Made by a program: the position numbers and the translations under genes
Notes under the pieces: generated by a model
What the model was told of the DNA's origin: nothing
Seen by the model: only the letters and a program-made list of their open reading frames with translations
Database searches by the model: none
Shown here: piece by piece, positions 1-64,000 of the stretch
How the letters are laid out: the number at the start of each line of letters is the position of its first letter
How positions within the stretch are numbered: the first letter of the stretch is position 1
Source: Methylocystis sp. B8
GTDB taxonomy: Bacteria > Pseudomonadota > Alphaproteobacteria > Rhizobiales > Beijerinckiaceae
Length of the DNA: 64,000 nucleotides
Assembly: GCF_005771425.1 (NCBI RefSeq)
Contig: NZ_VBTZ01000006.1
Span: 32,024 to 96,023, forward strand
Reading direction: 5' to 3'

Positions 1-1
1 A

Positions 2-3000
2 CAGACGAGCTTTACGACCTATACGATGAACCATGCGGCGGTGAGCGGGTCGCGCTGCGACTCGTGCCACAACGGGTCGTATACGTCGCAAGGCACGAAG
101 GGGGCGTTGGGTTCGGCGTCCTATGCCGGGCATGTGGCGACGGCGGGCCGCGATTGCGGAACCTGCCACACCAAGGCGGCGCCCGGCTTCACGACCTGGG
201 CGGGCGCGACGTATGCGCATTCGCCGTCCGACACGAATTGCTCGAGCTGCCACAACGGGACGACGGCGACCGGCAAGACGACGCCGCCGCACATCCCGGT
301 GGCGGCGAGCGTGCAGTGTTCGAACTGCCACTCGAATACGGCGACGAGCTTTACGACCTATACGATGAACCATGCGGCGGTGAGCGGGTCGCGCTGCGAC
401 TCGTGCCACAACGGGTCGTATACGTCGCAAGGCACGAAGGGGGCGTTGGGTTCGGCGTCCTATGCCGGGCATGTGGCGACGGCGGGCCGCGATTGCGGAA
501 CCTGCCACACCAAGGCGGCGCCCGGCTTCACGACCTGGGCGGGCGCGACGTATGCGCATTCGCCGTCCGACACGAATTGCTCGAGCTGCCACAACGGGAC
601 GACGGCGACCGGCAAGACGACGCCGCCGCACATCCCGGTGGCGGCGAGCGTGCAGTGTTCGAACTGCCACTCGAATACGGCGACGAGCTTTACGACCTAT
701 ACGATGAACCATGCGGCGGTGAGCGGGTCGCGCTGCGACTCGTGCCACAACGGGTCGTATACGTCGCAAGGCACGAAGGGGGCGTTGGGCACCGCTTCTT
801 TCCCAAGTCATGTTCCGACGAACGGCAAGGACTGCGTCGTTTGCCATGCGTCTGCGAGCACTGGAGGCTATGTGAGTTGGTCAGGCGGGACCTACACGCA
901 TGCGGCGACGGATACGAATTGCATCAGTTGCCATAATGGGTCCACCGCGCAAGGGATGACCACGCCGCCGCACATACCGACCGGAACGATCCAATGCAGC
1001 GGCTGCCACAAGAGTTCGTCGGCAAGCTTCACAACGGCTACGATGAATCATACCGTCGTGACTTCAATTCGCTGTGATAGCTGCCATAACGGATCCTACA
1101 GGAGCCAAGGCGCCCAAGGGAAGCCAGGGGACCATCCGAACACAACGATTGATTGCGGCTGCTGCCACACAAGCACGTCGGACTGGGACCCGCGAAAATC
1201 TCCGGGCACCTGCACGACGACGGCCAAGAGCCTTCTACCAATCCGTGGCGCCGTGCCGAACCTGAGGTCGGTCCTTGGGGCGCTCACTGGTCAGACGCCG
1301 GCGCCGTTCACGCGTGGTTCACCACTTGGCCCAACGACGCTGACGCCGTCGCCGTTGCAACCTTCGACCGGAACGCCGGCCACTGCGCCCACGACCGCGC
1401 CCGTGACAATGGCTCCGCCCATAGCAATGCGTCCGACCACCTCAGGAATCGTCATGCCGAACATCATCGGTATGAGGTCATCGGCGGAAGGATCGAGATT
1501 CGATCATCTGACGGCGAAGGGCCCCTGCGCCGCCTGCCACGACGGCAGAACCGCGATGGGCAAACCACCGAGGCATATTCCGACGACGGCGGCGTGCGAC
1601 GCCTGCCACAAGAGCACGGTGACGTTTGGGGGCGCCCGTTTCGATCACGCGGCTATCGCGGCGTCTTGCGCGAGTTGCCACGATGGCCTGAAGGCGACGG
1701 GCAAGCCGGCGAAGCATGTTGCGACGACGGCGCCCTGCGAAACCTGCCACAAGAGCACGGTGACGTTCGGCGGCGCCATCTTCGATCACACTGGCGCGAC
1801 GGCGCCTTGCGCGAGTTGCCACGATGGCGTGAAGGCGACGGGCAAGCCGGCGAAGCATGTTGCGACGACGGCGCCTTGCGACACCTGTCACAAGAGCACG
1901 AAGACGTTCGGGGGCGCCCGCTTCGATCACGCGGCTATCGCGGCGCCTTGCGCGAGTTGCCACGATGGCTTGAAGGCGACGGGCAAGCCGGCGAAGCATG
2001 TTGCGACGACGGCGCCCTGCGAAACCTGTCACAAGAGCACGAAGACGTTTGGCGGCGCCATCTTCGATCACACGGGCGCGACGGCGCCTTGCGCGAGTTG
2101 CCACGACGGCATGAAGGCGACGGGCAAGCCGGCGAAGCATGTTGCGACGACGGCGCCTTGCGAAACCTGTCACAAGAGCACGAAGACGTTCGGGGGCGCC
2201 CGCTTCGATCACGCGGCTATCATGGCGCCTTGCGCGAGCTGCCACGATGGGATCAAGGCTCCGGGCAAGCCGGCGAAGCATATTGCGACGACGGCGCCTT
2301 GCGACACATGTCACAAGAGCACGGTGACGTTCGGGGGCGCCCGCTTCGATCACACGGGCGCGACGGCGCCCTGCGCGAGTTGCCACGATGGCATGAAGGC
2401 GACGGGCAAGCCGGCGAAGCATGTTGCGACGACGGCGCCTTGCGACACATGTCACAAGAGCACGGTGACGTTCGGGGGCGCCCGCTTCGATCACACGGGC
2501 GCGACGGCGCCTTGCGCGAGTTGCCACGATGGCATGAAGGCGACGGGCAAGCCGCCGAAGCATGTTACGACGACGGCGCCTTGCGACACATGTCACAAGA
2601 GCACGAAGACGTTCGGGGGCGCCCGTTTCGATCACGCGGCTATCACGGCGTCTTGCGCGAGTTGCCACGACGGCATGAAGGCGACGGGCAAGCCGCCGAA
2701 GCATGTTACGACGACGGCGCCTTGCGACGCCTGCCACAAGAGCACGGTGACGTTCGGGGGCGCCCGTTTCGATCACGCGGCTATCACGGCGCCTTGCGCG
2801 AGTTGCCACGACGGCATGAAGGCGACGGGCAAGCCGCCGAAGCATGTTACGACGACGGCGCCTTGCGACGCCTGCCACAAGAGCACGGTGACGTTCGGGG
2901 GCGCCCGTTTCGATCACGCGGCTATCACGGCGCCTTGCGCGAGTTGCCACGACGGCATGAAGGCGACGGGCAAACCGGCGAAGCATGTTGTAACGACGGC

Positions 3001-3076
3001 GGCGTGCGACGCCTGCCACGAGAGCACGGTGACGTTCGACATCGTTCGGCCGAGCTATCGCGGTCGAGGAATGTGA
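2..3076 (+). CDS. Giant multihaem c-type cytochrome, 5' end outside the window
   Basis: The reading frame is open from the left edge, so the N-terminus and export signal are missing. The visible part is about 1,025 residues with 36 CxxCH haem c sites. The first block (to about nt 1180) has 14 motifs in a 113-residue repeat. The second (about nt 1492-3040) has 11 units of 47 residues with two motifs each. A Pro/Thr-rich linker without CxxCH (nt 1190-1490) joins them. The architecture resembles doubled-CxxCH and cytochrome c3-like families that carry electrons across or outside the outer membrane. The protein needs export and Ccm-dependent haem ligation, and ccmF, ccmG, ccmH, ccmI and hemA lie within 15 kb. 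The short tail after the last CxxCH contains no membrane anchor. Function as an extracellular electron conduit is inference; the multihaem nature is directly visible. Confidence 0.9.
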   Translation, partial: QTSFTTYTMNHAAVSGSRCDSCHNGSYTSQGTKGALGSASYAGHVATAGRDCGTCHTKAAPGFTTWAGATYAHSPSDTNCSSCHNGTTATGKTTPPHIPVAASVQCSNCHSNTATSFTTYTMNHAAVSGSRCDSCHNGSYTSQGTKGALGSASYAGHVATAGRDCGTCHTKAAPGFTTWAGATYAHSPSDTNCSSCHNGTTATGKTTPPHIPVAASVQCSNCHSNTATSFTTYTMNHAAVSGSRCDSCHNGSYTSQGTKGALGTASFPSHVPTNGKDCVVCHASASTGGYVSWSGGTYTHAATDTNCISCHNGSTAQGMTTPPHIPTGTIQCSGCHKSSSASFTTATMNHTVVTSIRCDSCHNGSYRSQGAQGKPGDHPNTTIDCGCCHTSTSDWDPRKSPGTCTTTAKSLLPIRGAVPNLRSVLGALTGQTPAPFTRGSPLGPTTLTPSPLQPSTGTPATAPTTAPVTMAPPIAMRPTTSGIVMPNIIGMRSSAEGSRFDHLTAKGPCAACHDGRTAMGKPPRHIPTTAACDACHKSTVTFGGARFDHAAIAASCASCHDGLKATGKPAKHVATTAPCETCHKSTVTFGGAIFDHTGATAPCASCHDGVKATGKPAKHVATTAPCDTCHKSTKTFGGARFDHAAIAAPCASCHDGLKATGKPAKHVATTAPCETCHKSTKTFGGAIFDHTGATAPCASCHDGMKATGKPAKHVATTAPCETCHKSTKTFGGARFDHAAIMAPCASCHDGIKAPGKPAKHIATTAPCDTCHKSTVTFGGARFDHTGATAPCASCHDGMKATGKPAKHVATTAPCDTCHKSTVTFGGARFDHTGATAPCASCHDGMKATGKPPKHVTTTAPCDTCHKSTKTFGGARFDHAAITASCASCHDGMKATGKPPKHVTTTAPCDACHKSTVTFGGARFDHAAITAPCASCHDGMKATGKPPKHVTTTAPCDACHKSTVTFGGARFDHAAITAPCASCHDGMKATGKPAKHVVTTAACDACHESTVTFDIVRPSYRGRGM
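26..789. repeat. Perfect 339-bp tandem repeat within the cytochrome gene
   Basis: Units start at 26, 365 and 704 with exactly 339 bp (113 codons) between them. The first two units are full and appear identical, and the third matches until about 789 and then diverges. Each unit encodes four CxxCH motifs. Identity including silent positions points to recent duplication or gene conversion. Sequence before position 26 also matches the end of a unit, so more copies may lie to the left. Confidence 0.95.
1492..3040. repeat. Eleven tandem 141-bp units encoding two haem sites each
   Basis: A 47-residue unit (start FDH, then CxSCHDG, then CxxCHKST) recurs eleven times with a 141-bp period; for example equivalent Cys codons lie at 1667 and 1808. 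Two subtypes occur, one with FDHAAI and one with FDHTGA. They alternate in the first part and become near-identical towards the end, as expected from unequal crossing-over. Confidence 0.93.
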
Positions 3077-3543
3077 TGTTCATCATGCATATTTCGGAGT
3101 GTGCTTACTCCGGTAACTGCGCGAGCGGTCATTCAATGAACGCCGCATAGTCGTTGCTGAAGACGCAATAAATCTTTTCAACTCGCGCCGCGACGAACCG
3201 CCTATGTTTAAGCTACAATTCAGCCTAATGCCCCAATTTTGCATTACAAAAAATCGCCGGCATCGAGCTTGATTCGAGCGTCGGCGCCTGGGAGTGCGTC
3301 TCCCAATTTTCATCGTCCCAATCGTGCTGTTTAGGGCCGCCGCGCGACGGTCAGCGAAGTTCATTCTGCTTAACATCGTCATCGAGAATGCGCGTCATGA
3401 AACGAATCTGAATCATCATGAAACGAAGCTGAATTTGATGATGAAGAAATCGAGCTTTCGACGAATGGGAGTCACATTTGCGTCCACAAACGCTTGTGTT
3501 TGGTTAGTGCGTACAAGGTGCTAATTCGATCCTAAGGGGGCGG
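3077..3543. other. Intergenic region without a recognisable gene
   Basis: This 467-bp stretch separates the cytochrome from the next gene. A six-base-pair inverted repeat (CGGAGT/ACTCCG, about 3098-3115) lies just after the cytochrome stop but lacks a T-run. A strong ribosome binding site (AAGGGGG) ends at about 3540, ahead of the next ATG. No coding sequence is convincing here. Confidence 0.5.
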
Positions 3544-6500
3544 ATGCATATAAGCGGATTTCATCGTCGGCTTCTCGCGCCGCTTGCCCCTTTCGTTCTC
3601 TTGGCGACGACGCTGGCGGCGAATTTGTCGTACGCAGAGCCCGTCATTGACCAACTTGCTTCTGGCGCGCGGGTAAGTGCGACGAACGGCTGCGCTTTGT
3701 TGATGGTGTATTTTCATGTTCGCGTTCGCTATATCGGCCACTTCCCACAACAACACGGCGAAGAGCTTCGAATTTCGCTGCAGCCCATTGACCCCTCACT
3801 GCTCGGGCAATTACGGCAGGTGCGGCGTGAAGGCGTCCTAGTCGACGACGCAAGTCTTGCGGGCATACAGGCCGTCACTGTGACTCTTGACGACGCTGCC
3901 GCCGTCGGCCCGACTTTGCGAATTCAATTCAATCGCCCGGTCACCTATGACGTCGGGCAGTTTGGGAGTTTTGACAGCATTGCCGTAGCGCTTCCACGGC
4001 CTGGCTCTTCGGCGACCTGCAAGGTCAGCGACTTTGCGAATTCCAATGCGGTTTATCCCAACGGGGCGGCGAGAGATACTACGCCGACGGCTTTTTCTAA
4101 CCGCTCGAAACAAGATGCGGGGGGTAGCGTTTCGGCAGCGAACATGAAGTTCATTGAGGCGTCGATGGATGAAGCGCGCTACGCGATCAAGAATGGCCGC
4201 TACAGTGAGGCGATCGCGCTATTGCAGAAAGTTCTGAAATTTCCTGAGAACCGATATAGCGCCGATGCGCAGGAAATGCTGGGTGAGACGAGGCAGAGGG
4301 CCGGTCAAATTGCGCAGGCGCGCGCGGACTTTGAAGACTATCTGCGGCGGTATCCGAACGGAGATGGAACGGCGAGAGTCATGCAGCGCCTTGGGAGGCT
4401 CTCCGGTGGGGGCAATGTAACGCCTTCGAAAGCGGACGGAAGCGTGGGGGCGGAACCACGGAGGGACTTGGGCGGCATTGCGGACCGTAAGGATCTATCG
4501 ACTTGGTCAATGTCCGGGAGCATCTCAAGCTTCTATATTCGGGACGACAGTTATAACACTCTGAAAGACATCTCGATCGCTCCAAACCCAATCGCGGATC
4601 CCGATGCTCACCGTCTCCATCAAGATACGTTCCTAACGAATTTTGACCTTTATGGAACGATCAATAGTGATCAGCTCAAGACCAAAATTAAGATCGCCGG
4701 CTCCGACGAGCATCGCCTCCAACCGGATGTGCCCGACACGGATCGCTATGGCATATCGACCGCCTATATCGAAACGACGTTGAAGGAAGCAGACGTTACA
4801 GCGCGCGTTGGCCGGCAGACGCGCAATACGGGCGGCGTGATCGGCCGTTTTGACGGCGGCGTCGTGAGCTGGCAGGCCAATGACATGTTCCGCCTGAACG
4901 CCTTGGGTGGCGCCACGAACTGGAGCCGATACGATGCTCCTTTCAAGGATGGCCGATATCTTTACGGCGCGAGCATTGATATCTCCAAAGTTGTCGACGG
5001 CCTGGACGCAAGCGTATTCGCTATTCAGCAAAATGATCGGTGGCTACTAGATCGACGCGCGGTCGGCGCCGAGTTTCGATATTTCAATAACAATAAAACC
5101 GCGCTCGGGATGATTGACTACGACGTTCACTTTCAACGTCTGAACGCAGCGGTGTTGTCCGGCTCTTGGACGTTCGAGGACAAATCGGTGCTATCTGGGA
5201 CAATCGACTATCGGAGAACTCCCTATTTATCGAGTTGGAATGCGCTTCAGGGACAACCCTTTCTTACGCTTTTTGATATGCTGAAGTTCAATACTCAGGA
5301 CGAAATCAGGCGCTACGCGATCGATCGCACGCCGGTATTTCAATTCGCAACGGCCAGCTATTCACGACCGCTCAACGACACCTTTCAAGTCAATGTGGAT
5401 GCAACCGTCACGCGGTTGAGCGGCACTGCGCCCTCGGGAGGGGTTGACGGCATCCTGCCAAGCGGCACGGAATACTACTTTTCGGGTCAGCTTCTTGGCA
5501 CGAGCGTTTTTAGGCCGGGCGATATATTTTCGGGAGCCATGCGCTATGCAAATCTCGCCGATTCGCACGTCTACTTCGCTGATCTGAACTTAAGTTATCC
5601 CTGGAACGACGATATTCGAATCAGTCCGCGGTTCCGTGCCGGCTATCGCGATGGCAAGTATATTCCGCTTAAAGAAACGACGGTCCTTCCTTCGCTCCTG
5701 ATTGACTATAGGTGGATGAAACATCTGTGGCTGGAGTCGGAAATTGGCTCCAAATGGATCTGGAGCGACGCTGCGGGAATCAGGTCGACGACTAAGAATT
5801 TGTACGTAACACTTGGCTTGCGTTCTGATTTCTCGACCGATGGAATGTATCGGTGCGCGGGACGACTGGCGCCGTGCTCCGGCGTGCTGTTCAGCGCTCC
5901 ACAGCCCGACGCGCAGGCAGTTCACGATCGACTCTACTATAGCGATTCGCCGCCTAATTCGGAAGCTCCGCCTGTCACGCCAACGTTTGTCTTGGAAGGC
6001 GGCGCTAGGTACTGGCGAAACCGAGGCGACAACCGCTACGATTATTTTGCCGACCAAACGTCAACGACGAGGGTGTCCAGACTTTCCTATGCGAATTTGA
6101 CTTCCAACTCCGGCGAATTCTTTTTCCGCGCCGACGCGCGCCGTGGGCTGATCCGCAATATCTTCCTAAAAGGCTATATAGGCGCCGGTAGGATTGGCGG
6201 CGGCAGGCTGTATGATGAAGATTTCCCGCCGTTCGTGAACCTCTATTCAAAGACAGTAAGCGATAGCTCGGGCAAGTTGCGCTACGGCAGTATCGATATC
6301 GGCTACAATATCTATACGGACCAGCTGTTCCGCCTCGGCGCATTTGTAGGCTTTCTCAGTTGGTTTGAGGCCGTCAATGCGAACGGCTGCACCCAGGTCG
6401 GTTTGAACTTCGCGTGCATTCCGCCTTTGCCGCGCTCGCTGCGGCTTATCACAGAGCGGGACCGGTGGAGCTCATTTCGTATTGGCGCAATAGTCGATTT

Positions 6501-6828
6501 CAATGTCACCGAACGGTTGAGATGGACAGGCGAAATAGCGCTGACTTCCACATCGCAACGGGCGCAGGATACGCACTACTTCACGTTTGGCGATGATCCC
6601 GCCAAAGGCCGCGGAGGCGGATTCCAGGCGGAAACGGCGATGAAATATCAAGTAACCGACAGTCTAGGTATTGGCGTAGGTTTACGGTGGTGGCATTTCA
6701 ACACTCACGCTGTCGACTTATATGGCCAGCTTCTAAAATATCGCACCGATCGGTACGGTGTATTCGCACAGGCAAGCTATCGGGTGAACTGGGGAGATTT
6801 CCTCATCGATCAGAACGACACGCCTTAG
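3544..6828 (+). CDS. Secreted TPR/outer-membrane beta-barrel protein
   Basis: A 1,094-residue protein. It starts with a signal peptide (hydrophobic stretch at about residues 10-30, probable cut after SYA). An AMIN-like beta domain follows at about 75-160. One or two TPR-type helices lie at about 200-285 (repeated AxxxYxEAI and ARxDFxxYLxRYPN patterns). The remaining roughly 750 residues alternate short amphipathic strands rich in Tyr, Trp, Gly and Asp, as in large outer-membrane barrels. The layout recalls TPR-porin fusions such as BcsC and PgaA, and also cytochrome-partner barrels of the MtrB/PioB type, but I recognise no family signature. It lies 467 bp after the multihaem cytochrome on the same strand, so a role as barrel or secretion partner of the cytochrome is a reasonable inference. 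The ATG is supported by an AAGGGGG site. Confidence 0.7.
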   Translation: MHISGFHRRLLAPLAPFVLLATTLAANLSYAEPVIDQLASGARVSATNGCALLMVYFHVRVRYIGHFPQQHGEELRISLQPIDPSLLGQLRQVRREGVLVDDASLAGIQAVTVTLDDAAAVGPTLRIQFNRPVTYDVGQFGSFDSIAVALPRPGSSATCKVSDFANSNAVYPNGAARDTTPTAFSNRSKQDAGGSVSAANMKFIEASMDEARYAIKNGRYSEAIALLQKVLKFPENRYSADAQEMLGETRQRAGQIAQARADFEDYLRRYPNGDGTARVMQRLGRLSGGGNVTPSKADGSVGAEPRRDLGGIADRKDLSTWSMSGSISSFYIRDDSYNTLKDISIAPNPIADPDAHRLHQDTFLTNFDLYGTINSDQLKTKIKIAGSDEHRLQPDVPDTDRYGISTAYIETTLKEADVTARVGRQTRNTGGVIGRFDGGVVSWQANDMFRLNALGGATNWSRYDAPFKDGRYLYGASIDISKVVDGLDASVFAIQQNDRWLLDRRAVGAEFRYFNNNKTALGMIDYDVHFQRLNAAVLSGSWTFEDKSVLSGTIDYRRTPYLSSWNALQGQPFLTLFDMLKFNTQDEIRRYAIDRTPVFQFATASYSRPLNDTFQVNVDATVTRLSGTAPSGGVDGILPSGTEYYFSGQLLGTSVFRPGDIFSGAMRYANLADSHVYFADLNLSYPWNDDIRISPRFRAGYRDGKYIPLKETTVLPSLLIDYRWMKHLWLESEIGSKWIWSDAAGIRSTTKNLYVTLGLRSDFSTDGMYRCAGRLAPCSGVLFSAPQPDAQAVHDRLYYSDSPPNSEAPPVTPTFVLEGGARYWRNRGDNRYDYFADQTSTTRVSRLSYANLTSNSGEFFFRADARRGLIRNIFLKGYIGAGRIGGGRLYDEDFPPFVNLYSKTVSDSSGKLRYGSIDIGYNIYTDQLFRLGAFVGFLSWFEAVNANGCTQVGLNFACIPPLPRSLRLITERDRWSSFRIGAIVDFNVTERLRWTGEIALTSTSQRAQDTHYFTFGDDPAKGRGGGFQAETAMKYQVTDSLGIGVGLRWWHFNTHAVDLYGQLLKYRTDRYGVFAQASYRVNWGDFLIDQNDTP

Positions 6829-6843
6829 CCGAGGAGCGCATAT

Positions 6844-7626
6844 TTATAGTCGCGTCCGCGCTCTAGGCTCGGGATTCATAACCAGTAGCCCTGCGGCAAG
6901 GCAGACTGCAGCGAGGAATTTGGCGGCGAGGCGATCGTATCGCGGCGTGATCCTGCGAAAGTCTTTCAGGACCGAACATTCGCTCGATGGCGTCGTGGTT
7001 GCGATAGAGGAAAGGCGAGAAGCAGTTCTTCCACTTGCGATTGGTTTTGGGCGGGATGTTGGGCATGGCCCCTCCGGCCCCGACCTGTCGGTGGATGGCG
7101 TCGCTGTCGTAACCCCCGTCGGCGTGCAGGATCGAGGACGGCGGCCATTGCTCCAGCAAGAGCGCGTCAGCCGTTCAGTCGGCGACGTGTCCGCCGGTCA
7201 GCAAGAATGCGATCGGACGACAGTCGACATCGGTCAGCACATGGATTTTCGTGGTTCGTCCGCCGCGCGAGCGACAAATCGCCTGATTGTGTTCCCCCCT
7301 TTTGATTCCGGATGCGCAGCGATGCGCCTTGACGGCCGAACTATCGATGAGAACTTGTGCGGGCGGGCCGCCCGCCGATGCGAGCGCACGGAAAATGTCG
7401 ACCCGCATGCCTTTCACCGACCAGACGAAACGATTGTAGAGCGTTTTGCGTGGCCCATAGACTTCGGACGCATCGATCCGGCGTCCGCGCCGGACTTAAG
7501 CACATGCACGATCCAACTGATGACCCTGCGGTCGTCGACGCGTGGCTTGCCCCGAGTACCGGTCGGCAGAAGTGGCGCGAGCCAGGCGAACTGGTCATCT
7601 GTGAGCCAATAGAAATTGCGAATCAT
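6844..7626 (-). pseudogene. Degenerate IS5-family (IS427-type) transposase
   Basis: The minus strand carries an IS5/IS427-like DDE transposase of about 260 codons. Recognisable parts in order are an N-terminus reading MIRNFYWLTDDQFAWL, the segment DSSAVKAHR, HADGGYDSDAI and the segment ending NHDAIERMFG. It is broken three times. A frameshift occurs after HVLKSG (near 7500), an in-frame TGA replaces a codon at 7175-7177 after GGHVAD, and a second frameshift follows ERMFG (near 6960). The remnant sits between the barrel gene and the response regulator. Terminal inverted repeats could not be defined with confidence. Confidence 0.88.
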
Positions 7627-7694
7627 AAGCGGCTTCCTGTCGGAAGCCCTGAATCACAAATTCGAAACGATGAAAATCTTTATGGGTCCGGCGC

Positions 7695-8348
7695 CTAGCC
7701 CATTCGATATCCCATGCCACGCACCGTGCGGATGGTATTTCGGCCGAGTTTTTTGCGTAAGCGAGCGATATAGACCTCGACGGTATTCGAATCACGCATC
7801 GTATCAATCGAGTAAATGTGGTCCATGAGTTCGTTCTGTGAAACGATCCGTCCTGGCCGGTACATCAGATAATTGAGAATTCGAAATTCAAGAGCCGTTA
7901 GTTCGACGTTGGTGCCGGCCTTTCGAACCAAGCCGCAATTCGCATCAATTTCGATGTCAGTATGTAATAAAATCGAATTGGACTTGCCACAGGAGCGCCG
8001 CAGCAACGATCGCAGCCGAGCAATCAGTTCTTCTAGCTCGAAGGGTTTTTCGATATATTCATCCGCGCCGGCGTTTAGGCCCGTAACCCGATCTCTCCAG
8101 CCGACTCTTGCTGAGATAATCATCACGGGGAAATCCTGACCGGATGCCCGCCATCGCCTCAGCACCTCAAGGCCCGGTAGTTTTGGAAGACCAAGATCAA
8201 GAATTGCTGCGTCATAAGAATGGCTTTCACCCAACGCCCATCCTTTCTCTCCGTCAGCGGCGAGATCGATGACGAAGCCCGCTTCGACGAGAACTCCTTT
8301 AATCCGGTCAGCCAGGGTGGCGTTGTCTTCGATCAACAGAATACGAAT
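7695..8348 (-). CDS. OmpR/PhoB-type response regulator, probable ATT start
   Basis: A 217-residue two-domain regulator. The receiver domain (1-115) has the acidic pair ED, phospho-acceptor Asp in LDLGLPK, Ser in IISA and Lys in EKPF. The winged-helix DNA-binding domain (125-217) ends in the usual TVRGMGYR. The shortest start is TTG at 8336, which removes the conserved RILL beta strand. Twelve bases upstream, ATT at 8348 restores the canonical N-terminus and sits five bases after AGGGAGG. I therefore place the start there. It lies 80 bp downstream of ccmI on the same strand and may share the hemA-ccmH-ccmI transcript. No histidine kinase is present; the dead IS lies immediately after it. Its targets are unknown. 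Confidence 0.85.
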   Translation of the reverse strand: MRILLIEDNATLADRIKGVLVEAGFVIDLAADGEKGWALGESHSYDAAILDLGLPKLPGLEVLRRWRASGQDFPVMIISARVGWRDRVTGLNAGADEYIEKPFELEELIARLRSLLRRSCGKSNSILLHTDIEIDANCGLVRKAGTNVELTALEFRILNYLMYRPGRIVSQNELMDHIYSIDTMRDSNTVEVYIARLRKKLGRNTIRTVRGMGYRMG

Positions 8349-8428
8349 ATTTGCCTCCCTTTAGAACTAAGGAATTGCGGGTGACAGGGGGCGCGAAGGC
8401 GAACGATCGCAACCCAAGCGTTGTGGGC

Positions 8429-9745
8429 TTATTGTCTTAATCCGAGCTCTTGTGCTGTCGTCACGATGCGTTTGCGTTCTGCTGTATCCTCTTCAAAAAC
8501 CTTGAGCGCTTTTTCGAGCGTCTGTTGTGCCTTGTTCTTGTCGCCCAGAACGGACCGTGATCGGATAAGCTTGATCCAACCATCAACGTCGCGAGGCGAT
8601 TGTTCCAATCGATCTTCAAGTGAGTCGACCATGCGTTGAATCATTGCAGCGCGATCGGATGGCGCCAGCGTCTCGGCGCTGCGAATGTCTTCTGGCCGCG
8701 GCCCTCTATTGGTCGTCGACTCGGGGGGCATCGACGGTTCCGTGCGTCCCGAGATTGTTGTGCCAAAGGAGCTCTTAGGATCGCTCATAGCAGTTGGCGT
8801 TTCGCCGACACGATCGCTGTCCTTTGCGCCTCCGATTTTTTGTTTGAGTTCCAGCGACAGGGGATCGTTGGGATCGAGTTCGCCAAGCAGGTCGTTCCAT
8901 TGCTTAAGTGCGGCGCTCTTGTCTCCGCCTTGGTCAATGGCCAGTGCCTGAAAATATCGGGCGCGCAGGTCTTTAGGATGGAGTTTGATGGTCTCCTCCG
9001 TCGACTCCTTGGCTTCGGGCGTGACCACACCGTTCGCCGCACGGATCAAGGCATCCGTGCGGGCATTGCGATAGTCGGCTGAGTTGGGATTAAGTTCGAT
9101 CGCTCTGGCATAGGCGGCGGCCGCCTCAGTGAAATGATCCGTGCTGTAATAGGACCAACCGAGTGTCCGCCAACCTTCTGAGTCTTTAGGATTGCGCTGC
9201 AGGCGCGTCACAAGCCTTTGGATCATCTCCTCCACCGGCGGGAGCGGCGGTTCAGCACGCTTGCTTGGGCCTCCAGTCGGCGCTGCGGCGGAAGGCGGTA
9301 AAGGAATGTTCACTTCCGCCACTTTGTTCGCTGGTTTTTCGACCAGCCTGGTCACTGTAGGCTCCAGCGTGGCGAACGACGTCGCCGCATACGGCTCAAG
9401 GTTGGCGGTCAGCGCGAACAAACCGACAGCGCCGAACACCACGACGCCTGCGACGCCGATCGCTGCGAATGTCCGTTCGCCACTTGAGAGCATGGGCAGT
9501 GCGGAGTCATCGGTTTCTCTGGCGGCCAGCATCCTGCGCTTGATTTCGGTTTTGGCCGTTTCCGCCTGCGAGGCGTCGATCAGTCCCAGCGCGGCCTCGT
9601 TATCGACCTCCTTCAACTGATCCCGATAGACGGCGACGTCGCTCGAGAGGCCGTTTTGACGCCAGTCAAGGCGCCGAATAAAGGGCGCCGATACAAAAAC
9701 CGCCGCGATCGAAGTCATGACCGTCAAGATAAACCACAGGATCAT
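8429..9745 (-). CDS. ccmI: Cytochrome c maturation protein CcmI (CycH)
   Basis: A 438-residue membrane protein. Two N-terminal helices (residues 1-22 and about 95-115) flank a cytoplasmic loop containing the family pattern VYRDQLKEVD. The periplasmic part holds TPR repeats at about 175-290 and again near the C-terminus. In this family the first part binds CcmF and CcmH, and the TPR domain holds the C-terminus of apocytochrome c for haem ligation. Its ATG overlaps the stop of ccmH, so the two are translationally coupled, and AGAGGG precedes the start. Confidence is high from the N-terminal signature, domain order and neighbour. Confidence 0.92.
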   Translation of the reverse strand: MILWFILTVMTSIAAVFVSAPFIRRLDWRQNGLSSDVAVYRDQLKEVDNEAALGLIDASQAETAKTEIKRRMLAARETDDSALPMLSSGERTFAAIGVAGVVVFGAVGLFALTANLEPYAATSFATLEPTVTRLVEKPANKVAEVNIPLPPSAAAPTGGPSKRAEPPLPPVEEMIQRLVTRLQRNPKDSEGWRTLGWSYYSTDHFTEAAAAYARAIELNPNSADYRNARTDALIRAANGVVTPEAKESTEETIKLHPKDLRARYFQALAIDQGGDKSAALKQWNDLLGELDPNDPLSLELKQKIGGAKDSDRVGETPTAMSDPKSSFGTTISGRTEPSMPPESTTNRGPRPEDIRSAETLAPSDRAAMIQRMVDSLEDRLEQSPRDVDGWIKLIRSRSVLGDKNKAQQTLEKALKVFEEDTAERKRIVTTAQELGLRQ

Positions 9746-10200
9746 TTTGACCCTCTTTTATTGAGGAGCGCATCGAGGCGCGCTTGTTCACTTGCTGATA
9801 GTTGTGGCGCTTCGCCAATTGGCTGAATTACGGCGCGCCGGCGGAGATAGCGGGAAAAGCTGATGAGCGCGAACAAGAGGAACAGGACAGGCCCAGCCCA
9901 AAGCGGAAGCGTGTTCAATTGCATCGGTGGTTTGAGCAGAACGAAATTGCCGTATCGTGCGACGATGTAATCAACAGCCTGTCGATCGCTGTCGCCGGCG
10001 GTAAGGCGTTCGCGCAGCAGGACTCTCAGATCATGCGCGAGCGGCGCATTCGAGTCATCGATGCTCTGGTTTTGGCAGACGACGCAGCGCAAGTCCTGGC
10101 TAAGAACTCGCGCGCGCCCTTCGAGCGCTGGATCGCTCAGCATTTCACCGGGCGTGACCGCATGCCCCGGTGCGACACCGAGGCCAAGCAGAATGAACAT
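9742..10200 (-). CDS. ccmH: Cytochrome c maturation thiol oxidoreductase CcmH (CycL)
   Basis: From ATG 10200 this is a 152-residue protein with an N-terminal signal or anchor, the CcmH redox motif LRCVVCQNQS at about 37-46, and a C-terminal membrane helix at about 98-115. CcmH keeps the cysteines of apocytochrome CxxCH motifs reduced for haem attachment. The frame is open without a stop far upstream. ATG 10422, just after hemA, would add about 74 hydrophilic residues. Neither start has a clear ribosome binding site. I chose 10200 because it puts the hydrophobic segment at the N-terminus as is usual in the family. The gene overlaps ccmI by four bases. Confidence 0.85.
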   Translation of the reverse strand: MFILLGLGVAPGHAVTPGEMLSDPALEGRARVLSQDLRCVVCQNQSIDDSNAPLAHDLRVLLRERLTAGDSDRQAVDYIVARYGNFVLLKPPMQLNTLPLWAGPVLFLLFALISFSRYLRRRAVIQPIGEAPQLSASEQARLDALLNKRGSK

Positions 10201-10430
10201 GGCGATGAAAAAGAAATGAAGCGCTTGGTTTTGGTGGTACCGGTCCAGAGTGAGCTTCCGACGGCGTTGAATCTCCTCATGCCGTCGAACTAACTGTCCG
10301 CAACGCGTATTCGCTAGGCCGAACATTGACAAGAGAAAGGACAGGTCATCGGTCGGATGCGCCTGTTTGGCTATTTTTGCCTGGCGATCTCGCACCCTCG
10401 CCAACTCGGCCACGTTGCTCATTGCTTCGC

Positions 10431-11717
10431 TCACTGCGCAGCGAGTTTGATCTCGGGATAGGTGCAGCGCTTTTCGCTTTTCTCGTCGACGTGCAGATCC
10501 ACTGGCTGCTCGACAAAGGGGATGCCGAGGGTCTGCCAGACGTCGACCGCCGCCTCGACCAGTTGCGCGATATGCTCTTGCGTGTGGCGCGGAGTCGGCG
10601 TGAGACGCAGGCATTCCGAGCCCCGCGCCACGGTCGGATAATTGATCGGTTGAATATAGATGTGATGACGCAGCAGAAGCATGTCGCTCGCCGCCTTGCA
10701 AAGTTCGGCGTTGCGCACCATCAGCGGCACGATATGCGAATCGTTTTCCAGCACGGGCAAGCCCGCTGCCCCGAGGGCGTGCTTGGTGATACAGGCGGCG
10801 CCTTGATGCGCAGCGCGTAGATCGGGGCGTGCCTTCAAGAGCCGCACGGCCGCGCAGGAGGCGGCCGCGACCGCCGGCGGCAGAGCTGTCGTGAAGATGA
10901 ACGAAGAGGAGTAGCTGCGAATGGCGTCAATCACTATGGCGTCGCCCGCGACATAGCCGCCGAGCGTGCCGAAGCCCTTGGCCAGCGTGCCCTCGACGAC
11001 ATCGATCTGGTCCATTACGCCGGCCTGCTCGCAGATGCCGGCCCCGTGCGGACCATACATGCCAACCGCGTGAACCTCGTCGATATAGGTCATCGCGCGA
11101 TAACGCTTGGCGAGCGCGACGATCTCGGCAACCGGCGCGATGTTGCCGTTCATGGAATAGAGGCTCTCGAACAATACGAGCTTAGGACGTGGACCAGCGG
11201 CCTTCAGCAATTCCTCAAGATGGCCGAGATCGTTATGGCGGAAGATTTTCTTCTCGGCGCGCGAACGCTTGACGCCCTCGATTATCGAGTTGTGGTTGGA
11301 CGCGTCAGATAGAACGAGACAATTAGGCATAAGATCGGCAATCGTGGAAATTGCCGCCAGATTGGAAATCCACCCCGACGTAAAAACGAGGGCGCGCTCT
11401 TTGCGGTGCAGCTCGGCGAGCTCACGCTCCAGTTCGACGATAGCGTGGCTGGTGCCGGAAATATTGCGGGTGCCGCCCGCGCCGGCGCCGACCTTGGCAG
11501 CCGTCTCGATCATCGCGGCGATGACGTCCGGATGCTGCCCCATGCCAAGATAGTCGTTGGAGCACCAAATCGTGACGTGCTGCTTGCCGCCGTCAGGCCG
11601 ATGCCAGACGGCATGCGGAAAGGACTGCGCATCGCGCTCGAGGTGGACGAAGACCCGATACCGACGTTCTTCGTGCAGACGCTCGACGGCAGATTTAAAA
11701 AAACGCCGATAGTCCAT
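10431..11717 (-). CDS. hemA: 5-aminolevulinate synthase
   Basis: A 428-residue PLP-dependent alpha-oxoamine synthase that condenses glycine and succinyl-CoA to 5-aminolevulinate, the first step of haem synthesis in Alphaproteobacteria. Visible features are the start MDYRRFF, the substrate segment [21 protein letters not shown], the cofactor-binding [12 protein letters not shown], and the Schiff-base lysine in [15 protein letters not shown] 11717 is preceded by AAGGA at good spacing and matches the usual family N-terminus; a longer frame to 11825 has no such support. ccmH and ccmI follow on the same strand, tying haem supply to cytochrome c maturation. It may be a second hemA copy, which this window cannot show. 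Confidence 0.93.
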
Positions 11718-11849
11718 GCGACAATCCTTCATTCTTCGATGCGGTCCAATTGCCGAACGCCAGTCCACGTGAGAGCGCTTGGCAAAACAGACACGCTTCT
11801 TTGGAAGGTTTCTTAAATAGGCCAATCTTGGCGGAATGCTGAAAGAGCT

Positions 11850-11890
11850 GAATGGAACCTTAAATCATCGGTGCCATTCGACTTTTTTTT
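11850..11890 (+). terminator. Stem-loop followed by eight T on the plus strand
   Basis: The arms GAATGGAACC and GGTGCCATTC pair over ten positions with one mismatch and a ten-base loop. GAC and TTTTTTTT follow. This has the form of a rho-independent terminator reading rightwards, but no plus-strand gene precedes it. It could protect the hemA upstream region from readthrough, end an unseen RNA, or be a leftover. Confidence 0.45.
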
Positions 11891-11962
11891 CGCCCCCGAG
11901 AGCTTCTTCCCTGTCGCATTTCTGCCGCAAGCAAAGCGCGCGGCTCTTGGCGATGGCTGCGT

Positions 11963-12310
11963 TCAATTCGGTGCGTTGTTCACGATTTCGCAAATGTACG
12001 CTGAAATTGCTTTGCCGACCGCGTCTTCAATTTGGTGCGCGCAGTAACCCGTTTCTCCATAGTAACGCGCGACAAACAGTCCATTCTTGTCACGCACTTG
12101 TTTGTCGCCCTTTAAAGACTCAAACCAACTTCTCGCTGTGTTGCCAAAACAGCTATACGACACTTGATCTCCGGCCTTTTTCACTTCGTTGTCTTCGATG
12201 GCTTCGCGCAAACACTTGTTGTAAGACGACATGGAAGGATCCTGAAGTGATAGTTGCGCCACTGCCGCTGAGGACGACAGGAGAAAAGCGATTAATCCGA
12301 GACTGCGCAT
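11963..12310 (-). CDS. Small exported protein of unknown function
   Basis: A 115-residue protein with a clear Sec signal peptide (LIAFLLSSSAAVAQ, cut near residue 18). The mature part of about 95 residues has four cysteines, which suggests two disulfides. AGAGAGGAA lies seven bases before ATG 12310; longer in-frame starts (12334, 12400) would bury the signal peptide. I do not recognise a family. It lies upstream of hemA on the same strand, about 245 bp away, so a link with the cytochrome genes is only positional. Confidence 0.65.
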   Translation of the reverse strand: MRSLGLIAFLLSSSAAVAQLSLQDPSMSSYNKCLREAIEDNEVKKAGDQVSYSCFGNTARSWFESLKGDKQVRDKNGLFVARYYGETGYCAHQIEDAVGKAISAYICEIVNNAPN

Positions 12311-12470
12311 GCGTTGTTCCTCTCTAGTTTTCATGATCACAAACAATTTGGCCTTATTTGGATATCGCGCTGGGTGCCGGGGTATTTGCCTTGCGCACAA
12401 AAATATGAGACTCGGCGCAAAACGTTTGTCGTCCGCGAATAGCTAACCGGCCGATCCAGAAAAATTGGGC

Positions 12471-12695
12471 TCACGAACAAGGCGTTGAGCGCGTCAGACG
12501 CTTGAGCATGATGCGGATGATGGCGAGTTTGAGGAAGGCGGCGACGGTGGTCGCGTAGCATTCAGAGTCGGGCATGAGGCCGCGTTTGGCGAGCGGAATC
12601 ATAGGGGCGATCAAGGCCCATTCGTCGTCGATCAAATCACAAGGGTAACGGAAGCTGCGACGATCGGCGGCGTCGCCATGTTCCAGCTTCCACAT
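12471..12695 (-). pseudogene. Internally deleted IS5-family transposase
   Basis: The reading frame begins like a common IS5-group transposase (MWKLEHGDAADRR, then DDEWALIAPMIPLAKRG). After about 35 residues it jumps to the C-terminal end of the same family (ATTVAAFLKLAIIRIMLKRL). The central catalytic part, roughly 200 residues in intact members, is missing, yet the frame is kept through the junction. It cannot be an active transposase. It lies between the cytochrome-maturation genes on the minus strand and those on the plus strand. An in-frame ATG at 12722 adds nine unlikely residues. Confidence 0.8.
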
Positions 12696-12918
12696 CGGCA
12701 AACCCCCATCCGAACCATCCATTTCGCAAGGGGATCTCGACCGACTTTTTCACCTCAACCTCTTTCAGGATCGGCTCTAAGGCAAATTGGAAACCGCGTT
12801 GTTAGCGCTGTCTCAACTAACTGCAAACCAGCGAGTGTTTGAAAAGATTATGGCCACCATTAGCTCGACATAATTTTATGACGTGAGTGCGCCTCGGCTG
12901 CGACTAATAGGCACATTC

Positions 12919-14901
12919 ATGATGGCTCAAGTCGGATATTTCGCGCTTCTCTTGGCGCTGCTCATTTCGCTGATGCAAGCGGTTGCGCCATTTGTTCCTC
13001 TAAAACGCAAGGATCCCGTGATCGCTGTTTTCGTCGATCAAGCAGCCTTCGGGCAGCTTGTTTTTGTCATCATTGCTTTTGCGAGTCTGACCTATGCCTT
13101 CGTCATTTCGGATTTCTCGCTCTCGGTTGTCGCCGCTAATTCGCACACCACTAAGCCGCTCCTCTACAAGGTAACGGGAGTCTGGGGCAATCATGAAGGC
13201 TCTATGTTGCTATGGGTCCTGATATTGGCGGCTTTCGGCGCAGCGGTGGCGCTATTTGGCGACAACATTCCGGATCGCCTACGAAGCAAGACGCTCGGGG
13301 TTCACGCGATGATAGCGGTCGGCTTTCTCGCATTCATTATAATGACGTCCAATCCATTCGCTACGCTCGCGGAACCGCCCGCAGACGGCAATGGTCTCAA
13401 CCCCATACTGCAAGACCCAGGCTTGGCGATTCACCCGCCGTTTCTCTACTTGGGCTATGTCGGATTTTCGATGGCTTTTTCCTTCTCCGTTGCAGCTTTG
13501 ATTGAAGGACGAGTGGATGCGTGTTGGGCGCGCTGGGTCAGGCCATGGGTGCTCGCAGCGTGGTGTTTTCTCACCATCGGCATCGCACTTGGCAGCGCTT
13601 GGGCTTATTACACGCTCGGATGGGGTGGCTGGTGGTTTTGGGACCCAGTCGAAAATGCATCGCTAATGCCTTGGCTCGCTGGGACTGCTCTCCTACATTC
13701 AGCGCTGGTCGTCGAACGCCGAAGCACGCTCGTCAGCTGGACGATCCTACTTGGCATTCTCACCTTTTCACTGAGCCTCATCGGCACATTTTTGGTGCGG
13801 TCCGGCGTACTTACTAGCGTGCACGCCTTCGCGCAGGATCCCTCGCGCGGAGAATTCGTTTTGCTGCTGATCTTTCTTTCAACCGGAGGTTCGCTTGCGC
13901 TCTATGCCATTCGCGCGCCGAAACTCAAGACAGGCTCAGCTTTCTCCATAATCAGTCGCGAGAGCGGGCTGGTTCTCAATAATGTGTTGTTGAGCGCCGT
14001 CGCCTTCACGGTCCTTCTGGGAACTTTTTATCCGTTGGTCATTGATATGATAGGCGGCGACAAAATCTCAGTTGGGCCGCCATACTACGCCTTGACGTTC
14101 GTGCCGATCGCAACGCCTCTTCTACTGGTCATGGCGCTTGGTCCGGCGCTCAAGTGGAAACGCGACGATCTGCGCGCAGCGTTCAGCCGATTGAAACTCG
14201 CGGCGATCGGAGGCGTCGTCGGCGCGATCGTCGTTATGGGACTTACTTTCGGTCACAATATCCTGACGGCTTTTTTTATGGCCGTCGCCATCTGGATCAT
14301 CGTCGGGTCGATACTGCTTTTGGCGCAGCGCGTGCGTCTTGGCTCGGCGCCGTTCTCAACCTCGGTCAAGCTGATTGGGACGACGCCGCGCGCCTTTTAC
14401 GGACTCGTCATCGCTCACGCTGGGATCGGCGTTCTTGTCGCCGGCATCGCTGGCATGTCGACCTGGGCGACGGAGAAAATCGATCTCATGCGGCCCGGCC
14501 AGGCCATCGAACTTTCTGGTTACGAGTTGCGATTGCGCTCGATCGACGATGTCCAGGGCCCGAATTATGAAGCCGAACGAGGAAGCTTCGAGATCACCCG
14601 CAATGGGCGACTGGTGACGCAACTGTATAGCGAGAGACGCTTCTATCCGGTGCGGCAACAGCAGACGACCGCAGCAGGCATCCGCACCAACCTCATCTCA
14701 AACCTCTATGTGGCGTTGGGCGAATCCGATGGCGCCGGCCGCTGGACCGTGCGTTTTTACTATCATCCGTTTATGCCACTCGTTTGGATCGGCGCGTTTA
14801 CCATGGCGTTCGGCGGCTTCGTATCCTTATCTGATCGCCGGTTTCGCGTGGGCGCGCCGAAGCGTTCCGCACGCCTACCGGCTATGGCCCCAGCGCAATA
14901 G
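12919..14901 (+). CDS. ccmF: Cytochrome c haem lyase subunit CcmF (CycK)
   Basis: A polytopic inner-membrane protein of 660 residues with about 15 hydrophobic segments. It contains the tryptophan-rich haem-handling WWD motif WGGWWFWDPVEN (about 245-256), the segment GVWGNHEGSMLLW and conserved histidines such as AIHPPFLY. CcmF takes haem from CcmE and attaches it to apocytochrome c with CcmH and CcmI. The frame can start at GTG 12883, but the usual family N-terminus (M-AQVGYFALLLAL) begins at ATG 12919. ccmG follows ten bases after the stop. No ccmA, ccmB, ccmC, ccmD or ccmE is in this window, so the pathway depends on genes elsewhere. Confidence 0.94.
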   Translation: MMAQVGYFALLLALLISLMQAVAPFVPLKRKDPVIAVFVDQAAFGQLVFVIIAFASLTYAFVISDFSLSVVAANSHTTKPLLYKVTGVWGNHEGSMLLWVLILAAFGAAVALFGDNIPDRLRSKTLGVHAMIAVGFLAFIIMTSNPFATLAEPPADGNGLNPILQDPGLAIHPPFLYLGYVGFSMAFSFSVAALIEGRVDACWARWVRPWVLAAWCFLTIGIALGSAWAYYTLGWGGWWFWDPVENASLMPWLAGTALLHSALVVERRSTLVSWTILLGILTFSLSLIGTFLVRSGVLTSVHAFAQDPSRGEFVLLLIFLSTGGSLALYAIRAPKLKTGSAFSIISRESGLVLNNVLLSAVAFTVLLGTFYPLVIDMIGGDKISVGPPYYALTFVPIATPLLLVMALGPALKWKRDDLRAAFSRLKLAAIGGVVGAIVVMGLTFGHNILTAFFMAVAIWIIVGSILLLAQRVRLGSAPFSTSVKLIGTTPRAFYGLVIAHAGIGVLVAGIAGMSTWATEKIDLMRPGQAIELSGYELRLRSIDDVQGPNYEAERGSFEITRNGRLVTQLYSERRFYPVRQQQTTAAGIRTNLISNLYVALGESDGAGRWTVRFYYHPFMPLVWIGAFTMAFGGFVSLSDRRFRVGAPKRSARLPAMAPAQ

Positions 14902-14910
14902 GAGGCCACT

Positions 14911-15450
14911 ATGTCGCGTTTGACCTTCTTCGCGCCCTTGGCTGCATTTGTCCTCCTCCTGACTGGGCTTATGTTCAGCCTCAAGAACGATCCCCACAAC
15001 ATGCCATCGATGCTGATCGACAAGGCCGCGCCGACTTTCGTGCTCGCCTCGCTTGCCGATGGCGGCGATTCCGGCCTTTCGAACGAAGACTTGAAGGGTG
15101 AGCCGTTGCTGCTCAATGTTTTTGCGTCCTGGTGTCCAGCTTGTCGCGTCGAGCACCCTTTTCTGATGCGATTGGCGAACAACCAGGATTTCAAGATTGT
15201 CGGAATCGACTGGAAGGACAATCGGCAAAAGGGCCAACGCTGGCTTGCTCAATATCAGAGCCCATACACCCACGTCGGCTTCGATGAAAGCGGTCGCGTC
15301 GGCATCGACTTCGGCGTGACCGGCGTACCAGAAACTTTCGTCATCGATCGTGACGGGCGCGTGCGCTACCGTCACGCAGGCCCTCTCACCGAGGAGGTTT
15401 GGAGAGATGTTTTTGAGCCGCTCTTAATGCATTTGCGGAGCGCTCCATGA
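14911..15450 (+). CDS. ccmG: Thioredoxin-like thiol:disulfide protein CcmG (DsbE)
   Basis: A 179-residue membrane-anchored periplasmic thioredoxin. One N-terminal helix (residues 5-25) is followed by a thioredoxin fold with the active site WCPAC at about 77-81 and the cis-proline segment TGVPETFVIDRDG. CcmG reduces CcmH or apocytochrome c before haem attachment. AGGAGG lies at good spacing before the ATG. It is paired with ccmF, and the operon ends here. Confidence 0.93.
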   Translation: MSRLTFFAPLAAFVLLLTGLMFSLKNDPHNMPSMLIDKAAPTFVLASLADGGDSGLSNEDLKGEPLLLNVFASWCPACRVEHPFLMRLANNQDFKIVGIDWKDNRQKGQRWLAQYQSPYTHVGFDESGRVGIDFGVTGVPETFVIDRDGRVRYRHAGPLTEEVWRDVFEPLLMHLRSAP

Positions 15451-15681
15451 AGCAAACATCACGGACTTTGTGAGGCGCCACTTCGAAAGTGGTCTGGCAT
15501 AGATGTTTCTTCTTCACCAATCATGACCATGTTCTTGCCATTGCGTGCGGCGTCATTGGCACCAATGCCTCGACCGTCCGCAACGGCCTAACCCCGGGGT
15601 GCCGTATACGAATTTGGACGGAGTCCATCGCTTTTTCATCGCGAAGGAAGCGGCTTTGGTCCAGGCAGCGGCGAAATCCAT

Positions 15682-15749
15682 CGCACGACTGAGCGCCATT
15701 GCGCGCCTTATCGCGGAAGAAGAAGAAGCGAACAGTCTGTGCACACGAA
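15682..15749 (+). repeat. Left copy of a 68-bp direct repeat bordering the siderophore locus
   Basis: This segment matches 36037-36104 in the same orientation at 64 of 68 positions. Key runs are CGCACGACTGAGCGCCATTG at the start and GCGAACAGTCTGTGCACACG near the end. The two copies lie 20.4 kb apart and enclose the whole siderophore cluster. Confidence 0.9.
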
Positions 15750-15759
15750 CTTCACGGTC

Positions 15760-15854
15760 TTGATCTGGCGGACATTCGCTTGAGACAGAACCAGTTTGTT
15801 GAAGGGAATATCGCGCGACGCGCTGAATTGAATTTTCTGAGCCGACTTGGCCAA
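15760..15854 (-). pseudogene. Truncated N-terminus of a plasmid-type ParB protein
   Basis: From TTG 15854 the minus strand reads LAKSAQKIQFSASRDIPFNK and then LVLSQANVRQIK. This closely resembles, from memory, the N-terminus of ParB/RepB-like partition proteins on rhizobial plasmids. The resemblance stops after about 31 codons, some ten bases before the 68-bp repeat, and the ParB core is absent. It is best read as a fragment left at an insertion or recombination junction. Confidence 0.6.
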
Positions 15855-15994
15855 GGGATGAACTCCGCGACGGGCGGCCAGGAGCCTCTCTCGCCTGCAA
15901 CCCGTCACGAAACGCAGCGTCGCCCTCTAACTGTGACGGCGACGCCGCGACATCCGGGAGATGGGGGCAGGGTAGCGACGACGAGCAAAGCAGA

Positions 15995-16300
15995 CACAGC
16001 TTGCTAATGCGCCGGCACGGCTGGATGTCGTGCGCTCGAACAGTTTCTTTGCGCGCGTCTCGAGATTGAGCCTGACGTCCTGATGCGTCTTGGTGCGTGC
16101 GATCGCGGTCATCCTCTGCACAAAATCGAAGACGCTTTCTGGCTTCCGGCCTCCTCTGCGAGCACGGTCTCGATGATCCTGGCGGTATCCGTTTTCGAAA
16201 ATCCGCGCCTGCCCAGAAATTAGGTGCGGTCGTGCTCGTTGCGCGCGACGATTGGCGCCCGCACGGCCCTGACGCCATTGATGAAGGGCATGGGCGAAGA
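15995..16300 (-). pseudogene. Degenerate coding remnant, family uncertain
   Basis: Several minus-strand frames contain protein-like pieces in a plausible order: TARIIETVLAEEAG, then VQRMTAIARTKTHQDVRLNL and ETRAKKLFERT. Frameshifts and stops separate them. The pieces recall genes found next to parB on large rhizobial plasmids, but I cannot name the family with confidence. With the ParB fragment they suggest decayed plasmid DNA. Confidence 0.35.
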
Positions 16301-16403
16301 ATTGGCGAAGCGCGTCAGCGTCGGCGCCGCCGCCTCATGCGCGAAGCGCCGGTTAATTCGGCGCCTGCTCATTTTGCGCCTGCGCATTGATCACCCGCAA
16401 AGC

Positions 16404-16426
16404 ATTGCTTTCGTACTTTAAGCAAT
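16404..16426. promoter_or_regulatory. Inverted repeat upstream of the siderophore receptor
   Basis: ATTGCTT and AAGCAAT form a perfect 7-bp inverted repeat with a nine-base spacer. It sits in the AT-rich region before the receptor gene. It could be an operator for an iron-responsive regulator, but matches no consensus I can name. Confidence 0.35.
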
Positions 16427-16433
16427 AAATTAA

Positions 16434-16459
16434 ATTCATTCTTTGGAATAAGAATAAAT
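16434..16459. promoter_or_regulatory. Imperfect AT-rich palindrome, candidate iron-responsive operator
   Basis: ATTCATTCT and AGAATAAAT form a 9-bp inverted repeat with one mismatch and an eight-base spacer. AT-rich palindromes upstream of siderophore receptors often bind Fur, Irr or RirA. The match to those consensus sites is poor, so the regulator is unknown. Confidence 0.35.
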
Positions 16460-16593
16460 CCTAACGATCGTAGGGTGGTTTTTTGAAAAATGTCTGAATT
16501 ATGTCTGAGCTAATTGACCAGAAAAAAGTATTAGCGGTATCTCATATCAAGAACATGATTTCGATTTCATGCTGCACCAGTAAAGGCGGAAAT

Positions 16594-19017
16594 ATGACTA
16601 AGAAATGTTCCGAATTTTCCCGCCTCAATGCTCTAGCAATCGGGAAAAAGTCCCTGCTTCTTTGCAGCGTCGGCGCGCCGATTTTGGCCTCGCTCGAAAT
16701 CGCGTCGGCGGCGGCGCAAAACGCTTCGCAAACTTTGCCTGCCGTCACCGTGGACGCGCCGCGCGAAAAGCCCCAGGCCAAGGTGCAACAGCCAGCTCGT
16801 CCCACCTCCTCGGGATCGCGCGTCGCGCGCGGCGCCCATTCAACCGGGCCAAGACCAAATGTCGCCGCCGGGTCTGGCGCGCAGTCCGGGCCGCCGAACG
16901 CTGGGCCGCTTTTAGCCGGGCCAATCACTGCGCCGACGCCGCCAACGGGAGAAATCGGCAATCTGCCGCCGGCCTATGCCGGCGGTGAAGTCGCTCGCGG
17001 CGCAAGACTCGGCATGCTCGGCAATCGCGATTTCATGGACACGCCGTTCAACGTCACGAGCTTCACGTCGGCGCTTATCGAGAATCAGCAGGCGCGCACG
17101 TTACAACAGGTGCTGGAGAACGATCCGTCCGTTCGCATGTCCACGTCGGCGGGGCATATTCGAGAGAATTTCAGAATTCGCGGCTTTCCCGTGCTCGGCA
17201 GCGAGCTCGCGCTCAATGGCCTATACGGCCTCGCGCCCGACGGCCATGTGCCGACAGAGTTCTTGGAGCGGGTCGAAGTGCTTAAGGGCCCGGGGGCTTT
17301 GCTTAACGGAATGGCGCCTTTCGGCGCAGTGGGCGGCTCGATCAATCTCGTCACGAAACATGCGGGCGACGCGCCGATCACCAGCGTCAGCAGCGACTAC
17401 ACGTCGAATACTCAGTTCGGCACGCATATCGACGTTGGACGGCGCGTCGGCGACCACAATCAGTTAGGCATCCGCTACAACGGCGTTTTCCGCAAAGGCG
17501 AGACTGCGCTCGACGATCAGTGGAAAGTGCGCGGGCTCAATGCGCTGGCGCTCGATTACCGCGAAGAGCGCGTGAGGTTGTCGATTGACGCCTATCACAG
17601 CCAGGAAATCTTCAAGAACGGCAGCGCATTCTTCGCGAGCTTCAGCGGCATTGGAGTTGCGGTTCCGCCACACGCCAGCACGAATCTTTTTCTCGGCACG
17701 AACGCCCGATTCGAGAACAAGGCGGTCGAGGCGCGCGCCGAACTGGATGTCACAGAAAATGCCACGGTTTTTGCCGCCATCGGCATTCTGGACAGTAGAA
17801 ACTTCGGCTTCACCAACGGCACCCAGGCGACGAGCGTCAATCTGCTCGGCAGCTTCACCGGCCAGCGAATCGTCAATCTGCGCGGCTATACAAAAACGCT
17901 GTCGACACAGGGCGGATTGCGTGGCGCGTTCGACATGGGGCCGCTTCGCCATCAATTCGTGGTGAGCGCTGCGGCGCTGAAATTCAGCCAGAGTTCGGAA
18001 TTTGGATTCACCGGATCTTACCGGTCGAACATCTATCTTCCCTCCACTCCGCCTTTGGCGCCGCCGCCGCCGGTCGTCCCGAATACGGCGTTCAATCCCA
18101 GGCAACCCTATTTTGTGACCGATCCGAGGAAGACGGGAGACAATTATCTCGCGAGCCTCGCGTTCGCCGACACGATCTCCGCCCTGGACGAGCGGATTCA
18201 GTTCATCGGCGGCCTGCGCAGCCAACGGGTGATGACCAAGACGTACACGGCCAACACAGGCTTGGAGACGAACTCCTATGACAGCCACCGTCTCTCGCCA
18301 GCCTTCGCGCTGATCGTGAAGTCGTTCGACAACCGCCTATCGCTCTACGCCAACTATATTGAAGGCCTCAGTCAGGGCTTGCGCGTCACTAATCCGCTCG
18401 CGACCAATTTCAATGAGTCATTCCCGCCTTTCGTCTCGAAACAGGTCGAGACCGGCGCAAAGCTCGATTTGGGCATTTTCGCGAATACGCTCAGCTTCTA
18501 CGAGATTACCCAGCCGACTCTGGCGACCGTGACTACGGGAGGTCTGATCTCCTATAAGCCGGTCCGGCAGCGCAACCAGGGCATAGAGTGGAACGTCTTC
18601 GGCGAACCCGTGCCAGGCTTTCGCGTGCTGGGCGGCGTCTCTTACATGATTGGCGTCATCACCCAGAGCGCGGACGGACGCACCACCGGAAAGAACGCAT
18701 TCGGCATTCCGCGATGGCAGGTGAATATGTATGGCGAGTGGGATCTTCCCTATCTCGTCGGGGTAACCGCGGAAGGCCGCGTCGTCTATACGAGCGCGCT
18801 CTACGTCGATTCGCTCAACTGGTACCGAATTCCTGAGTGGGCGCGTTTCGACGCCGGTCTTCGCTATGCAACGAAGGTCTACGGCGCGGACATGACGCTG
18901 CGGGCGAATGTGAACAATCTGTTCGATCACAGCTATTGGTCCGGCGCCTTCAACGACGGTTTCGCCACGCTGGACGCGCCGCGCACTGTCCTTCTGTCGG
19001 CGAGTTTCAACTTCTGA
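16594..19017 (+). CDS. TonB-dependent siderophore receptor
   Basis: An 807-residue outer-membrane receptor. It has a long signal peptide (about 1-45, ending near SAAAQ), a short TonB-box-like stretch (TLPAVTVDA), then a Pro/Gly/Ala-rich segment to about 125. A plug domain follows (about 135-260, with RIRGFPV, VEVLKGPGALLNGM and GGSINLVTK). A 22-strand-type barrel ends in ASFNF with terminal Phe. No STN signalling domain is present and no sigma/anti-sigma pair lies nearby, so regulation is probably by iron-dependent repression. ATG 16594 has GGCGGA five bases upstream; an ATG at 16501 would add 31 unlikely residues. As first gene of the catecholate cluster it most likely imports the ferric siderophore made by its neighbours. 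Confidence 0.92.
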   Translation: MTKKCSEFSRLNALAIGKKSLLLCSVGAPILASLEIASAAAQNASQTLPAVTVDAPREKPQAKVQQPARPTSSGSRVARGAHSTGPRPNVAAGSGAQSGPPNAGPLLAGPITAPTPPTGEIGNLPPAYAGGEVARGARLGMLGNRDFMDTPFNVTSFTSALIENQQARTLQQVLENDPSVRMSTSAGHIRENFRIRGFPVLGSELALNGLYGLAPDGHVPTEFLERVEVLKGPGALLNGMAPFGAVGGSINLVTKHAGDAPITSVSSDYTSNTQFGTHIDVGRRVGDHNQLGIRYNGVFRKGETALDDQWKVRGLNALALDYREERVRLSIDAYHSQEIFKNGSAFFASFSGIGVAVPPHASTNLFLGTNARFENKAVEARAELDVTENATVFAAIGILDSRNFGFTNGTQATSVNLLGSFTGQRIVNLRGYTKTLSTQGGLRGAFDMGPLRHQFVVSAAALKFSQSSEFGFTGSYRSNIYLPSTPPLAPPPPVVPNTAFNPRQPYFVTDPRKTGDNYLASLAFADTISALDERIQFIGGLRSQRVMTKTYTANTGLETNSYDSHRLSPAFALIVKSFDNRLSLYANYIEGLSQGLRVTNPLATNFNESFPPFVSKQVETGAKLDLGIFANTLSFYEITQPTLATVTTGGLISYKPVRQRNQGIEWNVFGEPVPGFRVLGGVSYMIGVITQSADGRTTGKNAFGIPRWQVNMYGEWDLPYLVGVTAEGRVVYTSALYVDSLNWYRIPEWARFDAGLRYATKVYGADMTLRANVNNLFDHSYWSGAFNDGFATLDAPRTVLLSASFNF

Positions 19018-19032
19018 CGGCGGGAGCGGACG

Positions 19033-19320
19033 ATGAATCTCTCACCCGCAGCCGTTACGATCGCAGCCCTTGTCGCCATCGTAGCGGGCGCCGCCTGCTT
19101 CTATCTCGGCGCGCCCAATCAGCGATGGCTGCCGCGGCGATTGCCGTCATGGCCGAGCCGCGTCGCTTGCGCGGCGCTGCTGTTTCTCGGCGTTTTCATT
19201 TGGAGTCAGGCAGTTCAGCTGTCGACCGCGATTTTCGCCACTCTCGCCTTGACCATGCTTCTCTTCATCATTTTTCCGTGGCTGGGGGCGCTGCGCACTG
19301 TCATCAGGAATGCGCCATGA
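19033..19320 (+). CDS. Small three-helix membrane protein of an iron-uptake locus
   Basis: A 95-residue protein with three hydrophobic segments (about 5-27, 44-62 and 66-88). It lies 15 bases after the receptor gene and overlaps the next gene by four bases (ATGA). Small membrane proteins of this size regularly occur between TonB-dependent receptors and PepSY reductases, for example the DUF3325 and DUF3649 groups. I cannot assign one of these with certainty. A role with the PepSY protein in iron release is inference. Confidence 0.7.
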   Translation: MNLSPAAVTIAALVAIVAGAACFYLGAPNQRWLPRRLPSWPSRVACAALLFLGVFIWSQAVQLSTAIFATLALTMLLFIIFPWLGALRTVIRNAP

Positions 19321-19601
19321 AAGAGATCCGACCCGACTGGATCAGCAAAACATTAGCGGGCGCCATTTTGGGCTTCAGTCTCGCGCTCGCGCTTGCGGGG
19401 CTTTTTGCATGGTTGGGTCCAGGCGGATTGGGCACTCCAAACAAATTTCAGCTCGTGATGTGGCTTGTCCCGCCGATCTGGCTGACGACGCTTAGCCTTT
19501 GCTTTCTTTTTACCAGCGGAACGCGCGCCTGGCTCTGGTTGGGCGGCGCCAATCTCATAGCCTACGCCGGTCTGTTCGCCTGCCGTCAACTCATTCACTA
19601 A
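19317..19601 (+). CDS. Second small membrane protein of the iron-uptake locus
   Basis: A 94-residue protein with three predicted membrane helices (about 12-35, 44-65 and 70-90) and the segments LAGLFAWLGPGG and RAWLWLGGANL, which I recall from small proteins beside PepSY-type siderophore reductases. Its start overlaps the stop of the preceding gene and the PepSY gene follows after 14 bases. Function is unknown; close packing suggests a membrane complex. Confidence 0.72.
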   Translation: MKEIRPDWISKTLAGAILGFSLALALAGLFAWLGPGGLGTPNKFQLVMWLVPPIWLTTLSLCFLFTSGTRAWLWLGGANLIAYAGLFACRQLIH

Positions 19602-19615
19602 CGGGACAACGAACG

Positions 19616-21217
19616 ATGCGTAGCGACGTTGTTCGCCTCTATAAGGTTGTTCATACCTGGACAGGCATCACCGCTGGGATGTTTCTGTTCATCGCTTTCT
19701 ACGCCGGCTCCATCACCGTCTTCGCCGAGCCGCTCGCCCGATGGGCTTCATCCCCCGCTTCCGTTCGGCTCACAGCCCTCGCCCAGTCGGATGAATTAAT
19801 CGCGCGCACGCTTGCCGCTCGTCCCGACGCCGCCAAGGAATTCACGCTTCACTTGGGCGAGACCGAAGATCTTTGGGCGCGCCTCACATGGCGGAAAGGC
19901 AAGGACGACAAGTCGCCCTGGTCGGCGGATATCTCTTCCGCAGGCGACCTTCGGTTCGCGCGGTCATATCGCTCGAGTCTCTCCGACTTCGTCGACAACA
20001 TCCATCGGACCGCCGGCATTCCCGGCGCCAATGACATTGGCGAGACCCTCATGGGAGTCGTGAGCGCCGTTTACGCCGTCGCGCTCGTCTCGGGATTGAT
20101 CGTCGTTCTGCCTTCGCTCGTTAAGGATCTCTTCGCACTGCGGATCGGACCCAATCTCAAGCGCATGTGGCTCGATGCGCACAATGTCGTGGGCGTCGTC
20201 AGCCTGCCGTTCCACATCGTCATCGCTCTAAGCGCCGTCGTTTTCTGTTTGCATGAGCCGTTGTACGACGCGCTCGACTATGTCGTCTACGACGGCCGTC
20301 TGAAATCGATCATGGCCACGAGCAACCCTTTCACCGCAATCAAGAAGGACGAGCGACCTGCGTCGATGCTGCCGGTCAATGTTCTCCTAGATCGGGTGAA
20401 AGCGGCGTCGCCGAGCTTTGTCCCCGTCGAGATGCGGTATCGAAATGCTGGGCTTCGCGGCGCGTCGGTTCAAGTTTGGGGATACGACACGCGTTACATG
20501 ACGAGAGGCAAGGGGTTTGCAGTCATCAGTCCGGTCACCGGCGAGATCGCGAACACGGATTATCTGCCAGGCAGAGAGGGGACTTGGACAGGAATTGTGG
20601 CGACGTTTTTCGCCCTGCATTTCGCTACCTTCGGCGGCGATATCGTCCGCGTCTGTTACTTTCTTCTCGGCATTGCGGGCGCCTTTCTGTTTTATTCAGG
20701 CAATTTGCTCTGGATTGAATCACGCCGGCGAACTGAGCGGCGACATGGCGGCCCGGTAAATCAGAAAACATCGACGCGCACGATGGCCGCGGCCACTGTC
20801 GGCGTTTGTCTTGGCGTCATCTGCGCGATCTCCATCACGATCGTAGCAGAGAGGTGGTTGAGCGGCAGGGTCGCGAACATCGATGTTTGGCGCAACGCCA
20901 TTTATTACTGTGTTTTTCTTGGGAGCGTGCTCTGGTCATTCCTCAGAGGAGCCGCCGCTGCGAGCGTTGAGCTTCTCTGGCTCGCCGCGATTGCCACCGC
21001 TGCAATTCCCCTTACCACGCTGACCGGCTGGACATCGCCCGCGCTCGGCGTGCAGGGCTCGGCGAGCTTGGCGGCGCTTGGCGTCGACCTCGTCGCACTT
21101 TTTTCCGCTCTATGCTTCGTCTGGATGGCGCGGTCGGCCGCCCATCGCGTGGAATTTGGAACGGCCGACAGCGTTTGGGCCGCGCCTCAACGGCAATTGC
21201 GAGAGGCGGCGCGATGA
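19616..21217 (+). CDS. PepSY-domain membrane protein, probable ferric-siderophore reductase
   Basis: A 533-residue inner-membrane protein. It opens with the PepSY-TM signature (YKVVHTWTGITAGMFLFIAF) and has periplasmic loops at about 40-130 and 220-340 (PepSY-like) plus further helices in the C-terminal half. Conserved histidines within helices (HTWTG, FHIVIALSA, ALHFATFGGD) could bind haem. Members of this family, such as FoxB and FiuB-type proteins, reduce ferric siderophores in the periplasm. ATG 19616 matches the family N-terminus and a frame extension to 19499 overlaps the previous gene. The stop overlaps the fes start, so coupling is tight. Confidence 0.85.
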   Translation: MRSDVVRLYKVVHTWTGITAGMFLFIAFYAGSITVFAEPLARWASSPASVRLTALAQSDELIARTLAARPDAAKEFTLHLGETEDLWARLTWRKGKDDKSPWSADISSAGDLRFARSYRSSLSDFVDNIHRTAGIPGANDIGETLMGVVSAVYAVALVSGLIVVLPSLVKDLFALRIGPNLKRMWLDAHNVVGVVSLPFHIVIALSAVVFCLHEPLYDALDYVVYDGRLKSIMATSNPFTAIKKDERPASMLPVNVLLDRVKAASPSFVPVEMRYRNAGLRGASVQVWGYDTRYMTRGKGFAVISPVTGEIANTDYLPGREGTWTGIVATFFALHFATFGGDIVRVCYFLLGIAGAFLFYSGNLLWIESRRRTERRHGGPVNQKTSTRTMAAATVGVCLGVICAISITIVAERWLSGRVANIDVWRNAIYYCVFLGSVLWSFLRGAAAASVELLWLAAIATAAIPLTTLTGWTSPALGVQGSASLAALGVDLVALFSALCFVWMARSAAHRVEFGTADSVWAAPQRQLREAAR

Positions 21218-22581
21218 TGACGCCTTGCGAGCAAGTGTTGACGACACGTTTTGGCGAAGACGTGGGAACCGATCGTTGGTGGCGCCGAGTGGCTATCGAA
21301 GGCTGTCCGATCGTCTCGGCGATAGGCGGGAATCGCGCTCGTGTCTTGTTCTTGTGGCGCGACCCTGAAGGCGACGAGACGCATTCAATGACGCGTCGCA
21401 TCTACATCGATATTCCTTCCGTCACGGATCATCATAACGGCGAGCTCGCGTCTTTGGAGAGAATCGCTGGAACAGATGTCTGGCGTTGGTCGTTCGAGGT
21501 AGAGGCGGATTGGCGCGGAAGCTACTCTTTCATACCCGTGGACGACGAGCGTCTTCCGCCGAGCGAGCCCGGCGCTGACGATGAAGTCGCAACGAGAAAC
21601 TGGTGGCGTTCGGCGTTCAAGCTCGCGCAGACCGATCCGCTGAATCCAAACCAATGTCACGTCGGCCTGCGCGGGCAGCCGTTTTCCGCAGTCCATCTGC
21701 CTCAGGCGCCATTTCAAACGGAATGGCGAGACGTCGACCGCAAGAACCGCTCCGCCGCCGATGTAAGCCGTCTCCAACGCATGGAATGGAACAGCACCCG
21801 GCTGAGCAATACCCGCCGTGTTTGGATTTATCGCACGGGCGCGACGGACAAAAAAAGAGAGCTTCCCCTGGTTGTGCTCCTCGACGGGCAATACTGGGCC
21901 GAAGCGATGCCGGTCTTCTCGGCTTTGGATAATACGACACAAGAGGACGTTCTCCCGCCCAGCGTCTATCTCCTCATAGACTCGCTCGACGCAAGCCTTC
22001 GGATGCGCGAACTTGCTTGTGACGAAGCGTTTCTTGAGGCTGTCCAAGAAGAGCTGTTGCCGGTCGCGGCGATCGTCGCGCCATTCACGCGCAATCCGCG
22101 CAAGACCGTCATCGCCGGGCAGAGCTTCGGCGGTTTGGCTGCGCTTTTCGCCGGGTTGCGGTCGCCCAAGCGCTTTGGCTGCGTGCTCGCTCAATCCGGC
22201 TCGTTTTGGTGGCCTGGAGCTTACGCACGAGAGGCCGTGCGGCCTCAGCCGCCCGCTGATGTGAGCAATTCGCCGGATGTCCTCGCCCGCCAGGTCGAGA
22301 ACAGCAAGAGCGCATCATCTCGCCTTCGAGTTTTTCTTGAGGCTGGAAGCTTCGAGAAAGTCATTCGACCAGCCAGCGATCGCATACATCGAACACTCAT
22401 CGGCGCAGGGCACGACTCCCACTATCGCGTCTATTCGGGCGGACACGATCCGCTCTGCTGGCGCGGCGGCTTGCTCGACGGACTGTCCTTTCTGCTTGCC
22501 GAAAACCCACCGGCGTCCGTTGAGGCTGCGGAGTCTCGGCGCGGCGTTTCATCATTAGCGATTTCAAACGCGACGGAGTGA
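21214..22581 (+). CDS. fes: Enterochelin esterase-like hydrolase
   Basis: A 455-residue protein with an N-terminal beta-sandwich (about 1-180) and a C-terminal alpha/beta hydrolase of the esterase D type. The nucleophile elbow is GQSFGG near residue 300, and the probable catalytic His lies in SGGHDPLCWR near 410. Fes cleaves ester bonds of ferric enterobactin-type trilactones to release iron. There is no signal peptide, so it should act in the cytoplasm. Its presence argues that the product has a serine lactone backbone. The ATG overlaps the previous stop by four bases; the following mbtH GTG lies three bases after the TGA. Confidence 0.9.
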   Translation: MMTPCEQVLTTRFGEDVGTDRWWRRVAIEGCPIVSAIGGNRARVLFLWRDPEGDETHSMTRRIYIDIPSVTDHHNGELASLERIAGTDVWRWSFEVEADWRGSYSFIPVDDERLPPSEPGADDEVATRNWWRSAFKLAQTDPLNPNQCHVGLRGQPFSAVHLPQAPFQTEWRDVDRKNRSAADVSRLQRMEWNSTRLSNTRRVWIYRTGATDKKRELPLVVLLDGQYWAEAMPVFSALDNTTQEDVLPPSVYLLIDSLDASLRMRELACDEAFLEAVQEELLPVAAIVAPFTRNPRKTVIAGQSFGGLAALFAGLRSPKRFGCVLAQSGSFWWPGAYAREAVRPQPPADVSNSPDVLARQVENSKSASSRLRVFLEAGSFEKVIRPASDRIHRTLIGAGHDSHYRVYSGGHDPLCWRGGLLDGLSFLLAENPPASVEAAESRRGVSSLAISNATE

Positions 22582-22584
22582 GTT

Positions 22585-22800
22585 GTGGACGACGCTCAGC
22601 AAAATCCATTCGACGACGAAAGCCTTACGTTCCTCGTCCTGGTCAATTCGCAAGGGCAGCACAGTCTTTGGCCAACATTCGCTCAGGAGCCGCGAGGTTG
22701 GCGACGGCTCTTCGGTCCGAGCGAACGGAGTGCCTGCCTCAAGTTTGTCGATGAGCATTGGATCGACATGCGTCCGGGATCTCTCCGAGACGCTTCTTAG
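22585..22800 (+). CDS. MbtH-like NRPS accessory protein
   Basis: A 71-residue protein matching the MbtH/YbdZ family throughout: NPFDDE, FLVLVNSQGQHSLWP, GWRRLFG, CLKFVDEHWIDMRPGSL. These proteins bind adenylation domains and are needed for their solubility or activity. The start is GTG with GGAGTG close upstream. It directly precedes the NRPS gene, as ybdZ precedes entF in enteric bacteria. Confidence 0.95.
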   Translation: MDDAQQNPFDDESLTFLVLVNSQGQHSLWPTFAQEPRGWRRLFGPSERSACLKFVDEHWIDMRPGSLRDAS

Positions 22801-22855
22801 CCCCGCTGATCTGCGATTTTTCATAAGACGGCATTTTCTTTCGAAGGGAACGACA

Positions 22856-25800
22856 GTGCTTCTTGCTCCACCTTTGCGACCTTCGCCACCGACCGAGTTT
22901 GAGCTTCCGCTCATCGCGGCCCAACCTGGCATCTGGATGGGCGACCAAGTCTCGTCTACGCGAAACGCCTTTATCGTTGCGCAATATGTGGAGTTAAATG
23001 GCGACGTCGATGTCGAACGTTTTCGCCAGGCCATTCGCATCGGCCTTTCGGAAGCGGACACGGTTCACGCCCGGTTTATCGAGAGCGAAGGCAGACTCTC
23101 GCAAGTCATTCCTCGACGTCGAAATGCTGCAGACCTGCCCGAACCGGACGTTATCGACGTCGCTGGAGAACCGGATTCGCAAGCTGCCGCGCTTGGCTTC
23201 ATGCGCGCCGATCTCGCCGCGTTAATGCCGCTTGACGGCGACGCCTTGCTCTATCGTCACGCGCTGATTTGTCTTGGCGAAACATCAAGCGGCGAGCGTT
23301 GGTTCTGGTATCAACGCTACCACCATCTGATGGTCGATGGTTTCAGCTTCACCGCCATCGCGCGTCGCATCACCGAAATTTACACGGCGTTGAGACGCCG
23401 CAAGCCTATTGGGGACTCGCCTTTCGCCTCGTTCGCCGAAGTCGTTGAAGAATATCGGTCCTACAAGGGCTCAAAGGCGCAAGAAGCGGACCGGCTCTTT
23501 TGGCTGGACCACGCACGAAATCTCCCAGCTCCCATCGCGCTGTCGCAACCAAGCGCAAGGACCGCGCGGGAGGCGGATGTATCATTGCCGCTGCGCCGCA
23601 GAATTCCCTTTCCGCCGCGCGTGATGATTGCCTTCGAGACGCAAGGCGCCGCAGTTCGCGTCGCCGGCGCGGAAATGGCGATGGCAGCGGTCTTCGCATA
23701 TCTGCATCGAATGAGCGGCGCGACGCGATTGACGGTCGGCATGCCGTTCATGCGACGCATGGGATCGATCGCGCTTTTCGCCGTCGGTCCTGTCGTCAAT
23801 GTCCTGCCTGTCCAGCTGAGCATCGAGCCCTCCATGTCGCTGTCGCAGGCGGCTGTGGGACTTGCCGCGGAACTGAAGGCGGTGCGTCGCCGCCAACGTT
23901 ATGAAGCCGAACAGCTTCGCCGCGATTTTGGTTTGGTCGGATCGGATCGCTCTATGTATGGGCCGATGCTCAATCTTAAAATGTTCGATTATCGGCTGAA
24001 TTTCGATGGCGTTACGGGCGTGACGCACCAGCTGGCCTCGGGGCCCGTCGAAGATGTGGAGATCGATCTTTATGTCGACGACGGCAGGCTGACGATCGAT
24101 CTCGTCGTCAATTGCGACCGCTACGACGAGGAGGAATTGGAGCTGCACGCGAAGAGGCTCGCCTGTCTCGTCGAGCACCTCGCGGAAAATCCGGAGCTCG
24201 CGATTGGAGCGGCGCCGCTCCTGACCGACGCCGAGCTCGCGCTGATCGCGACAGCGAACGACACGGAGAGGGACGTTCCGCTGCTCACGTTGTGCAACAT
24301 GCTCGCCGCACAGGCTGCAAAGACGCCGGACGCCGTGGCGCTTGTCGATAGAGACAATAGGCTCACCTATCGAGAGGTTCGGCGCCACGTCTCTCGACTT
24401 GCGCATATGCTCGCCGAAGCTGGAGTGGTCGCAGAAGACCATGTCGCGATCGCGCTTCCCCGCACCGTTCATTTAAGTCTCGCGATCATGGCGGTGCTGG
24501 AGACGGGCGCCGCCTACTTGCCCCTCGACATAAATTATCCGGACGATCGTCTGGCCTATATGGTCGAGGATGCAGCGCCGCGCTTGATCGTTACGAGCGA
24601 GAGTCTGCGAAGCCGCTTCGGGGAGATGGCGCCGGTTCTGACGTTCGATGAGCTCGTGCAAGACGAAGAATATTCTTTCACGCCGAAGACGGCGCTCACG
24701 CCCGACCATCCGGCCTACATCATCTACACTTCAGGTTTGACGGGGAAACCGAAGGGAGTCGTCGTGTCTCATGGCGCGGCCGTCAATCTCCTGTTCTGGC
24801 TTCAAGACGAATATTGCTTGAGCGCCGATGACGTCGTTCTGCAGAAGACCCCCTGCAGCTTCGACGTTTCGGTCGGCGAGTTCTTCTGGCCTTTGACATG
24901 CGGCGCGCGGCTCGTGATGGCCCCGGAAGAAGTGGACCGCGACCCGGAGGCTCTGCTTCACGTCATTCGCGATTATCGCGTCACGACGATGAATTTCGTG
25001 CCATCGCTGCTCGCCGCCTTTGTCGCTGGCGCGCGGCCGGCGCCGAACGCCGCGCGCGATGCTGCGAGTCTGCGCGTGGTCTTTTGCATTGGCGAGGCCT
25101 TGTCGACGGGCCTTGCCGAAGCTTTTGAGGACCTGTTTCACGCCCCGCTGCATAATGTCTATGGACCGACGGAAGCCACGGTCGAAGTCTCCTACCAGCC
25201 TGCATTCGGAAAGGCGCTCGCGTTAGCGCGCGGGCCTGGCGTGCCGATCGGCCGACCTTTGTGGAACACGGGCTTGCGCATATTGGACGTGCGCTTGCGT
25301 CCCACGCCGATCGGCGTCGCCGGCGATCTCTATCTGACGGGCGCGCAACTCGCGCAGGGTTATTGGCGGCGCGCGTCGTTGACCGCGAGCCGTTTTGTCG
25401 CAGACCCCGAGGCGGATGGCGAACGCATGTATCGCACTGGCGACTTCGCCCGCTGGCTGGCCGACGGAACCGTGGATTATCTCGGCCGCAGCGACGATCA
25501 GCTCAAAATTCGCGGGCAGCGGATCGAGCTTGGCGAAATCGAAAGCGCTTTGCGGGATCAGCCCGGCGTAGGGCAGGCGGCCGTCGTCGCCCGACTTCTC
25601 GGCGGCGGCGAGGCGTCGGCCCTTGGTTCCGACGCACGCCAACTGATCGGCTATGTGACGCCTGCAACGCCAAGCGACGAAATCGATGGCGAAGCGCTGC
25701 GCGCTGCGTTGGGAAAACGCCTCCCGGCCTATATGACGCCCGTTGCGATCGTGGCTCTGCAGGAATTTCCGTTGAGCGCCAACGGCAAGCTCGATCGGAA

Positions 25801-28800
25801 AGCCCTGCCCAATCCTCCCGGCACTCACCCGAAGGGCCGTCAGCCGCTTCCGGGACTGGAGACGATGCTGGCGGAACTCATCTCAAGCATCCTGCGCGTG
25901 AATGAGGTCGGCGCCGATGATGACTTCTTCTTTCTCGGCGGCGACAGCATTTCAGCGATAAGTCTTTGTGCGGCGCTGCGTCGGCGCGGCCATTTGTTGC
26001 GGCCGCGAGAAATTTTTGAATGCCGCAGCGTCGCGCGGATGGCGAAGGCGCTTGATTCGCATGCCGACGCCGCGCCTGAGGCGACTCCTGAGACGGTTGA
26101 CATCAGCGATGCGGAGCTAACCGCGCTCCAGGAGCGCTATGGGCCCATTGGAGCCGTATTGCCCGCGTTGCCGTTGCAGGAAGGTCTGCTGTTCCATGCG
26201 CGGCTCGGCGAACAAGCGAGCCGCTACAACGCCATCTCGCGCTTCGATTTCGAAGGCGTCATCGATGTCGAGCGACTGAGAGATGCGCTGGAGACGCTGC
26301 TCCGGCGGCAACCTCAGCTGGCCGCTGCTTTCGACGTACAGCAAGGCGCGCCGCTGCAAATCGTGCCGTTGATCGATGAGGGTGCGGGCGCGCGTCGCTT
26401 TCCCTGGACGGATTGCGGACTTGAAGCGATCGGCGAAGAGGAGCAAGTCGCCAAACTCGATCGTCTCGAGCGACACGAGCTTGATCGGGATTTTCTCGGC
26501 GCAACGGGGAGAATGATGGCGCATGCGACGCTCGTGCGCCTTGCCGCCGACAGGCATGCGCTGCTCGTTTGCTCGCATCATTTGATCGGCGACGGCTGGT
26601 CCTCAACGATCATGCTGCGCGAGCTGCTTGCCGCCTATGCGGGCCATGCGCTGGCGCCCCTCACGCCCGATTATCCGACAGTCGTGCGTCGTCTGGCAAA
26701 TCGCGATCCGGCGCCTGCGCGTCTCGCTTGGCGGGAGGCGCTGGAAGGCGCGGCGCCGACGCTGCTGTTTGAAAGCTCCAAGGACTTTGGAGTCATACAT
26801 GAGCTGTCGCTTCATCTTCGGCCCGGACTCACAGAAGAACTCGACGCGCTGCGCCGCAGCCGCGGCCTGACGCTCAATACGCTCATGCAAGGCGTGTGGG
26901 GCGCTTTGCTTGCAACAATGACGGGCCGTAACGACGTCGTGTTCGGATCGCCGGTGTCGGGCCGGTCGGAAGCAGTTGAAGGAATCGAAGCGCATATCGG
27001 GCTTTTTACCAATACGCTGCCGGTCCGCCTGCGGCTCTCTCCCGATCGACCGCTTCTCGCGCAGCTTGCAAATGTACAGCAGCGACAAATCCACTTGTTG
27101 GAGCACGACGGCGTTGGCCTTGGCGAAATCCAACGGCTGTGCGGCGTTCCGACATTGTTCGACACGTTGCTGGTCGTGGAGAACTATCCGGAAGACGCGG
27201 GCCTCTTTGCGACCGACTTCGGCGGGCTGCGGTGCGTCGCCGCGCGCAATCGCGGTTATACGCATTATCCTCTGACTCTGATGGTCCTGCCGGGCCGCGG
27301 ATTTGAGTTGCGGCTCGAATATCGCGACGGCGTAAAAGAGCCCCAGCGCATCGCGCGCCGCATCGCGCGACTGCTGGAACAGATCGTCGACCGCCCCGAC
27401 GCGCCGCTCTCCGCAATGGATTTGCTGCTTCCTGAGGAGCGCGATCTGCTCGCAAGCGTCAACGACACGAATGTGGCGAATTATCCGAGCACGTTATGCG
27501 AGTTGCTCGCCGACCAGGCGCGCTGCACGCCCGACGCGATGGCGTTGGTCGACGGAGACCATGCGCTGACCTATCGCGAAGTGCGGCGGCAGATATCCGC
27601 GCTCGCGCGCATATTTGCGTCGACGGGCGTCACATCCGGCGACATCGTTGCAATCGCGCTGCCGCGCTCTGTTCGTCTCGTCATCGCCCTCATGGCGGCG
27701 CAGGAGGCGGGCGCCGCCTATCTGCCGCTCGACACGAGCTATCCTGAAGAACGTCTCGCCTATATGGTGCAAGACGCTTGCCCCCGGCTCATCGTCACCG
27801 CGCGCGAATTGCAGGAGCGCTTTGAGCCATTGGGCGCATTGTTCATCTATGATGAGCTGTTGGACGGCCCGCGCGAAGACGTCTTGAACAGCGTAGTCTG
27901 TCCAAGCCCCGAAGATCCGGCCTATGTCATCTATACCTCCGGCTCGACCGGTCGTCCTAAGGGCGTAACGGTGTCCCACCGAGCGATCGTCAATCGCTTG
28001 CGCTGGATGCAGCATGAATATCGGCTGACGGCTGACGACGTCGTCTTGCAGAAGACGCCGAGCAGTTTCGACGTTTCGGTATGGGAGTTCTTCTGGCCGC
28101 TGATCACAGGGGCTTGTCTCGTCGTCGCGCCGCCCGAAGCGCATCGCGATCCACGCGCGCTGCTTCGGCTGATTCAGGATCACCGCGTCAGCGTGATCCA
28201 TTTCGTGCCGTCGATGCTCGCGACCTTTGTTGCGACGGCCAAATCACAATCCGGCCAAGCGTCGGACTGCAGCAGTCTGCGTCTCGTTTTCTGCAGCGGC
28301 GAGGCCTTGTCGAAAGAATTGGTCCGCTCTTATGAGACGCTGCTCAAGGCGCCCCTGCATAATCTTTACGGTCCGACTGAGGCGGCCGTCGACGTCACTT
28401 ATCAGCAGGCGTGCGGAGCGGACGTGGAGGAAGCCGAAGAAGCGGCGAGCGTTCCCATCGGCAGGCCCGTGTGGAATACAGCCTTGCGGGTTCTCGATCC
28501 TTGGCTGCGGCCGACGCCGATCGGCGTGCCGGGCGAACTTTATCTTTCGGGCGTGCAACTCGCCGACTTCTATCTCAACCGCGCTTCGCTCACGGCCAGT
28601 CGCTTCGTCGCCGACCCCTTCGCCGCCGGAGAAAGAATGTATCGAACGGGCGACATCGTTCGTTGGTTGACGAATGGGACGGTTGAATATCTCGGCCGGG
28701 TCGACGACCAGATCAAGATTCGCGGCCAGCGGATCGAACTGGGCGAAATCGAAAGCGCGCTCCTGGAGCAGCCTGGCGTTGCGCGCGCCGCAGTCATAGC

Positions 28801-30043
28801 AAGAGCGATTGGCGAACGAGTCGGCGGCGGCGCCGATGAGCGTCAGCTGATCGGCTATGTCGTTCCGTCAGAAGATGCGGAGCTCGATGGCGAGGCGCTA
28901 CGTAACGCGCTGTCGCGTCGTCTACCAGGCCATATGACTCCAGCGGCGGTCATCTGCCTGAGGGAATTCCCGCTTAACGCCAGCGGCAAATTGGACAGAA
29001 AGGCGTTGCCGGCGCCAGGTGAGACGCGTCAACGCCAGGGTCGCAAGCCTCTTCCAGGCATTGAGACGACTCTCACGGAAATATTCGCGCGCGTTCTCGG
29101 CGTCGACGACGTGAACGCCGACGATGACTTTTTCGCACTGGGCGGACATTCATTGCTCGCCATGCAGCTTGCCACGGCGTTGGAGACGGAGTTCAAAATT
29201 CCCGTTTCGGTCGGCGAAGTCATCGTCAGTTCGAGCGTCGAGCGGCTGGCGCGCACGCTTTTCGGCGAACAGACGGGCGAAGAGCGAAAGACGGGCTTCG
29301 GCGAAGTGCTGCATCTGCGCTCGGGTGCCGGCGCGCCGCTCTTCTGCATTCATCCTGCTTCGGGCTTCTCCTGGCAGTTCAGCGTGCTCACTCGCTATCT
29401 CGAAAGCGACTGCGCGGTGATCGGACTTCAGTCGCCGCGCCCGAATGGCGTCATCGCAGTCTGCGACACGATGGCTGAGGTTTGCAAAAGACATCTCGAG
29501 ACGATCCGTAACATTCAGCCTCGCGGACCTTACCGGCTGCTCGGCTATTCGCTCGGCGGCGTTGTGGCGCAGGCGATCGCGGCGCGACTTGTCGAAGAAG
29601 GGGACGCAGTCGAATTCTTGGGATTGCTCGATACCTATCCGCCGGAAATTCAGGACTGGAGCAGGCCGCCGACGGAAGACGAAGGGCGCGAGATCGAAAA
29701 GGAGCGCGCGCTGTTCATGAACGCGTCCAAAGACGCTCTCGACTCTGCCCTGGCGAAGGAGAAGGCCGAGATGTTCGGCCATATCATGAGGAACTACGAA
29801 GATTCAGTGCGTCTTCTCTCCACCGCGAAGACGGCGCGTTATCCCGGCGCGGCAACGCTATTCGTAGCGAAGCGGACCTTGCCGCCGGGGATGGACGTCC
29901 AGGAAACCTGGCGTCCCTATGTGGGCCAGCTTCACGTCTTCGAACTGGACTGCGCCCACACGGACATTGTCTCTCCGCGCTCTTTGAAGGCTTTGGGACC
30001 AATCCTCAATGACCTGCTGCGCGACCCGGAGGCGAGGGGATAG
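22856..30043 (+). CDS. Dimodular siderophore NRPS (C-A-T-C-A-T-TE), EntF/DhbF-like
   Basis: From GTG 22856 (AAGGGA upstream) the protein is 2,395 residues; the longer frame overlaps mbtH. Domains: C1 about 15-440 (HHLMVDG near 155), A1 475-980, T1 with GGDSIS near 1028, C2 1100-1500 (HHLIGDG near 1241), A2 1545-2045, T2 with GGHSLL near 2095, and a thioesterase 2148-2395 (GYSLGG near 2230). The A2 pocket reads DVWHFSLVD, the exact serine code of EntF. The A1 pocket reads DVGNFIVVE by my alignment, which is not serine, and its P-loop has Leu where Ser is usual (TSGLTGKPKG). The layout matches DhbF and the DHB-amino acid-Ser synthetases of chrysobactin or turnerbactin. Expected work: DHB from EntB, residue X, then Ser, with release or lactone trimerisation by the TE. 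No epimerase domain is seen. Confidence 0.92.
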   Translation: MLLAPPLRPSPPTEFELPLIAAQPGIWMGDQVSSTRNAFIVAQYVELNGDVDVERFRQAIRIGLSEADTVHARFIESEGRLSQVIPRRRNAADLPEPDVIDVAGEPDSQAAALGFMRADLAALMPLDGDALLYRHALICLGETSSGERWFWYQRYHHLMVDGFSFTAIARRITEIYTALRRRKPIGDSPFASFAEVVEEYRSYKGSKAQEADRLFWLDHARNLPAPIALSQPSARTAREADVSLPLRRRIPFPPRVMIAFETQGAAVRVAGAEMAMAAVFAYLHRMSGATRLTVGMPFMRRMGSIALFAVGPVVNVLPVQLSIEPSMSLSQAAVGLAAELKAVRRRQRYEAEQLRRDFGLVGSDRSMYGPMLNLKMFDYRLNFDGVTGVTHQLASGPVEDVEIDLYVDDGRLTIDLVVNCDRYDEEELELHAKRLACLVEHLAENPELAIGAAPLLTDAELALIATANDTERDVPLLTLCNMLAAQAAKTPDAVALVDRDNRLTYREVRRHVSRLAHMLAEAGVVAEDHVAIALPRTVHLSLAIMAVLETGAAYLPLDINYPDDRLAYMVEDAAPRLIVTSESLRSRFGEMAPVLTFDELVQDEEYSFTPKTALTPDHPAYIIYTSGLTGKPKGVVVSHGAAVNLLFWLQDEYCLSADDVVLQKTPCSFDVSVGEFFWPLTCGARLVMAPEEVDRDPEALLHVIRDYRVTTMNFVPSLLAAFVAGARPAPNAARDAASLRVVFCIGEALSTGLAEAFEDLFHAPLHNVYGPTEATVEVSYQPAFGKALALARGPGVPIGRPLWNTGLRILDVRLRPTPIGVAGDLYLTGAQLAQGYWRRASLTASRFVADPEADGERMYRTGDFARWLADGTVDYLGRSDDQLKIRGQRIELGEIESALRDQPGVGQAAVVARLLGGGEASALGSDARQLIGYVTPATPSDEIDGEALRAALGKRLPAYMTPVAIVALQEFPLSANGKLDRKALPNPPGTHPKGRQPLPGLETMLAELISSILRVNEVGADDDFFFLGGDSISAISLCAALRRRGHLLRPREIFECRSVARMAKALDSHADAAPEATPETVDISDAELTALQERYGPIGAVLPALPLQEGLLFHARLGEQASRYNAISRFDFEGVIDVERLRDALETLLRRQPQLAAAFDVQQGAPLQIVPLIDEGAGARRFPWTDCGLEAIGEEEQVAKLDRLERHELDRDFLGATGRMMAHATLVRLAADRHALLVCSHHLIGDGWSSTIMLRELLAAYAGHALAPLTPDYPTVVRRLANRDPAPARLAWREALEGAAPTLLFESSKDFGVIHELSLHLRPGLTEELDALRRSRGLTLNTLMQGVWGALLATMTGRNDVVFGSPVSGRSEAVEGIEAHIGLFTNTLPVRLRLSPDRPLLAQLANVQQRQIHLLEHDGVGLGEIQRLCGVPTLFDTLLVVENYPEDAGLFATDFGGLRCVAARNRGYTHYPLTLMVLPGRGFELRLEYRDGVKEPQRIARRIARLLEQIVDRPDAPLSAMDLLLPEERDLLASVNDTNVANYPSTLCELLADQARCTPDAMALVDGDHALTYREVRRQISALARIFASTGVTSGDIVAIALPRSVRLVIALMAAQEAGAAYLPLDTSYPEERLAYMVQDACPRLIVTARELQERFEPLGALFIYDELLDGPREDVLNSVVCPSPEDPAYVIYTSGSTGRPKGVTVSHRAIVNRLRWMQHEYRLTADDVVLQKTPSSFDVSVWEFFWPLITGACLVVAPPEAHRDPRALLRLIQDHRVSVIHFVPSMLATFVATAKSQSGQASDCSSLRLVFCSGEALSKELVRSYETLLKAPLHNLYGPTEAAVDVTYQQACGADVEEAEEAASVPIGRPVWNTALRVLDPWLRPTPIGVPGELYLSGVQLADFYLNRASLTASRFVADPFAAGERMYRTGDIVRWLTNGTVEYLGRVDDQIKIRGQRIELGEIESALLEQPGVARAAVIARAIGERVGGGADERQLIGYVVPSEDAELDGEALRNALSRRLPGHMTPAAVICLREFPLNASGKLDRKALPAPGETRQRQGRKPLPGIETTLTEIFARVLGVDDVNADDDFFALGGHSLLAMQLATALETEFKIPVSVGEVIVSSSVERLARTLFGEQTGEERKTGFGEVLHLRSGAGAPLFCIHPASGFSWQFSVLTRYLESDCAVIGLQSPRPNGVIAVCDTMAEVCKRHLETIRNIQPRGPYRLLGYSLGGVVAQAIAARLVEEGDAVEFLGLLDTYPPEIQDWSRPPTEDEGREIEKERALFMNASKDALDSALAKEKAEMFGHIMRNYEDSVRLLSTAKTARYPGAATLFVAKRTLPPGMDVQETWRPYVGQLHVFELDCAHTDIVSPRSLKALGPILNDLLRDPEARG

Positions 30044-30046
30044 GCC

Positions 30047-31432
30047 ATGGACTCTCAGCACTCCCCTGTGGCGTTGCAAGAGACGCGCAACGAGGCCAAG
30101 GGCGCTTCGCAAAGTCCCGCTCGTGAACCGGCTGGCGCGGGCAAGAGCAAATCCTCTCTCCTGTTGGATTTCAGCCTGCTGCGCGATAACGCGCCGTTTC
30201 GCACTGTCGTCATCGCGCGGACGCTGTCGGTGTTTGCGTTGGGGATGCTGACCGTGGCGGCGCCGGTTCAAATTCAGGATATGACCGGCTCCCCTATGCA
30301 AGTCGGCATAGCCATAGCGCTCGGGGGCGGCGGCGCCTTTGCCGGGTTATTGGCGGGCGGCGTGCTTGCGGACCGGTGGGATAGACGCAAGCTCATCCTC
30401 TTTGCCCGATCGGTCTGTGGCCTCGGCTTCGCGGCGCTCGCCGTCAATGGCTTCAGCGCATCGCCTTCTGTGCTTGCGATGTATGTATTGGCCTTGTGGG
30501 ATGGATTTTTCAGCGCGCTCGGCGTGACGGCGCTGCTTGCCGCAACGCCTTTCCTGGTCGGCCGCGAAAATCTTGCCGCCGCAGGCGCCTTCAACATGCT
30601 GACGGTGCGCATGGGCGGCATACTTTCTCCCGCCATCGGCGGGATTGTCATTGCCTCCTTCGGCGTTGGCTGGAATTACGTCGCAGCGACGATAGGGACG
30701 CTGATCACCGTCACTCAGCTCATGCGGCTCCCGCCGATGCCTCCCGCGAAACGCGAACCGCAGCATCCGCTGCGCGCTCTCGGGGATGGCATAGGATACC
30801 TGTTCGTCAACAGGCTTGTCGGCGCCGTCGTGGCGGTTGGCGCGCTTGTCAGTCTGGGGGCCGGCGTTCGCATTCTTCTGCCGGCCCTCGGCGAGGACGT
30901 CTACCGCGTCGGACCGTCGGCTGTTGGGTTTATGTATTCGGCAGCGCCGCTCGGCGCGACGCTCGCCGCTTTGACGAGCGGTTGGCTGGGCTGCTTTACC
31001 CGTTCCGGAGCGCTATTGCTTGCGAGCGGCGCGGCGGCGTTCGCCGCGCTGGGCGCGCTCGGAGTGGCGAGCGATTTTCTGGTGGCTTTTGGCGCTCTCG
31101 CGGGCTTTGGCTATTTGAGCTCGATCGCATCGCTTTTGCAGTTCACGCTCGTCCAGCGCCACACGCCGGATCAGCTACTCGGGCGCGTCAATGGCCTATG
31201 GGCCGCTCAGGCGATCAGCGGGGAAGCCTTCGGCGCATTGGCACTCGCCGCCTTGAGTCGCTTCTTCGCGCCGACGCCGGCCATTCTCACTTTCAGCGTG
31301 CTCGCGTTTCTATTGAGCGGAGCGATGGCGATCGGATTCCGTTCCCTGCGTTGCGTCTCGTTCAAGCAAAACGAAGATTTGCCTGCAACCCTCGAGGAGA
31401 ACCCAGAGCCGCGACCTGCAACGCTTGGATAG
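30047..31432 (+). CDS. entS: EntS-like siderophore exporter (MFS)
   Basis: A 461-residue major facilitator protein with 12 predicted helices after a 45-residue hydrophilic N-terminus. It matches the enterobactin exporter EntS closely: ARTLSVFALGMLTVAAPVQI, GGVLADRWDRRK, LGVTALLAATPFLVGRENL and RVNGLWAAQAISG. EntS moves catecholate siderophore from cytoplasm to periplasm. It starts three bases after the NRPS stop with AGGGGATAGG upstream. Confidence 0.93.
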   Translation: MDSQHSPVALQETRNEAKGASQSPAREPAGAGKSKSSLLLDFSLLRDNAPFRTVVIARTLSVFALGMLTVAAPVQIQDMTGSPMQVGIAIALGGGGAFAGLLAGGVLADRWDRRKLILFARSVCGLGFAALAVNGFSASPSVLAMYVLALWDGFFSALGVTALLAATPFLVGRENLAAAGAFNMLTVRMGGILSPAIGGIVIASFGVGWNYVAATIGTLITVTQLMRLPPMPPAKREPQHPLRALGDGIGYLFVNRLVGAVVAVGALVSLGAGVRILLPALGEDVYRVGPSAVGFMYSAAPLGATLAALTSGWLGCFTRSGALLLASGAAAFAALGALGVASDFLVAFGALAGFGYLSSIASLLQFTLVQRHTPDQLLGRVNGLWAAQAISGEAFGALALAALSRFFAPTPAILTFSVLAFLLSGAMAIGFRSLRCVSFKQNEDLPATLEENPEPRPATLG

Positions 31433-31444
31433 CAAGAAAGCTTG

Positions 31445-31460
31445 ATGCGCTTCCGCGCAT
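31445..31460. other. Perfect small hairpin between exporter and isochorismate synthase genes
   Basis: ATGCGC and GCGCAT form a six-base-pair stem with a TTCC loop in the 76-bp gap between entS and entC. There is no T-run, so it is unlikely to be a simple terminator. It may affect transcript processing, or belong to a short dispersed repeat; a similar string (CCGCGCATGCTTTG) occurs near 42740. Confidence 0.3.
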
Positions 31461-31508
31461 GAAAGCGCCTTTGAATGAAGAAGAAACCGATAGCGACAGA
31501 GGTGCGAC

Positions 31509-32696
31509 ATGAATGCGATTAATCTTGCCCCTGCACTTTCGACTATTGAAGCCAACCCAACCTTTTTGTTCACATCGCCGCATCGAAGCATCAGGGCGTA
31601 TGGCGTCGCCGAAAGGATCTGTCTCTCGGCGAGCGGCGCAGCGCATTCGGACAGTTTCCTGCAAACGGCCGTACAGGCTGCAATCGATCGGGCGCGCAAG
31701 GCCGGACAGGCCAATCCCATCGTTGCGGGCGCCATCCCCTTCGACATACGACAGCCTTGCTCCCTATTCGTGCCAATGGCCTACACGGTCTTCGCAAGAG
31801 AGTCGCTGCTCGTCGAAGACACACGCTCTGAGCGTGCGCCCACTGTGCTCGGCATGCGCAGCCTTCCCGATAAGGGCGGCTACAAGGACGCTGTCTCGCG
31901 CGCCATTGCAAGTTTCCGCGTCGGGAAAATGTCGAAGGCGGTACTATCGCGTATTCTTGAAATCGAGCTGGCGCAACCGGTCGACGTCGCGGCGATCTTG
32001 AACGCCTTGGTGAAGCAAAATCCGGGCGGCTACCATTTCAAGGCGCCTTTGGGCGATGGGGCCATATTGCTCGGAGCAAGTCCCGAGCTGCTGATCCGAA
32101 AGGACGGCGCCTCGATTCACACTAATCCTTTGGCTGGCTCTACAAAACGCAGATCGGACCCGGATGAAGATCAGCTGGCGAGCCGAACGCTGTTGCAGTC
32201 GAACAAGGACAATTTCGAGCATAGCCTTGTCGTGCACGAAATACAGGAAGCGCTGGCGCCGGTGTGCAAAGCTCTGAGGACGCCAGCTGAGCCAGCACTC
32301 ATGAACACGTCGACGATGTGGCATCTTTCGACGCTGATCACCGGCGAACTTGAAGATCAGCAGACGTCAGCGCTTCAGCTCGCCTGTCGATTGCACCCGA
32401 CGCCTGCGGTCTGCGGTTATCCGACCGCTGAGTCGCGATCGCTGATCGGCGACCTGGAGTCGTTCGATCGCGGCATTTTCAGCGGCGCGGTTGGATGGTG
32501 CGACTCAGAAGGGAATGGCGAATGGGCTGTGGCGATACGTTGCGGCACGGTTCGAGACAAGACGATCAGACTCTTTGCCGGCGCAGGCATCGTCGAGGCT
32601 TCTGATCCGGAATCGGAGTGGGCGGAAACTGAAGCGAAGCTGGGCACGATGCTACGCGCTTTCGGGATAGAGACGGGGCAACCCATATGCCAATAG
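31509..32696 (+). CDS. entC: Isochorismate synthase
   Basis: A 395-residue chorismate-utilising enzyme that converts chorismate to isochorismate, the first committed step to 2,3-dihydroxybenzoate. The C-terminal catalytic fold contains HTNPLAGSTKR, KDNFEHSLVVHEI, LHPTPAVCGYP and FDRGIFSGAVGW, all typical of EntC/DhbC. GAGG precedes the ATG. The stop overlaps the entE start by ten bases. Confidence 0.93.
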   Translation: MNAINLAPALSTIEANPTFLFTSPHRSIRAYGVAERICLSASGAAHSDSFLQTAVQAAIDRARKAGQANPIVAGAIPFDIRQPCSLFVPMAYTVFARESLLVEDTRSERAPTVLGMRSLPDKGGYKDAVSRAIASFRVGKMSKAVLSRILEIELAQPVDVAAILNALVKQNPGGYHFKAPLGDGAILLGASPELLIRKDGASIHTNPLAGSTKRRSDPDEDQLASRTLLQSNKDNFEHSLVVHEIQEALAPVCKALRTPAEPALMNTSTMWHLSTLITGELEDQQTSALQLACRLHPTPAVCGYPTAESRSLIGDLESFDRGIFSGAVGWCDSEGNGEWAVAIRCGTVRDKTIRLFAGAGIVEASDPESEWAETEAKLGTMLRAFGIETGQPICQ

Positions 32697-34309
32697 AGTT
32701 CACGCCCTGGCCTGAAGCCTTCGCGCACAGATACCGCGACAAGGGCTACTGGCGTGGCGAGCCGCTGACGGAAATTCTGCAAAGGGCATTCCGTCGAAGT
32801 CCGGACGCTCTCGCGCTTATTTGCGGCGATCGACATATCACTTACGCGGAGTTGGGCGCCAACTCATCGCGACTTGCGTCTAGCCTCATGCGGCGCGGAA
32901 TATGCTCTGGCGATACGGCGCTTGTGCAGCTTCCGAACATCGCCGAGTTTTATATTGTCTTCTTCGCGCTTCTTAAAATGGGCGTGGGGCCGGTCAACGC
33001 ATTGTTTAACCACGACCGGTTGGAGATGACAGCCTATGCCGGACAGATTCAGCCGACGCTTCTGATCGCATCCGCTGAACATCATCTTTTCGCTGATGAC
33101 GATTATGTGAAACGTTTGCAGAGCTTCGCGCCAACGCTAAGAGTTGTCGCGATCCACGGCCGAACTGAATACGCTGAAGAACTCGAATCGCTATGGGAAG
33201 GCGACTCAGGCTGCGCGGCGGATGAATTACGCCCTTCCGCGCCTGATCAGGTGGCGTTCTTCCAATTGTCAGGGGGGAGCACCGACGTTCCCAAGCTTAT
33301 TCCGCGCACGCACGACGACTATTACTATAGCGTGCGGCGGAGCGCGGAAATTTGCCGTTTGACGCCTGAAACCCGCTATCTGTGCGCGCTTCCGGCGGCG
33401 CATAACTTTCCTCTGAGTTCGCCTGGCGCGCTCGGCATCTTTCACGCCGGCGGAACTGTCATCATGGCGCAGAACGCGAGCGCCGACCACTGCTTCGACC
33501 TCATTCGACGTCATAAGGCCAACTTCGCGGCGATCGTGCCGACGATCGCTTCGCTATGGCTCGACGCCGTCGCTGGCGACTCTTTTGAAGCGCCAAATCT
33601 CGATGTCATGCAGGTGGGCGGCGCGCGGCTCAGCGAGACGGTTGCTCGCCGACTCGTCGCCGTTTTCGGTTGCCGGCTTCAGCAGGTTTTCGGCATGGCC
33701 GAGGGCCTCGTGAACTACACGGGTCTCGATGACGATTCCGATCGCATCTTTACGACTCAAGGCCGGCCGATGAGTTCCGACGATGAGTTGAAAGTTGTCG
33801 ACGCGAATGGCGAAGAAGCGTCCCCAGGCGATGTCGGAGAACTCTTGACACGCGGTCCTTATACGATCCGCGGCTATTATCGCTGCCCGGATTACAACGC
33901 CCGCGCCTTTGATAACGATGGCTTTTATCGCACGGGCGATCTCGTCGAAATGACGGTGGACGGATATTTAAGAGTCGTCGGCCGCAAGAAGGATCAGATC
34001 AACCGCGGCGGCGAGAAGATTTCTGCGGAAGAGATCGAGAATTTGTTGCTGCAGCACGACGCCGTTCTGCACGCCGCTCTCATTTCGATGCCAGACTCGC
34101 TGATGGGGGAGAAAAGTTGCGCCTACATTGTCACGAGCGACTCTGCACTCCGTCCGATCGCTTTGCGCAGGCACCTGCGCAGCCAGGGAATCGCCGAATT
34201 CAAGCTCCCAGATCGTTTCGAATTCCTCGATCAGATGCCGCTTACGGCCCTCGGAAAGGTCGACAAACGAACTTTACGTAGCGACATCCAGGCAAAGCTC
34301 AACGTCTAA
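32687..34309 (+). CDS. entE: 2,3-dihydroxybenzoate-AMP ligase
   Basis: A 540-residue adenylating enzyme that activates DHB as acyl-AMP and loads it on the aryl carrier domain of EntB. The N-terminus (FTPWPEAFAHRYRDKGYW) is characteristic of EntE/DhbE. The P-loop is LSGGSTDVPKLIPRTH. Aryl-pocket segments PAAHNFPLSSPG and QQVFGMAEGLVNYT and the C-terminal GRKKDQINRGGEKIS hinge are intact. It overlaps entC and is 16 bases from entB. Confidence 0.95.
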   Translation: MPIEFTPWPEAFAHRYRDKGYWRGEPLTEILQRAFRRSPDALALICGDRHITYAELGANSSRLASSLMRRGICSGDTALVQLPNIAEFYIVFFALLKMGVGPVNALFNHDRLEMTAYAGQIQPTLLIASAEHHLFADDDYVKRLQSFAPTLRVVAIHGRTEYAEELESLWEGDSGCAADELRPSAPDQVAFFQLSGGSTDVPKLIPRTHDDYYYSVRRSAEICRLTPETRYLCALPAAHNFPLSSPGALGIFHAGGTVIMAQNASADHCFDLIRRHKANFAAIVPTIASLWLDAVAGDSFEAPNLDVMQVGGARLSETVARRLVAVFGCRLQQVFGMAEGLVNYTGLDDDSDRIFTTQGRPMSSDDELKVVDANGEEASPGDVGELLTRGPYTIRGYYRCPDYNARAFDNDGFYRTGDLVEMTVDGYLRVVGRKKDQINRGGEKISAEEIENLLLQHDAVLHAALISMPDSLMGEKSCAYIVTSDSALRPIALRRHLRSQGIAEFKLPDRFEFLDQMPLTALGKVDKRTLRSDIQAKLNV

Positions 34310-34325
34310 ACGATAGGAATGGACC

Positions 34326-35210
34326 ATGGCCATACAATCCCTTGCGTCTTACGCCATGCCGAGCCCGGATTCGGTCATAAACAAAGTCGATTGGAACTTT
34401 GCTCCCGAACGCGCGGCGCTGCTCATCCATGACATGCAAGAATATTTCATCGGTTTCTACGGTGTGGAAAGTCCGCTGGTCAATCAGCTCATTTCAAACA
34501 TTCGAAGGCTGCGCGCCTTTTTTAAGGCACACGGCGCGCCGGTGATTTATACTGCGCAGCCGATTGAGCAGAGCGACCGAGATCGCGGTTTATTGAACGA
34601 TATGTGGGGACCGGGTCTGAACGCCCATCCGCATCTGCGCAAAATTATTGAGGCGCTCTCGCCGGAAGCCGACGACATTGTGCTGACCAAGTGGCGTTAT
34701 AGCGCTTTCAAACGCTCGACGCTCGCCGAGATGATGAAGGACATGGGCAGAGACCAACTTGCGATCTGCGGCGTCTATGGGCACATCGGCTGCCTGACGA
34801 CCGCGCTCGACGCCTTCATGCATGACATCAAGCCTTTCATGATCGCCGACGCAATTGGCGACTTTTCGCTCGAAGATCATCTCATGACTCTGAACTATGT
34901 CGCAGGGCGCTGCGGCATGGCGATCGGCGTCGAGGACGTGCTCGCCGCACGAAGCACACATTCCGCCTCGTTAACTAGAGAAGATCTCAAGAGGCAACTC
35001 TTGTCGGCGCTCGATGTCGAGGAATCGGAATTCGACGCTGACGAAAACCTTATCGATTACGGACTCGATTCGGTGCGCGTGATGATGCTGGTCACGGAAT
35101 GGCGCAAGCTCGGCATAGATCTGAGCTTTGATGAGTTAGCAAGAGAGCCAACCTTGAACGGCTGGTGGAACATCATCGATCGGCGGCTCCCTGCAGCCGT
35201 TTCCGCGTGA
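34326..35210 (+). CDS. entB: Isochorismatase with aryl carrier domain
   Basis: A 294-residue bifunctional protein. The isochorismatase domain (about 30-205) has the catalytic Asp in LLIHDMQEYF, the Lys in LTKWRYSAF and the GVYGHIGCLTTA segment, and forms 2,3-dihydro-2,3-DHB. The C-terminal aryl carrier domain (215-285) has GLDSVR, whose Ser receives phosphopantetheine and then DHB from EntE. Carrier and NRPS C1 should dock directly. No phosphopantetheinyl transferase gene is present here, so one must be encoded elsewhere. Confidence 0.95.
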   Translation: MAIQSLASYAMPSPDSVINKVDWNFAPERAALLIHDMQEYFIGFYGVESPLVNQLISNIRRLRAFFKAHGAPVIYTAQPIEQSDRDRGLLNDMWGPGLNAHPHLRKIIEALSPEADDIVLTKWRYSAFKRSTLAEMMKDMGRDQLAICGVYGHIGCLTTALDAFMHDIKPFMIADAIGDFSLEDHLMTLNYVAGRCGMAIGVEDVLAARSTHSASLTREDLKRQLLSALDVEESEFDADENLIDYGLDSVRVMMLVTEWRKLGIDLSFDELAREPTLNGWWNIIDRRLPAAVSA

Positions 35211-35227
35211 AATCTGGGTGCTCGTCA

Positions 35228-35974
35228 ATGGATTTTTCAGGGAAGCGGATCTGGGTGACGGGCGCCGGCCAGGGAATCGGCTACGAGACCGCGGCCCAAT
35301 TCGCGGCGCTTGGCGGTGACGTAGTTGGATTGGACAAGAGCTTTTCGGGCTCAAACTATCCTTTCGCGACCGTGCGCCTCGACGTCAGCGAACGCGACCA
35401 GGTGCAAAGAGTCTGCGGAGCGCTACTGGAAGAGCGTGCGCAGTTGGATGTGCTGGTAAGCGCTGCCGGCGTCCTGCGTCTCGGTTTGACGGAAGAGCTG
35501 AGCTTTGACGATTGGGCCTCGTGTATGAGCGTCAACGTCTCCGGCCCATTTCACCTTTTTCAGCACACGATCCCGCAGTTCAAACGGCAGCGCTCGGGCG
35601 CCATCGTCAGCGTCGCCTCCAACGCCGCGCATACGCCGCGCATGTTGATGAGCGCCTATTGCGCCTCCAAGGCGGCGCTGACAAGTCTGACGCAATGCGT
35701 GGGCTTGGAACTCGCATCCTATGGCGTGAGATGCAATCTCGTGTCCCCCGGCTCGACCGACACCGCCATGCAGCGGTCGATGTGGCGTTCGGCTGAGGGA
35801 GAGAAGCAAGTGATCTCCGGCGATCTTCAATCCTTCAAATTGGGCATTCCGCTTGGAACGATCGCCGCGCCAGAGGAAATCGCGAGCGCCGTCGTGTTTC
35901 TTGCGTCGGATCTCGCCAGTCACATCACGCTTCAGGATCTTGTCGTCGATGGCGGCGCGACGCTTGCCTCCTAG
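35228..35974 (+). CDS. entA: 2,3-dihydro-2,3-dihydroxybenzoate dehydrogenase
   Basis: A 248-residue short-chain dehydrogenase. The NAD site VTGAGQGIGYETA lies at the N-terminus, the catalytic Ser near SVASNAAHT and the Tyr-Lys pair in YCASKAAL. The end DLVVDGGATL is typical. It oxidises dihydro-DHB to DHB and closes the entCEBA group. ATG 35228 gives the normal family start; a frame extension to 35165 overlaps entB. Confidence 0.93.
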   Translation: MDFSGKRIWVTGAGQGIGYETAAQFAALGGDVVGLDKSFSGSNYPFATVRLDVSERDQVQRVCGALLEERAQLDVLVSAAGVLRLGLTEELSFDDWASCMSVNVSGPFHLFQHTIPQFKRQRSGAIVSVASNAAHTPRMLMSAYCASKAALTSLTQCVGLELASYGVRCNLVSPGSTDTAMQRSMWRSAEGEKQVISGDLQSFKLGIPLGTIAAPEEIASAVVFLASDLASHITLQDLVVDGGATLAS

Positions 35975-36298
35975 GGGATGATCGAAGTGCGCACTTGCGC
36001 TTCCCGATGATCCTGCAGCAAACTTTTCTCGAGCGGCGCACGACTGAGCGCCATTGCGCACTTTATCGCAGAAGAAGAAAAAGCGAACAGTCTGTGCACA
36101 CGAATTGCACGCGCGCCGATTCAAATATCTGAAATTTAGATTTATTCACTCCAATCCACCATCGGCGCCATGGAAAACCGGATATCCTCGGTGAATGCGT
36201 CATTGGCCGCATAGCCTTGCCATGGGCGGCAACCTGCCGTACGAACGCTGCGCAACACAAGGGAAACGTGGCGGCGCGGCTTGCGCCCGGAGAGCGCA
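35975..36298. other. Intergenic region with the right 68-bp repeat
   Basis: A 324-bp gap between the siderophore operon and the glycosyltransferase genes. Apart from the right repeat copy (36037-36104) I see no gene or clear terminator. Confidence 0.55.
36037..36104 (+). repeat. Right copy of the 68-bp direct repeat
   Basis: Same orientation as 15682-15749 with four substitutions in 68 positions. It starts 62 bases after the entA stop. Similarity ends abruptly on both sides, as expected for a recombination or insertion border. Confidence 0.9.
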
Positions 36299-37669
36299 AT
36301 GAAGGAGAAGATCGACGCTTATCTGCTCCAAGAGCTGCATCGGGAGCTCAGCGATATCGAGCAATATGACATCGATCCGCGCATTCGGTCCGTTTACGCC
36401 AAGGCTCTCGAGCTTTACTGGACTCTCTCGCGCCTCCTTGGCCTTGGGCGCCTGCATGATGGACGGTGGCGCACGCCTAATCCCGCCAAGGCGCAGGCGC
36501 TGCGCACGCGCCTCGAAGGAGCTATCCCGCCTCCGGCCGAGCGCAATCGGCTGCTGATCGATATGACGGCGACGCATCGCTTTGGCGGCCATTCGGGCGT
36601 GCAGCGCGTCGTGCGCGAAATCGCTCGCGCCTGCGTTGAAAGCGGCAAAGGGCTTCCGGTCTATCTCGAAGCGGGACGACTCTACGGCCACTTCAAGCAC
36701 GACAATTTGCCTGACGCGATCGAGCTGCAGAAAGGTGACAAGCTGCTCTTGCTCGATTCCGGATGGGGCTTCGTCGAGGAATATCCGCCGCTCTTGGCGA
36801 CGGCGCATGAGGCTGGCGCCGAAGTCGTCGGTTGCCTCTATGATCTTATTCCGCTGCGTTATCCGGCCGCCACCGCTGTAAAGAACAGCGCGCCTTTCAT
36901 GCCTTGGTTCGAAAAGGCGCTGCTCAATTGCGACGCGATCGTCTGCATCTCGCAAAGCGTCGCGCATGACCTTATCGCCTATGTGCGCGAAAAGCGTCTC
37001 GTGGCGCCTGACAATATGCGGATTGGCTGGTGGCCGCTTGGCGCCGATTTTCGTGATTGTGGGAAAGAAGCGCCATCGAAGCTGGCGGAACAAATCGCTT
37101 CAGCGCCGACACCGTTCTTCATGAGCGTGGGAACGCTCGAGCCGCGCAAGGCCTATCCGATCGCTTTGGATGCCTTCGAACTACTATGGTTCGAGGGCTG
37201 CGACGCGCGCTATGTCATTGTCGGCCGGCCGGGATGGAACACTCGGGCGCTGCAACGCCGTATCCGGCGGCACCGCGAATACGGACGTCGGCTGTTCTGG
37301 CTCGATAATGCGAGCGATGCCGATCTTTCTCATCTTTATCCTCATGCGCGCGGGCTGATCTTTCCCTCCTTTGTTGAAGGCTTCGGCATGCCGCTGATCG
37401 AAGCCACGCATCACGGGGCGCGAGTCATCGCAAGCGACATTCCGGTCTTTCGCGAAGTCGGCGGCGACGAGGCTGTCTATTTCGACATTCTCGACCCGCA
37501 ATCGCTCGCGACGCGGGTGCGGGAAGCGCTCGCGGAAACTAGAAAGGTCAGGGCTCCGGCGGTCATGACCTGGAGGGAATCGGCGGAGCGGCTCGCCGGG
37601 ATGGTCGGTAGCGGGCTGTATCAGATAAACTCCGTTGGCCTGGCCGGTGCCCTTAAATCCGCGAAATAA
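36299..37669 (+). CDS. GT4-type glycosyltransferase
   Basis: A 456-residue protein. The C-terminal half (about 265-440) is a typical GT-B/GT4 domain: FFMSVGTLEPRKAYPIALDAF, YVIVGRPGWN and the nucleotide-sugar segment FPSFVEGFGMPLIEA with the E-x7-E pattern. The N-terminal 90 residues are an unassigned helical extension. It lacks a signal peptide and probably acts at the cytoplasmic face on a surface polysaccharide. ATG 36299 has GGAGAG upstream; a TTG at 36281 is less likely. Acceptor and sugar are unknown. Confidence 0.88.
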   Translation: MKEKIDAYLLQELHRELSDIEQYDIDPRIRSVYAKALELYWTLSRLLGLGRLHDGRWRTPNPAKAQALRTRLEGAIPPPAERNRLLIDMTATHRFGGHSGVQRVVREIARACVESGKGLPVYLEAGRLYGHFKHDNLPDAIELQKGDKLLLLDSGWGFVEEYPPLLATAHEAGAEVVGCLYDLIPLRYPAATAVKNSAPFMPWFEKALLNCDAIVCISQSVAHDLIAYVREKRLVAPDNMRIGWWPLGADFRDCGKEAPSKLAEQIASAPTPFFMSVGTLEPRKAYPIALDAFELLWFEGCDARYVIVGRPGWNTRALQRRIRRHREYGRRLFWLDNASDADLSHLYPHARGLIFPSFVEGFGMPLIEATHHGARVIASDIPVFREVGGDEAVYFDILDPQSLATRVREALAETRKVRAPAVMTWRESAERLAGMVGSGLYQINSVGLAGALKSAK

Positions 37670-37766
37670 AAGGCGTGCTCGAGTCGCGTTGCTACAGCTG
37701 TCGCTTCCGCCTATCTTCGGCGAGTTCGGTGAGAGCCTCTTTGCTCTCGCGAAGGGACCTGCATTG

Positions 37767-38792
37767 ATGACAGCCAGCCTCTCCGTCTGCATTCCCGTTT
37801 ACAATTTTGCGAAATTCATTCCGGAAACGCTCGATTCAATCCTGAATCAGGATGGTGGGGACGAGGTGGAGATCGTGATTCTGGACGGTGCCTCGATCGA
37901 TAACACTGCTGAAATTATTACCGGTTACCAGCACAAACATCGCAACATAAACTATATCCGGCAGCCTCAGAAAGGCGGCATCGATCGGGACATGGCGAAG
38001 TCAGTGGAGCCTGCGACGGGCGACTATTGTTGGCTCTTTAGTGGCGACGACATCATGTGGCCGGGCGCGTTGCGGCGGATACTGAAGGAAATTCAAAGCG
38101 GCAACGATCTCTATTTGTGCAAGCATCTGGAGTACTATTTTTACGACGACAGATGGGTGGAATATCCGACCGTGGCGTGCAAGGACGGGGCCGTCTTTGA
38201 GCTTTCAGATCCGCTCAGCCGCCGCGTCTATTTCAGTAAAGCGGTTAACACCGAAGCGTTCTTCAGCTTTATCGGCGGCATCATCGTAAAGCGCTCGACG
38301 TGGAATCGCGTGCCGCTCAATGAAAATTTCGTCGGAAGCTGCTGGGGGCATGTCGCGCGACTTTTCGAATTGATGCCAAGCGGACTGAGCGTCAAATGCC
38401 TTTCCGGTGCGCTGCTCGCTCGGCGCCCCGATAACGACTCGTTCGCAGGCGGCGGCTTGGTCAATCGCTACCGCATCGCGATTGAAGGATTTTACGATAT
38501 TGCCGACCACTATTTTGGCCACGACAGCACCGAGGCTTCCCACGTTCGGCGGGTGATCAGACATGAATTCCATCCGCTTGCCATGCAGCTCGGCAAATTC
38601 ATGTGCTTCGTCAATCCGAATGGCGAGAATCGGGCGTTAATGGATAGTCTAATGAAGAAGGTCTATTCGGATTTTTCTTTGGACAGCTTTCGCGCCAAAT
38701 TCGACTATTGGACGATGTCGCCGGCACGTTTCAGGCGTCGGCATTCTGAACTCTGCGCGCTGCATGAGCAGAAGCTTAAGGATCGCCAATAA
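37767..38792 (+). CDS. GT2-type glycosyltransferase
   Basis: A 341-residue family-2 glycosyltransferase. The start LSVCIPVYNFAKFIPETLDS and VEIVILDGASIDNT form the nucleotide-binding part, and FSGDDIMWPGAL carries the metal-binding DD (DxD-like) motif. No C-terminal membrane helices are evident. ATG 37767 has AAGGGA upstream. It follows the GT4 gene by 97 bp and probably works on the same glycan. Confidence 0.87.
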   Translation: MTASLSVCIPVYNFAKFIPETLDSILNQDGGDEVEIVILDGASIDNTAEIITGYQHKHRNINYIRQPQKGGIDRDMAKSVEPATGDYCWLFSGDDIMWPGALRRILKEIQSGNDLYLCKHLEYYFYDDRWVEYPTVACKDGAVFELSDPLSRRVYFSKAVNTEAFFSFIGGIIVKRSTWNRVPLNENFVGSCWGHVARLFELMPSGLSVKCLSGALLARRPDNDSFAGGGLVNRYRIAIEGFYDIADHYFGHDSTEASHVRRVIRHEFHPLAMQLGKFMCFVNPNGENRALMDSLMKKVYSDFSLDSFRAKFDYWTMSPARFRRRHSELCALHEQKLKDRQ

Positions 38793-38916
38793 AAAGCTTA
38801 AGGGTCGTCTCTTAGCTGGATGCAGCGCTCGTTCGGCAAGCCATTCACTTCACGCCAGCCGATTCAAGAATTCCGTCGTGGCGAGCGCTCCTTCTCCAAA
38901 CATTGAGCTTGCCTCA

Positions 38917-39633
38917 TCATCGCTTTGGCTTCGCTACGAAACTTAGCAGGCGACTCCATAGGGAGATTTTCGGTTCGTCAATGTTGGCGAAGTTTCTCGC
39001 AACATAAACATCATTTGGCTCAAGGCGGCGCCACATCGCGTAGCCAGCCTTTTTCATGAACTCGATATATTCGTCCTTCTGAAACAGATTTTCGAGGATG
39101 ACGACGCTCGGATTATACTTTTCCAGCGACAGCCCTCGCATGACGTTCAGCTCCCAGCCTTCGACGTCGATCGCGAGTATATCGATATGATCAATATCCG
39201 GCTCGTGTTCCTTCAAGATTGTATCTAAGCGCCTCACTTTTACCGGCACGGTTTTTATCCGTGTGCTGCTTTTGACGGTTTCGTGAAGCTTCGCGAATTC
39301 GTCTTTTATGCCAAGCGAGGAAAAAGACTCGAAAGAAACTTGCCCCCCTAAATAGTCGGCGCCCTGAGAATCGACGACGAAGAAATCCACGTTGTCGGCA
39401 TCGACGTCGCTACAAGCATATTCATAGACTTCGTGTCCGCGGGTTCGATGGGCCGCGCAAAATTCGGGATTTGGCTCGATCGCGACGATTTTCCATCCAA
39501 GGTCGCGGAATCTTGCGCTGATGGACAGATAGTCGGGAAGCGCGGCGCCAACCTCGACAAAAACGCCCGGCTCGCTCCTATTCTTGAAGAATTTATCGTG
39601 GACCAGGATGTCCACGTCTTTTTCGGCTGTCAT
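38917..39633 (-). CDS. FkbM-family SAM-dependent methyltransferase
   Basis: A 238-residue protein with the FkbM pattern: FVEVGAALPDYLSISARF, IVAIEPNPEFC, and later LAIDVEGWELNVMRGL. FkbM enzymes O-methylate sugars or polyketides. ATG 39633 comes two bases after the TAG of the upstream fusion gene with AGGTAGG ahead, so the two are one operon. Position within glycan genes suggests sugar methylation. Confidence 0.87.
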   Translation of the reverse strand: MTAEKDVDILVHDKFFKNRSEPGVFVEVGAALPDYLSISARFRDLGWKIVAIEPNPEFCAAHRTRGHEVYEYACSDVDADNVDFFVVDSQGADYLGGQVSFESFSSLGIKDEFAKLHETVKSSTRIKTVPVKVRRLDTILKEHEPDIDHIDILAIDVEGWELNVMRGLSLEKYNPSVVILENLFQKDEYIEFMKKAGYAMWRRLEPNDVYVARNFANIDEPKISLWSRLLSFVAKPKR

Positions 39634-39635
39634 GC

Positions 39636-41393
39636 CTACCTGCCTTGCCGCCCCACGCCAAACATGCGTTTGATCGCCGTCATCTTGTCCTCTTGAGGAG
39701 GGCGCGACGCTTGCGATTGTGACTGCGCGAGCAATTCCCGCCAAACAGGCTGGGCTTTTGCCATGCGCACGGACTCGGCGTCGAGCTTTCTGAACACAAA
39801 TCCGGCGAAACCGTATTCGCTGCCCTCATATTCGAAATCTTCGATTCCTTCGGACCAGATTGGCGGGTCGACGAGCGCGCAATCTTCCATCGCGTTGATC
39901 AGTCTTTCGTGCAAGTCACGGGTCGTGTACAGCCGATGGTCGACGATCGGCTTGATTTGGCCCGGCCGCCAGCCTTCCTTGAAATCCACGGTCAACACCG
40001 CGAGACCCCCGGGTCGGAGGAACTCGCTGATGATGCGGACGAATTGCTCGTCATCGGCGACATGTTCAAGAACCGATACGCTGAGGCACAGGTCATAGGA
40101 GCCTAGCTGGGCCCAAGGTGAGCGATAAAAATCGAGCAGCGTCATCCCATTGACGTTGGGATCGATCTCATCGATCTGATAACCCTGAGCGCGGAGCGTG
40201 GCGACAGCGGTATCTTCAAACGAGCCCGCCGCCATGATTCGCGCGTTGGGGCATTCGGCGAGAAAACGCCGCGCCGTGTCGAGCGCAAAGCCTTGCTGAA
40301 TATTGGCGCGCTCGATCTTGCGGGCGAGCATGTCGGGGACATATTTTTCCAGATCCCCAATGGCGTCGCTATAAGCGGCGCGCGAGCGATCATCGAGAAT
40401 CTTATTGAAGCCGCGGCGATCGGGCGTCGCGCGGCTCGCCTCTCGCGCCCTCATTGCGTCGATTATAGACCTGTTCAACTCGGCTATGACCCGTTCCGGC
40501 GCGGCGGCCGCCCGCAGGGCGTCGAGCATGGAAGCGTCGCCTTCGGCGATATCGATCAAGCGGCGATCTTCGATGAAAATCGAAGGATTGACGTGGAACA
40601 TATGTCGGAACATCGCCGATCGAGTCAGCGCGAAGGGACGTCCGCACGCCAAGGCAAAGTCGACACAACTTGATATGCCAGATGTCGGCATATCGTCATA
40701 GAGGAATGCGTTCATCGTATTGCCCGCGAGGAACTCGATGATTTGCGCATTGTCGAAAAAGTGGTTGGTGACGACAAGTTCGACCCCCGGCTTAGTGATC
40801 GATTTTTTGCATCGTTCAATTGTCTGGGCAATTTGGGCGTCCGAAACAATATCGGGATTGTCGTGCTTAGGCATATTAAGTCGGATGATCGCGCGATCGA
40901 ATTGTTCGTTGACGAGCGCGCAGAGCCGTTCGAAGCCCTTGCCTGGCGTAGCGAAGCCAAACGAGCCGATCGTGAATGTCTCCGGCGCCGGCGGAAGCTT
41001 GCCGGGAGAGGTTGGGAGAAAGCGCGGGGCGCGCAGAGCGACCGGATTGCGCGGAATGAGCGTAGGGTCGAGACAAATTAAAAAGTCGAACGGCGCTACG
41101 CCAGACCCGTCGGCAATTTCCTGACTGGCCTGATGGAGGAGACAGAACAGCGGTGCCTGCAACTCATTGACTGGCGCGTCGGTCAGCCACGCCATCGTGC
41201 TGGGGTGGTGATTGAATAGGATGGCGTCTGGCCTTCTTTCCTGAACGACAGTCTGCAACTCATCGAAACTATCACATTCGGCGTAAGACCAGACAATCGC
41301 GTGGTCTTTCGACAACACGTCGTGGAGATTTCTGCCGTATTGATAAACGCCGCAATGCTCTCCCCTATGCGATACGATCAGCCCCGTGAGCAT
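39636..41393 (-). CDS. Glycosyltransferase-like/methyltransferase fusion
   Basis: A 585-residue two-domain protein. The N-terminal 330 residues resemble a GT-B protein (HRGEHCGVYQYGRNL near the start, then IGSFGFATPGKGFERL as in GT4 donor domains). The C-terminal part (about 375-545) is a class I methyltransferase with IMAAGSFEDT, YDLCLSVSVLEHVADDEQFV and FLRPGGLAVLTVD. The first domain lacks the usual E-x7-E donor motif, so its activity is uncertain. Fusion suggests coupled transfer and methylation of a terminal sugar. It is next to the fkbM-type gene. Confidence 0.8.
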   Translation of the reverse strand: MLTGLIVSHRGEHCGVYQYGRNLHDVLSKDHAIVWSYAECDSFDELQTVVQERRPDAILFNHHPSTMAWLTDAPVNELQAPLFCLLHQASQEIADGSGVAPFDFLICLDPTLIPRNPVALRAPRFLPTSPGKLPPAPETFTIGSFGFATPGKGFERLCALVNEQFDRAIIRLNMPKHDNPDIVSDAQIAQTIERCKKSITKPGVELVVTNHFFDNAQIIEFLAGNTMNAFLYDDMPTSGISSCVDFALACGRPFALTRSAMFRHMFHVNPSIFIEDRRLIDIAEGDASMLDALRAAAAPERVIAELNRSIIDAMRAREASRATPDRRGFNKILDDRSRAAYSDAIGDLEKYVPDMLARKIERANIQQGFALDTARRFLAECPNARIMAAGSFEDTAVATLRAQGYQIDEIDPNVNGMTLLDFYRSPWAQLGSYDLCLSVSVLEHVADDEQFVRIISEFLRPGGLAVLTVDFKEGWRPGQIKPIVDHRLYTTRDLHERLINAMEDCALVDPPIWSEGIEDFEYEGSEYGFAGFVFRKLDAESVRMAKAQPVWRELLAQSQSQASRPPQEDKMTAIKRMFGVGRQGR

Positions 41394-41428
41394 TTGGCGT
41401 CTCCATGCCGCTTGGCGTAAAGCGATAA

Positions 41429-42658
41429 TCAGACGATTTCAATTTCAGGGAAGGGGAAGATCATTTTGCCGCCGCCCGCAAGATATTCCTGCTCGCGCGC
41501 CAATATGCCTTCCTTGAAGTGCCAAGGGAGCACCAGGAAATAGTCCGGCTTCATGGCGCGCGCTTCCGCTTCCGAAATAATCGGAATGTGCGTGCCGGGC
41601 GTGAAGCAGCCGAATTTGTCGGGATTGACCTCAGCGATAGCGTCGACGAGATCTGGGCCGATTTGGCAGAATTGCAGGACGACATTGCCTTTAGTTGAGG
41701 CGCCGTAGCCTAGGATTCGCTTGTTGTCATCCTTGAGGGCGCGCAGCAGCCGGCGCAAGTCCTCGCGATGTCGGAACACGCGATCTTCGAAATCGCGATA
41801 GGGACGAGGCGTGTTCAGCCCCATACGCTCCTCTTGAGCAAGCAGCCAGTTTATGACCGCGAGATTGCGTTTTCGCTGTCCGTTTTTATGGCCGGCAGTC
41901 ACGGCGAAACTGCCGCCATTGATGGCGTTCATCTGCACATCGAGGACCTCAAGATCGGCGGCGTCGAGGATCTTCTTGATTACGCCGAGCGAGTAATATT
42001 CGACATGCTCATGGCAGATCGTGTCATAGGAGGTCAGCCGCAGCATCGAGGGCATGTAGCTCTGCTCAAAGTGCCAGACGCCATCTGGTGCGAGGACCTT
42101 GGCGACCTCTCGCGCAAACCAGACTGGATCATCGAGATCGTAGAACATCGCGATCGATGTGACGATCTTGGCCTTCTTCGGTGAGAGCCGTTCAAACGCT
42201 TGAGAAGAGAAGAACTCAGGGGCGAGCCTTATGTCGTCAGGGTAGTATTGCCGGAATTTCGCGCCGGTCGGATCAATGCCGATGCGCGCGAGGCCCGATG
42301 TGGAATAGGCCTTGAGAGACGTTGCGTCGTTCGAGCCGATGTCGAGCACCGCGTCGCCAGGTTTGAGATCGGCAAAGCGCTCGAGATGGGCGATCTTTTG
42401 GCTCAGATGACGCACCATCGATTGGTTGAGCCCTGAGCGATAACCGTAATTCTCTCCGTACATCTCGTTGGCTTCATAGCTGTGCGCTAGCTGAAGCAAC
42501 CCGGATTCAGGACACCAGACAAGCTCCAAAGGGCCGACCGTGACAGGCGTTTCGCGCGAGCTTGGAAAGACGCCGGTCAGCGCTTGGTCGCCAAGCGACA
42601 GAACGGAGACGAGATTAGTGGAGCCGCCAACACGGCATTTGGTGATTCTCTTCGTCAT
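41429..42658 (-). CDS. Sugar C-methyltransferase-like protein
   Basis: A 409-residue protein with the three-part layout of TylC3/NovU-type C-methyltransferases. The short N-terminal domain keeps CxV and CPxS elements of the zinc-binding module, though the usual four cysteines are not all obvious. The central SAM fold has VLDIGSNDATSLKAY. The C-terminal domain has GYGASTKGNVVLQF and DYFLVLPWHFKEGI. Such enzymes methylate C-3 of NDP-keto sugars. ATG 42658 matches the family start. It belongs to the glycan genes; substrate unknown. Confidence 0.86.
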   Translation of the reverse strand: MTKRITKCRVGGSTNLVSVLSLGDQALTGVFPSSRETPVTVGPLELVWCPESGLLQLAHSYEANEMYGENYGYRSGLNQSMVRHLSQKIAHLERFADLKPGDAVLDIGSNDATSLKAYSTSGLARIGIDPTGAKFRQYYPDDIRLAPEFFSSQAFERLSPKKAKIVTSIAMFYDLDDPVWFAREVAKVLAPDGVWHFEQSYMPSMLRLTSYDTICHEHVEYYSLGVIKKILDAADLEVLDVQMNAINGGSFAVTAGHKNGQRKRNLAVINWLLAQEERMGLNTPRPYRDFEDRVFRHREDLRRLLRALKDDNKRILGYGASTKGNVVLQFCQIGPDLVDAIAEVNPDKFGCFTPGTHIPIISEAEARAMKPDYFLVLPWHFKEGILAREQEYLAGGGKMIFPFPEIEIV

Positions 42659-42808
42659 GTTTCCAAATCCCCCGCGCACTCACCCCTGAACGGTTCATGC
42701 TTGCCGGGGTCCAAGATCGTGGCCCGAAAAGCTTTTCCGCGCATGCTTTGCTCCGAAACGCACCGAAGTCTTGGCCTCAAGACGGCGAAGGTGTCAATCT
42801 CCTGCGGA

Positions 42809-44473
42809 TTAGAACGGCAGATACTGATAGAGCCAGTTCTCCGAAAGCACTTCGTCGCCGTTCCGTAGGTAAAGACGCATTTCCACAGGGTCGCGGCCTT
42901 CGACGGTCAGATCGAACTGCGCTCGCCAATGGCCCGGAACATTGTCGAAAACCGCCTCGGTGAAAACGTAAGAGAAGGTTCCGCGAGAAGCCCACAACAC
43001 GGGTTCGGGCTTCACGCCGAAGGGGAGCTTTGCGAGCGGCTCGCCGAGAAATTCCACCATGAATTTGCGTACGCCCTTGGGACGCGGCTTGCCGGGCTGC
43101 CCGCCATTGCCGAGTCTGGTCGCGATGCAACGGGCGAGCGGCGTCGGATAGGGCTCATCGGCCAGCCAGTGCAGCCGATAGGAATAGTCGAATGAAGCGC
43201 CGGCGACGGCGGGCTTCTCGGGCGCCCACAGCACGACGATGTTGTCGTGGATCTCGTCGTCCGTCGGGATTTCGATGAGTTGAACCGCGCCCTTGCCCCA
43301 GTCGCCCTTGGGCTCGATCCAAACGCTCGGGCGGCGATCGTAGAAGACGTTGTCGAGATAGTGGTCGTAGTTGCGATCGCGTTGCATCAGGCCGAAGCCC
43401 TTGGGATTATTGTCGCCGAACGCCGATGCAATCACCCGGTTCGGATTGTTCAACGGCCGCCATAGGCGCTCGCCATCGCCCGTCCACATGCTTAATCCGT
43501 CAGAATCGTGCACTTCCGGCCGCCAATCGATCGCCGTCGGCTTTGCGGTCTCCGAAAACCAGTACATCGAAGTGAGCGGCGCGACGCCGAAGCGGGTGAA
43601 GGCGCCGCGCAAATGCAGAGAGCAGTCGATGTCCATGACCACGCCTTTGCCGCGCGTCATCAGAAAGCGATATGCGCCAACAATCGAAGGCCCTTCGAGC
43701 AGCGCGTGCAGGATGACGCCGTCCTCCGTCTCCGGACCGATGTATATTTCGGTGAAATCGGGGAATTCTTCGCTGGCTCCGGCCTGCCAGGTGTCGAGCG
43801 CAACCCCTCGCGCTGACATCCCATATTGACGCAATTCGCCAATCGCACGGAAATATGACGCGCCGAGAAAGGCGACCCAGTCGTTTCTCTTCCAGTCGAG
43901 CGCGCCGTCCTTCGCCTCCTGAATGCGAAATCCGGCGAAGCCGGCGCCGGGCGGCAATTGGCGCGCAATCGAATCTGCCGGCATGTTGAAGTAGCTCGTA
44001 TCGTAAAGGACCTCGCGCGCCTCGCCGTTTTCGACGACGTGGATGCGCACCGCCTTTTTGAAGAACATGCCGAGATGAAAGAACTCAACTGGAAAGCGCT
44101 CCTTGGCGTCGGCGAAGAGCGCATGGTCGGTGTTGTAGGTAATCTGCCCCCACTTCTCGTAATCAATTTGCGAGACGATCTCGGGAGCAGGGATATTCGG
44201 CTTACGATAGGGCTCCTTGACGAGCTGTTGCACCCTTTGCTTGAGCGCCTCGAAGGAGAACGGTTGCGGCTCGCTGAGCCGGAGATTGGAGACGCTCGTC
44301 GCCGCCTCGCTGCGGGTCGCGCCAACGGCGCCTAAAGCGCTGGTCGCCGCCGCCGCCTTGAGAAACGAGCGACGATCCTGCTTCTCGACCATCTCGGCGT
44401 CCTTGCTGCGAAGTTTGGGAGATGCGCGTTTGGCGCTGCGGCCGCCGCGAGTCTTTCGTGGGGCGCGAGTCAT
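42809..44473 (-). CDS. Periplasmic glucan biosynthesis protein OpgD/OpgG
   Basis: A 554-residue protein of the MdoG/OpgD family, needed for osmoregulated periplasmic glucan structure. A twin-arginine signal (DRRSFLKAAAATSALGAVGA, about 33-52) favours the OpgD type over Sec-exported OpgG. Family segments are FSFEALKQRVQQL, FFHLGMFFKKAV, FLGASYFRAIG, DIDCSLHLRGAFTRFG and EPKGDWGKGAVQLIEIPT. The N-terminal 32 residues are very basic. A small membrane protein gene lies 18 bp upstream. No opgH is present in the window. Confidence 0.93.
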   Translation of the reverse strand: MTRAPRKTRGGRSAKRASPKLRSKDAEMVEKQDRRSFLKAAAATSALGAVGATRSEAATSVSNLRLSEPQPFSFEALKQRVQQLVKEPYRKPNIPAPEIVSQIDYEKWGQITYNTDHALFADAKERFPVEFFHLGMFFKKAVRIHVVENGEAREVLYDTSYFNMPADSIARQLPPGAGFAGFRIQEAKDGALDWKRNDWVAFLGASYFRAIGELRQYGMSARGVALDTWQAGASEEFPDFTEIYIGPETEDGVILHALLEGPSIVGAYRFLMTRGKGVVMDIDCSLHLRGAFTRFGVAPLTSMYWFSETAKPTAIDWRPEVHDSDGLSMWTGDGERLWRPLNNPNRVIASAFGDNNPKGFGLMQRDRNYDHYLDNVFYDRRPSVWIEPKGDWGKGAVQLIEIPTDDEIHDNIVVLWAPEKPAVAGASFDYSYRLHWLADEPYPTPLARCIATRLGNGGQPGKPRPKGVRKFMVEFLGEPLAKLPFGVKPEPVLWASRGTFSYVFTEAVFDNVPGHWRAQFDLTVEGRDPVEMRLYLRNGDEVLSENWLYQYLPF

Positions 44474-44491
44474 GAAGAGGCAGGACCTTAG

Positions 44492-44725
44492 TCAGCCGCG
44501 TATCGGCTCATTGCGAAGGGCGGTCCGCATGAAGAAGTAGAGTCCGACGAGGCCGGCGAGCGAGAAGATGATTTCTAACCCCCGGCTGATCAGGGGATCG
44601 AGCTGGAACAGGCCGCCCAGCGCCCAGCCCGCCGCCCAGGACGCGCCGACGAGCTCGGTGCCGACGAGGATCGCTACGGCGACGAGCGTCGATAGGTGCA
44701 GATAGTTGATGGGCTTCTGGCTCAT
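44492..44725 (-). CDS. Small two-helix membrane protein
   Basis: A 77-residue protein with hydrophobic segments at about 10-32 and 45-67. It precedes the glucan protein gene by 18 bp and is probably cotranscribed. No family is recognised; a role in glucan export or as membrane partner is speculation from position. Confidence 0.65.
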   Translation of the reverse strand: MSQKPINYLHLSTLVAVAILVGTELVGASWAAGWALGGLFQLDPLISRGLEIIFSLAGLVGLYFFMRTALRNEPIRG

Positions 44726-44994
44726 GACGCCATTCTCGAGCTTACCTTAAACAGCGGCGGGGCCGCGTCGCGTGGTGCTATAGCAAAGGCTGACGCAAGG
44801 CAAGCCGGACCAGGCCCGCTTTGCCGCGACGTGATATGAGAAGTCACTGATTCAGAAAGATTATTCTGCGTAGGGCGAAGCCCGGCCTTCATTTTTCACG
44901 GTCTTTCCGCTTGTATGTTTTTGCCCCGCAATGATAATCGGCGCCACCGAAGGCGTGGCGCATCTGCACGTCGCGCAGCGCGAAAGGGCGAAGT

Positions 44995-46458
44995 TTGTCG
45001 CAACCCGCCAGCAAGAGCTATCTCAACCGCAAATCCGTTCACAAGATCATCGCCGATCATGCCGCCTCCGAAGGAGACGGGCTTAAGCGCGCGCTCGGCT
45101 GGGCGTCGTTGATGTCGCTCGGCGTCGGCGGAATTATCGGCGCCGGCATTTTCGTTCTAACCGGCACGGCGGCGGCGAATTACGCCGGGCCCGGCGTGAT
45201 GATCTCCTTCGTGCTGTCGGGCCTCGCCTGCGCCTTTGTCGCGCTCTGCTATGCCGAACTTGCTGCGCTCATCCCCGTATCCGGCAGCACATACACCTAC
45301 ACTTATGTCACTCTCGGCGAGATTTTCGCCTGGATCATCGGCTGGAATCTCGTGCTGGAATACGCTGCCGGCGCCGCCACTGTGGCGGTCGGTTGGGGCG
45401 GCTATTTCAATCGCGTGATGCAAGGTTTCGGCATCAAGGTGCCGTCGCAATTTACCACCGCCTTTTTCGCCGATCCGACCGCACATGGCGCGCCGCCGGA
45501 CGCCGTGCATGGATTGTTCAACGTCCCGGCCGCCGGTATCGTACTGTTGCTGACCGCGCTGCTCGTGCGCGGCACGACCGAGTCGACGCTTTTCAATAAT
45601 GTCATCGTCGCCATCAAAGTCACTGTCGTGCTGTTGGTGATCATTGTCGGCGCTGCGCATGTCGACGGCGCCAACTGGTCGCCGCTCATCCCTGACAACA
45701 CAGGGGAATTTGGGACCTATGGCTGGAGCGGCGTGGTGCGCGGCGCGTCGGTCGTCTTCTTCGCCTATATCGGCTTTGACTCAGTCTCGACCGCGGCGCA
45801 GGAGGCGCATAATCCGCAGCGTGACGTGCCGATTGGAATCATCGGCTCGCTCATAGTCTGCACGATTCTCTACATCGCCGTGGCGGCGGTCGCGACCGGC
45901 GTGGTGAATTACAAGGAGCTCGGCGTTCCCGACCCGATGGCGCTGGTGATGGACCGCACCGGCGTTTCCTGGCTCGCCTGGGCCGTGAAACTCGGCGCGC
46001 TTGCCGGACTGACGACGGCGATTTTGGTGCTGCTCTATGGCCAGACGCGCATCTTCTTCGCGATGGCGCATGATGGCTTGCTTCCACCGATTTTCGCGCG
46101 GCTTCATCCCGAATGGCGCACGCCCGCCGTTAGCCAGATCCTCGTCGGCGTCGTCGTCGCTCTCGCCGCCGGTCTGTTGCCGCTCGATATTCTCGGCGAG
46201 ATGGTCAGCATCGGCACGCTCGCGGCTTTTGCGCTCGTTTGCATGGCCGTGATTCACTTGCGCAAAATGCATCCGGAACTCAGTCGTCCTTTCCGTGCGC
46301 CTGGAATTCCTTGGCTGCCCATCGCCGGGATTTTGTCCTGTTTTGCGCTGATGGTCGCGCTTCCGCTCGACACCTGGCTGCGGCTGCTGATCTGGACGGG
46401 GGTTGGGGTTGGGATTTACCTGGTTTATGGGCTTAAGCATGCGAAACGACTCAACTGA
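44995..46458 (+). CDS. APC-superfamily amino-acid permease
   Basis: A 487-residue permease with 12 or more helices of the cationic amino-acid transporter (CAT) type. It has GVGGIIGAGIFVLTG in helix 1, PVSGSTYTYTYVTLGEIFAWIIGWNL, and FFAYIGFDSVSTAAQEAHNPQRDVPIG in two adjoining parts. The frame starts at TTG 44995 with AAAGGGCG upstream. It stands alone; the exact substrate cannot be read from the sequence. Confidence 0.88.
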   Translation: MSQPASKSYLNRKSVHKIIADHAASEGDGLKRALGWASLMSLGVGGIIGAGIFVLTGTAAANYAGPGVMISFVLSGLACAFVALCYAELAALIPVSGSTYTYTYVTLGEIFAWIIGWNLVLEYAAGAATVAVGWGGYFNRVMQGFGIKVPSQFTTAFFADPTAHGAPPDAVHGLFNVPAAGIVLLLTALLVRGTTESTLFNNVIVAIKVTVVLLVIIVGAAHVDGANWSPLIPDNTGEFGTYGWSGVVRGASVVFFAYIGFDSVSTAAQEAHNPQRDVPIGIIGSLIVCTILYIAVAAVATGVVNYKELGVPDPMALVMDRTGVSWLAWAVKLGALAGLTTAILVLLYGQTRIFFAMAHDGLLPPIFARLHPEWRTPAVSQILVGVVVALAAGLLPLDILGEMVSIGTLAAFALVCMAVIHLRKMHPELSRPFRAPGIPWLPIAGILSCFALMVALPLDTWLRLLIWTGVGVGIYLVYGLKHAKRLN

Positions 46459-46609
46459 TTGAGTCGAAGAGCCTTGATCGCTGTTCGAAAGGTGCAGGCG
46501 GGGGAACACTCAGCCGCCAGGAAGGTTACGAATAAGTTCCCCGACCGTTAATCAAAACGGATTACTCGGGGGGTGACCTTCGAGTAGCGTCGAACAGGGT
46601 TCGGGCGAA

Positions 46610-48052
46610 ATGAATGCGCCGGCAATTGTCTGGTTTCGCAATGATTTGCGCGTAGCCGACAACCCGGCCCTCACCGCGGCGGCGCGAACTGACGCTCCAC
46701 TCGTCGCGCTTTATGTTCTGGATGACGAGAGCCCCGGCGAATGGAGCCCGGGCGCGGCGGCGCGCTGGTGGCTGCATCATTCTCTTGCGGCGCTAGCCGA
46801 GAGCCTCGCTGAGCGAGGCGTGCAGCTGACTCTGCGCCGCGGTCGGGCTCAGTATGTTTTTGAACAGATCGTCGCCGAAATCGGCGCTGGCGCTGTCTTC
46901 TGGAACAAGCTTTACGAACCTTGGGCGATCCGGCGGGACGAGGAAATCACCGCGCAATTGCACGATGATGGCGTCGAAACCCACTGCTTCCATGAGTCCT
47001 TGCTCTTCGAGCCAGAGACCCTTCGCACCAAACAGGGGGAAAGCTTTCGCGCGTTCACGCCCTTCTGGCGCGCCTGCCTCGCCGCGCCGCCGCCTGAGGC
47101 TCCTCTGCCTGCGCCGACTGGCCTGCACGCCGCGCCGCTCCCGCCCCACAGCGACGATCTCGACGCCTGGCGCTTGCTGCCGCAGAACCCCGACTGGGCG
47201 GTGGGTATGCGCAAGGCGTGGCTCGTTGGCGAGACGGCGGCCCGCGCTGAATTTGCAGACTTCGCGCGTCACCACGTCGTCGATTACAAGGCCGAGCGCG
47301 ACTTCATGGGGCGCGTCGGCGTTTCGCGGCTCTCCCCGCATTTGCACTTTGGCGAGCTGTCGCCTCGAGAAGTTTGGCGCGCGATTAGCGAGCCAGCCAG
47401 CATCGGCGGCGAGGCCTACTTGCGGGAGCTCGGCTGGCGCGAGTTCTGCCATCACCTGTTGATCGCCCATCACGACTTGCCGGAGCGTCCGCTCGACAGG
47501 ACCTTCGAGCGCTTTCCCTATCGCGATGACGAGAGGGCGCTAGACGCCTGGCGAAACGGCCAGACCGGCTATCCGCTCGTCGACGCGGCGATGCGCGAAT
47601 TGTGGATCACGGGCTGGATGCACAATCGCGCGCGGCTCGTTTCGGCGAGCTTCCTGATCAAGCACCTTCTGATCGATTGGCGAAAAGGAGAGCGCTGGTT
47701 CTGGGACACGCTGGTCGACGCCGATCTCGCCAACAATAGCGCCAACTGGCAGTGGGTGGCGGGCTGCGGCGCCGACGCCGCGCCTTACTTCCGCATCTTC
47801 AATCCTGCGCTTCAGGGGGAAAAATTCGATCCGGACGGCGCCTATGTGCGCCGTTACGTGCCTGAGCTCGCTGAGCTCGACGCTCACTACATCCACCGCC
47901 CCTGGACGGCGCCAGAGGATGTCTTGCGCGCGGCCGGCGTGCGGCTTGGCGACACCTATCCCCATCCCATCGTCGATCATGCTGAGGCGCGGGATCGCGC
48001 GCTCGCGGCATTCGAATGGATGCGGGGCCAAGCCTCATTGCGAGAGGCGTAG
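46610..48052 (+). CDS. phrB: Deoxyribodipyrimidine photolyase
   Basis: A 480-residue class I CPD photolyase. The N-terminal antenna-binding domain begins IVWFRNDLRVADNPAL. The C-terminal FAD domain has GVSRLSPHLHFGELSPREVW, LGWREFCHHLL, MRELWITGWMHNRARLVSASF and DADLANNSANWQWVAG. The electron-transfer tryptophans appear kept. It repairs UV-induced pyrimidine dimers using blue light. No partner genes. Confidence 0.95.
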   Translation: MNAPAIVWFRNDLRVADNPALTAAARTDAPLVALYVLDDESPGEWSPGAAARWWLHHSLAALAESLAERGVQLTLRRGRAQYVFEQIVAEIGAGAVFWNKLYEPWAIRRDEEITAQLHDDGVETHCFHESLLFEPETLRTKQGESFRAFTPFWRACLAAPPPEAPLPAPTGLHAAPLPPHSDDLDAWRLLPQNPDWAVGMRKAWLVGETAARAEFADFARHHVVDYKAERDFMGRVGVSRLSPHLHFGELSPREVWRAISEPASIGGEAYLRELGWREFCHHLLIAHHDLPERPLDRTFERFPYRDDERALDAWRNGQTGYPLVDAAMRELWITGWMHNRARLVSASFLIKHLLIDWRKGERWFWDTLVDADLANNSANWQWVAGCGADAAPYFRIFNPALQGEKFDPDGAYVRRYVPELAELDAHYIHRPWTAPEDVLRAAGVRLGDTYPHPIVDHAEARDRALAAFEWMRGQASLREA

Positions 48053-48083
48053 CGGCACAGCAATCTAGAGTCGCGACCAGAAG

Positions 48084-48114
48084 TCTGGATTGCTTCGCTT
48101 CGCTCGCAATGACG
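48084..48114. repeat. Probable dispersed REP-like repeat
   Basis: The string TCTGGATTGCTTCGCTTCGC and its continuation CTCGCAATGACG resemble a short repeat I recall as widely scattered between genes in alphaproteobacterial genomes. Only one copy occurs in this window, so the assignment rests on memory. It lies between phrB and cobT. Confidence 0.4.
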
Positions 48115-48203
48115 GCGGTTTAGGCGCTGCCCTGCATCACCGCGCCTGCGCTACAATGACGCGATCGCTCGCAAATTGCGCCATGATCCGGTAAGCCAGC
48201 GGC

Positions 48204-49226
48204 ATGGTTGAACATATTCGCCCCTTCGAAGAAATCCGTATGTTGCTGGCGGCGCTGCCTGGACCCGACCCGGCGGCCGTGGCGGCGGCGCGGGCGCGTG
48301 ACGTTCTGCTGACCAAGCCGCCTGGCGCTCTCGGTCGTCTCGAAGAGATCGTCGAATGGCTCGCCGCCTGGCAGGGCAGGGCGCAGCCCTCGATCGAACG
48401 CCCGCTGGTCGCGGTATTTGCGGGCAATCATGGCGTCGCGGCGCAGGGCGTTTCGGCGTTTCCGGCGAGCGTCACACAGCAGATGGTGGCGAATTTCCTG
48501 AGCGGCGGCGCGGCGATCAATCAGATCTGCAAGGCGCATGGCGTCGGCCTCAAGGTCTTTGAACTCGCCCTTGAACAGCCGACGGCGGATTTTACCGAGG
48601 CGCCGGCCATGGACGAGCGCGAGGCTGCGGCGACCTTCGCCTATGGAATGGAGGCGATCCAGGACGAAGTTGACCTTCTGGCGCCGGGCGAAATGGGCAT
48701 CGGCAATACGACAAGTGCGGCGGCGATCTATGCAGCGCTCTATGGGGGGCCCGCGTCGCGTTGGACCGGACGCGGCGCCGGCGTCGACGAGGCGGGACTT
48801 GTGCGAAAGAACGCCGCGATCGACCGCGCGCTGGCGCTGCATGGCGCGCATTTTGCTGACCCTTTGGAAATCCTGCGTCGGGTCGGCGGACGGGAAATCG
48901 CGGCGATGATGGGCGCAATCGCCGCCGCGAGGCTCAATCGAATTCCCGTCGTGCTAGACGGCTATGTCGCCTGCGCCGCCGCAGCGCTGCTTCATGCGAT
49001 TACGCCCGAGGCCATTGCGCATTGCATGGCCGGCCATGTCTCGGCGGAGGGGGCGCATCGCGATGTTCTGGCCCGGCTCGGCAAGCGCCCGCTGCTCGAT
49101 CTCGATATGCGGCTTGGCGAAGGCTCTGGCGCCGCCCTCGCCATAGGCTTGATCAAAGCCGCGTTAGCGTGCCACCGGGATATGGCCACCTTCGAGACTG
49201 CCGGCGTTTCGGAAAAATCAAAATAA
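48204..49226 (+). CDS. cobT: Nicotinate-nucleotide--dimethylbenzimidazole phosphoribosyltransferase
   Basis: A 340-residue enzyme of cobalamin lower-ligand activation, making alpha-ribazole phosphate. Family motifs are FAGNHGVAAQGVSAFP, FLSGGAAINQI, GEMGIGNTTSAAAI, GRGAGVDEAGL, VLDGYVACAAAALL and the Glu-containing LDLDMRLGEGSGAALA. It stands alone here, with other cob genes presumably elsewhere. Confidence 0.95.
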   Translation: MVEHIRPFEEIRMLLAALPGPDPAAVAAARARDVLLTKPPGALGRLEEIVEWLAAWQGRAQPSIERPLVAVFAGNHGVAAQGVSAFPASVTQQMVANFLSGGAAINQICKAHGVGLKVFELALEQPTADFTEAPAMDEREAAATFAYGMEAIQDEVDLLAPGEMGIGNTTSAAAIYAALYGGPASRWTGRGAGVDEAGLVRKNAAIDRALALHGAHFADPLEILRRVGGREIAAMMGAIAAARLNRIPVVLDGYVACAAAALLHAITPEAIAHCMAGHVSAEGAHRDVLARLGKRPLLDLDMRLGEGSGAALAIGLIKAALACHRDMATFETAGVSEKSK

Positions 49227-49329
49227 TCGCCCACGGCCAAGCTCCGCTCTCAAGAAACTGTCACATCCGCATGCGCATTGAATTGAAAACCGAACGCCGG
49301 CTGCCGAAGCCGCTATGGAGCGCGGTTTC

Positions 49330-50274
49330 ATGATCTCACTTTCATCCCCATATCCGGCTGCGTTCCTGATCGCGGCGCTCGTGGCCGCCTTGCTCTTTCA
49401 TCTGAGCAGGATCATAGGCCCCCAGCGGCTGGTTCATACGGCTTACGCCGCCGCCGCCATAGGGCTAATCTATCTGTTGGGTTCCGCCGCCTTCGGCTGG
49501 GCGTTCGTCAGCGAAGGCGCGCTGCTTTGGGTCTTTCTCGCGCTGTTCGTCCTGGCTGGCGCTATGGCGGCGCGTCGGCGCGCGACGCTTGGCGCAATCG
49601 GCCTGCCATGGCTCTCGGCGCTGATTCAGCTCGGCGTCGTCGCTTACATGTTCGCGCCGGAGTCATTCCGAAAACCGCCGGTGACGGCGGCGCTATTCCT
49701 ATATTTCGTCTTCGAGGCGGCGGTCTGGCTGCACGGACGTGAGGAAGAGGCGGCGACATCAGACGATGACGATCGCGAACATCCGCCGCTGTTCCCGCCG
49801 CGACGCCGTCGCGGGATCGCAGAAGTCTCGCTGGCCGTCGCGGCTGTCTCGATCGCCTTTCTGCTCATCGCCGGGCCGCAAGCGGCGCGTGTCAATTCGG
49901 AGGCCGCGGTACAGCAAGAGTCTCAACCCGAAGAGACGGCATCGAGCGGTGAGACGATCGGCGCCGAGCAGCCCGCCTCGGAGGCCAATTCAGCTGCTTC
50001 CGACGAAGCGCCGACGGAGGAGGGCCGACAAAGCGCTCCCTCAGAAGCGGCCCCACAAGTCGCTGGCCATACGCCCGTCGAGCGCCCCGCGACCACGGCG
50101 ACGGAACTTGAAGTTTATACGGCGCGCGCGGGCGACACGTTTAAATCCATCGCCAAGCGCGTCTACGGCGCGACGAGCAAATGGCGAGCGATCGCTGAAC
50201 TCAATCCGGACCTGAAGTCGAAAAAGCTACGCGCGGGTCAGCTCGTCAAGTTGCCCGCAGCGCCCACGCGATGA
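49330..50274 (+). CDS. Membrane protein with C-terminal LysM domain
   Basis: A 314-residue protein. About five hydrophobic segments lie in the first 140 residues and another at about 160-178. A long Glu/Ser/Ala-rich spacer (about 185-250) follows, then a LysM domain (about 258-312: YTARAGDTFKSIAKRVYG, LNPDL, GQLVKLP). LysM binds peptidoglycan, so the C-terminus is probably periplasmic. I chose ATG 49330 for the GGAG nine bases upstream; ATG 49315 is also possible. Confidence 0.8.
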   Translation: MISLSSPYPAAFLIAALVAALLFHLSRIIGPQRLVHTAYAAAAIGLIYLLGSAAFGWAFVSEGALLWVFLALFVLAGAMAARRRATLGAIGLPWLSALIQLGVVAYMFAPESFRKPPVTAALFLYFVFEAAVWLHGREEEAATSDDDDREHPPLFPPRRRRGIAEVSLAVAAVSIAFLLIAGPQAARVNSEAAVQQESQPEETASSGETIGAEQPASEANSAASDEAPTEEGRQSAPSEAAPQVAGHTPVERPATTATELEVYTARAGDTFKSIAKRVYGATSKWRAIAELNPDLKSKKLRAGQLVKLPAAPTR

Positions 50275-50297
50275 CGCATTCTGATCCGAGTCAGCGC

Positions 50298-50930
50298 CTA
50301 AAGCGCGGCGTCTGAATTGGTTCTCGCGCCTGCGCCAATGGCGGACAATTCTATTGTCTCGTGTTCGGTCATCACGAAATCAAGCCGCTCATCGTGCGGC
50401 TCGATCGGCACATGATCCGCTTCCTGGCACGAATAAGCGACGCCGATAGCAATTACCGGTTTTTTGGCGCGAAGCGCTGAGAGCGTGGCGTCATAGATGC
50501 CGGCGCCATAGCCGAGTCGAAAACCACGCCTATCAAAGGCGGCTAGCGGCAAAAAAACGATGTCCGGCTCGTAAGCCGGATTGTTTTCGGAAGGCTCCGA
50601 TAGGCCGAAGGGCCCTTTGACGAGATCATCGCCTGGCGTGAAGGCGCGAAAGACCAGCGGATGACGCACCTTGTGCATCACCGGCAGCGTTACGCGGTAG
50701 CCTTCCACAGCCAGGGCATCGATCAATGGGCGCGTGTTCAACTCGCTGCGGATCGGCCAATAGACGGAAACGACGGAAGGCGTGTCGAACCCCGCCTCGC
50801 GCGCAATGCCGGTGACGAGGGCCACGCCTCGGCGTGCGATCGAAGCGGCCGCCTCATGCGACTCGCGCGGCGTGACAAGATCGCGACGCGCCAGGAAGCG
50901 TCGCCGCAGCTCGGCTTTCAGATCGCTCAT
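50298..50930 (-). CDS. 5-formyltetrahydrofolate cyclo-ligase
   Basis: A 210-residue protein of the YgfA/Fau family, which converts 5-formyl-THF to 5,10-methenyl-THF using ATP. Motifs are KAELRRRFLARRDL, VYWPIRSELNTRPLI, FLPLAAFDRRGFRLGYGAGIYD and the end HDERLDFVMTEHETI. ATG 50930 starts about 20 bases after a 6S RNA, the same arrangement as ssrS-ygfA in many bacteria. An in-frame extension to 50969 would run into the RNA and is rejected. Confidence 0.92.
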   Translation of the reverse strand: MSDLKAELRRRFLARRDLVTPRESHEAAASIARRGVALVTGIAREAGFDTPSVVSVYWPIRSELNTRPLIDALAVEGYRVTLPVMHKVRHPLVFRAFTPGDDLVKGPFGLSEPSENNPAYEPDIVFLPLAAFDRRGFRLGYGAGIYDATLSALRAKKPVIAIGVAYSCQEADHVPIEPHDERLDFVMTEHETIELSAIGAGARTNSDAAL

Positions 50931-50949
50931 GAAAAGAGCAATAGCAGGG

Positions 50950-51105
50950 AAGGAGAGTGCGGGCCACAAGAGCCGTGGGACATCGATCCCGGGAACCTAC
51001 AACGTAGGTGGGCGCCGTGTGACCAAGCCCACGAGCGAGGCCAGGGACAGCTCCCATAAGGATCGATAAGGCCCCGGGGAATAATAGTCCTGCACGCACC
51101 CCGCA
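50950..51105 (-). ncRNA. ssrS: 6S RNA (SsrS), RNA polymerase regulator
   Basis: The minus strand just upstream of the cyclo-ligase gene carries a 6S-like RNA. The ends pair (GTGCG at 51099-51095 with CGCAC at 50961-50957). Inside are conserved-looking runs GGCGCCCACCTACGTTGTAG and GGTTCCCGGGATCGATG that I recall from alphaproteobacterial 6S RNAs, with CCCCGGGGCC on the opposite side. 6S RNA mimics an open promoter and holds sigma-70 RNA polymerase in stationary phase. The ends are estimates. Confidence 0.75.
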
Positions 51106-51166
51106 GCGCCGCCCAATGAATGTAGCGTCGCGCGCGGGGGAGCGCCAGTAGGTTAAAGCATTTCGC

Positions 51167-51889
51167 TTATGCGAGCGCCAATTCGAGCGGCGCTGACTCT
51201 TCGCTTTTCTTGCTTTCCGCGGACATGCGCTTGATCCGCGTCAGGGTAAACAAGCCGAAGGGCGCGAGCGGCCGGCGCTCGACAAGTCTCATGCGCGGGT
51301 TCCGGTCGATCCAGTCGCCGATGATCGACCAGGGAAATTGTGGACGCCAGCCGAGTTTGGGCGCCATATGGCGATCGAGCCACGCCTCGAACAAAGCGAT
51401 CGCGTCGTCCTTGCCGCTCACATGATTGACGAGCACGATCTCGCCGCCGGGCCGCAGCACGCGCGCGAGTTCGTCGAGCACGGCCTGAGGCTCGGGGACG
51501 ACCGTCAGCATGTAGGGAGCGACAACGCAGGCAAAGGTCGCGTCGGGGAAAGCCATCCGCGTCGCATCCATCTTCACGAGGCCGGCGACATGATCGAGGC
51601 GCTCACGACGCACGCGCTGCGCCGCCCGGCGCAGCATCGGCTCCGACAGGTCGACGCCGATGACTTGCGTGTCGGGAGCGAACATCGGCAGTTCGAGGCC
51701 GGTGCCGACTCCGACGTCGAGAATTGGTCCGCGCGCTTTCGAGGCAGCCGTCGCGGCGGCGCGTCGCCCGGGCTTCAGCAAGATATCGAAAGTCAGATCG
51801 TAAATCGGCGCCCAGCGCGCATAGGCGGCTTCGACATTGCCGTTGTCCAACGTTTCGACTTCGCGCAAATAATTTCTTGCTTCGCTCAT
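51167..51889 (-). CDS. PmtA-like phospholipid N-methyltransferase
   Basis: A 240-residue class I methyltransferase. It begins with [15 protein letters not shown] near residue 20, then [13 protein letters not shown] (motif I), [11 protein letters not shown] and [14 protein letters not shown]. This pattern fits phosphatidylethanolamine N-methyltransferases of the Rhodobacter/rhizobial Pmt group, which make phosphatidylcholine. A ubiquinone-type C-methyltransferase is the main alternative. ATG 51889 overlaps the mnmA stop by four bases, so the two are coupled; the longer frame only overlaps mnmA. Confidence 0.82.
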
Positions 51890-53118
51890 CGAGGCGCCCT
51901 TCGCCCTTCTGCGACGCGCAGCGGCGACGCCTTCGATGTCATTACCGTCGCAGCTGGCTCGACCGCGGCGATGAACCCGCCGCCCAGCACGCGCGACTCT
52001 TCCTCGTCTGTGTCGTAGAAGACGCACGCCTGCCCGGGCGAGACGCCAGATTCGCTTGACGCGAAGACGACAGAAGCGGCGCCATCCTCGCGGGCGATCA
52101 GCCGCGCCGGCGCTGGCGGTCGCGTCGAACGCACACGCGCCATGATGTCAACGCCCTCGGGCGGCAGAGATGAGAGCGATCCCTCGCCGATCCAGTTCAC
52201 GTCGCGTAGCTTCACCGCGCGCGTCTCAAGCGCCTCGCGAGGCCCGACGATGACTTGCGCCTTCGCCGCGTCAAGGCGCAAGACGTAAAGCGGCTCGGCG
52301 TCGCGACCGGCGACCTTGGCGCCAAGGCCGAGCCCGCGCCGTTGCCCAATGGTGTAATGAATGACTCCGGCGTGACGCCCCAGCACACGGCCGTCGATAT
52401 GCACGATCTCGCCGGGCACGACCGCCGCCGGCGCAAGCCTTTCGACGACATCCGTATAGCGGCCGGTCGGCACGAAGCAGATGTCCTGGCTATCAGGCTT
52501 ATCCGCGACTTCGAGGCCGAAGCGACGCGCCATCTCGCGAACTTCGGCCTTGGTGTAGTCGCCAAGCGGAAAGAGCAGCATCCGCAACTGTTCGCTCGTC
52601 GTGGCGAACAGAAAATAGCTCTGATCGCGCGACGCGTCCTTGGCGCGGTAAAGCGCGCGTCCGCCATGTCCGTCCTCGCGAGCGGAAATGTAATGTCCAG
52701 TCGCGAGCGCATGCGCCCCAAGGTCCTTGGCCGTCTCCAGGAGATCGGCGAATTTGATGAACTGATTGCAGGCGACGCAGGGCACGGGAGTTTCGCCGCT
52801 GGCGTAGCTCGCGGCGAATTCGTCGATCACCTTTTCGCGAAACTTGGTTTCATAATCGAGGACGAAGTGCGGAATGCCGAGCCGCGCCGCGACGCTGCGC
52901 GCATCATGGATGTCACGACCGGCGCAGCAGGCGCCCTTGCGATGCGTGGCCTCGCCATGATCGTAAAGCTGCATCGTCACGCCGATGACATCGAAGCCCT
53001 GTTCCTTCAGCAGCGCGGCGACGACGCTTGAATCGACGCCGCCGGACATGGCGACGACGATTCGCGTCTCGCGCGGCGAGGAAGGCTGCGGCGCATGATC
53101 CGATACGCTATTCGTCAT
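51886..53118 (-). CDS. mnmA: tRNA-specific 2-thiouridylase
   Basis: A 410-residue MnmA/TrmU enzyme that thiolates U34 of tRNAs for Lys, Glu and Gln. The PP-loop SGGVDSS lies near residue 26. The catalytic cysteines are in [13 protein letters not shown] and in DSQDICFVP, and GHYI and [11 protein letters not shown] segments are present. About 15 additional N-terminal residues precede the core. ATG 53118 was chosen over an upstream GTG at 53145; neither has a strong ribosome binding site. Confidence 0.94.
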
Positions 53119-53352
53119 TAACGGAAGCGACGCCTGTCTAAGCACGTGGGCGAGATGAATGGAGGCGCAAATCGAACGCCCGGCCCGCCGCGCATCGGTG
53201 AGGCCGCTTTCATCATTTAGAGCATCACCTGTCCAAGAGGCAATCCTGTCAGCGCTTTTTGACCGGAGAAAGCCGCCATTTTAGCGTCATATTGTTCGCA
53301 GCCGCCATCGCTGCTATGACGCCGCGGCGTTTAAGGCGCGGGGACGGATTAA

Positions 53353-54294
53353 ATGGCGGCGATGAAACTCCTGGCTGGCAATTCCAACCGGCCGCTGGCG
53401 GAGGCGATCGCCGCCCATCTCGGCGTCCCGCTTTGTCGCGCCCAGGTTCGCCGCTTCGCCGATCAGGAGATCTGGGTCGAAATTTTGGAGAATGTGCGCG
53501 GGCAGGACACGTTTGTGATCCAGTCCACGTCCGCGCCAGCCAACGACCATCTCATGGAGCTCCTAATCATGATCGACGCGCTGCGCCGCGCCTCGGCGCG
53601 CCGCATCACGGCGGTCATTCCCTATTTTGGCTACGCCCGTCAGGACCGCAAGCAAGGGCCACGCACGCCGATCTCTGCGAAGCTCGTCAGCAATCTGATC
53701 ACGAGGGCGGGCGCGGACCGTGTCCTGACGGTCGATCTCCACGCCGGTCAGGTGCAGGGCTTCTTCGATATTCCGACAGACAACCTTTTCGCCGCGCCGG
53801 TGATGGTGGTGGACATCAAGTCGCACCTCGAACTCAAGAACGTCATGGTCGTGTCGCCGGACGTCGGCGGCGTCGTGCGCGCACGCGCGCTGGCGAAGCG
53901 CATCGACGCGCCGCTCGCGATCGTCGACAAGCGACGTGAACGCGCGGGCGAATCCGAAGTCATGAACATCATCGGCGACGTCGATGGCCACAATTGCATT
54001 CTCATCGACGACATCGTCGATTCCGGCGGCACGCTGTGCAACGCCGCTGAAGCCTTGCTCGCTGCGGGCGCAGGATCAGTATACGCCTACATCACACACG
54101 GCGTGCTGTCGGGCGCCGCGGCTGAGCGCATCGCAAACTCCAAGCTGAAGCAACTCGTGGTCACGGACACTATCCGTCCGACAGCAGCCGTTGAAGCCGC
54201 GCCCAATATTCGCGTCATTCCGATCGGCCATCTGATCGGCGAGGCGATCGCACGAACGGCAAGGGAAGAGAGCGTCTCAAGCTTGTTCGATTAG
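53353..54294 (+). CDS. prs: Ribose-phosphate pyrophosphokinase
   Basis: A 313-residue PRPP synthetase. It contains the ATP-site [21 protein letters not shown], the metal-binding [15 protein letters not shown], the lysine loop [19 protein letters not shown] and the PRPP signature [13 protein letters not shown]. It supplies PRPP for nucleotide, histidine and cofactor synthesis. ATG 53353 or 53362 would both give a normal protein. Confidence 0.96.
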
Positions 54295-54668
54295 GTTTCC
54301 CGCCGGGGACATCGGCGGCAAGGCGGCAGCCTTGTCGAGGCAATCGAATCACGCCGCGCGTCCCCGCGTCCGGTCGACGTGACAATCTACGACGCTGCCC
54401 GGCCACACAAAATCTATTGTCCCGGCGCGTTTTCGAAGCTCATCGTCTCTCTACCGCGTGCGGCCGTGCGAACGCATCTGCACGACATCGACAGCCAGTT
54501 GCGACATTACTCGTGGACGCTCGCGGACTTGGCGCGAGTCGCCTTTTTTCACCGCCTTCAATCGGCAATCAATTGGCGTCTCGTGTTGCATAAATCTGAC
54601 AGTTAGTAAGGAGACTTTATTGTAAAGCTGAAGGATCATCGGCTTAATGCCGTTTCAGGAATATTCGC
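54295..54668. other. Intergenic region before the autotransporter gene
   Basis: 374 bp without a convincing gene. The last 70 bases are AT-richer than the surroundings and probably hold the autotransporter promoter, but no clear -35/-10 pair stands out. Confidence 0.45.
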
Positions 54669-57446
54669 ATGAGGCGTTCACGTCGCTTAGCGTACGCTCT
54701 GTCCGTAACAGCTCTCCTACCTCTCCTGATCAGTAATGCGGCGGCTCAAACGGTGGGCGGCGCCGGCGGCGGCTCCGGCGGAGGCGCCGGAGGAATCAGC
54801 GCAAGCTCTGGCGCCGGCGGCTCCGGGGCCTCGGGCTCCGTCTCCGGCGGAGGCGGCGGGGGCGGCGGCGCTGGCGAAACTGGGGGCGCGGGCGGCAATG
54901 GAGGGGGAGGGAGCGGCGGCGCAGGCGGCCCAGGCGGCGTGGGCGGTTCGTTTGGCAGCCCCGGCCAGTTTGGGTCGGGCGGCGGCGGGGGCGGCAGTCA
55001 TGGAGTGTTCATTGGAGCCGTCAATAACGGCGCTATAAGTGGCGGCGACGGTGGCGCCGGAGGCGGCGGCGGTATCGCCGGCGGAGGCGGCGGCGCAGGC
55101 GGATATGGTCTCTCGCGAGGCGCGTTCGACACCTTTCAGAACCTCCGCTCGGGAACTATTGCCGGAGGCCAGGGAGGCGACGGCGGCGCCGGGGCCGGCG
55201 TTGGCGGAAACGGAGGGCAAGGCGGCATTGGGTTCAACGGCTTCGATACAGGCACGTTGATAGCAAACTTGGGATTTGTTCAGGGCGGCGCTGGCGGCAA
55301 TGGCGGAGCGGGGAATACAGGGGGAAGCGGGGGCGCCGGCGGCGCCGGCATCGTCGCTTTCGGCATCTCGGGAATCATAAACGAGGGGTTTATCTCAGGC
55401 GGCGCAGGCGGCGTTGGCGGTGATGGCTCCGTTGCAGGAAACGGAGGTCAAGGCGGCGCAGGCATCTTTGTTGTGAACCCCGCCGGCACGTCCATCGCGA
55501 ATTACGGCCTCATCCTCGGCGGCGACGGCGGACCGGCAGGAGCAGGGGCAGGAGGAAGCGCAGGCGCGGGCGGCGCTGGCATCGTCGGCGCCAACCTGAT
55601 CATTTTCAATGCCGGCGGCATAGCGGGAGGTTGTTCCTGTGGAGGAGCAGAAGGCGACGCAATAACTTTCACCGGCGGGACGAACTTCCTCTTCTTTCTC
55701 CCCGGATCAGATATCGCTGGCAATGTCGTAATTAATGGAGGAAGGCTCGACGGTGAGGTGATCGGAGGCCCTGTTTCTCCTTGGACGAATTACATTGTGA
55801 ATTCAGGCGCGACGCTCGGCGGTTCGGATATACCCGGCAATGTGATCGTTAATCCGGGCGGCGCTTTATCTCCCGGTTCGATCGCCAATATCGGCGCGTT
55901 GAGCATCATCGGCGATCTCACATTTCTCCCCGGTTCGATCTTCGCCCTCCGTGTGCTGCCGGGGTCAAACGACTCCGCGATTGTCAGCGGCGCCGCCACC
56001 CTCGCGGGATCGGTGCAGGTTTCCGCCGGATCTGGCAATTATTTGCCGAGCCAGCGATACACAATCCTGAATGCGCTCGGCGGCGTTTCAGGAACTTTCA
56101 GCGGCGTCTCAACGAATCTTTTCTTCCTGACGCCTTCGCTCTCATACGATTCGAACAATGTTTACCTGACGCTCGAACAAGCGATTCCATTCAGCGCCGT
56201 CGCGCGCAACGGAAATCAGAGAAACGTCGGCAATGCGATGACGCTCGCGAGCAAAGGACCGATCGGCCCCTTGGGCGCCAATGTCATCAACACATTGCTC
56301 GTGCAAAGCGCGCAATAGGCGCCGGGCGTACTCGACAACATCAGCGGCGCCGGGCTTTCCGGCGTGCAGACGGTTGCGATGGAAGCCGGCCAGATGGCGA
56401 GTTCGACGATCGCCGATCAGATCGCCTTCTGGCAATCTGGCGAAAGCCGCGACACGAGCGGCGCCGCTTCCTCGAGTCAGGGCCCGAACAGCTTCATCGC
56501 CTATGCGCCGGTTGAACGAAACATTCGCGCGAAAGGCCCGATCAAGATCAACGGACCGGCGACGAGCTTTTCCGAAATTCCGCAGCCTCGACTGTTTCGC
56601 GCCTGGTCTTCTTTCTTCGGCGGCGGCGCGAATTTCCTTGCCGATGGCGGGCGCGGAACGCCCGCGGCGAACGCCGGCTATTATGGCGGACTTCTCGGCG
56701 TTGATTACCAGATCGCGCCAGGCGTGCTGATCGGCGCGGCGCTCGGCGGCAGTACAGCGAGCTTTAGTGTCGGCCAGTTTTCGACATCCGGCAAGATGAC
56801 AGGCTTTCACGCCGGACTTTACGGCTCCTACGCCAAGGGCGCGAGCTATGTCGCGCTGAGCGAAACGTTCAGCGCCTATTCGAATCAAACCAATCGCAGG
56901 GCGGGGGGCTATGGCTTTCTCGCCTATGAGCAGCTCGACGCTTCTTTCGGTTCAACGGAATTTCGCACGCGCGTCGAAGGCGGGCATAGCCTGTCGTTTG
57001 CCGGCGTGACCGCCACGCCTTTCATCGCCGGTGAGGCTGCGGCTTACCAGTCGAGCGCATTCTCGGAGCGCAGCAGCCTGCTGTATTTTTCCTCTCTGGC
57101 GCTGAAGAACAACGGCCAGTCGATTCTCTCTCTGCCGGCTTTCGTGGGCTTGCGTGTTTCGAATGGCTACACGCTGGCAAACGGTTGGCGGATCGTCCCT
57201 ACAGGCAGCGTCGCCTATGTCCATGAGTTCTTCCCGCAGCGTCAGTTCACGAATGCGCTGATCTCGCTGCCAGGACAGGATTTCACCGTAGCGGGTCCGC
57301 GCGCGACCTATAATCTCGTGCAAACGAAGGTCGGCATAGAGATCAATCTCACCAATCAACTCGCGCTAGTCTCGAACTTCCAGGGTGAGTTTTCCTCGGT
57401 CTCGCAGAGCTACGGCGGGAAGGCGGGCGTGCGATATTATTGGTGA
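54669..57446 (+). pseudogene. Glycine-rich autotransporter split by one in-frame TAG
   Basis: The frame runs 926 codons with a single stop, TAG at 56316-56318. Before it: a signal peptide (residues 1-26, ending AAAQ), a glycine-rich passenger of about 330 residues with GGAGGxGG runs, and a beta-helix-like part with the junction ANIGALSIIGDLTFLPGS. After it: a linker and a type V beta-barrel domain (about 670-925) ending in YYW. The sequence directly after the stop continues the domain without disturbance, so CAG to TAG is the simplest change. As written only the 549-residue passenger is made, without its translocator. Possible alternatives are amber suppression or a sequencing error. A restart at ATG 56379 would lack a signal peptide. 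Confidence 0.85.
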
Positions 57447-57676
57447 GGGCGCGATCTTCCGAAAGCTGGACCGCGAGATAACTGAGACTGCCACGCTTAC
57501 TCATCGAGGGCGTAGCCGAAGGGCGGTCGCCGGCGGGAATATTACGGGTCCACGCGATTCAGTCCGACAACGCAGTCGATATTGAGCCTGCATATTGCCG
57601 CGATTGCCGGGGCGCATAGATATTTGGTTTGCGGACGCCCGCAGTGGGCTCTCGACAAAACCAGAGCCGTCCCTCG

Positions 57677-58873
57677 ATGATTCCCGTACGCGTCCTTCGG
57701 GTTGCCGTCGCCAGCCTTTTTTTGTCGCTCTCTTGCGGCGTCTTTCCCGCAATCGGCCAAGAAAGGATCGTCAACGTTTACGGCTGGACCGACTACGTCG
57801 ATCCGGGCGTGCTCGCAGATTTCACCAGGACGACCGGCATCAAGGTGACATACGAAAGCTATAATTCGGATGAGAGCGCAGAGAAGACGATTCAGCCCGG
57901 CAATGCTGCTTTCGACGTTGTGATCGTCTCCAGCCGTGTGTTGGCAAAGCAGATTACCAGGGGCTTCTATCAGAAGCTCGACAAGAGCAAGCTTCCAAAC
58001 GCCGTCAATCTTTGGCCCGAGGTCATGGAGCGCCTTGCCGTCTATGACCCCGGGAACGAACACGCGGTCAATTACGCGTGGTTTGCGATGGGCATCGCCT
58101 ATGACGTAGTGAAAGCTAGGGAACTCTTGGGCAACGCGCAGAGGGTGTCGAATTCCTCGTTCAACTCATGGGGGCTGCTGTTCACACAGAAAAATTTGAA
58201 AAAATTTTCGACCTGCGGGGTGGGAATACCGGACAGTCAGGAAAATTTGCTTTCAGCGGCGCTACAATATCTGTGGTCGGACTGGAAACTTTCGCCTGGG
58301 TTGGACCGCCGCACCGACGTCGTACGCGCCGCCGATCTGTTGAGCGCCCTCCGGCGAGATGGGAAACGCCTCGACTCTAGCGAATATGTCAACGCGCTGG
58401 TCGACGGCGATGTCTGCGTCGCCGTCGGCTATTCCTTGGATAGCTTGCGCGCCCGCTATATAGCCGGCATGGTGAAAAAATTCGTCGAGATCGACTTTTT
58501 CATCCCTCGCGAGGGCGCGCCTATTCTACTCGACAGTCTCCTTATTCCGACGAACGCCCCGCATGTCGAAGAAGCGTATGCATTCATTGACTTCCTTCTG
58601 CAGCCGGATATAGCCGCCCGCAACACGAATTTCACTGGCGTAGCCAACGGCGTCCTCGCCTCAAAAACCCTGATCGACGGGACCATCTCGGGAAACAAGT
58701 CGATTTACCCGGACGCCGCCATGATGCGGCGACTGGTTGCTCCTAAATTCGATGGCGGCGCCCGCGCGACCGGGGAGACGATCAGCCGGGGAGAAACGCC
58801 GACAAGAGGGGGAGGCACGATGTGGGGGTCGGGCCGGCGATTCTCCAAACGGGCCAAGGCGCCTATCTTCTGA
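57677..58873 (+). CDS. Orphan polyamine-type ABC substrate-binding protein
   Basis: A 398-residue exported protein of the PotD/PotF family. A signal peptide (1-28, ending AIGQ) is followed by VNVYGWTDYVDPGVLADF, YNSDESAEKTIQ, AFDVVIVSSRVL and NYAWFAMGIAYD, all typical of polyamine binding proteins. The C-terminal 35 residues are Gly/Arg/Thr-rich and unlike the family. No ABC permease or ATPase gene is adjacent. It could serve a distant transporter or act as a sensor. Confidence 0.85.
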   Translation: MIPVRVLRVAVASLFLSLSCGVFPAIGQERIVNVYGWTDYVDPGVLADFTRTTGIKVTYESYNSDESAEKTIQPGNAAFDVVIVSSRVLAKQITRGFYQKLDKSKLPNAVNLWPEVMERLAVYDPGNEHAVNYAWFAMGIAYDVVKARELLGNAQRVSNSSFNSWGLLFTQKNLKKFSTCGVGIPDSQENLLSAALQYLWSDWKLSPGLDRRTDVVRAADLLSALRRDGKRLDSSEYVNALVDGDVCVAVGYSLDSLRARYIAGMVKKFVEIDFFIPREGAPILLDSLLIPTNAPHVEEAYAFIDFLLQPDIAARNTNFTGVANGVLASKTLIDGTISGNKSIYPDAAMMRRLVAPKFDGGARATGETISRGETPTRGGGTMWGSGRRFSKRAKAPIF

Positions 58874-58894
58874 AGACCAGCCGGCGTCCTTTGC

Positions 58895-59740
58895 CTACCG
58901 GCCTCCGCTGACAGGTTTTTCAGCGCCCTCGACGGTTGTTGGCGCCGATGTCGAGAGACACATCGTCGGACGAAGCTTTTCGATCGTTACGATGGCCTTC
59001 TGCGAGGCTTGCATTTTCTCGTTGAGATCGAAAATCTGTTGTCTTGTGGCGGCGACATCCTTCAAGTCAGCCTCAAGCGTGTCGTTCATCGACTTCAATA
59101 TTTCCGCCGAGTGGGGCATATCGCTCAGATTCACCTGTTTCAGGTTTTGCTCGACTTTCAGGGCGCAGCTGATGCGCTGGTCGTATTCGGTCCTCAAGTC
59201 CTTAAATCTGGCGGCGAAAGTGCCCGCCTTTGTCAAATCCGCCGAAAGAGCGTCGGGCCTGATGCGACAGATCGCATCGACGCTGCCGACTGCGGGATAT
59301 TTCGCCTCGATGATGTGTCCGAACTCGCTGTTGAGCTTTTTGGCTTCATCCAAAAGCATATTAAGGCTACAAACGAATTGGTCGCGCCCGCGATAGCAGC
59401 TGTCCAATTTGATCGCGCCCTTGGCGCTGGGCAACATTAGGCTTTCCGTTTTGTCCGAGCCTTTTTCGCAGGAAGCCAGCGCCGCCGCCAGCGCCCCGCT
59501 GCTGCTCGTGGACGCGGCATTTTCGGATTCTTCCTTGGGGTTCTCCTCGGAGGATGGGCGGCGCCAACCCTGATAGCGAAAAGTGTCGCGGCGAGCGACT
59601 TGTTGCGGTTGATGCTCCGCTTCCAAAGCCCAACTGGCGCTTGGCCCGCGTTCGGCGGACGGGGCGCTGATCAGGACGAGGAGAGCGGTTCCCGCCACGA
59701 GCTGCGCCGCCTCTAAAGTTTTTCTGTTCAGAATGGCCAT
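58895..59740 (-). CDS. Exported coiled-coil protein of unknown function
   Basis: A 281-residue protein from ATG 59740 (GAGGGCC upstream). A hydrophobic segment (about 12-28) looks like a signal peptide or anchor. A low-complexity Glu/Ser region (about 55-85) precedes a helical part with heptad-like stretches (about 150-265) and five cysteines. I recognise no family. It converges with the binding-protein gene. Confidence 0.6.
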   Translation of the reverse strand: MAILNRKTLEAAQLVAGTALLVLISAPSAERGPSASWALEAEHQPQQVARRDTFRYQGWRRPSSEENPKEESENAASTSSSGALAAALASCEKGSDKTESLMLPSAKGAIKLDSCYRGRDQFVCSLNMLLDEAKKLNSEFGHIIEAKYPAVGSVDAICRIRPDALSADLTKAGTFAARFKDLRTEYDQRISCALKVEQNLKQVNLSDMPHSAEILKSMNDTLEADLKDVAATRQQIFDLNEKMQASQKAIVTIEKLRPTMCLSTSAPTTVEGAEKPVSGGR

Positions 59741-60354
59741 CGGGCCCTCGCGGATAATCTTCAACAGCGTCCGGTTTGCGTCCTCATGCCCAGCCGCGGA
59801 AAAGCCCCCACTGCACACATCGTATTGTTTTCGCAAATGGCAACACGTCGCGCCTGGCCGAACCAAATAATGGCGCCGGCAAAGCGCTGGTCCCGACGCC
59901 GTAGAGAGCCTCAATCAGTCACGCGGAAAGTCAAACTTCCCTGACGCCGCATTCCGGGGAGATGAAACGCCGGCGTCTTCCGAAGATCGTGGAAAGGGAA
60001 GCCGCGGGCGCAGAAGCCGCAATGAGCCGAGAACCTCGCGGTCACGTCCAATGCATGTAATTGATTTGGCTGGCTCGCCGGGGTCGACGAAACTGAGAAC
60101 TATGAATTCGCCATCACCCTCCGCCGGGATGCGTCACAGTCGCCGAAGATGCGCAAGCGCGACCAGGATCGCGCGGAAGCGCTACGCTTGGCCGGCGGTC
60201 CGCCCCCATCGCTCCGGGATCGCGCCGGGAACCGGAATTAGCGTGTAGGGGTGGCGAACCCTCACCTCGCCGAGATCGCCGGCGAGCGGATCCGGGAAGC
60301 GTAAGCACGGCGGCGCGTGAGAGACGTGAGAATCTCCCGCTTTCTCACGCGAGC
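59741..60354. other. Intergenic region with one strong inverted repeat
   Basis: About 610 bp without a convincing gene. CGCGTGAGA at 60314-60322 and TCTCACGCG at 60343-60351 form a perfect nine-base inverted repeat with a 20-base loop, three bases beyond the end of the minus-strand gene to its right. It may be a terminator without T-run. Confidence 0.45.
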
Positions 60355-60690
60355 TCACGCTTTCGCGGAACGTGACGGCACAAGCGGACAGGGGATCGAA
60401 ATGGCTCGCCCGATGCGCTCGCCCTCGCGATGAATTTTTCCGCTGGCGGGGACAGGCGTCTCAGCGGAAGGAAGCTTGTTTCCGTCCTCACTCGACCAGG
60501 CCTCGATCAGGTCCGCTCCGTCGTAAAGTTCGACCCGGTGATTGTCGGTGGAATTTTTATAGCGCGCCACAACGCCGCCGAAATTGCTGCGCGCCCGGCT
60601 GGCGTCGCGATCTCGCAGCGTTCCGAGTTGCTTCGCGCCCTTCCAGATGATGATGTTGAAACGTGGTTCACTCGATCGATTGGCGTTCAT
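60355..60690 (-). CDS. Small hypothetical protein
   Basis: A 111-residue cytoplasmic protein without a recognised domain. It starts MNANRSSEPRFNIIIWKGAK and has a mixed-charge, protein-like composition in the first 70 residues; the C-terminus is Pro/Ser-rich. No membrane segment or signal peptide is seen. It is probably real but the evidence is composition and an inverted repeat after its stop. Confidence 0.45.
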   Translation of the reverse strand: MNANRSSEPRFNIIIWKGAKQLGTLRDRDASRARSNFGGVVARYKNSTDNHRVELYDGADLIEAWSSEDGNKLPSAETPVPASGKIHREGERIGRAISIPCPLVPSRSAKA

Positions 60691-60854
60691 TTTTGCAGCC
60701 CCGATTTCGAATCACCTGTGTTCAGGCTTGCATTTCGCGCAGCTTAAATTCACTCGGTCGTATTCAAAAACCGCCCTAGAAGGTGGAGGCCACATGTTCG
60801 AATCGTGTCGGGTGCGGAGGCGTGCGGTCCTTGCGCCCGCGCGCTCGGCGAGTT

Positions 60855-61505
60855 TCAAACGAAAGAAGCGTTTGAGGCGCCGTAAGCCTTCAGGAAAACC
60901 GTGATCCCGGCCTGCATGATCTTTTCATATTCCGCTTCGCTGCGCAGTTCGAGGCCCAGCGCCACGCGCAGCGGAAGATCCGCGACGGCGAGATTGAGCA
61001 ATTGTTCGGCGGCCATATGCGCGTCGTCGAATAGGAGCAGGCCTCTATTCTTCGCCTCGTCGAGATAGCCGGCGACGAAGTCGAGCACCGTCTTCTTGCC
61101 GGTGGTGAAATAGAGGCGGCACAGTTCGGGAAAGCGCCAGCGTTCGCTGGAGACGGTCTGGAAAAAGGCTGCGGACTCCTTCGTTAGAAAGCGCGAGATG
61201 AAGTGCCGGCATAGCGTTTCGAGCGCGGGCGTCAGCCCGCCGTCGAGATCGGGAGCGGGGATGTCGCGGCATTTCTCGTCGCACTCTTTTTGAACGAGAT
61301 GACTGAACAGCGCCTCCTTACTCGGGAAATAGGCGTAGAGCGTCGCCTTCGAAACGCTGGCCGCGCGGGCGATGGCGTCCATGCTCGTTTCCGAAAATCC
61401 ATGCTTCAGGAACTCTAGGCGCGCCGCGGAGAGGACTTGCGCCTCCTTGCGGCCGTGGACAGGCTCTTCCGCCACTCCTGAAGCTGGCTGTGCGCTCGTC
61501 GTCAT
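60855..61505 (-). CDS. TetR-family repressor of the RND efflux operon
   Basis: A 216-residue regulator. The N-terminal helix-turn-helix (about 20-65) has AARLEFLKHGFSETSMDAIA and ASVSKATLYAYFPSKEALF. The C-terminal ligand-binding half resembles AcrR/CmeR-like proteins. It is divergent from the efflux operon, whose promoter carries two copies of AACTGAAC palindromes, the likely binding sites. The ligand is unknown. Confidence 0.9.
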   Translation of the reverse strand: MTTSAQPASGVAEEPVHGRKEAQVLSAARLEFLKHGFSETSMDAIARAASVSKATLYAYFPSKEALFSHLVQKECDEKCRDIPAPDLDGGLTPALETLCRHFISRFLTKESAAFFQTVSSERWRFPELCRLYFTTGKKTVLDFVAGYLDEAKNRGLLLFDDAHMAAEQLLNLAVADLPLRVALGLELRSEAEYEKIMQAGITVFLKAYGASNASFV

Positions 61506-61683
61506 GTGGTCTCGATCTTCCCGTCTTTGCTCTTTGCCGCCGCTCCGTTTACCGCTGGTTCCCGCTCACACACGGAAATATTCCAAAAAGGACGATACCG
61601 GCTCTCGCCGAAAAGACCACGCCTAAATCAGGTTATTTTCTCCTGAATTCAGGTCTATGGGCGGTTCGGCTTTCCTGTCGGCC

Positions 61684-61705
61684 AACTGAACTATACGGTT
61701 CAGTT
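61684..61705. promoter_or_regulatory. Upstream TetR operator palindrome
   Basis: AACTGAAC and GTTCAGTT arms (8 bp, perfect) are separated by six bases. The site lies five bases before the -35 of the efflux promoter and in the divergent control region of the tetR gene. Confidence 0.75.
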
Positions 61706-61710
61706 TAGCA

Positions 61711-61739
61711 TTGACTTGGGCTTCGCGCATCAACATAAT
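61711..61739 (+). promoter_or_regulatory. Sigma-70-type promoter of the efflux operon
   Basis: TTGACT (61711-61716) and CATAAT (61734-61739) are separated by exactly 17 bases. The start of transcription would fall at about 61746-61750, at the edge of the second operator. Confidence 0.7.
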
Positions 61740-61749
61740 GACTGAATAG

Positions 61750-61766
61750 AACTGAACCGTTCAGTT
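61750..61766. promoter_or_regulatory. Downstream TetR operator palindrome
   Basis: AACTGAAC and GTTCAGTT arms with a single central base. It covers the predicted transcription start of the efflux operon, so a bound repressor would block initiation. Confidence 0.78.
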
Positions 61767-61784
61767 TTTCAGACAGGGTTGTTA

Positions 61785-63479
61785 ATGCCGTCGTTTCCGC
61801 CGCAGGGTCCTCCTGTCGCCCACATCAACGCGCAAAGCGAAACCTGTCAGCCGCTCGCGCGCGGAGGGCGTTTCCTGCGTCTTCGCGTTGCGAGGGCGGC
61901 CGCGATAGTGAGCGCCCTATCGTTCTCGGGTTGTGCGGTTGGTCCCGATTTTCTCGGGCCTCCGACGCCGGAGGGCGCTGGCTACACGTCGGGCAAATTC
62001 TCGCCGGTCACTCAATCCGCCGCAGCCGCGGGCGGCGCGTCGCAGCGGCTCGTCTCGGGGCGAGACGTGCCGGGCGAATGGTGGCGGTTGTTCCGCTCAA
62101 AGCAAATTTCGGCGCTTGTCGCGGAGGCGGTTGCGAATCATCCAACGATCGAGGCCGCAGAAGCCGCCCTTCGCCAAGCGCGCGAGACCTCGGAAGCCGA
62201 TGTCGCCTCTTTCTTTCCGTCGGCCACTCTGACCCAGAGTGTCGCGCGCACGCAAATGACGACCGCGCAGTTTGGGGGCTTCGGGCAAAGCTCCTCGTCG
62301 AGCGGATCGCAAACCGCCTCGTCGAGCGGACCGACCGCGCTCATCTATACGCTCCACAATTCGAACGCCGCGGTGTCGTTCACGCCCGACGTCTTCGGCA
62401 AAACGGCGCGCACAGTCGAAAGCGATTTCGCGGCCGCCGAATATCAGCGCTACCAGCTCGAGGCGACTTACCTGGCTCTGACAGCCAATGTCGTGACCGC
62501 TGCGATCACCGATTCCTCTTACGCATCGCAGATCAAGGTGACGCGCGATCTCATCGCGGCCTATCAGAAGCAGCTCGACATATTGCAGAAGCGCTTCAAC
62601 CTCGGCGCCGTGAGCGCCGCGGACGTGGTTTCGGAGAAGGCGTTGGTCGCTCAGGCGCAAGCGACGCTCCCCCCGCTCGAAAAGGCTCGGGCGCAAACGC
62701 GTATTCAGCTCATGGCCTATCTCGGCCGCTTTCCCAATGACGATAAAGGCGAAGCGATCGACATAGAGCATTTGCATCTGCCGCGCGATCTGCCGGTCAG
62801 CCTGCCGTCTAATTTGGTGCGCCAGCGTCCCGACGTTCTTTCGGCGGAAGCGCAATTGCATCAGGCGAGCGCCAATGTCGGCGTCGCCACGGCCAACATG
62901 CTGCCGCAGCTCACGCTGACGGCCAATGGCGGCAGCCAGGCGCCCAATTTCTCTCAAATGTTCTGGCCTCAGACGTCGGTCTACAATCTCGCGGCGCAGC
63001 TCTCCGGTCAGGCGTTCGACGCCGGAAGATTGTTCCACCAGCGCGAGGCGAAACTCGCAGCGCTACAACAGGCCGAAGCGCAATATCGCGCCACGGCGAT
63101 CAATGCCTTTCAAAATGTCGCCAACGCCTTGCAGGCGATCAAGCATGACGCCGAAACGCTGCGCGCGCAGGTGGCGGCGGAAAAAGCCGCCGCCGAGAGC
63201 TTGGACATTTCGCAAGCCCAATACGCCGCCGGCTCGACGACATACACGACGGTGCTCAATGCCGAGCAGACCCTGCTCAGCGCCCGTCTCAATCGCGTCC
63301 AGGCGCAGGCGGCGCGCTTCGCCGACACGGCGGCGCTGATGCAGGCGCTCGGCGGCGGCTGGTGGAATCGCCTCGACGAGACGCCGGCGTCGTTGCCCAA
63401 ACCAACCGATCTTATTTCGACCATGCCGATCGCGGCGGCTATACGCGCCGAGGCTGAGGAACGCGCCAATGCCCGTTAA
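61785..63479 (+). CDS. RND efflux outer-membrane lipoprotein, NodT/OprM family
   Basis: A 564-residue TolC-like channel. The long N-terminal region ends in the lipobox SFSGC, so it is a lipoprotein. Two OEP repeats (about 100-310 and 320-535) have RQARETSEADVASFFPS, LRQRPDVLSAEAQLHQ-like and YAAGSTTYTTVLNAEQTL segments. ATG 61785 has AGGG upstream; a TTG at 61779 adds two residues. The stop overlaps the adaptor gene. It forms the exit duct of the pump. Confidence 0.92.
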   Translation: MPSFPPQGPPVAHINAQSETCQPLARGGRFLRLRVARAAAIVSALSFSGCAVGPDFLGPPTPEGAGYTSGKFSPVTQSAAAAGGASQRLVSGRDVPGEWWRLFRSKQISALVAEAVANHPTIEAAEAALRQARETSEADVASFFPSATLTQSVARTQMTTAQFGGFGQSSSSSGSQTASSSGPTALIYTLHNSNAAVSFTPDVFGKTARTVESDFAAAEYQRYQLEATYLALTANVVTAAITDSSYASQIKVTRDLIAAYQKQLDILQKRFNLGAVSAADVVSEKALVAQAQATLPPLEKARAQTRIQLMAYLGRFPNDDKGEAIDIEHLHLPRDLPVSLPSNLVRQRPDVLSAEAQLHQASANVGVATANMLPQLTLTANGGSQAPNFSQMFWPQTSVYNLAAQLSGQAFDAGRLFHQREAKLAALQQAEAQYRATAINAFQNVANALQAIKHDAETLRAQVAAEKAAAESLDISQAQYAAGSTTYTTVLNAEQTLLSARLNRVQAQAARFADTAALMQALGGGWWNRLDETPASLPKPTDLISTMPIAAAIRAEAEERANAR

Positions 63480-64000
63480 GACGTTTTTGCAAGACCGTCT
63501 CGGATCGATGTTCAAGCCCATGATGATCATGCTGGCGAGCGTCGCCGTCGTATTCGGGGGCCTTTACGGCTTCGTCAGTTTCCGCTCGGTGATGATCGGG
63601 CAGTTCCTCGCCTCCATGGCCAATCCGCCACAAACCGTTTCGGTGACCACGGCCGCCTATCAGGAATGGCGGCCGAAGCTTTCCGCCATCGGCACCTTCC
63701 GCGCCGTCAATGGCGCCGACCTCTCGGTCGAAACCTCCGGCATCGTGGAGAAAATCCACTTCCAATCGGGGCAGGACGTCGAGGCGGGGACGATTCTCGT
63801 CGAGCTGCGCAAGGATACCGACAACGCCAGGCTCGAATCCTTGAAAGCCACGGCGGAGCTCAACGCCATCAACCTGCGCCGCGATCAGGCGCAGCTCAAA
63901 ATCCACGCCGCGAGTCAGGCGACGGTGGACACCGACGTCGCCAATCTGAGAAGCGCCAACGCCCAGGTCGTGCAGCAGGAGGCGGTGATCGCGCAGAAGA
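63469..64000 (+). CDS. RND efflux periplasmic adaptor, 3' end outside the window
   Basis: From ATG 63469, which overlaps the preceding gene by 11 bases, the frame stays open to the right edge (177 codons seen). A membrane anchor at about 15-36 is followed by the lipoyl-like part (SVETSGIVEKIHFQSGQDVE, then AGTILVELRKDTDNARL) and the start of the alpha-helical hairpin. This is the membrane-fusion protein of an MdtA/AcrA-type pump. An RND transporter gene is expected next. Confidence 0.9.
   Translation, partial: MPVKTFLQDRLGSMFKPMMIMLASVAVVFGGLYGFVSFRSVMIGQFLASMANPPQTVSVTTAAYQEWRPKLSAIGTFRAVNGADLSVETSGIVEKIHFQSGQDVEAGTILVELRKDTDNARLESLKATAELNAINLRRDQAQLKIHAASQATVDTDVANLRSANAQVVQQEAVIAQK

Follow-up and report, generated by a model that had tools for sequence, protein, structure and literature searches.

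The window analysed here is a stretch of 64,000 nucleotides of Methylocystis sp. B8 (genome G000), and the features of the locus that lies at its beginning are listed in Table 1. All the genes named in a previous sequence-only reading were recovered at the positions it gave, together with a small protein that it had not listed. The locus exceeds the window, and its upstream part encodes a cytochrome with 18 CxxCH motifs, a membrane protein of 309 aa, an FAD/4Fe-4S oxidoreductase and a Sel1/ankyrin-type protein.

Table 1. Features of the conduit locus (positions in the window unless a locus is named)
Feature	Position	Strand	Basis or remark
Extracellular-type multihaem cytochrome, 3' part, 36 CxxCH	2..3076	+	5' part upstream of window beyond 94-N gap
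Tandem array, 339-bp unit (113-residue, four-haem), 2.3 assembled copies, identical, cut by assembly gap	4..789	+	
Second array, 141-bp unit (47-residue, two-haem), 10.7 copies, 90% alike	1535..3038	+	
PCC3-type outer-membrane TPR/barrel protein	3544..6828	+	AlphaFold2
C-terminal extension of barrel protein	5854..6825	+	Sequence comparison
OmpR-type response regulator	7695..8336	-	
CcmI, second copy	8429..9745	-	
CcmH, second copy, LRCVVCQ motif kept; start position approximate	9742..10221	-	
HemA, 5-aminolevulinate synthase, second copy, GTLAK motif kept	10431..11717	-	TIGR01821
Small protein, signal-peptide-like start	11963..12310	-	No match in Pfam/NCBIfam
CcmF, second copy, WWD motif	12883..14901	+	
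CcmG/DsbE thioredoxin, CPAC	14911..15450	+	
Periplasmic-type multihaem cytochrome, 18 CxxCH, 458 aa	L008:17537-18913, upstream of window		Place inferred

The large cytochrome starts 747 bases upstream of the window (L008:19254) with a signal-peptide-like N-terminus, and its two parts are separated by the run of 94 N inside the array of the 339-bp unit. The window frame has 36 CxxCH, against a mean of 0.39 and a maximum of 4 in 1000 shuffles of the same residues, which agrees with the earlier figure of at least 36; with 6 more upstream of the gap the visible protein has at least 42, in two tandem arrays, and this is a minimum because the gap splits the gene. Two relatives of the same genus have cytochromes with 190 and 189 CxxCH and about 40 tandem four-haem modules. 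That such giants are misassemblies of repetitive DNA would fit the window copy, broken by its gap beside a tandem unit that is 100% identical, but it is extremely improbable: the frames are open over 15.8 and 17.8 kb within contigs of 3.9 and 4.5 Mb, the G007 gene being a single open frame, the units differ (3 of 780 pairs are identical in G007 and 20 of 703 in G002) by mostly synonymous changes, and neighbouring units are only 72% alike in the 115-CxxCH cytochrome of another locus, L073. The four-haem modules are under strong purifying selection.

The highest haem count that we have found in print is 113, in an S-layer cytochrome of Ca. Methanoperedens (PMC7082337), and 189-190 CxxCH lies above that; an 86-haem cytochrome is known from Desulfuromonas acetexigens (PMC12133095). 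All of these are very large multihaem cytochromes, those two with lower counts, and the 40-fold module array of the genus giants is not mentioned for either of them in the available parts of the two papers. As for an S-layer domain, the window part of the cytochrome matched cytochrome families only, a piece of the protein being lost in the gap; a PDB sequence search with the cytochrome yielded a single weak match (3oue, E 5e-4).

The barrel protein comprises an N-terminal beta domain, a TPR region (residues 198-287), a barrel of about 22 strands (318-770) and a C-terminal part (about 771-1094). In the AlphaFold2 model most of residues 318-770 have a pLDDT of 85-97, with weaker loops, the C-terminal part is below 50 and the pTM is 0.47. 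The C-terminal extension is present in four genomes of the genus and in L073, and the match of other full-length PCC3 barrels stops at about 738-809. It resembles the C-terminal part of outer-membrane beta-barrel proteins from other genomes and plasmids; carriage of the PCC3 barrel itself on plasmids was discarded, as all 8 matching records do so through the C-terminal part only. A PDB search with the barrel profile returned TPR-type matches only.

The PCC3 porin-cytochrome complex was described by He et al. 2017 (PMC5566968), and its features are present here: an outer-membrane beta-barrel, a repeat-rich many-haem cytochrome that is predicted to be extracellular and a predicted periplasmic multihaem cytochrome. 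According to the parts of that paper available to us, PCC3 and this locus have in common a barrel with a large strand number, the same gene neighbourhood, an extracellular cytochrome with tandem low-complexity repeats and a low residue/haem ratio, and a membrane protein of about 300 aa with two WX3HX13H motifs and SGXXG (here at 101 and 284 and at 142, respectively, in a protein predicted to be b-type); the periplasmic cytochromes have 18-21 haems here and a median of 21 there. Judged by these sequence features, the upstream parts and the barrel protein are a predicted PCC3-type porin-cytochrome conduit. In the same available text PCC3 consists of four genes, and the words 'biogenesis' and 'maturation' do not occur; here there are in addition ccmF/G/H/I, the FAD/Fe-S oxidoreductase and, in this genus, hemA. 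The C-terminal extension of the barrel and the methanotroph-genus host also set this locus apart from the PCC3 of that paper, as do the genus cytochromes of 189-190 CxxCH, the maximum reported there being 85. Like MtrCAB, MtoAB and PioAB it would lead electrons across the outer membrane through a barrel and its cytochromes (PMC5566968); however, the cytochromes here are not decahaem and, with an E threshold of 1, the barrel has no match to the MtrB/PioB Pfam family, whether residues 1-762 or 763-1094 are used. Neither MtrB nor any other porin-cytochrome barrel with a name is among the 50 matches listed for the barrel, which excludes nothing. In the text available, PCC3 is called functionally unverified by PMC12442390 and its electron transfer is left open by PMC5566968, and both PCC3 clusters of S. 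lithotrophicus ES-1 are down with Fe(II) (PMC8788666).

The second ccm set has the hallmarks of the System I ligation module, namely WWD and four conserved His in CcmF and a CxxC in both CcmH and CcmG. Further hemA and ccmF genes are present elsewhere in the genome, which goes against one of the three refuting conditions set out with the sequence-only reading, that of single-copy genes, and CcmE is single-copy. The second CcmF is 51% identical to the housekeeping copy; its His 104, 184, 272, 314 and 512 are invariant among 10 aligned CcmFs, and by their spacing the last four would correspond to the conserved His positions of E. coli. In a tree that included 8 housekeeping CcmFs from the genus, the conduit-linked CcmFs cluster (100/99) with conduit CcmFs of other families, apart from the housekeeping copies. 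Thirteen rows of this tree were classed as conduit-type, 11 of them adjacent to a barrel and two (G530 and G547) with ccmF on another contig; L194, L196 and L186 (sphingomonads) and L180 (gamma) were kept out of the conduit group, and the PCC3-adjacent ccmFs of L088, L092 and L090 fall outside the conduit clade.

NrfEFG is the haem lyase of NrfA, and the present locus resembles it in having an extra CcmF/CcmH/CcmI-type module and no CcmE of its own. It differs in that its cytochromes contain no CxxCK. Its model scores are divided: it stays below the cut-offs of TIGR03145 (NrfE; 631 vs 927 bits for the second CcmF) and TIGR03147 (NrfF; 92 vs 159 bits), but the second CcmF does pass the NrfE-named NF007691 (463 vs 394) and the broader CcmF/NrfE model TIGR00353 (658 vs 569). 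The second module could be due, as NrfE is to CxxCK, to a special haem site or geometry and not to size or load. It accompanies PCC3 at any haem number from 19 to 190, 9 conduit-linked CcmFs share 26 invariant alignment columns that differ in the G000 housekeeping copy, and NrfE provides the classic example (mentioned in the available part of PMC9012536). Against this, the haem sites look ordinary: the multihaem frames of G000, G002, G007 and G009 contain no CxxCK and a single Cx3CH, in G007, and those of G002, G007 and G009 no Cx4CH. We hold this explanation to be unlikely, although it is the strongest of the alternatives.

The idea that haem load alone explains a second ligase was rejected as a general rule, because gamma loci with 39 and 51 haems have no such ligase and alpha loci with 19-31 have one. 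We compared 23 alpha and 12 gamma PCC3 loci, or 12 and 5 when the membrane protein was required in view; flanks reached no further than 10 kb or the end of the contig, so that more distant genes were missed, L106 ('bacterium isolate GS22') was placed among the alpha loci on the strength of its CcmF, and L100 and L102 are near-duplicates. ccmF was absent from 5/5 of these gamma loci, three of them with 39-51 haems, so haem number alone does not call for a second ligase, and from 4/12 alpha loci within the available flank. The gammaproteobacterial L090 has ccmF-G-H-I, with the only ccmF match of its genome.

In ANME archaea, a CcmF2 gene lies next to ANME MHC-B and has been proposed to serve it (Chadwick et al. 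2022; PMC9012536). The likeness lies in a second lineage of CcmF that is retained next to a multihaem cytochrome of great size, and it would be one of analogy: the available text describes archaea with S-layer-fused cytochromes and CcmF alone of the ligation module, whereas here we find a bacterial barrel conduit, the whole CcmF-G-H-I set and HemA. As a dedicated CcmF next to a giant cytochrome was already known there, the locus varies a known theme, and the earlier statement that no described system has this composition was partly wrong, for PCC3 itself had also been described.

The conduit is patchy, being present in 4/39 genomes of the genus (PF02461 genes are found in 31/39). The second ccmF occurs in these four barrel-bearing genomes and in no others of the 39, so that barrel and CcmF are inherited together. 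The neighbourhood is kept, with gene order and orientation reshuffled, in three same-genus relatives and partly in other families, which goes against a second of the three refuting conditions, that of no conserved neighbourhood. The barrel of G547 pairs with that of G007 (100/100) and its CcmF does likewise with modest support (93/63, 89/90), and the housekeeping CcmF of G547 branches outside the genus; these trees suggest that conduit loci have probably moved horizontally. In two of the four loci of the genus there are signs of damage, an IS21-type insertion in the cytochrome of G002 and a truncated set in G009. Comparison of the left flank with G036, G024, G033, G027 and G002 gave short pieces in 3/5 only and no island boundary.

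The in-locus HemA scores 612 bits on TIGR01821 (cut-off 339). An extra hemA lies inside the locus in 3/4 conduit-bearing genomes of the genus, and in-locus hemA was seen only within the genus; G009 has the conduit genes and one hemA. Because extra copies also occur in 12/35 genus genomes without the conduit, the link between hemA and conduit is weaker, and hemA copy number was rejected as a conduit marker (15/39 genomes have at least two, and only 3 of those have the conduit). The hemA tree covered 33 of 54 genus matches, those with the locus or in fetched stretches, and leaves out the extra copies of G003, G021, G037, G017 and G029. Within it, the 7 extra hemAs of conduit-less genomes form a separate deep branch, and the in-locus hemAs are apparently of more than one origin, with the proviso that a single clade for a pair of locus copies was not rejected (p 0.056, 0.234) and that gene conversion could mimic separate origins.

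The patchiness, the probable horizontal movement and the abundance of extra hemAs are also what one would expect if ccmFGHI were linked to the conduit merely by inheritance on a mobile island and served all c-type cytochromes, hemA being accidental. Nevertheless, the set has mostly stayed together through reshuffling in four species and in other families, its CcmF is one lineage across several families, and both the in-locus hemAs in 3/4 genus loci, with their apparently multiple origins, and the separate branch of the conduit-less copies speak against an accident, which makes such hitch-hiking clearly improbable. The earlier proposal of a functional unit is partly supported, strongly for ccm and more weakly for hemA.

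Close relatives of the small protein are present in the G002 and G007 loci, and a 44%-identical one lies beside ccmF, H and I in G547. As an exclusive conduit marker it was rejected: 22/39 genomes have relatives of it, these being mostly distant ones with about 30% identity, and close ones are confined to the three loci. A response regulator 73% identical to that of the locus adjoins the conduit in G002. FNR/FixK-type boxes (at most 1 mismatch) were discarded as a sign of oxygen control, with 6 in the window where 4.5 are expected and 2 vs 0.8 in L008. A siderophore cluster lies next to the locus in this genome.

Such a neighbour, and a hemA within the locus, could point to haem or iron stress or storage, with the cytochrome as a haem sink or capacitor and not a wire; a capacitor role has indeed been proposed for PCC3 (PMC10734462, in the part available). 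We find this very unlikely, since barrel, periplasmic cytochrome and b-type membrane protein make up an electron path, and since the siderophore cluster does not adjoin the conduit in G002, G007, G009 or 35 named loci and was thus rejected as part of the unit.

We consider it likely that the whole locus encodes an electron conduit of PCC3 type that spans the envelope, and that its haem-ligation module is dedicated to it. Electrons would pass from the quinone pool through the b-type inner-membrane protein to the periplasmic cytochrome of 18 to 21 haems, and then through the barrel to the very long extracellular cytochrome of tandem four-haem modules. CcmF-CcmH-CcmI, with CcmG, would act as a second haem ligase that receives haem from the shared CcmE and attaches it to the conduit apocytochromes, and the extra HemA would raise haem supply. 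Our favoured guess is that a hypoxic methanotroph may dump methane-derived electrons on Fe(III) or humics. More tentatively, and with the balance somewhat against it, one secreted chain of about 5900 residues, or roughly 0.6 MDa for 5918 residues before haem is added, with about 190 haems mostly in about 40 near-identical four-haem modules homogenised per species, may be a covalent nanowire of more than 100 nm in aerobic methanotrophs, encoded by a self-sufficient island that moves between species together with a haem ligase of its own and that has, on more than one occasion, picked up a haem-synthesis gene to meet the cost of the haem.

Cytochrome wires known so far are polymers of small subunits or, by the counts in the available papers, proteins with 113 haems at the most. 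If the proposal is true, a chain bearing 190 haems and served by a ligase of its own would offer a sharp test of haem loading onto very long apocytochromes, and also of electron transport by a single chain over at least 100 nm. A link between Methylocystis and methane oxidation that depends on ferrihydrite at low oxygen has been reported; as to the route, c-type cytochromes and riboflavin are no more than suggestions in the available text (PMC10960957). The host genus is one of aerobic methanotrophs, and the locus would be a concrete candidate for such a route in the few species that carry it.

Because PF02461 (the ammonia/methane monooxygenase subunit A family) is present in 31 of the 39 genus genomes, this one included, the host (3.41 Mb in 26 contigs, with the window at C23:32024-96023) is most likely a methanotroph, read here as Methylocystis. 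The barrel of the porin-cytochrome conduit type PCC3 was found in three further genomes of the 38 searched in the genus, G002, G007 and G009, the G009 match lacking the first 200 residues. The sequence-only reading had suggested looking for ccm copies elsewhere in the genome, and in fact a housekeeping ccmI-ccmE-ccmF-ccmH set is present on contig C1. Used as a query, the window CcmF matched 38 of the 39 genus genomes, with two copies solely in this genome, G002, G007 and G009 (the CcmF of G020, one copy in two pieces, was counted as single). As ccmF is thus doubled in the four conduit genomes and CcmE is single-copy in all 38 genus genomes with a CcmE match, gene content indicates that the conduit brings its own, second set for haem ligation and that haem delivery is common to it and the housekeeping system.

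This module has its own lineage. A tree built from 42 CcmFs unites 13 conduit-type rows in a single branch (support 100/99) and places the housekeeping copies from those genomes elsewhere; 11 of the 13 adjoin a barrel, and the remaining two, on other contigs, were assigned to the group by us. Outside this branch lie three CcmFs that also neighbour a conduit, from Erythrobacter SD-21 (L088), Novosphingobium (L092) and a gammaproteobacterium (L090), and in the last genome that copy is the sole CcmF match. Nineteen genomes searched for CcmF, those behind 18 of the 35 named PCC3 loci plus G502, gave two matches in 12 cases (one with a partial second) and one in 7. Across 13 genomes, 9 of 10 splits are common to the barrel tree and the tree of conduit CcmF. 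With ten genomes the agreement is 7 of 7, against 5 of 7 when the barrel is compared with the housekeeping CcmF, which is a narrow margin. Furthermore, genome G547 groups with G007, within the genus, by its barrel (100/100) and, less firmly, by its conduit CcmF (93/63 and 89/90), whereas its housekeeping CcmF is placed outside the genus, which points to joint transfer of barrel and conduit CcmF. A Hyphomicrobium MAG (G530, locus L199) carries conduit-type ccmFGHI and a PCC3 locus on separate contigs.

Among the 35 named loci (L100 and L102 being near-duplicates), the membrane protein is in view in 12 alphaproteobacterial and 5 gammaproteobacterial ones. ccmF, ccmG and ccmH adjoin 8/12 of the former versus 0/5 of the latter, a CcmI-like frame 10/12 and 2/5, and a FAD/Fe-S protein 10/12 and 5/5 (15/17 overall); the control genes thyA, dus and cobS are beside none of the 17. 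This FAD/NAD(P) oxidoreductase, which is outside the four-gene set of PMC5566968, could form the cytoplasmic terminus of the electron path.

The link between hemA and the conduit, proposed from the sequence, shows in position and not in copy number. The gene is inside the conduit locus in this genome, in G002 (0.3 kb from ccmF) and in G007 (4.0 kb from the giant gene); it is absent from 66 kb around the G009 locus and from all 17 named loci in which the membrane protein is visible (12 alpha, 5 gamma). At least two hemA copies occur in 15 of the 39 genus genomes, 12 of them without a conduit, so copy number alone fails as a conduit marker; the seven extra copies from conduit-less genomes included in our tree form a separate deep branch. 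In this tree of 33 hemA copies the three locus copies stand in three places on long end branches. Their single clade was rejected (AU p 0.0039), and constraints holding two of them together were not (AU p 0.056 and 0.234). The simple reading is a repeated capture of the genus's own hemA into the locus, with gene conversion as the alternative.

In G007 the giant cytochrome is encoded by one uninterrupted frame (5918 residues, 190 CxxCH) whose start resembles a signal peptide; its main array (40 units of 124 residues) holds 162 of these sites. The G002 frame, of 5269 residues, contains 189 CxxCH, of which 156 lie in 38 units of 112 residues. Nonsynonymous to synonymous change per site, units against their own consensus, is 0.066 in G007 and 0.024 in G002, and identical unit pairs are few (3/780 and 20/703). 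This pattern is characteristic of a protein that is translated and under selection, and it counts against the arrays being an artefact of assembly. The G002 copy looks disrupted, since an IstB (PF01695) and transposase insertion parts its N-terminal start from the rest; as the array 3' of this element is still under strong purifying selection, the insertion looks recent. The cytochrome of L073 (a Hyphomicrobiales MAG) has 115 CxxCH up to the contig end, in units merely 72% alike. Four CxxCH and four further His per unit are kept in nine aligned three-unit stretches (one from the window, eight from L073), fitting bis-His haems. The G009 locus (L058) appears by its content to be in decay: what is left is a small cytochrome remnant with 9 CxxCH, a barrel lacking its N-terminal part, and 180 aa of the membrane protein, and ccmG gave no BLAST match. 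ccmF is retained there amid the truncated genes.

Features flanking or inside the conduit loci
Feature	Coordinates	Strand	Remark
Catecholate-siderophore-type cluster	window 16501-34306	+	directly 3' of ccmG
Transposase-remnant-like frame (by eye)	window 6863-7159	-	between barrel and response regulator; no Pfam match
Barrel C-terminal extension	window 5854-6825		four genus genomes and L073 only
dusA-like gene and integrase-like N-terminal frame (by eye)	L008:7257-9294		no Pfam match for the integrase-like frame
FAD/NAD(P) oxidoreductase (and relatives)	L008:14814-16115		two [4Fe-4S] clusters
IS21-type element, IstB and transposase (G002)	L061:16973-19350		directly after signal-peptide part of giant cytochrome gene

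The siderophore-type cluster encodes a TonB receptor, PepSY_TM, an enterochelin-esterase-like protein, a 2486-aa NRPS, an MFS exporter and chorismate-binding and AMP-binding enzymes, and is absent beside the conduit in G002, G007, G009 and the 35 named loci. Upstream of the window, the dusA-like and integrase-like region is a possible island edge; L008:9064-13100 as a whole was not found in G036, G024, G033, G027 or G002. The barrel extension, possibly an anchor or second barrel, resembles outer-membrane beta-barrel proteins encoded by plasmids of Methylobacterium, Tardiphaga and Bradyrhizobium.

With the parts, second copies, co-inheritance and selection on repeats shown here, we propose that electrons would move from quinone pool to cell exterior, or back, by way of membrane protein, periplasmic cytochrome, barrel and long cytochrome, with CcmFGHI2 attaching haem to the conduit cytochromes and HemA2 raising haem supply. 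Scaling linearly from ten-haem MtrA at ~100 angstrom (quoted in PMC5566968), a 190-haem chain, if extended, would span more than 100 nm. At low oxygen, flow may run out of the cell, with Fe(III) or humics as acceptors, and the available text of PMC10960957 ties ferrihydrite-dependent methane oxidation to Methylocystis; however, PCC3 function is unproven in the literature found, and ES-1 lowered both PCC3 clusters with Fe(II), according to the accessible part of PMC8788666.

Finally, the claim that no described system has this composition has to be narrowed. The conduit is PCC3 and the locus a variant of it, and a dedicated CcmF next to a very large cytochrome is already known in ANME archaea from the portion available of PMC9012536, whose authors proposed that very large apoproteins may need special CcmFs. 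Term searches found no word beginning with 'ccm' in the PCC3 papers PMC12442390, PMC12016527 and PMC8788666, and neither 'biogenesis' nor 'maturation' in PMC5566968; the excerpt of PMC10734462 names CcmH among iron-oxidiser genes with no tie to PCC3, and a literature search joining CcmF paralogs with multiheme cytochromes returned four papers, with no PCC3 paper among them. The highest published CxxCH or haem counts found are 85 in PMC5566968, 86 in the available parts of PMC9012536 and PMC12133095, and 113 in that of PMC7082337; no per-protein count above 113 was found in the open-access literature, the over a hundred motifs in the excerpt of PMC11475568 being per neighbourhood. What stands as new, as far as the literature found goes, is a conduit-linked CcmFGHI lineage in Alphaproteobacteria, a hemA inside the locus and cytochromes of 189-190 CxxCH in a methanotroph genus.
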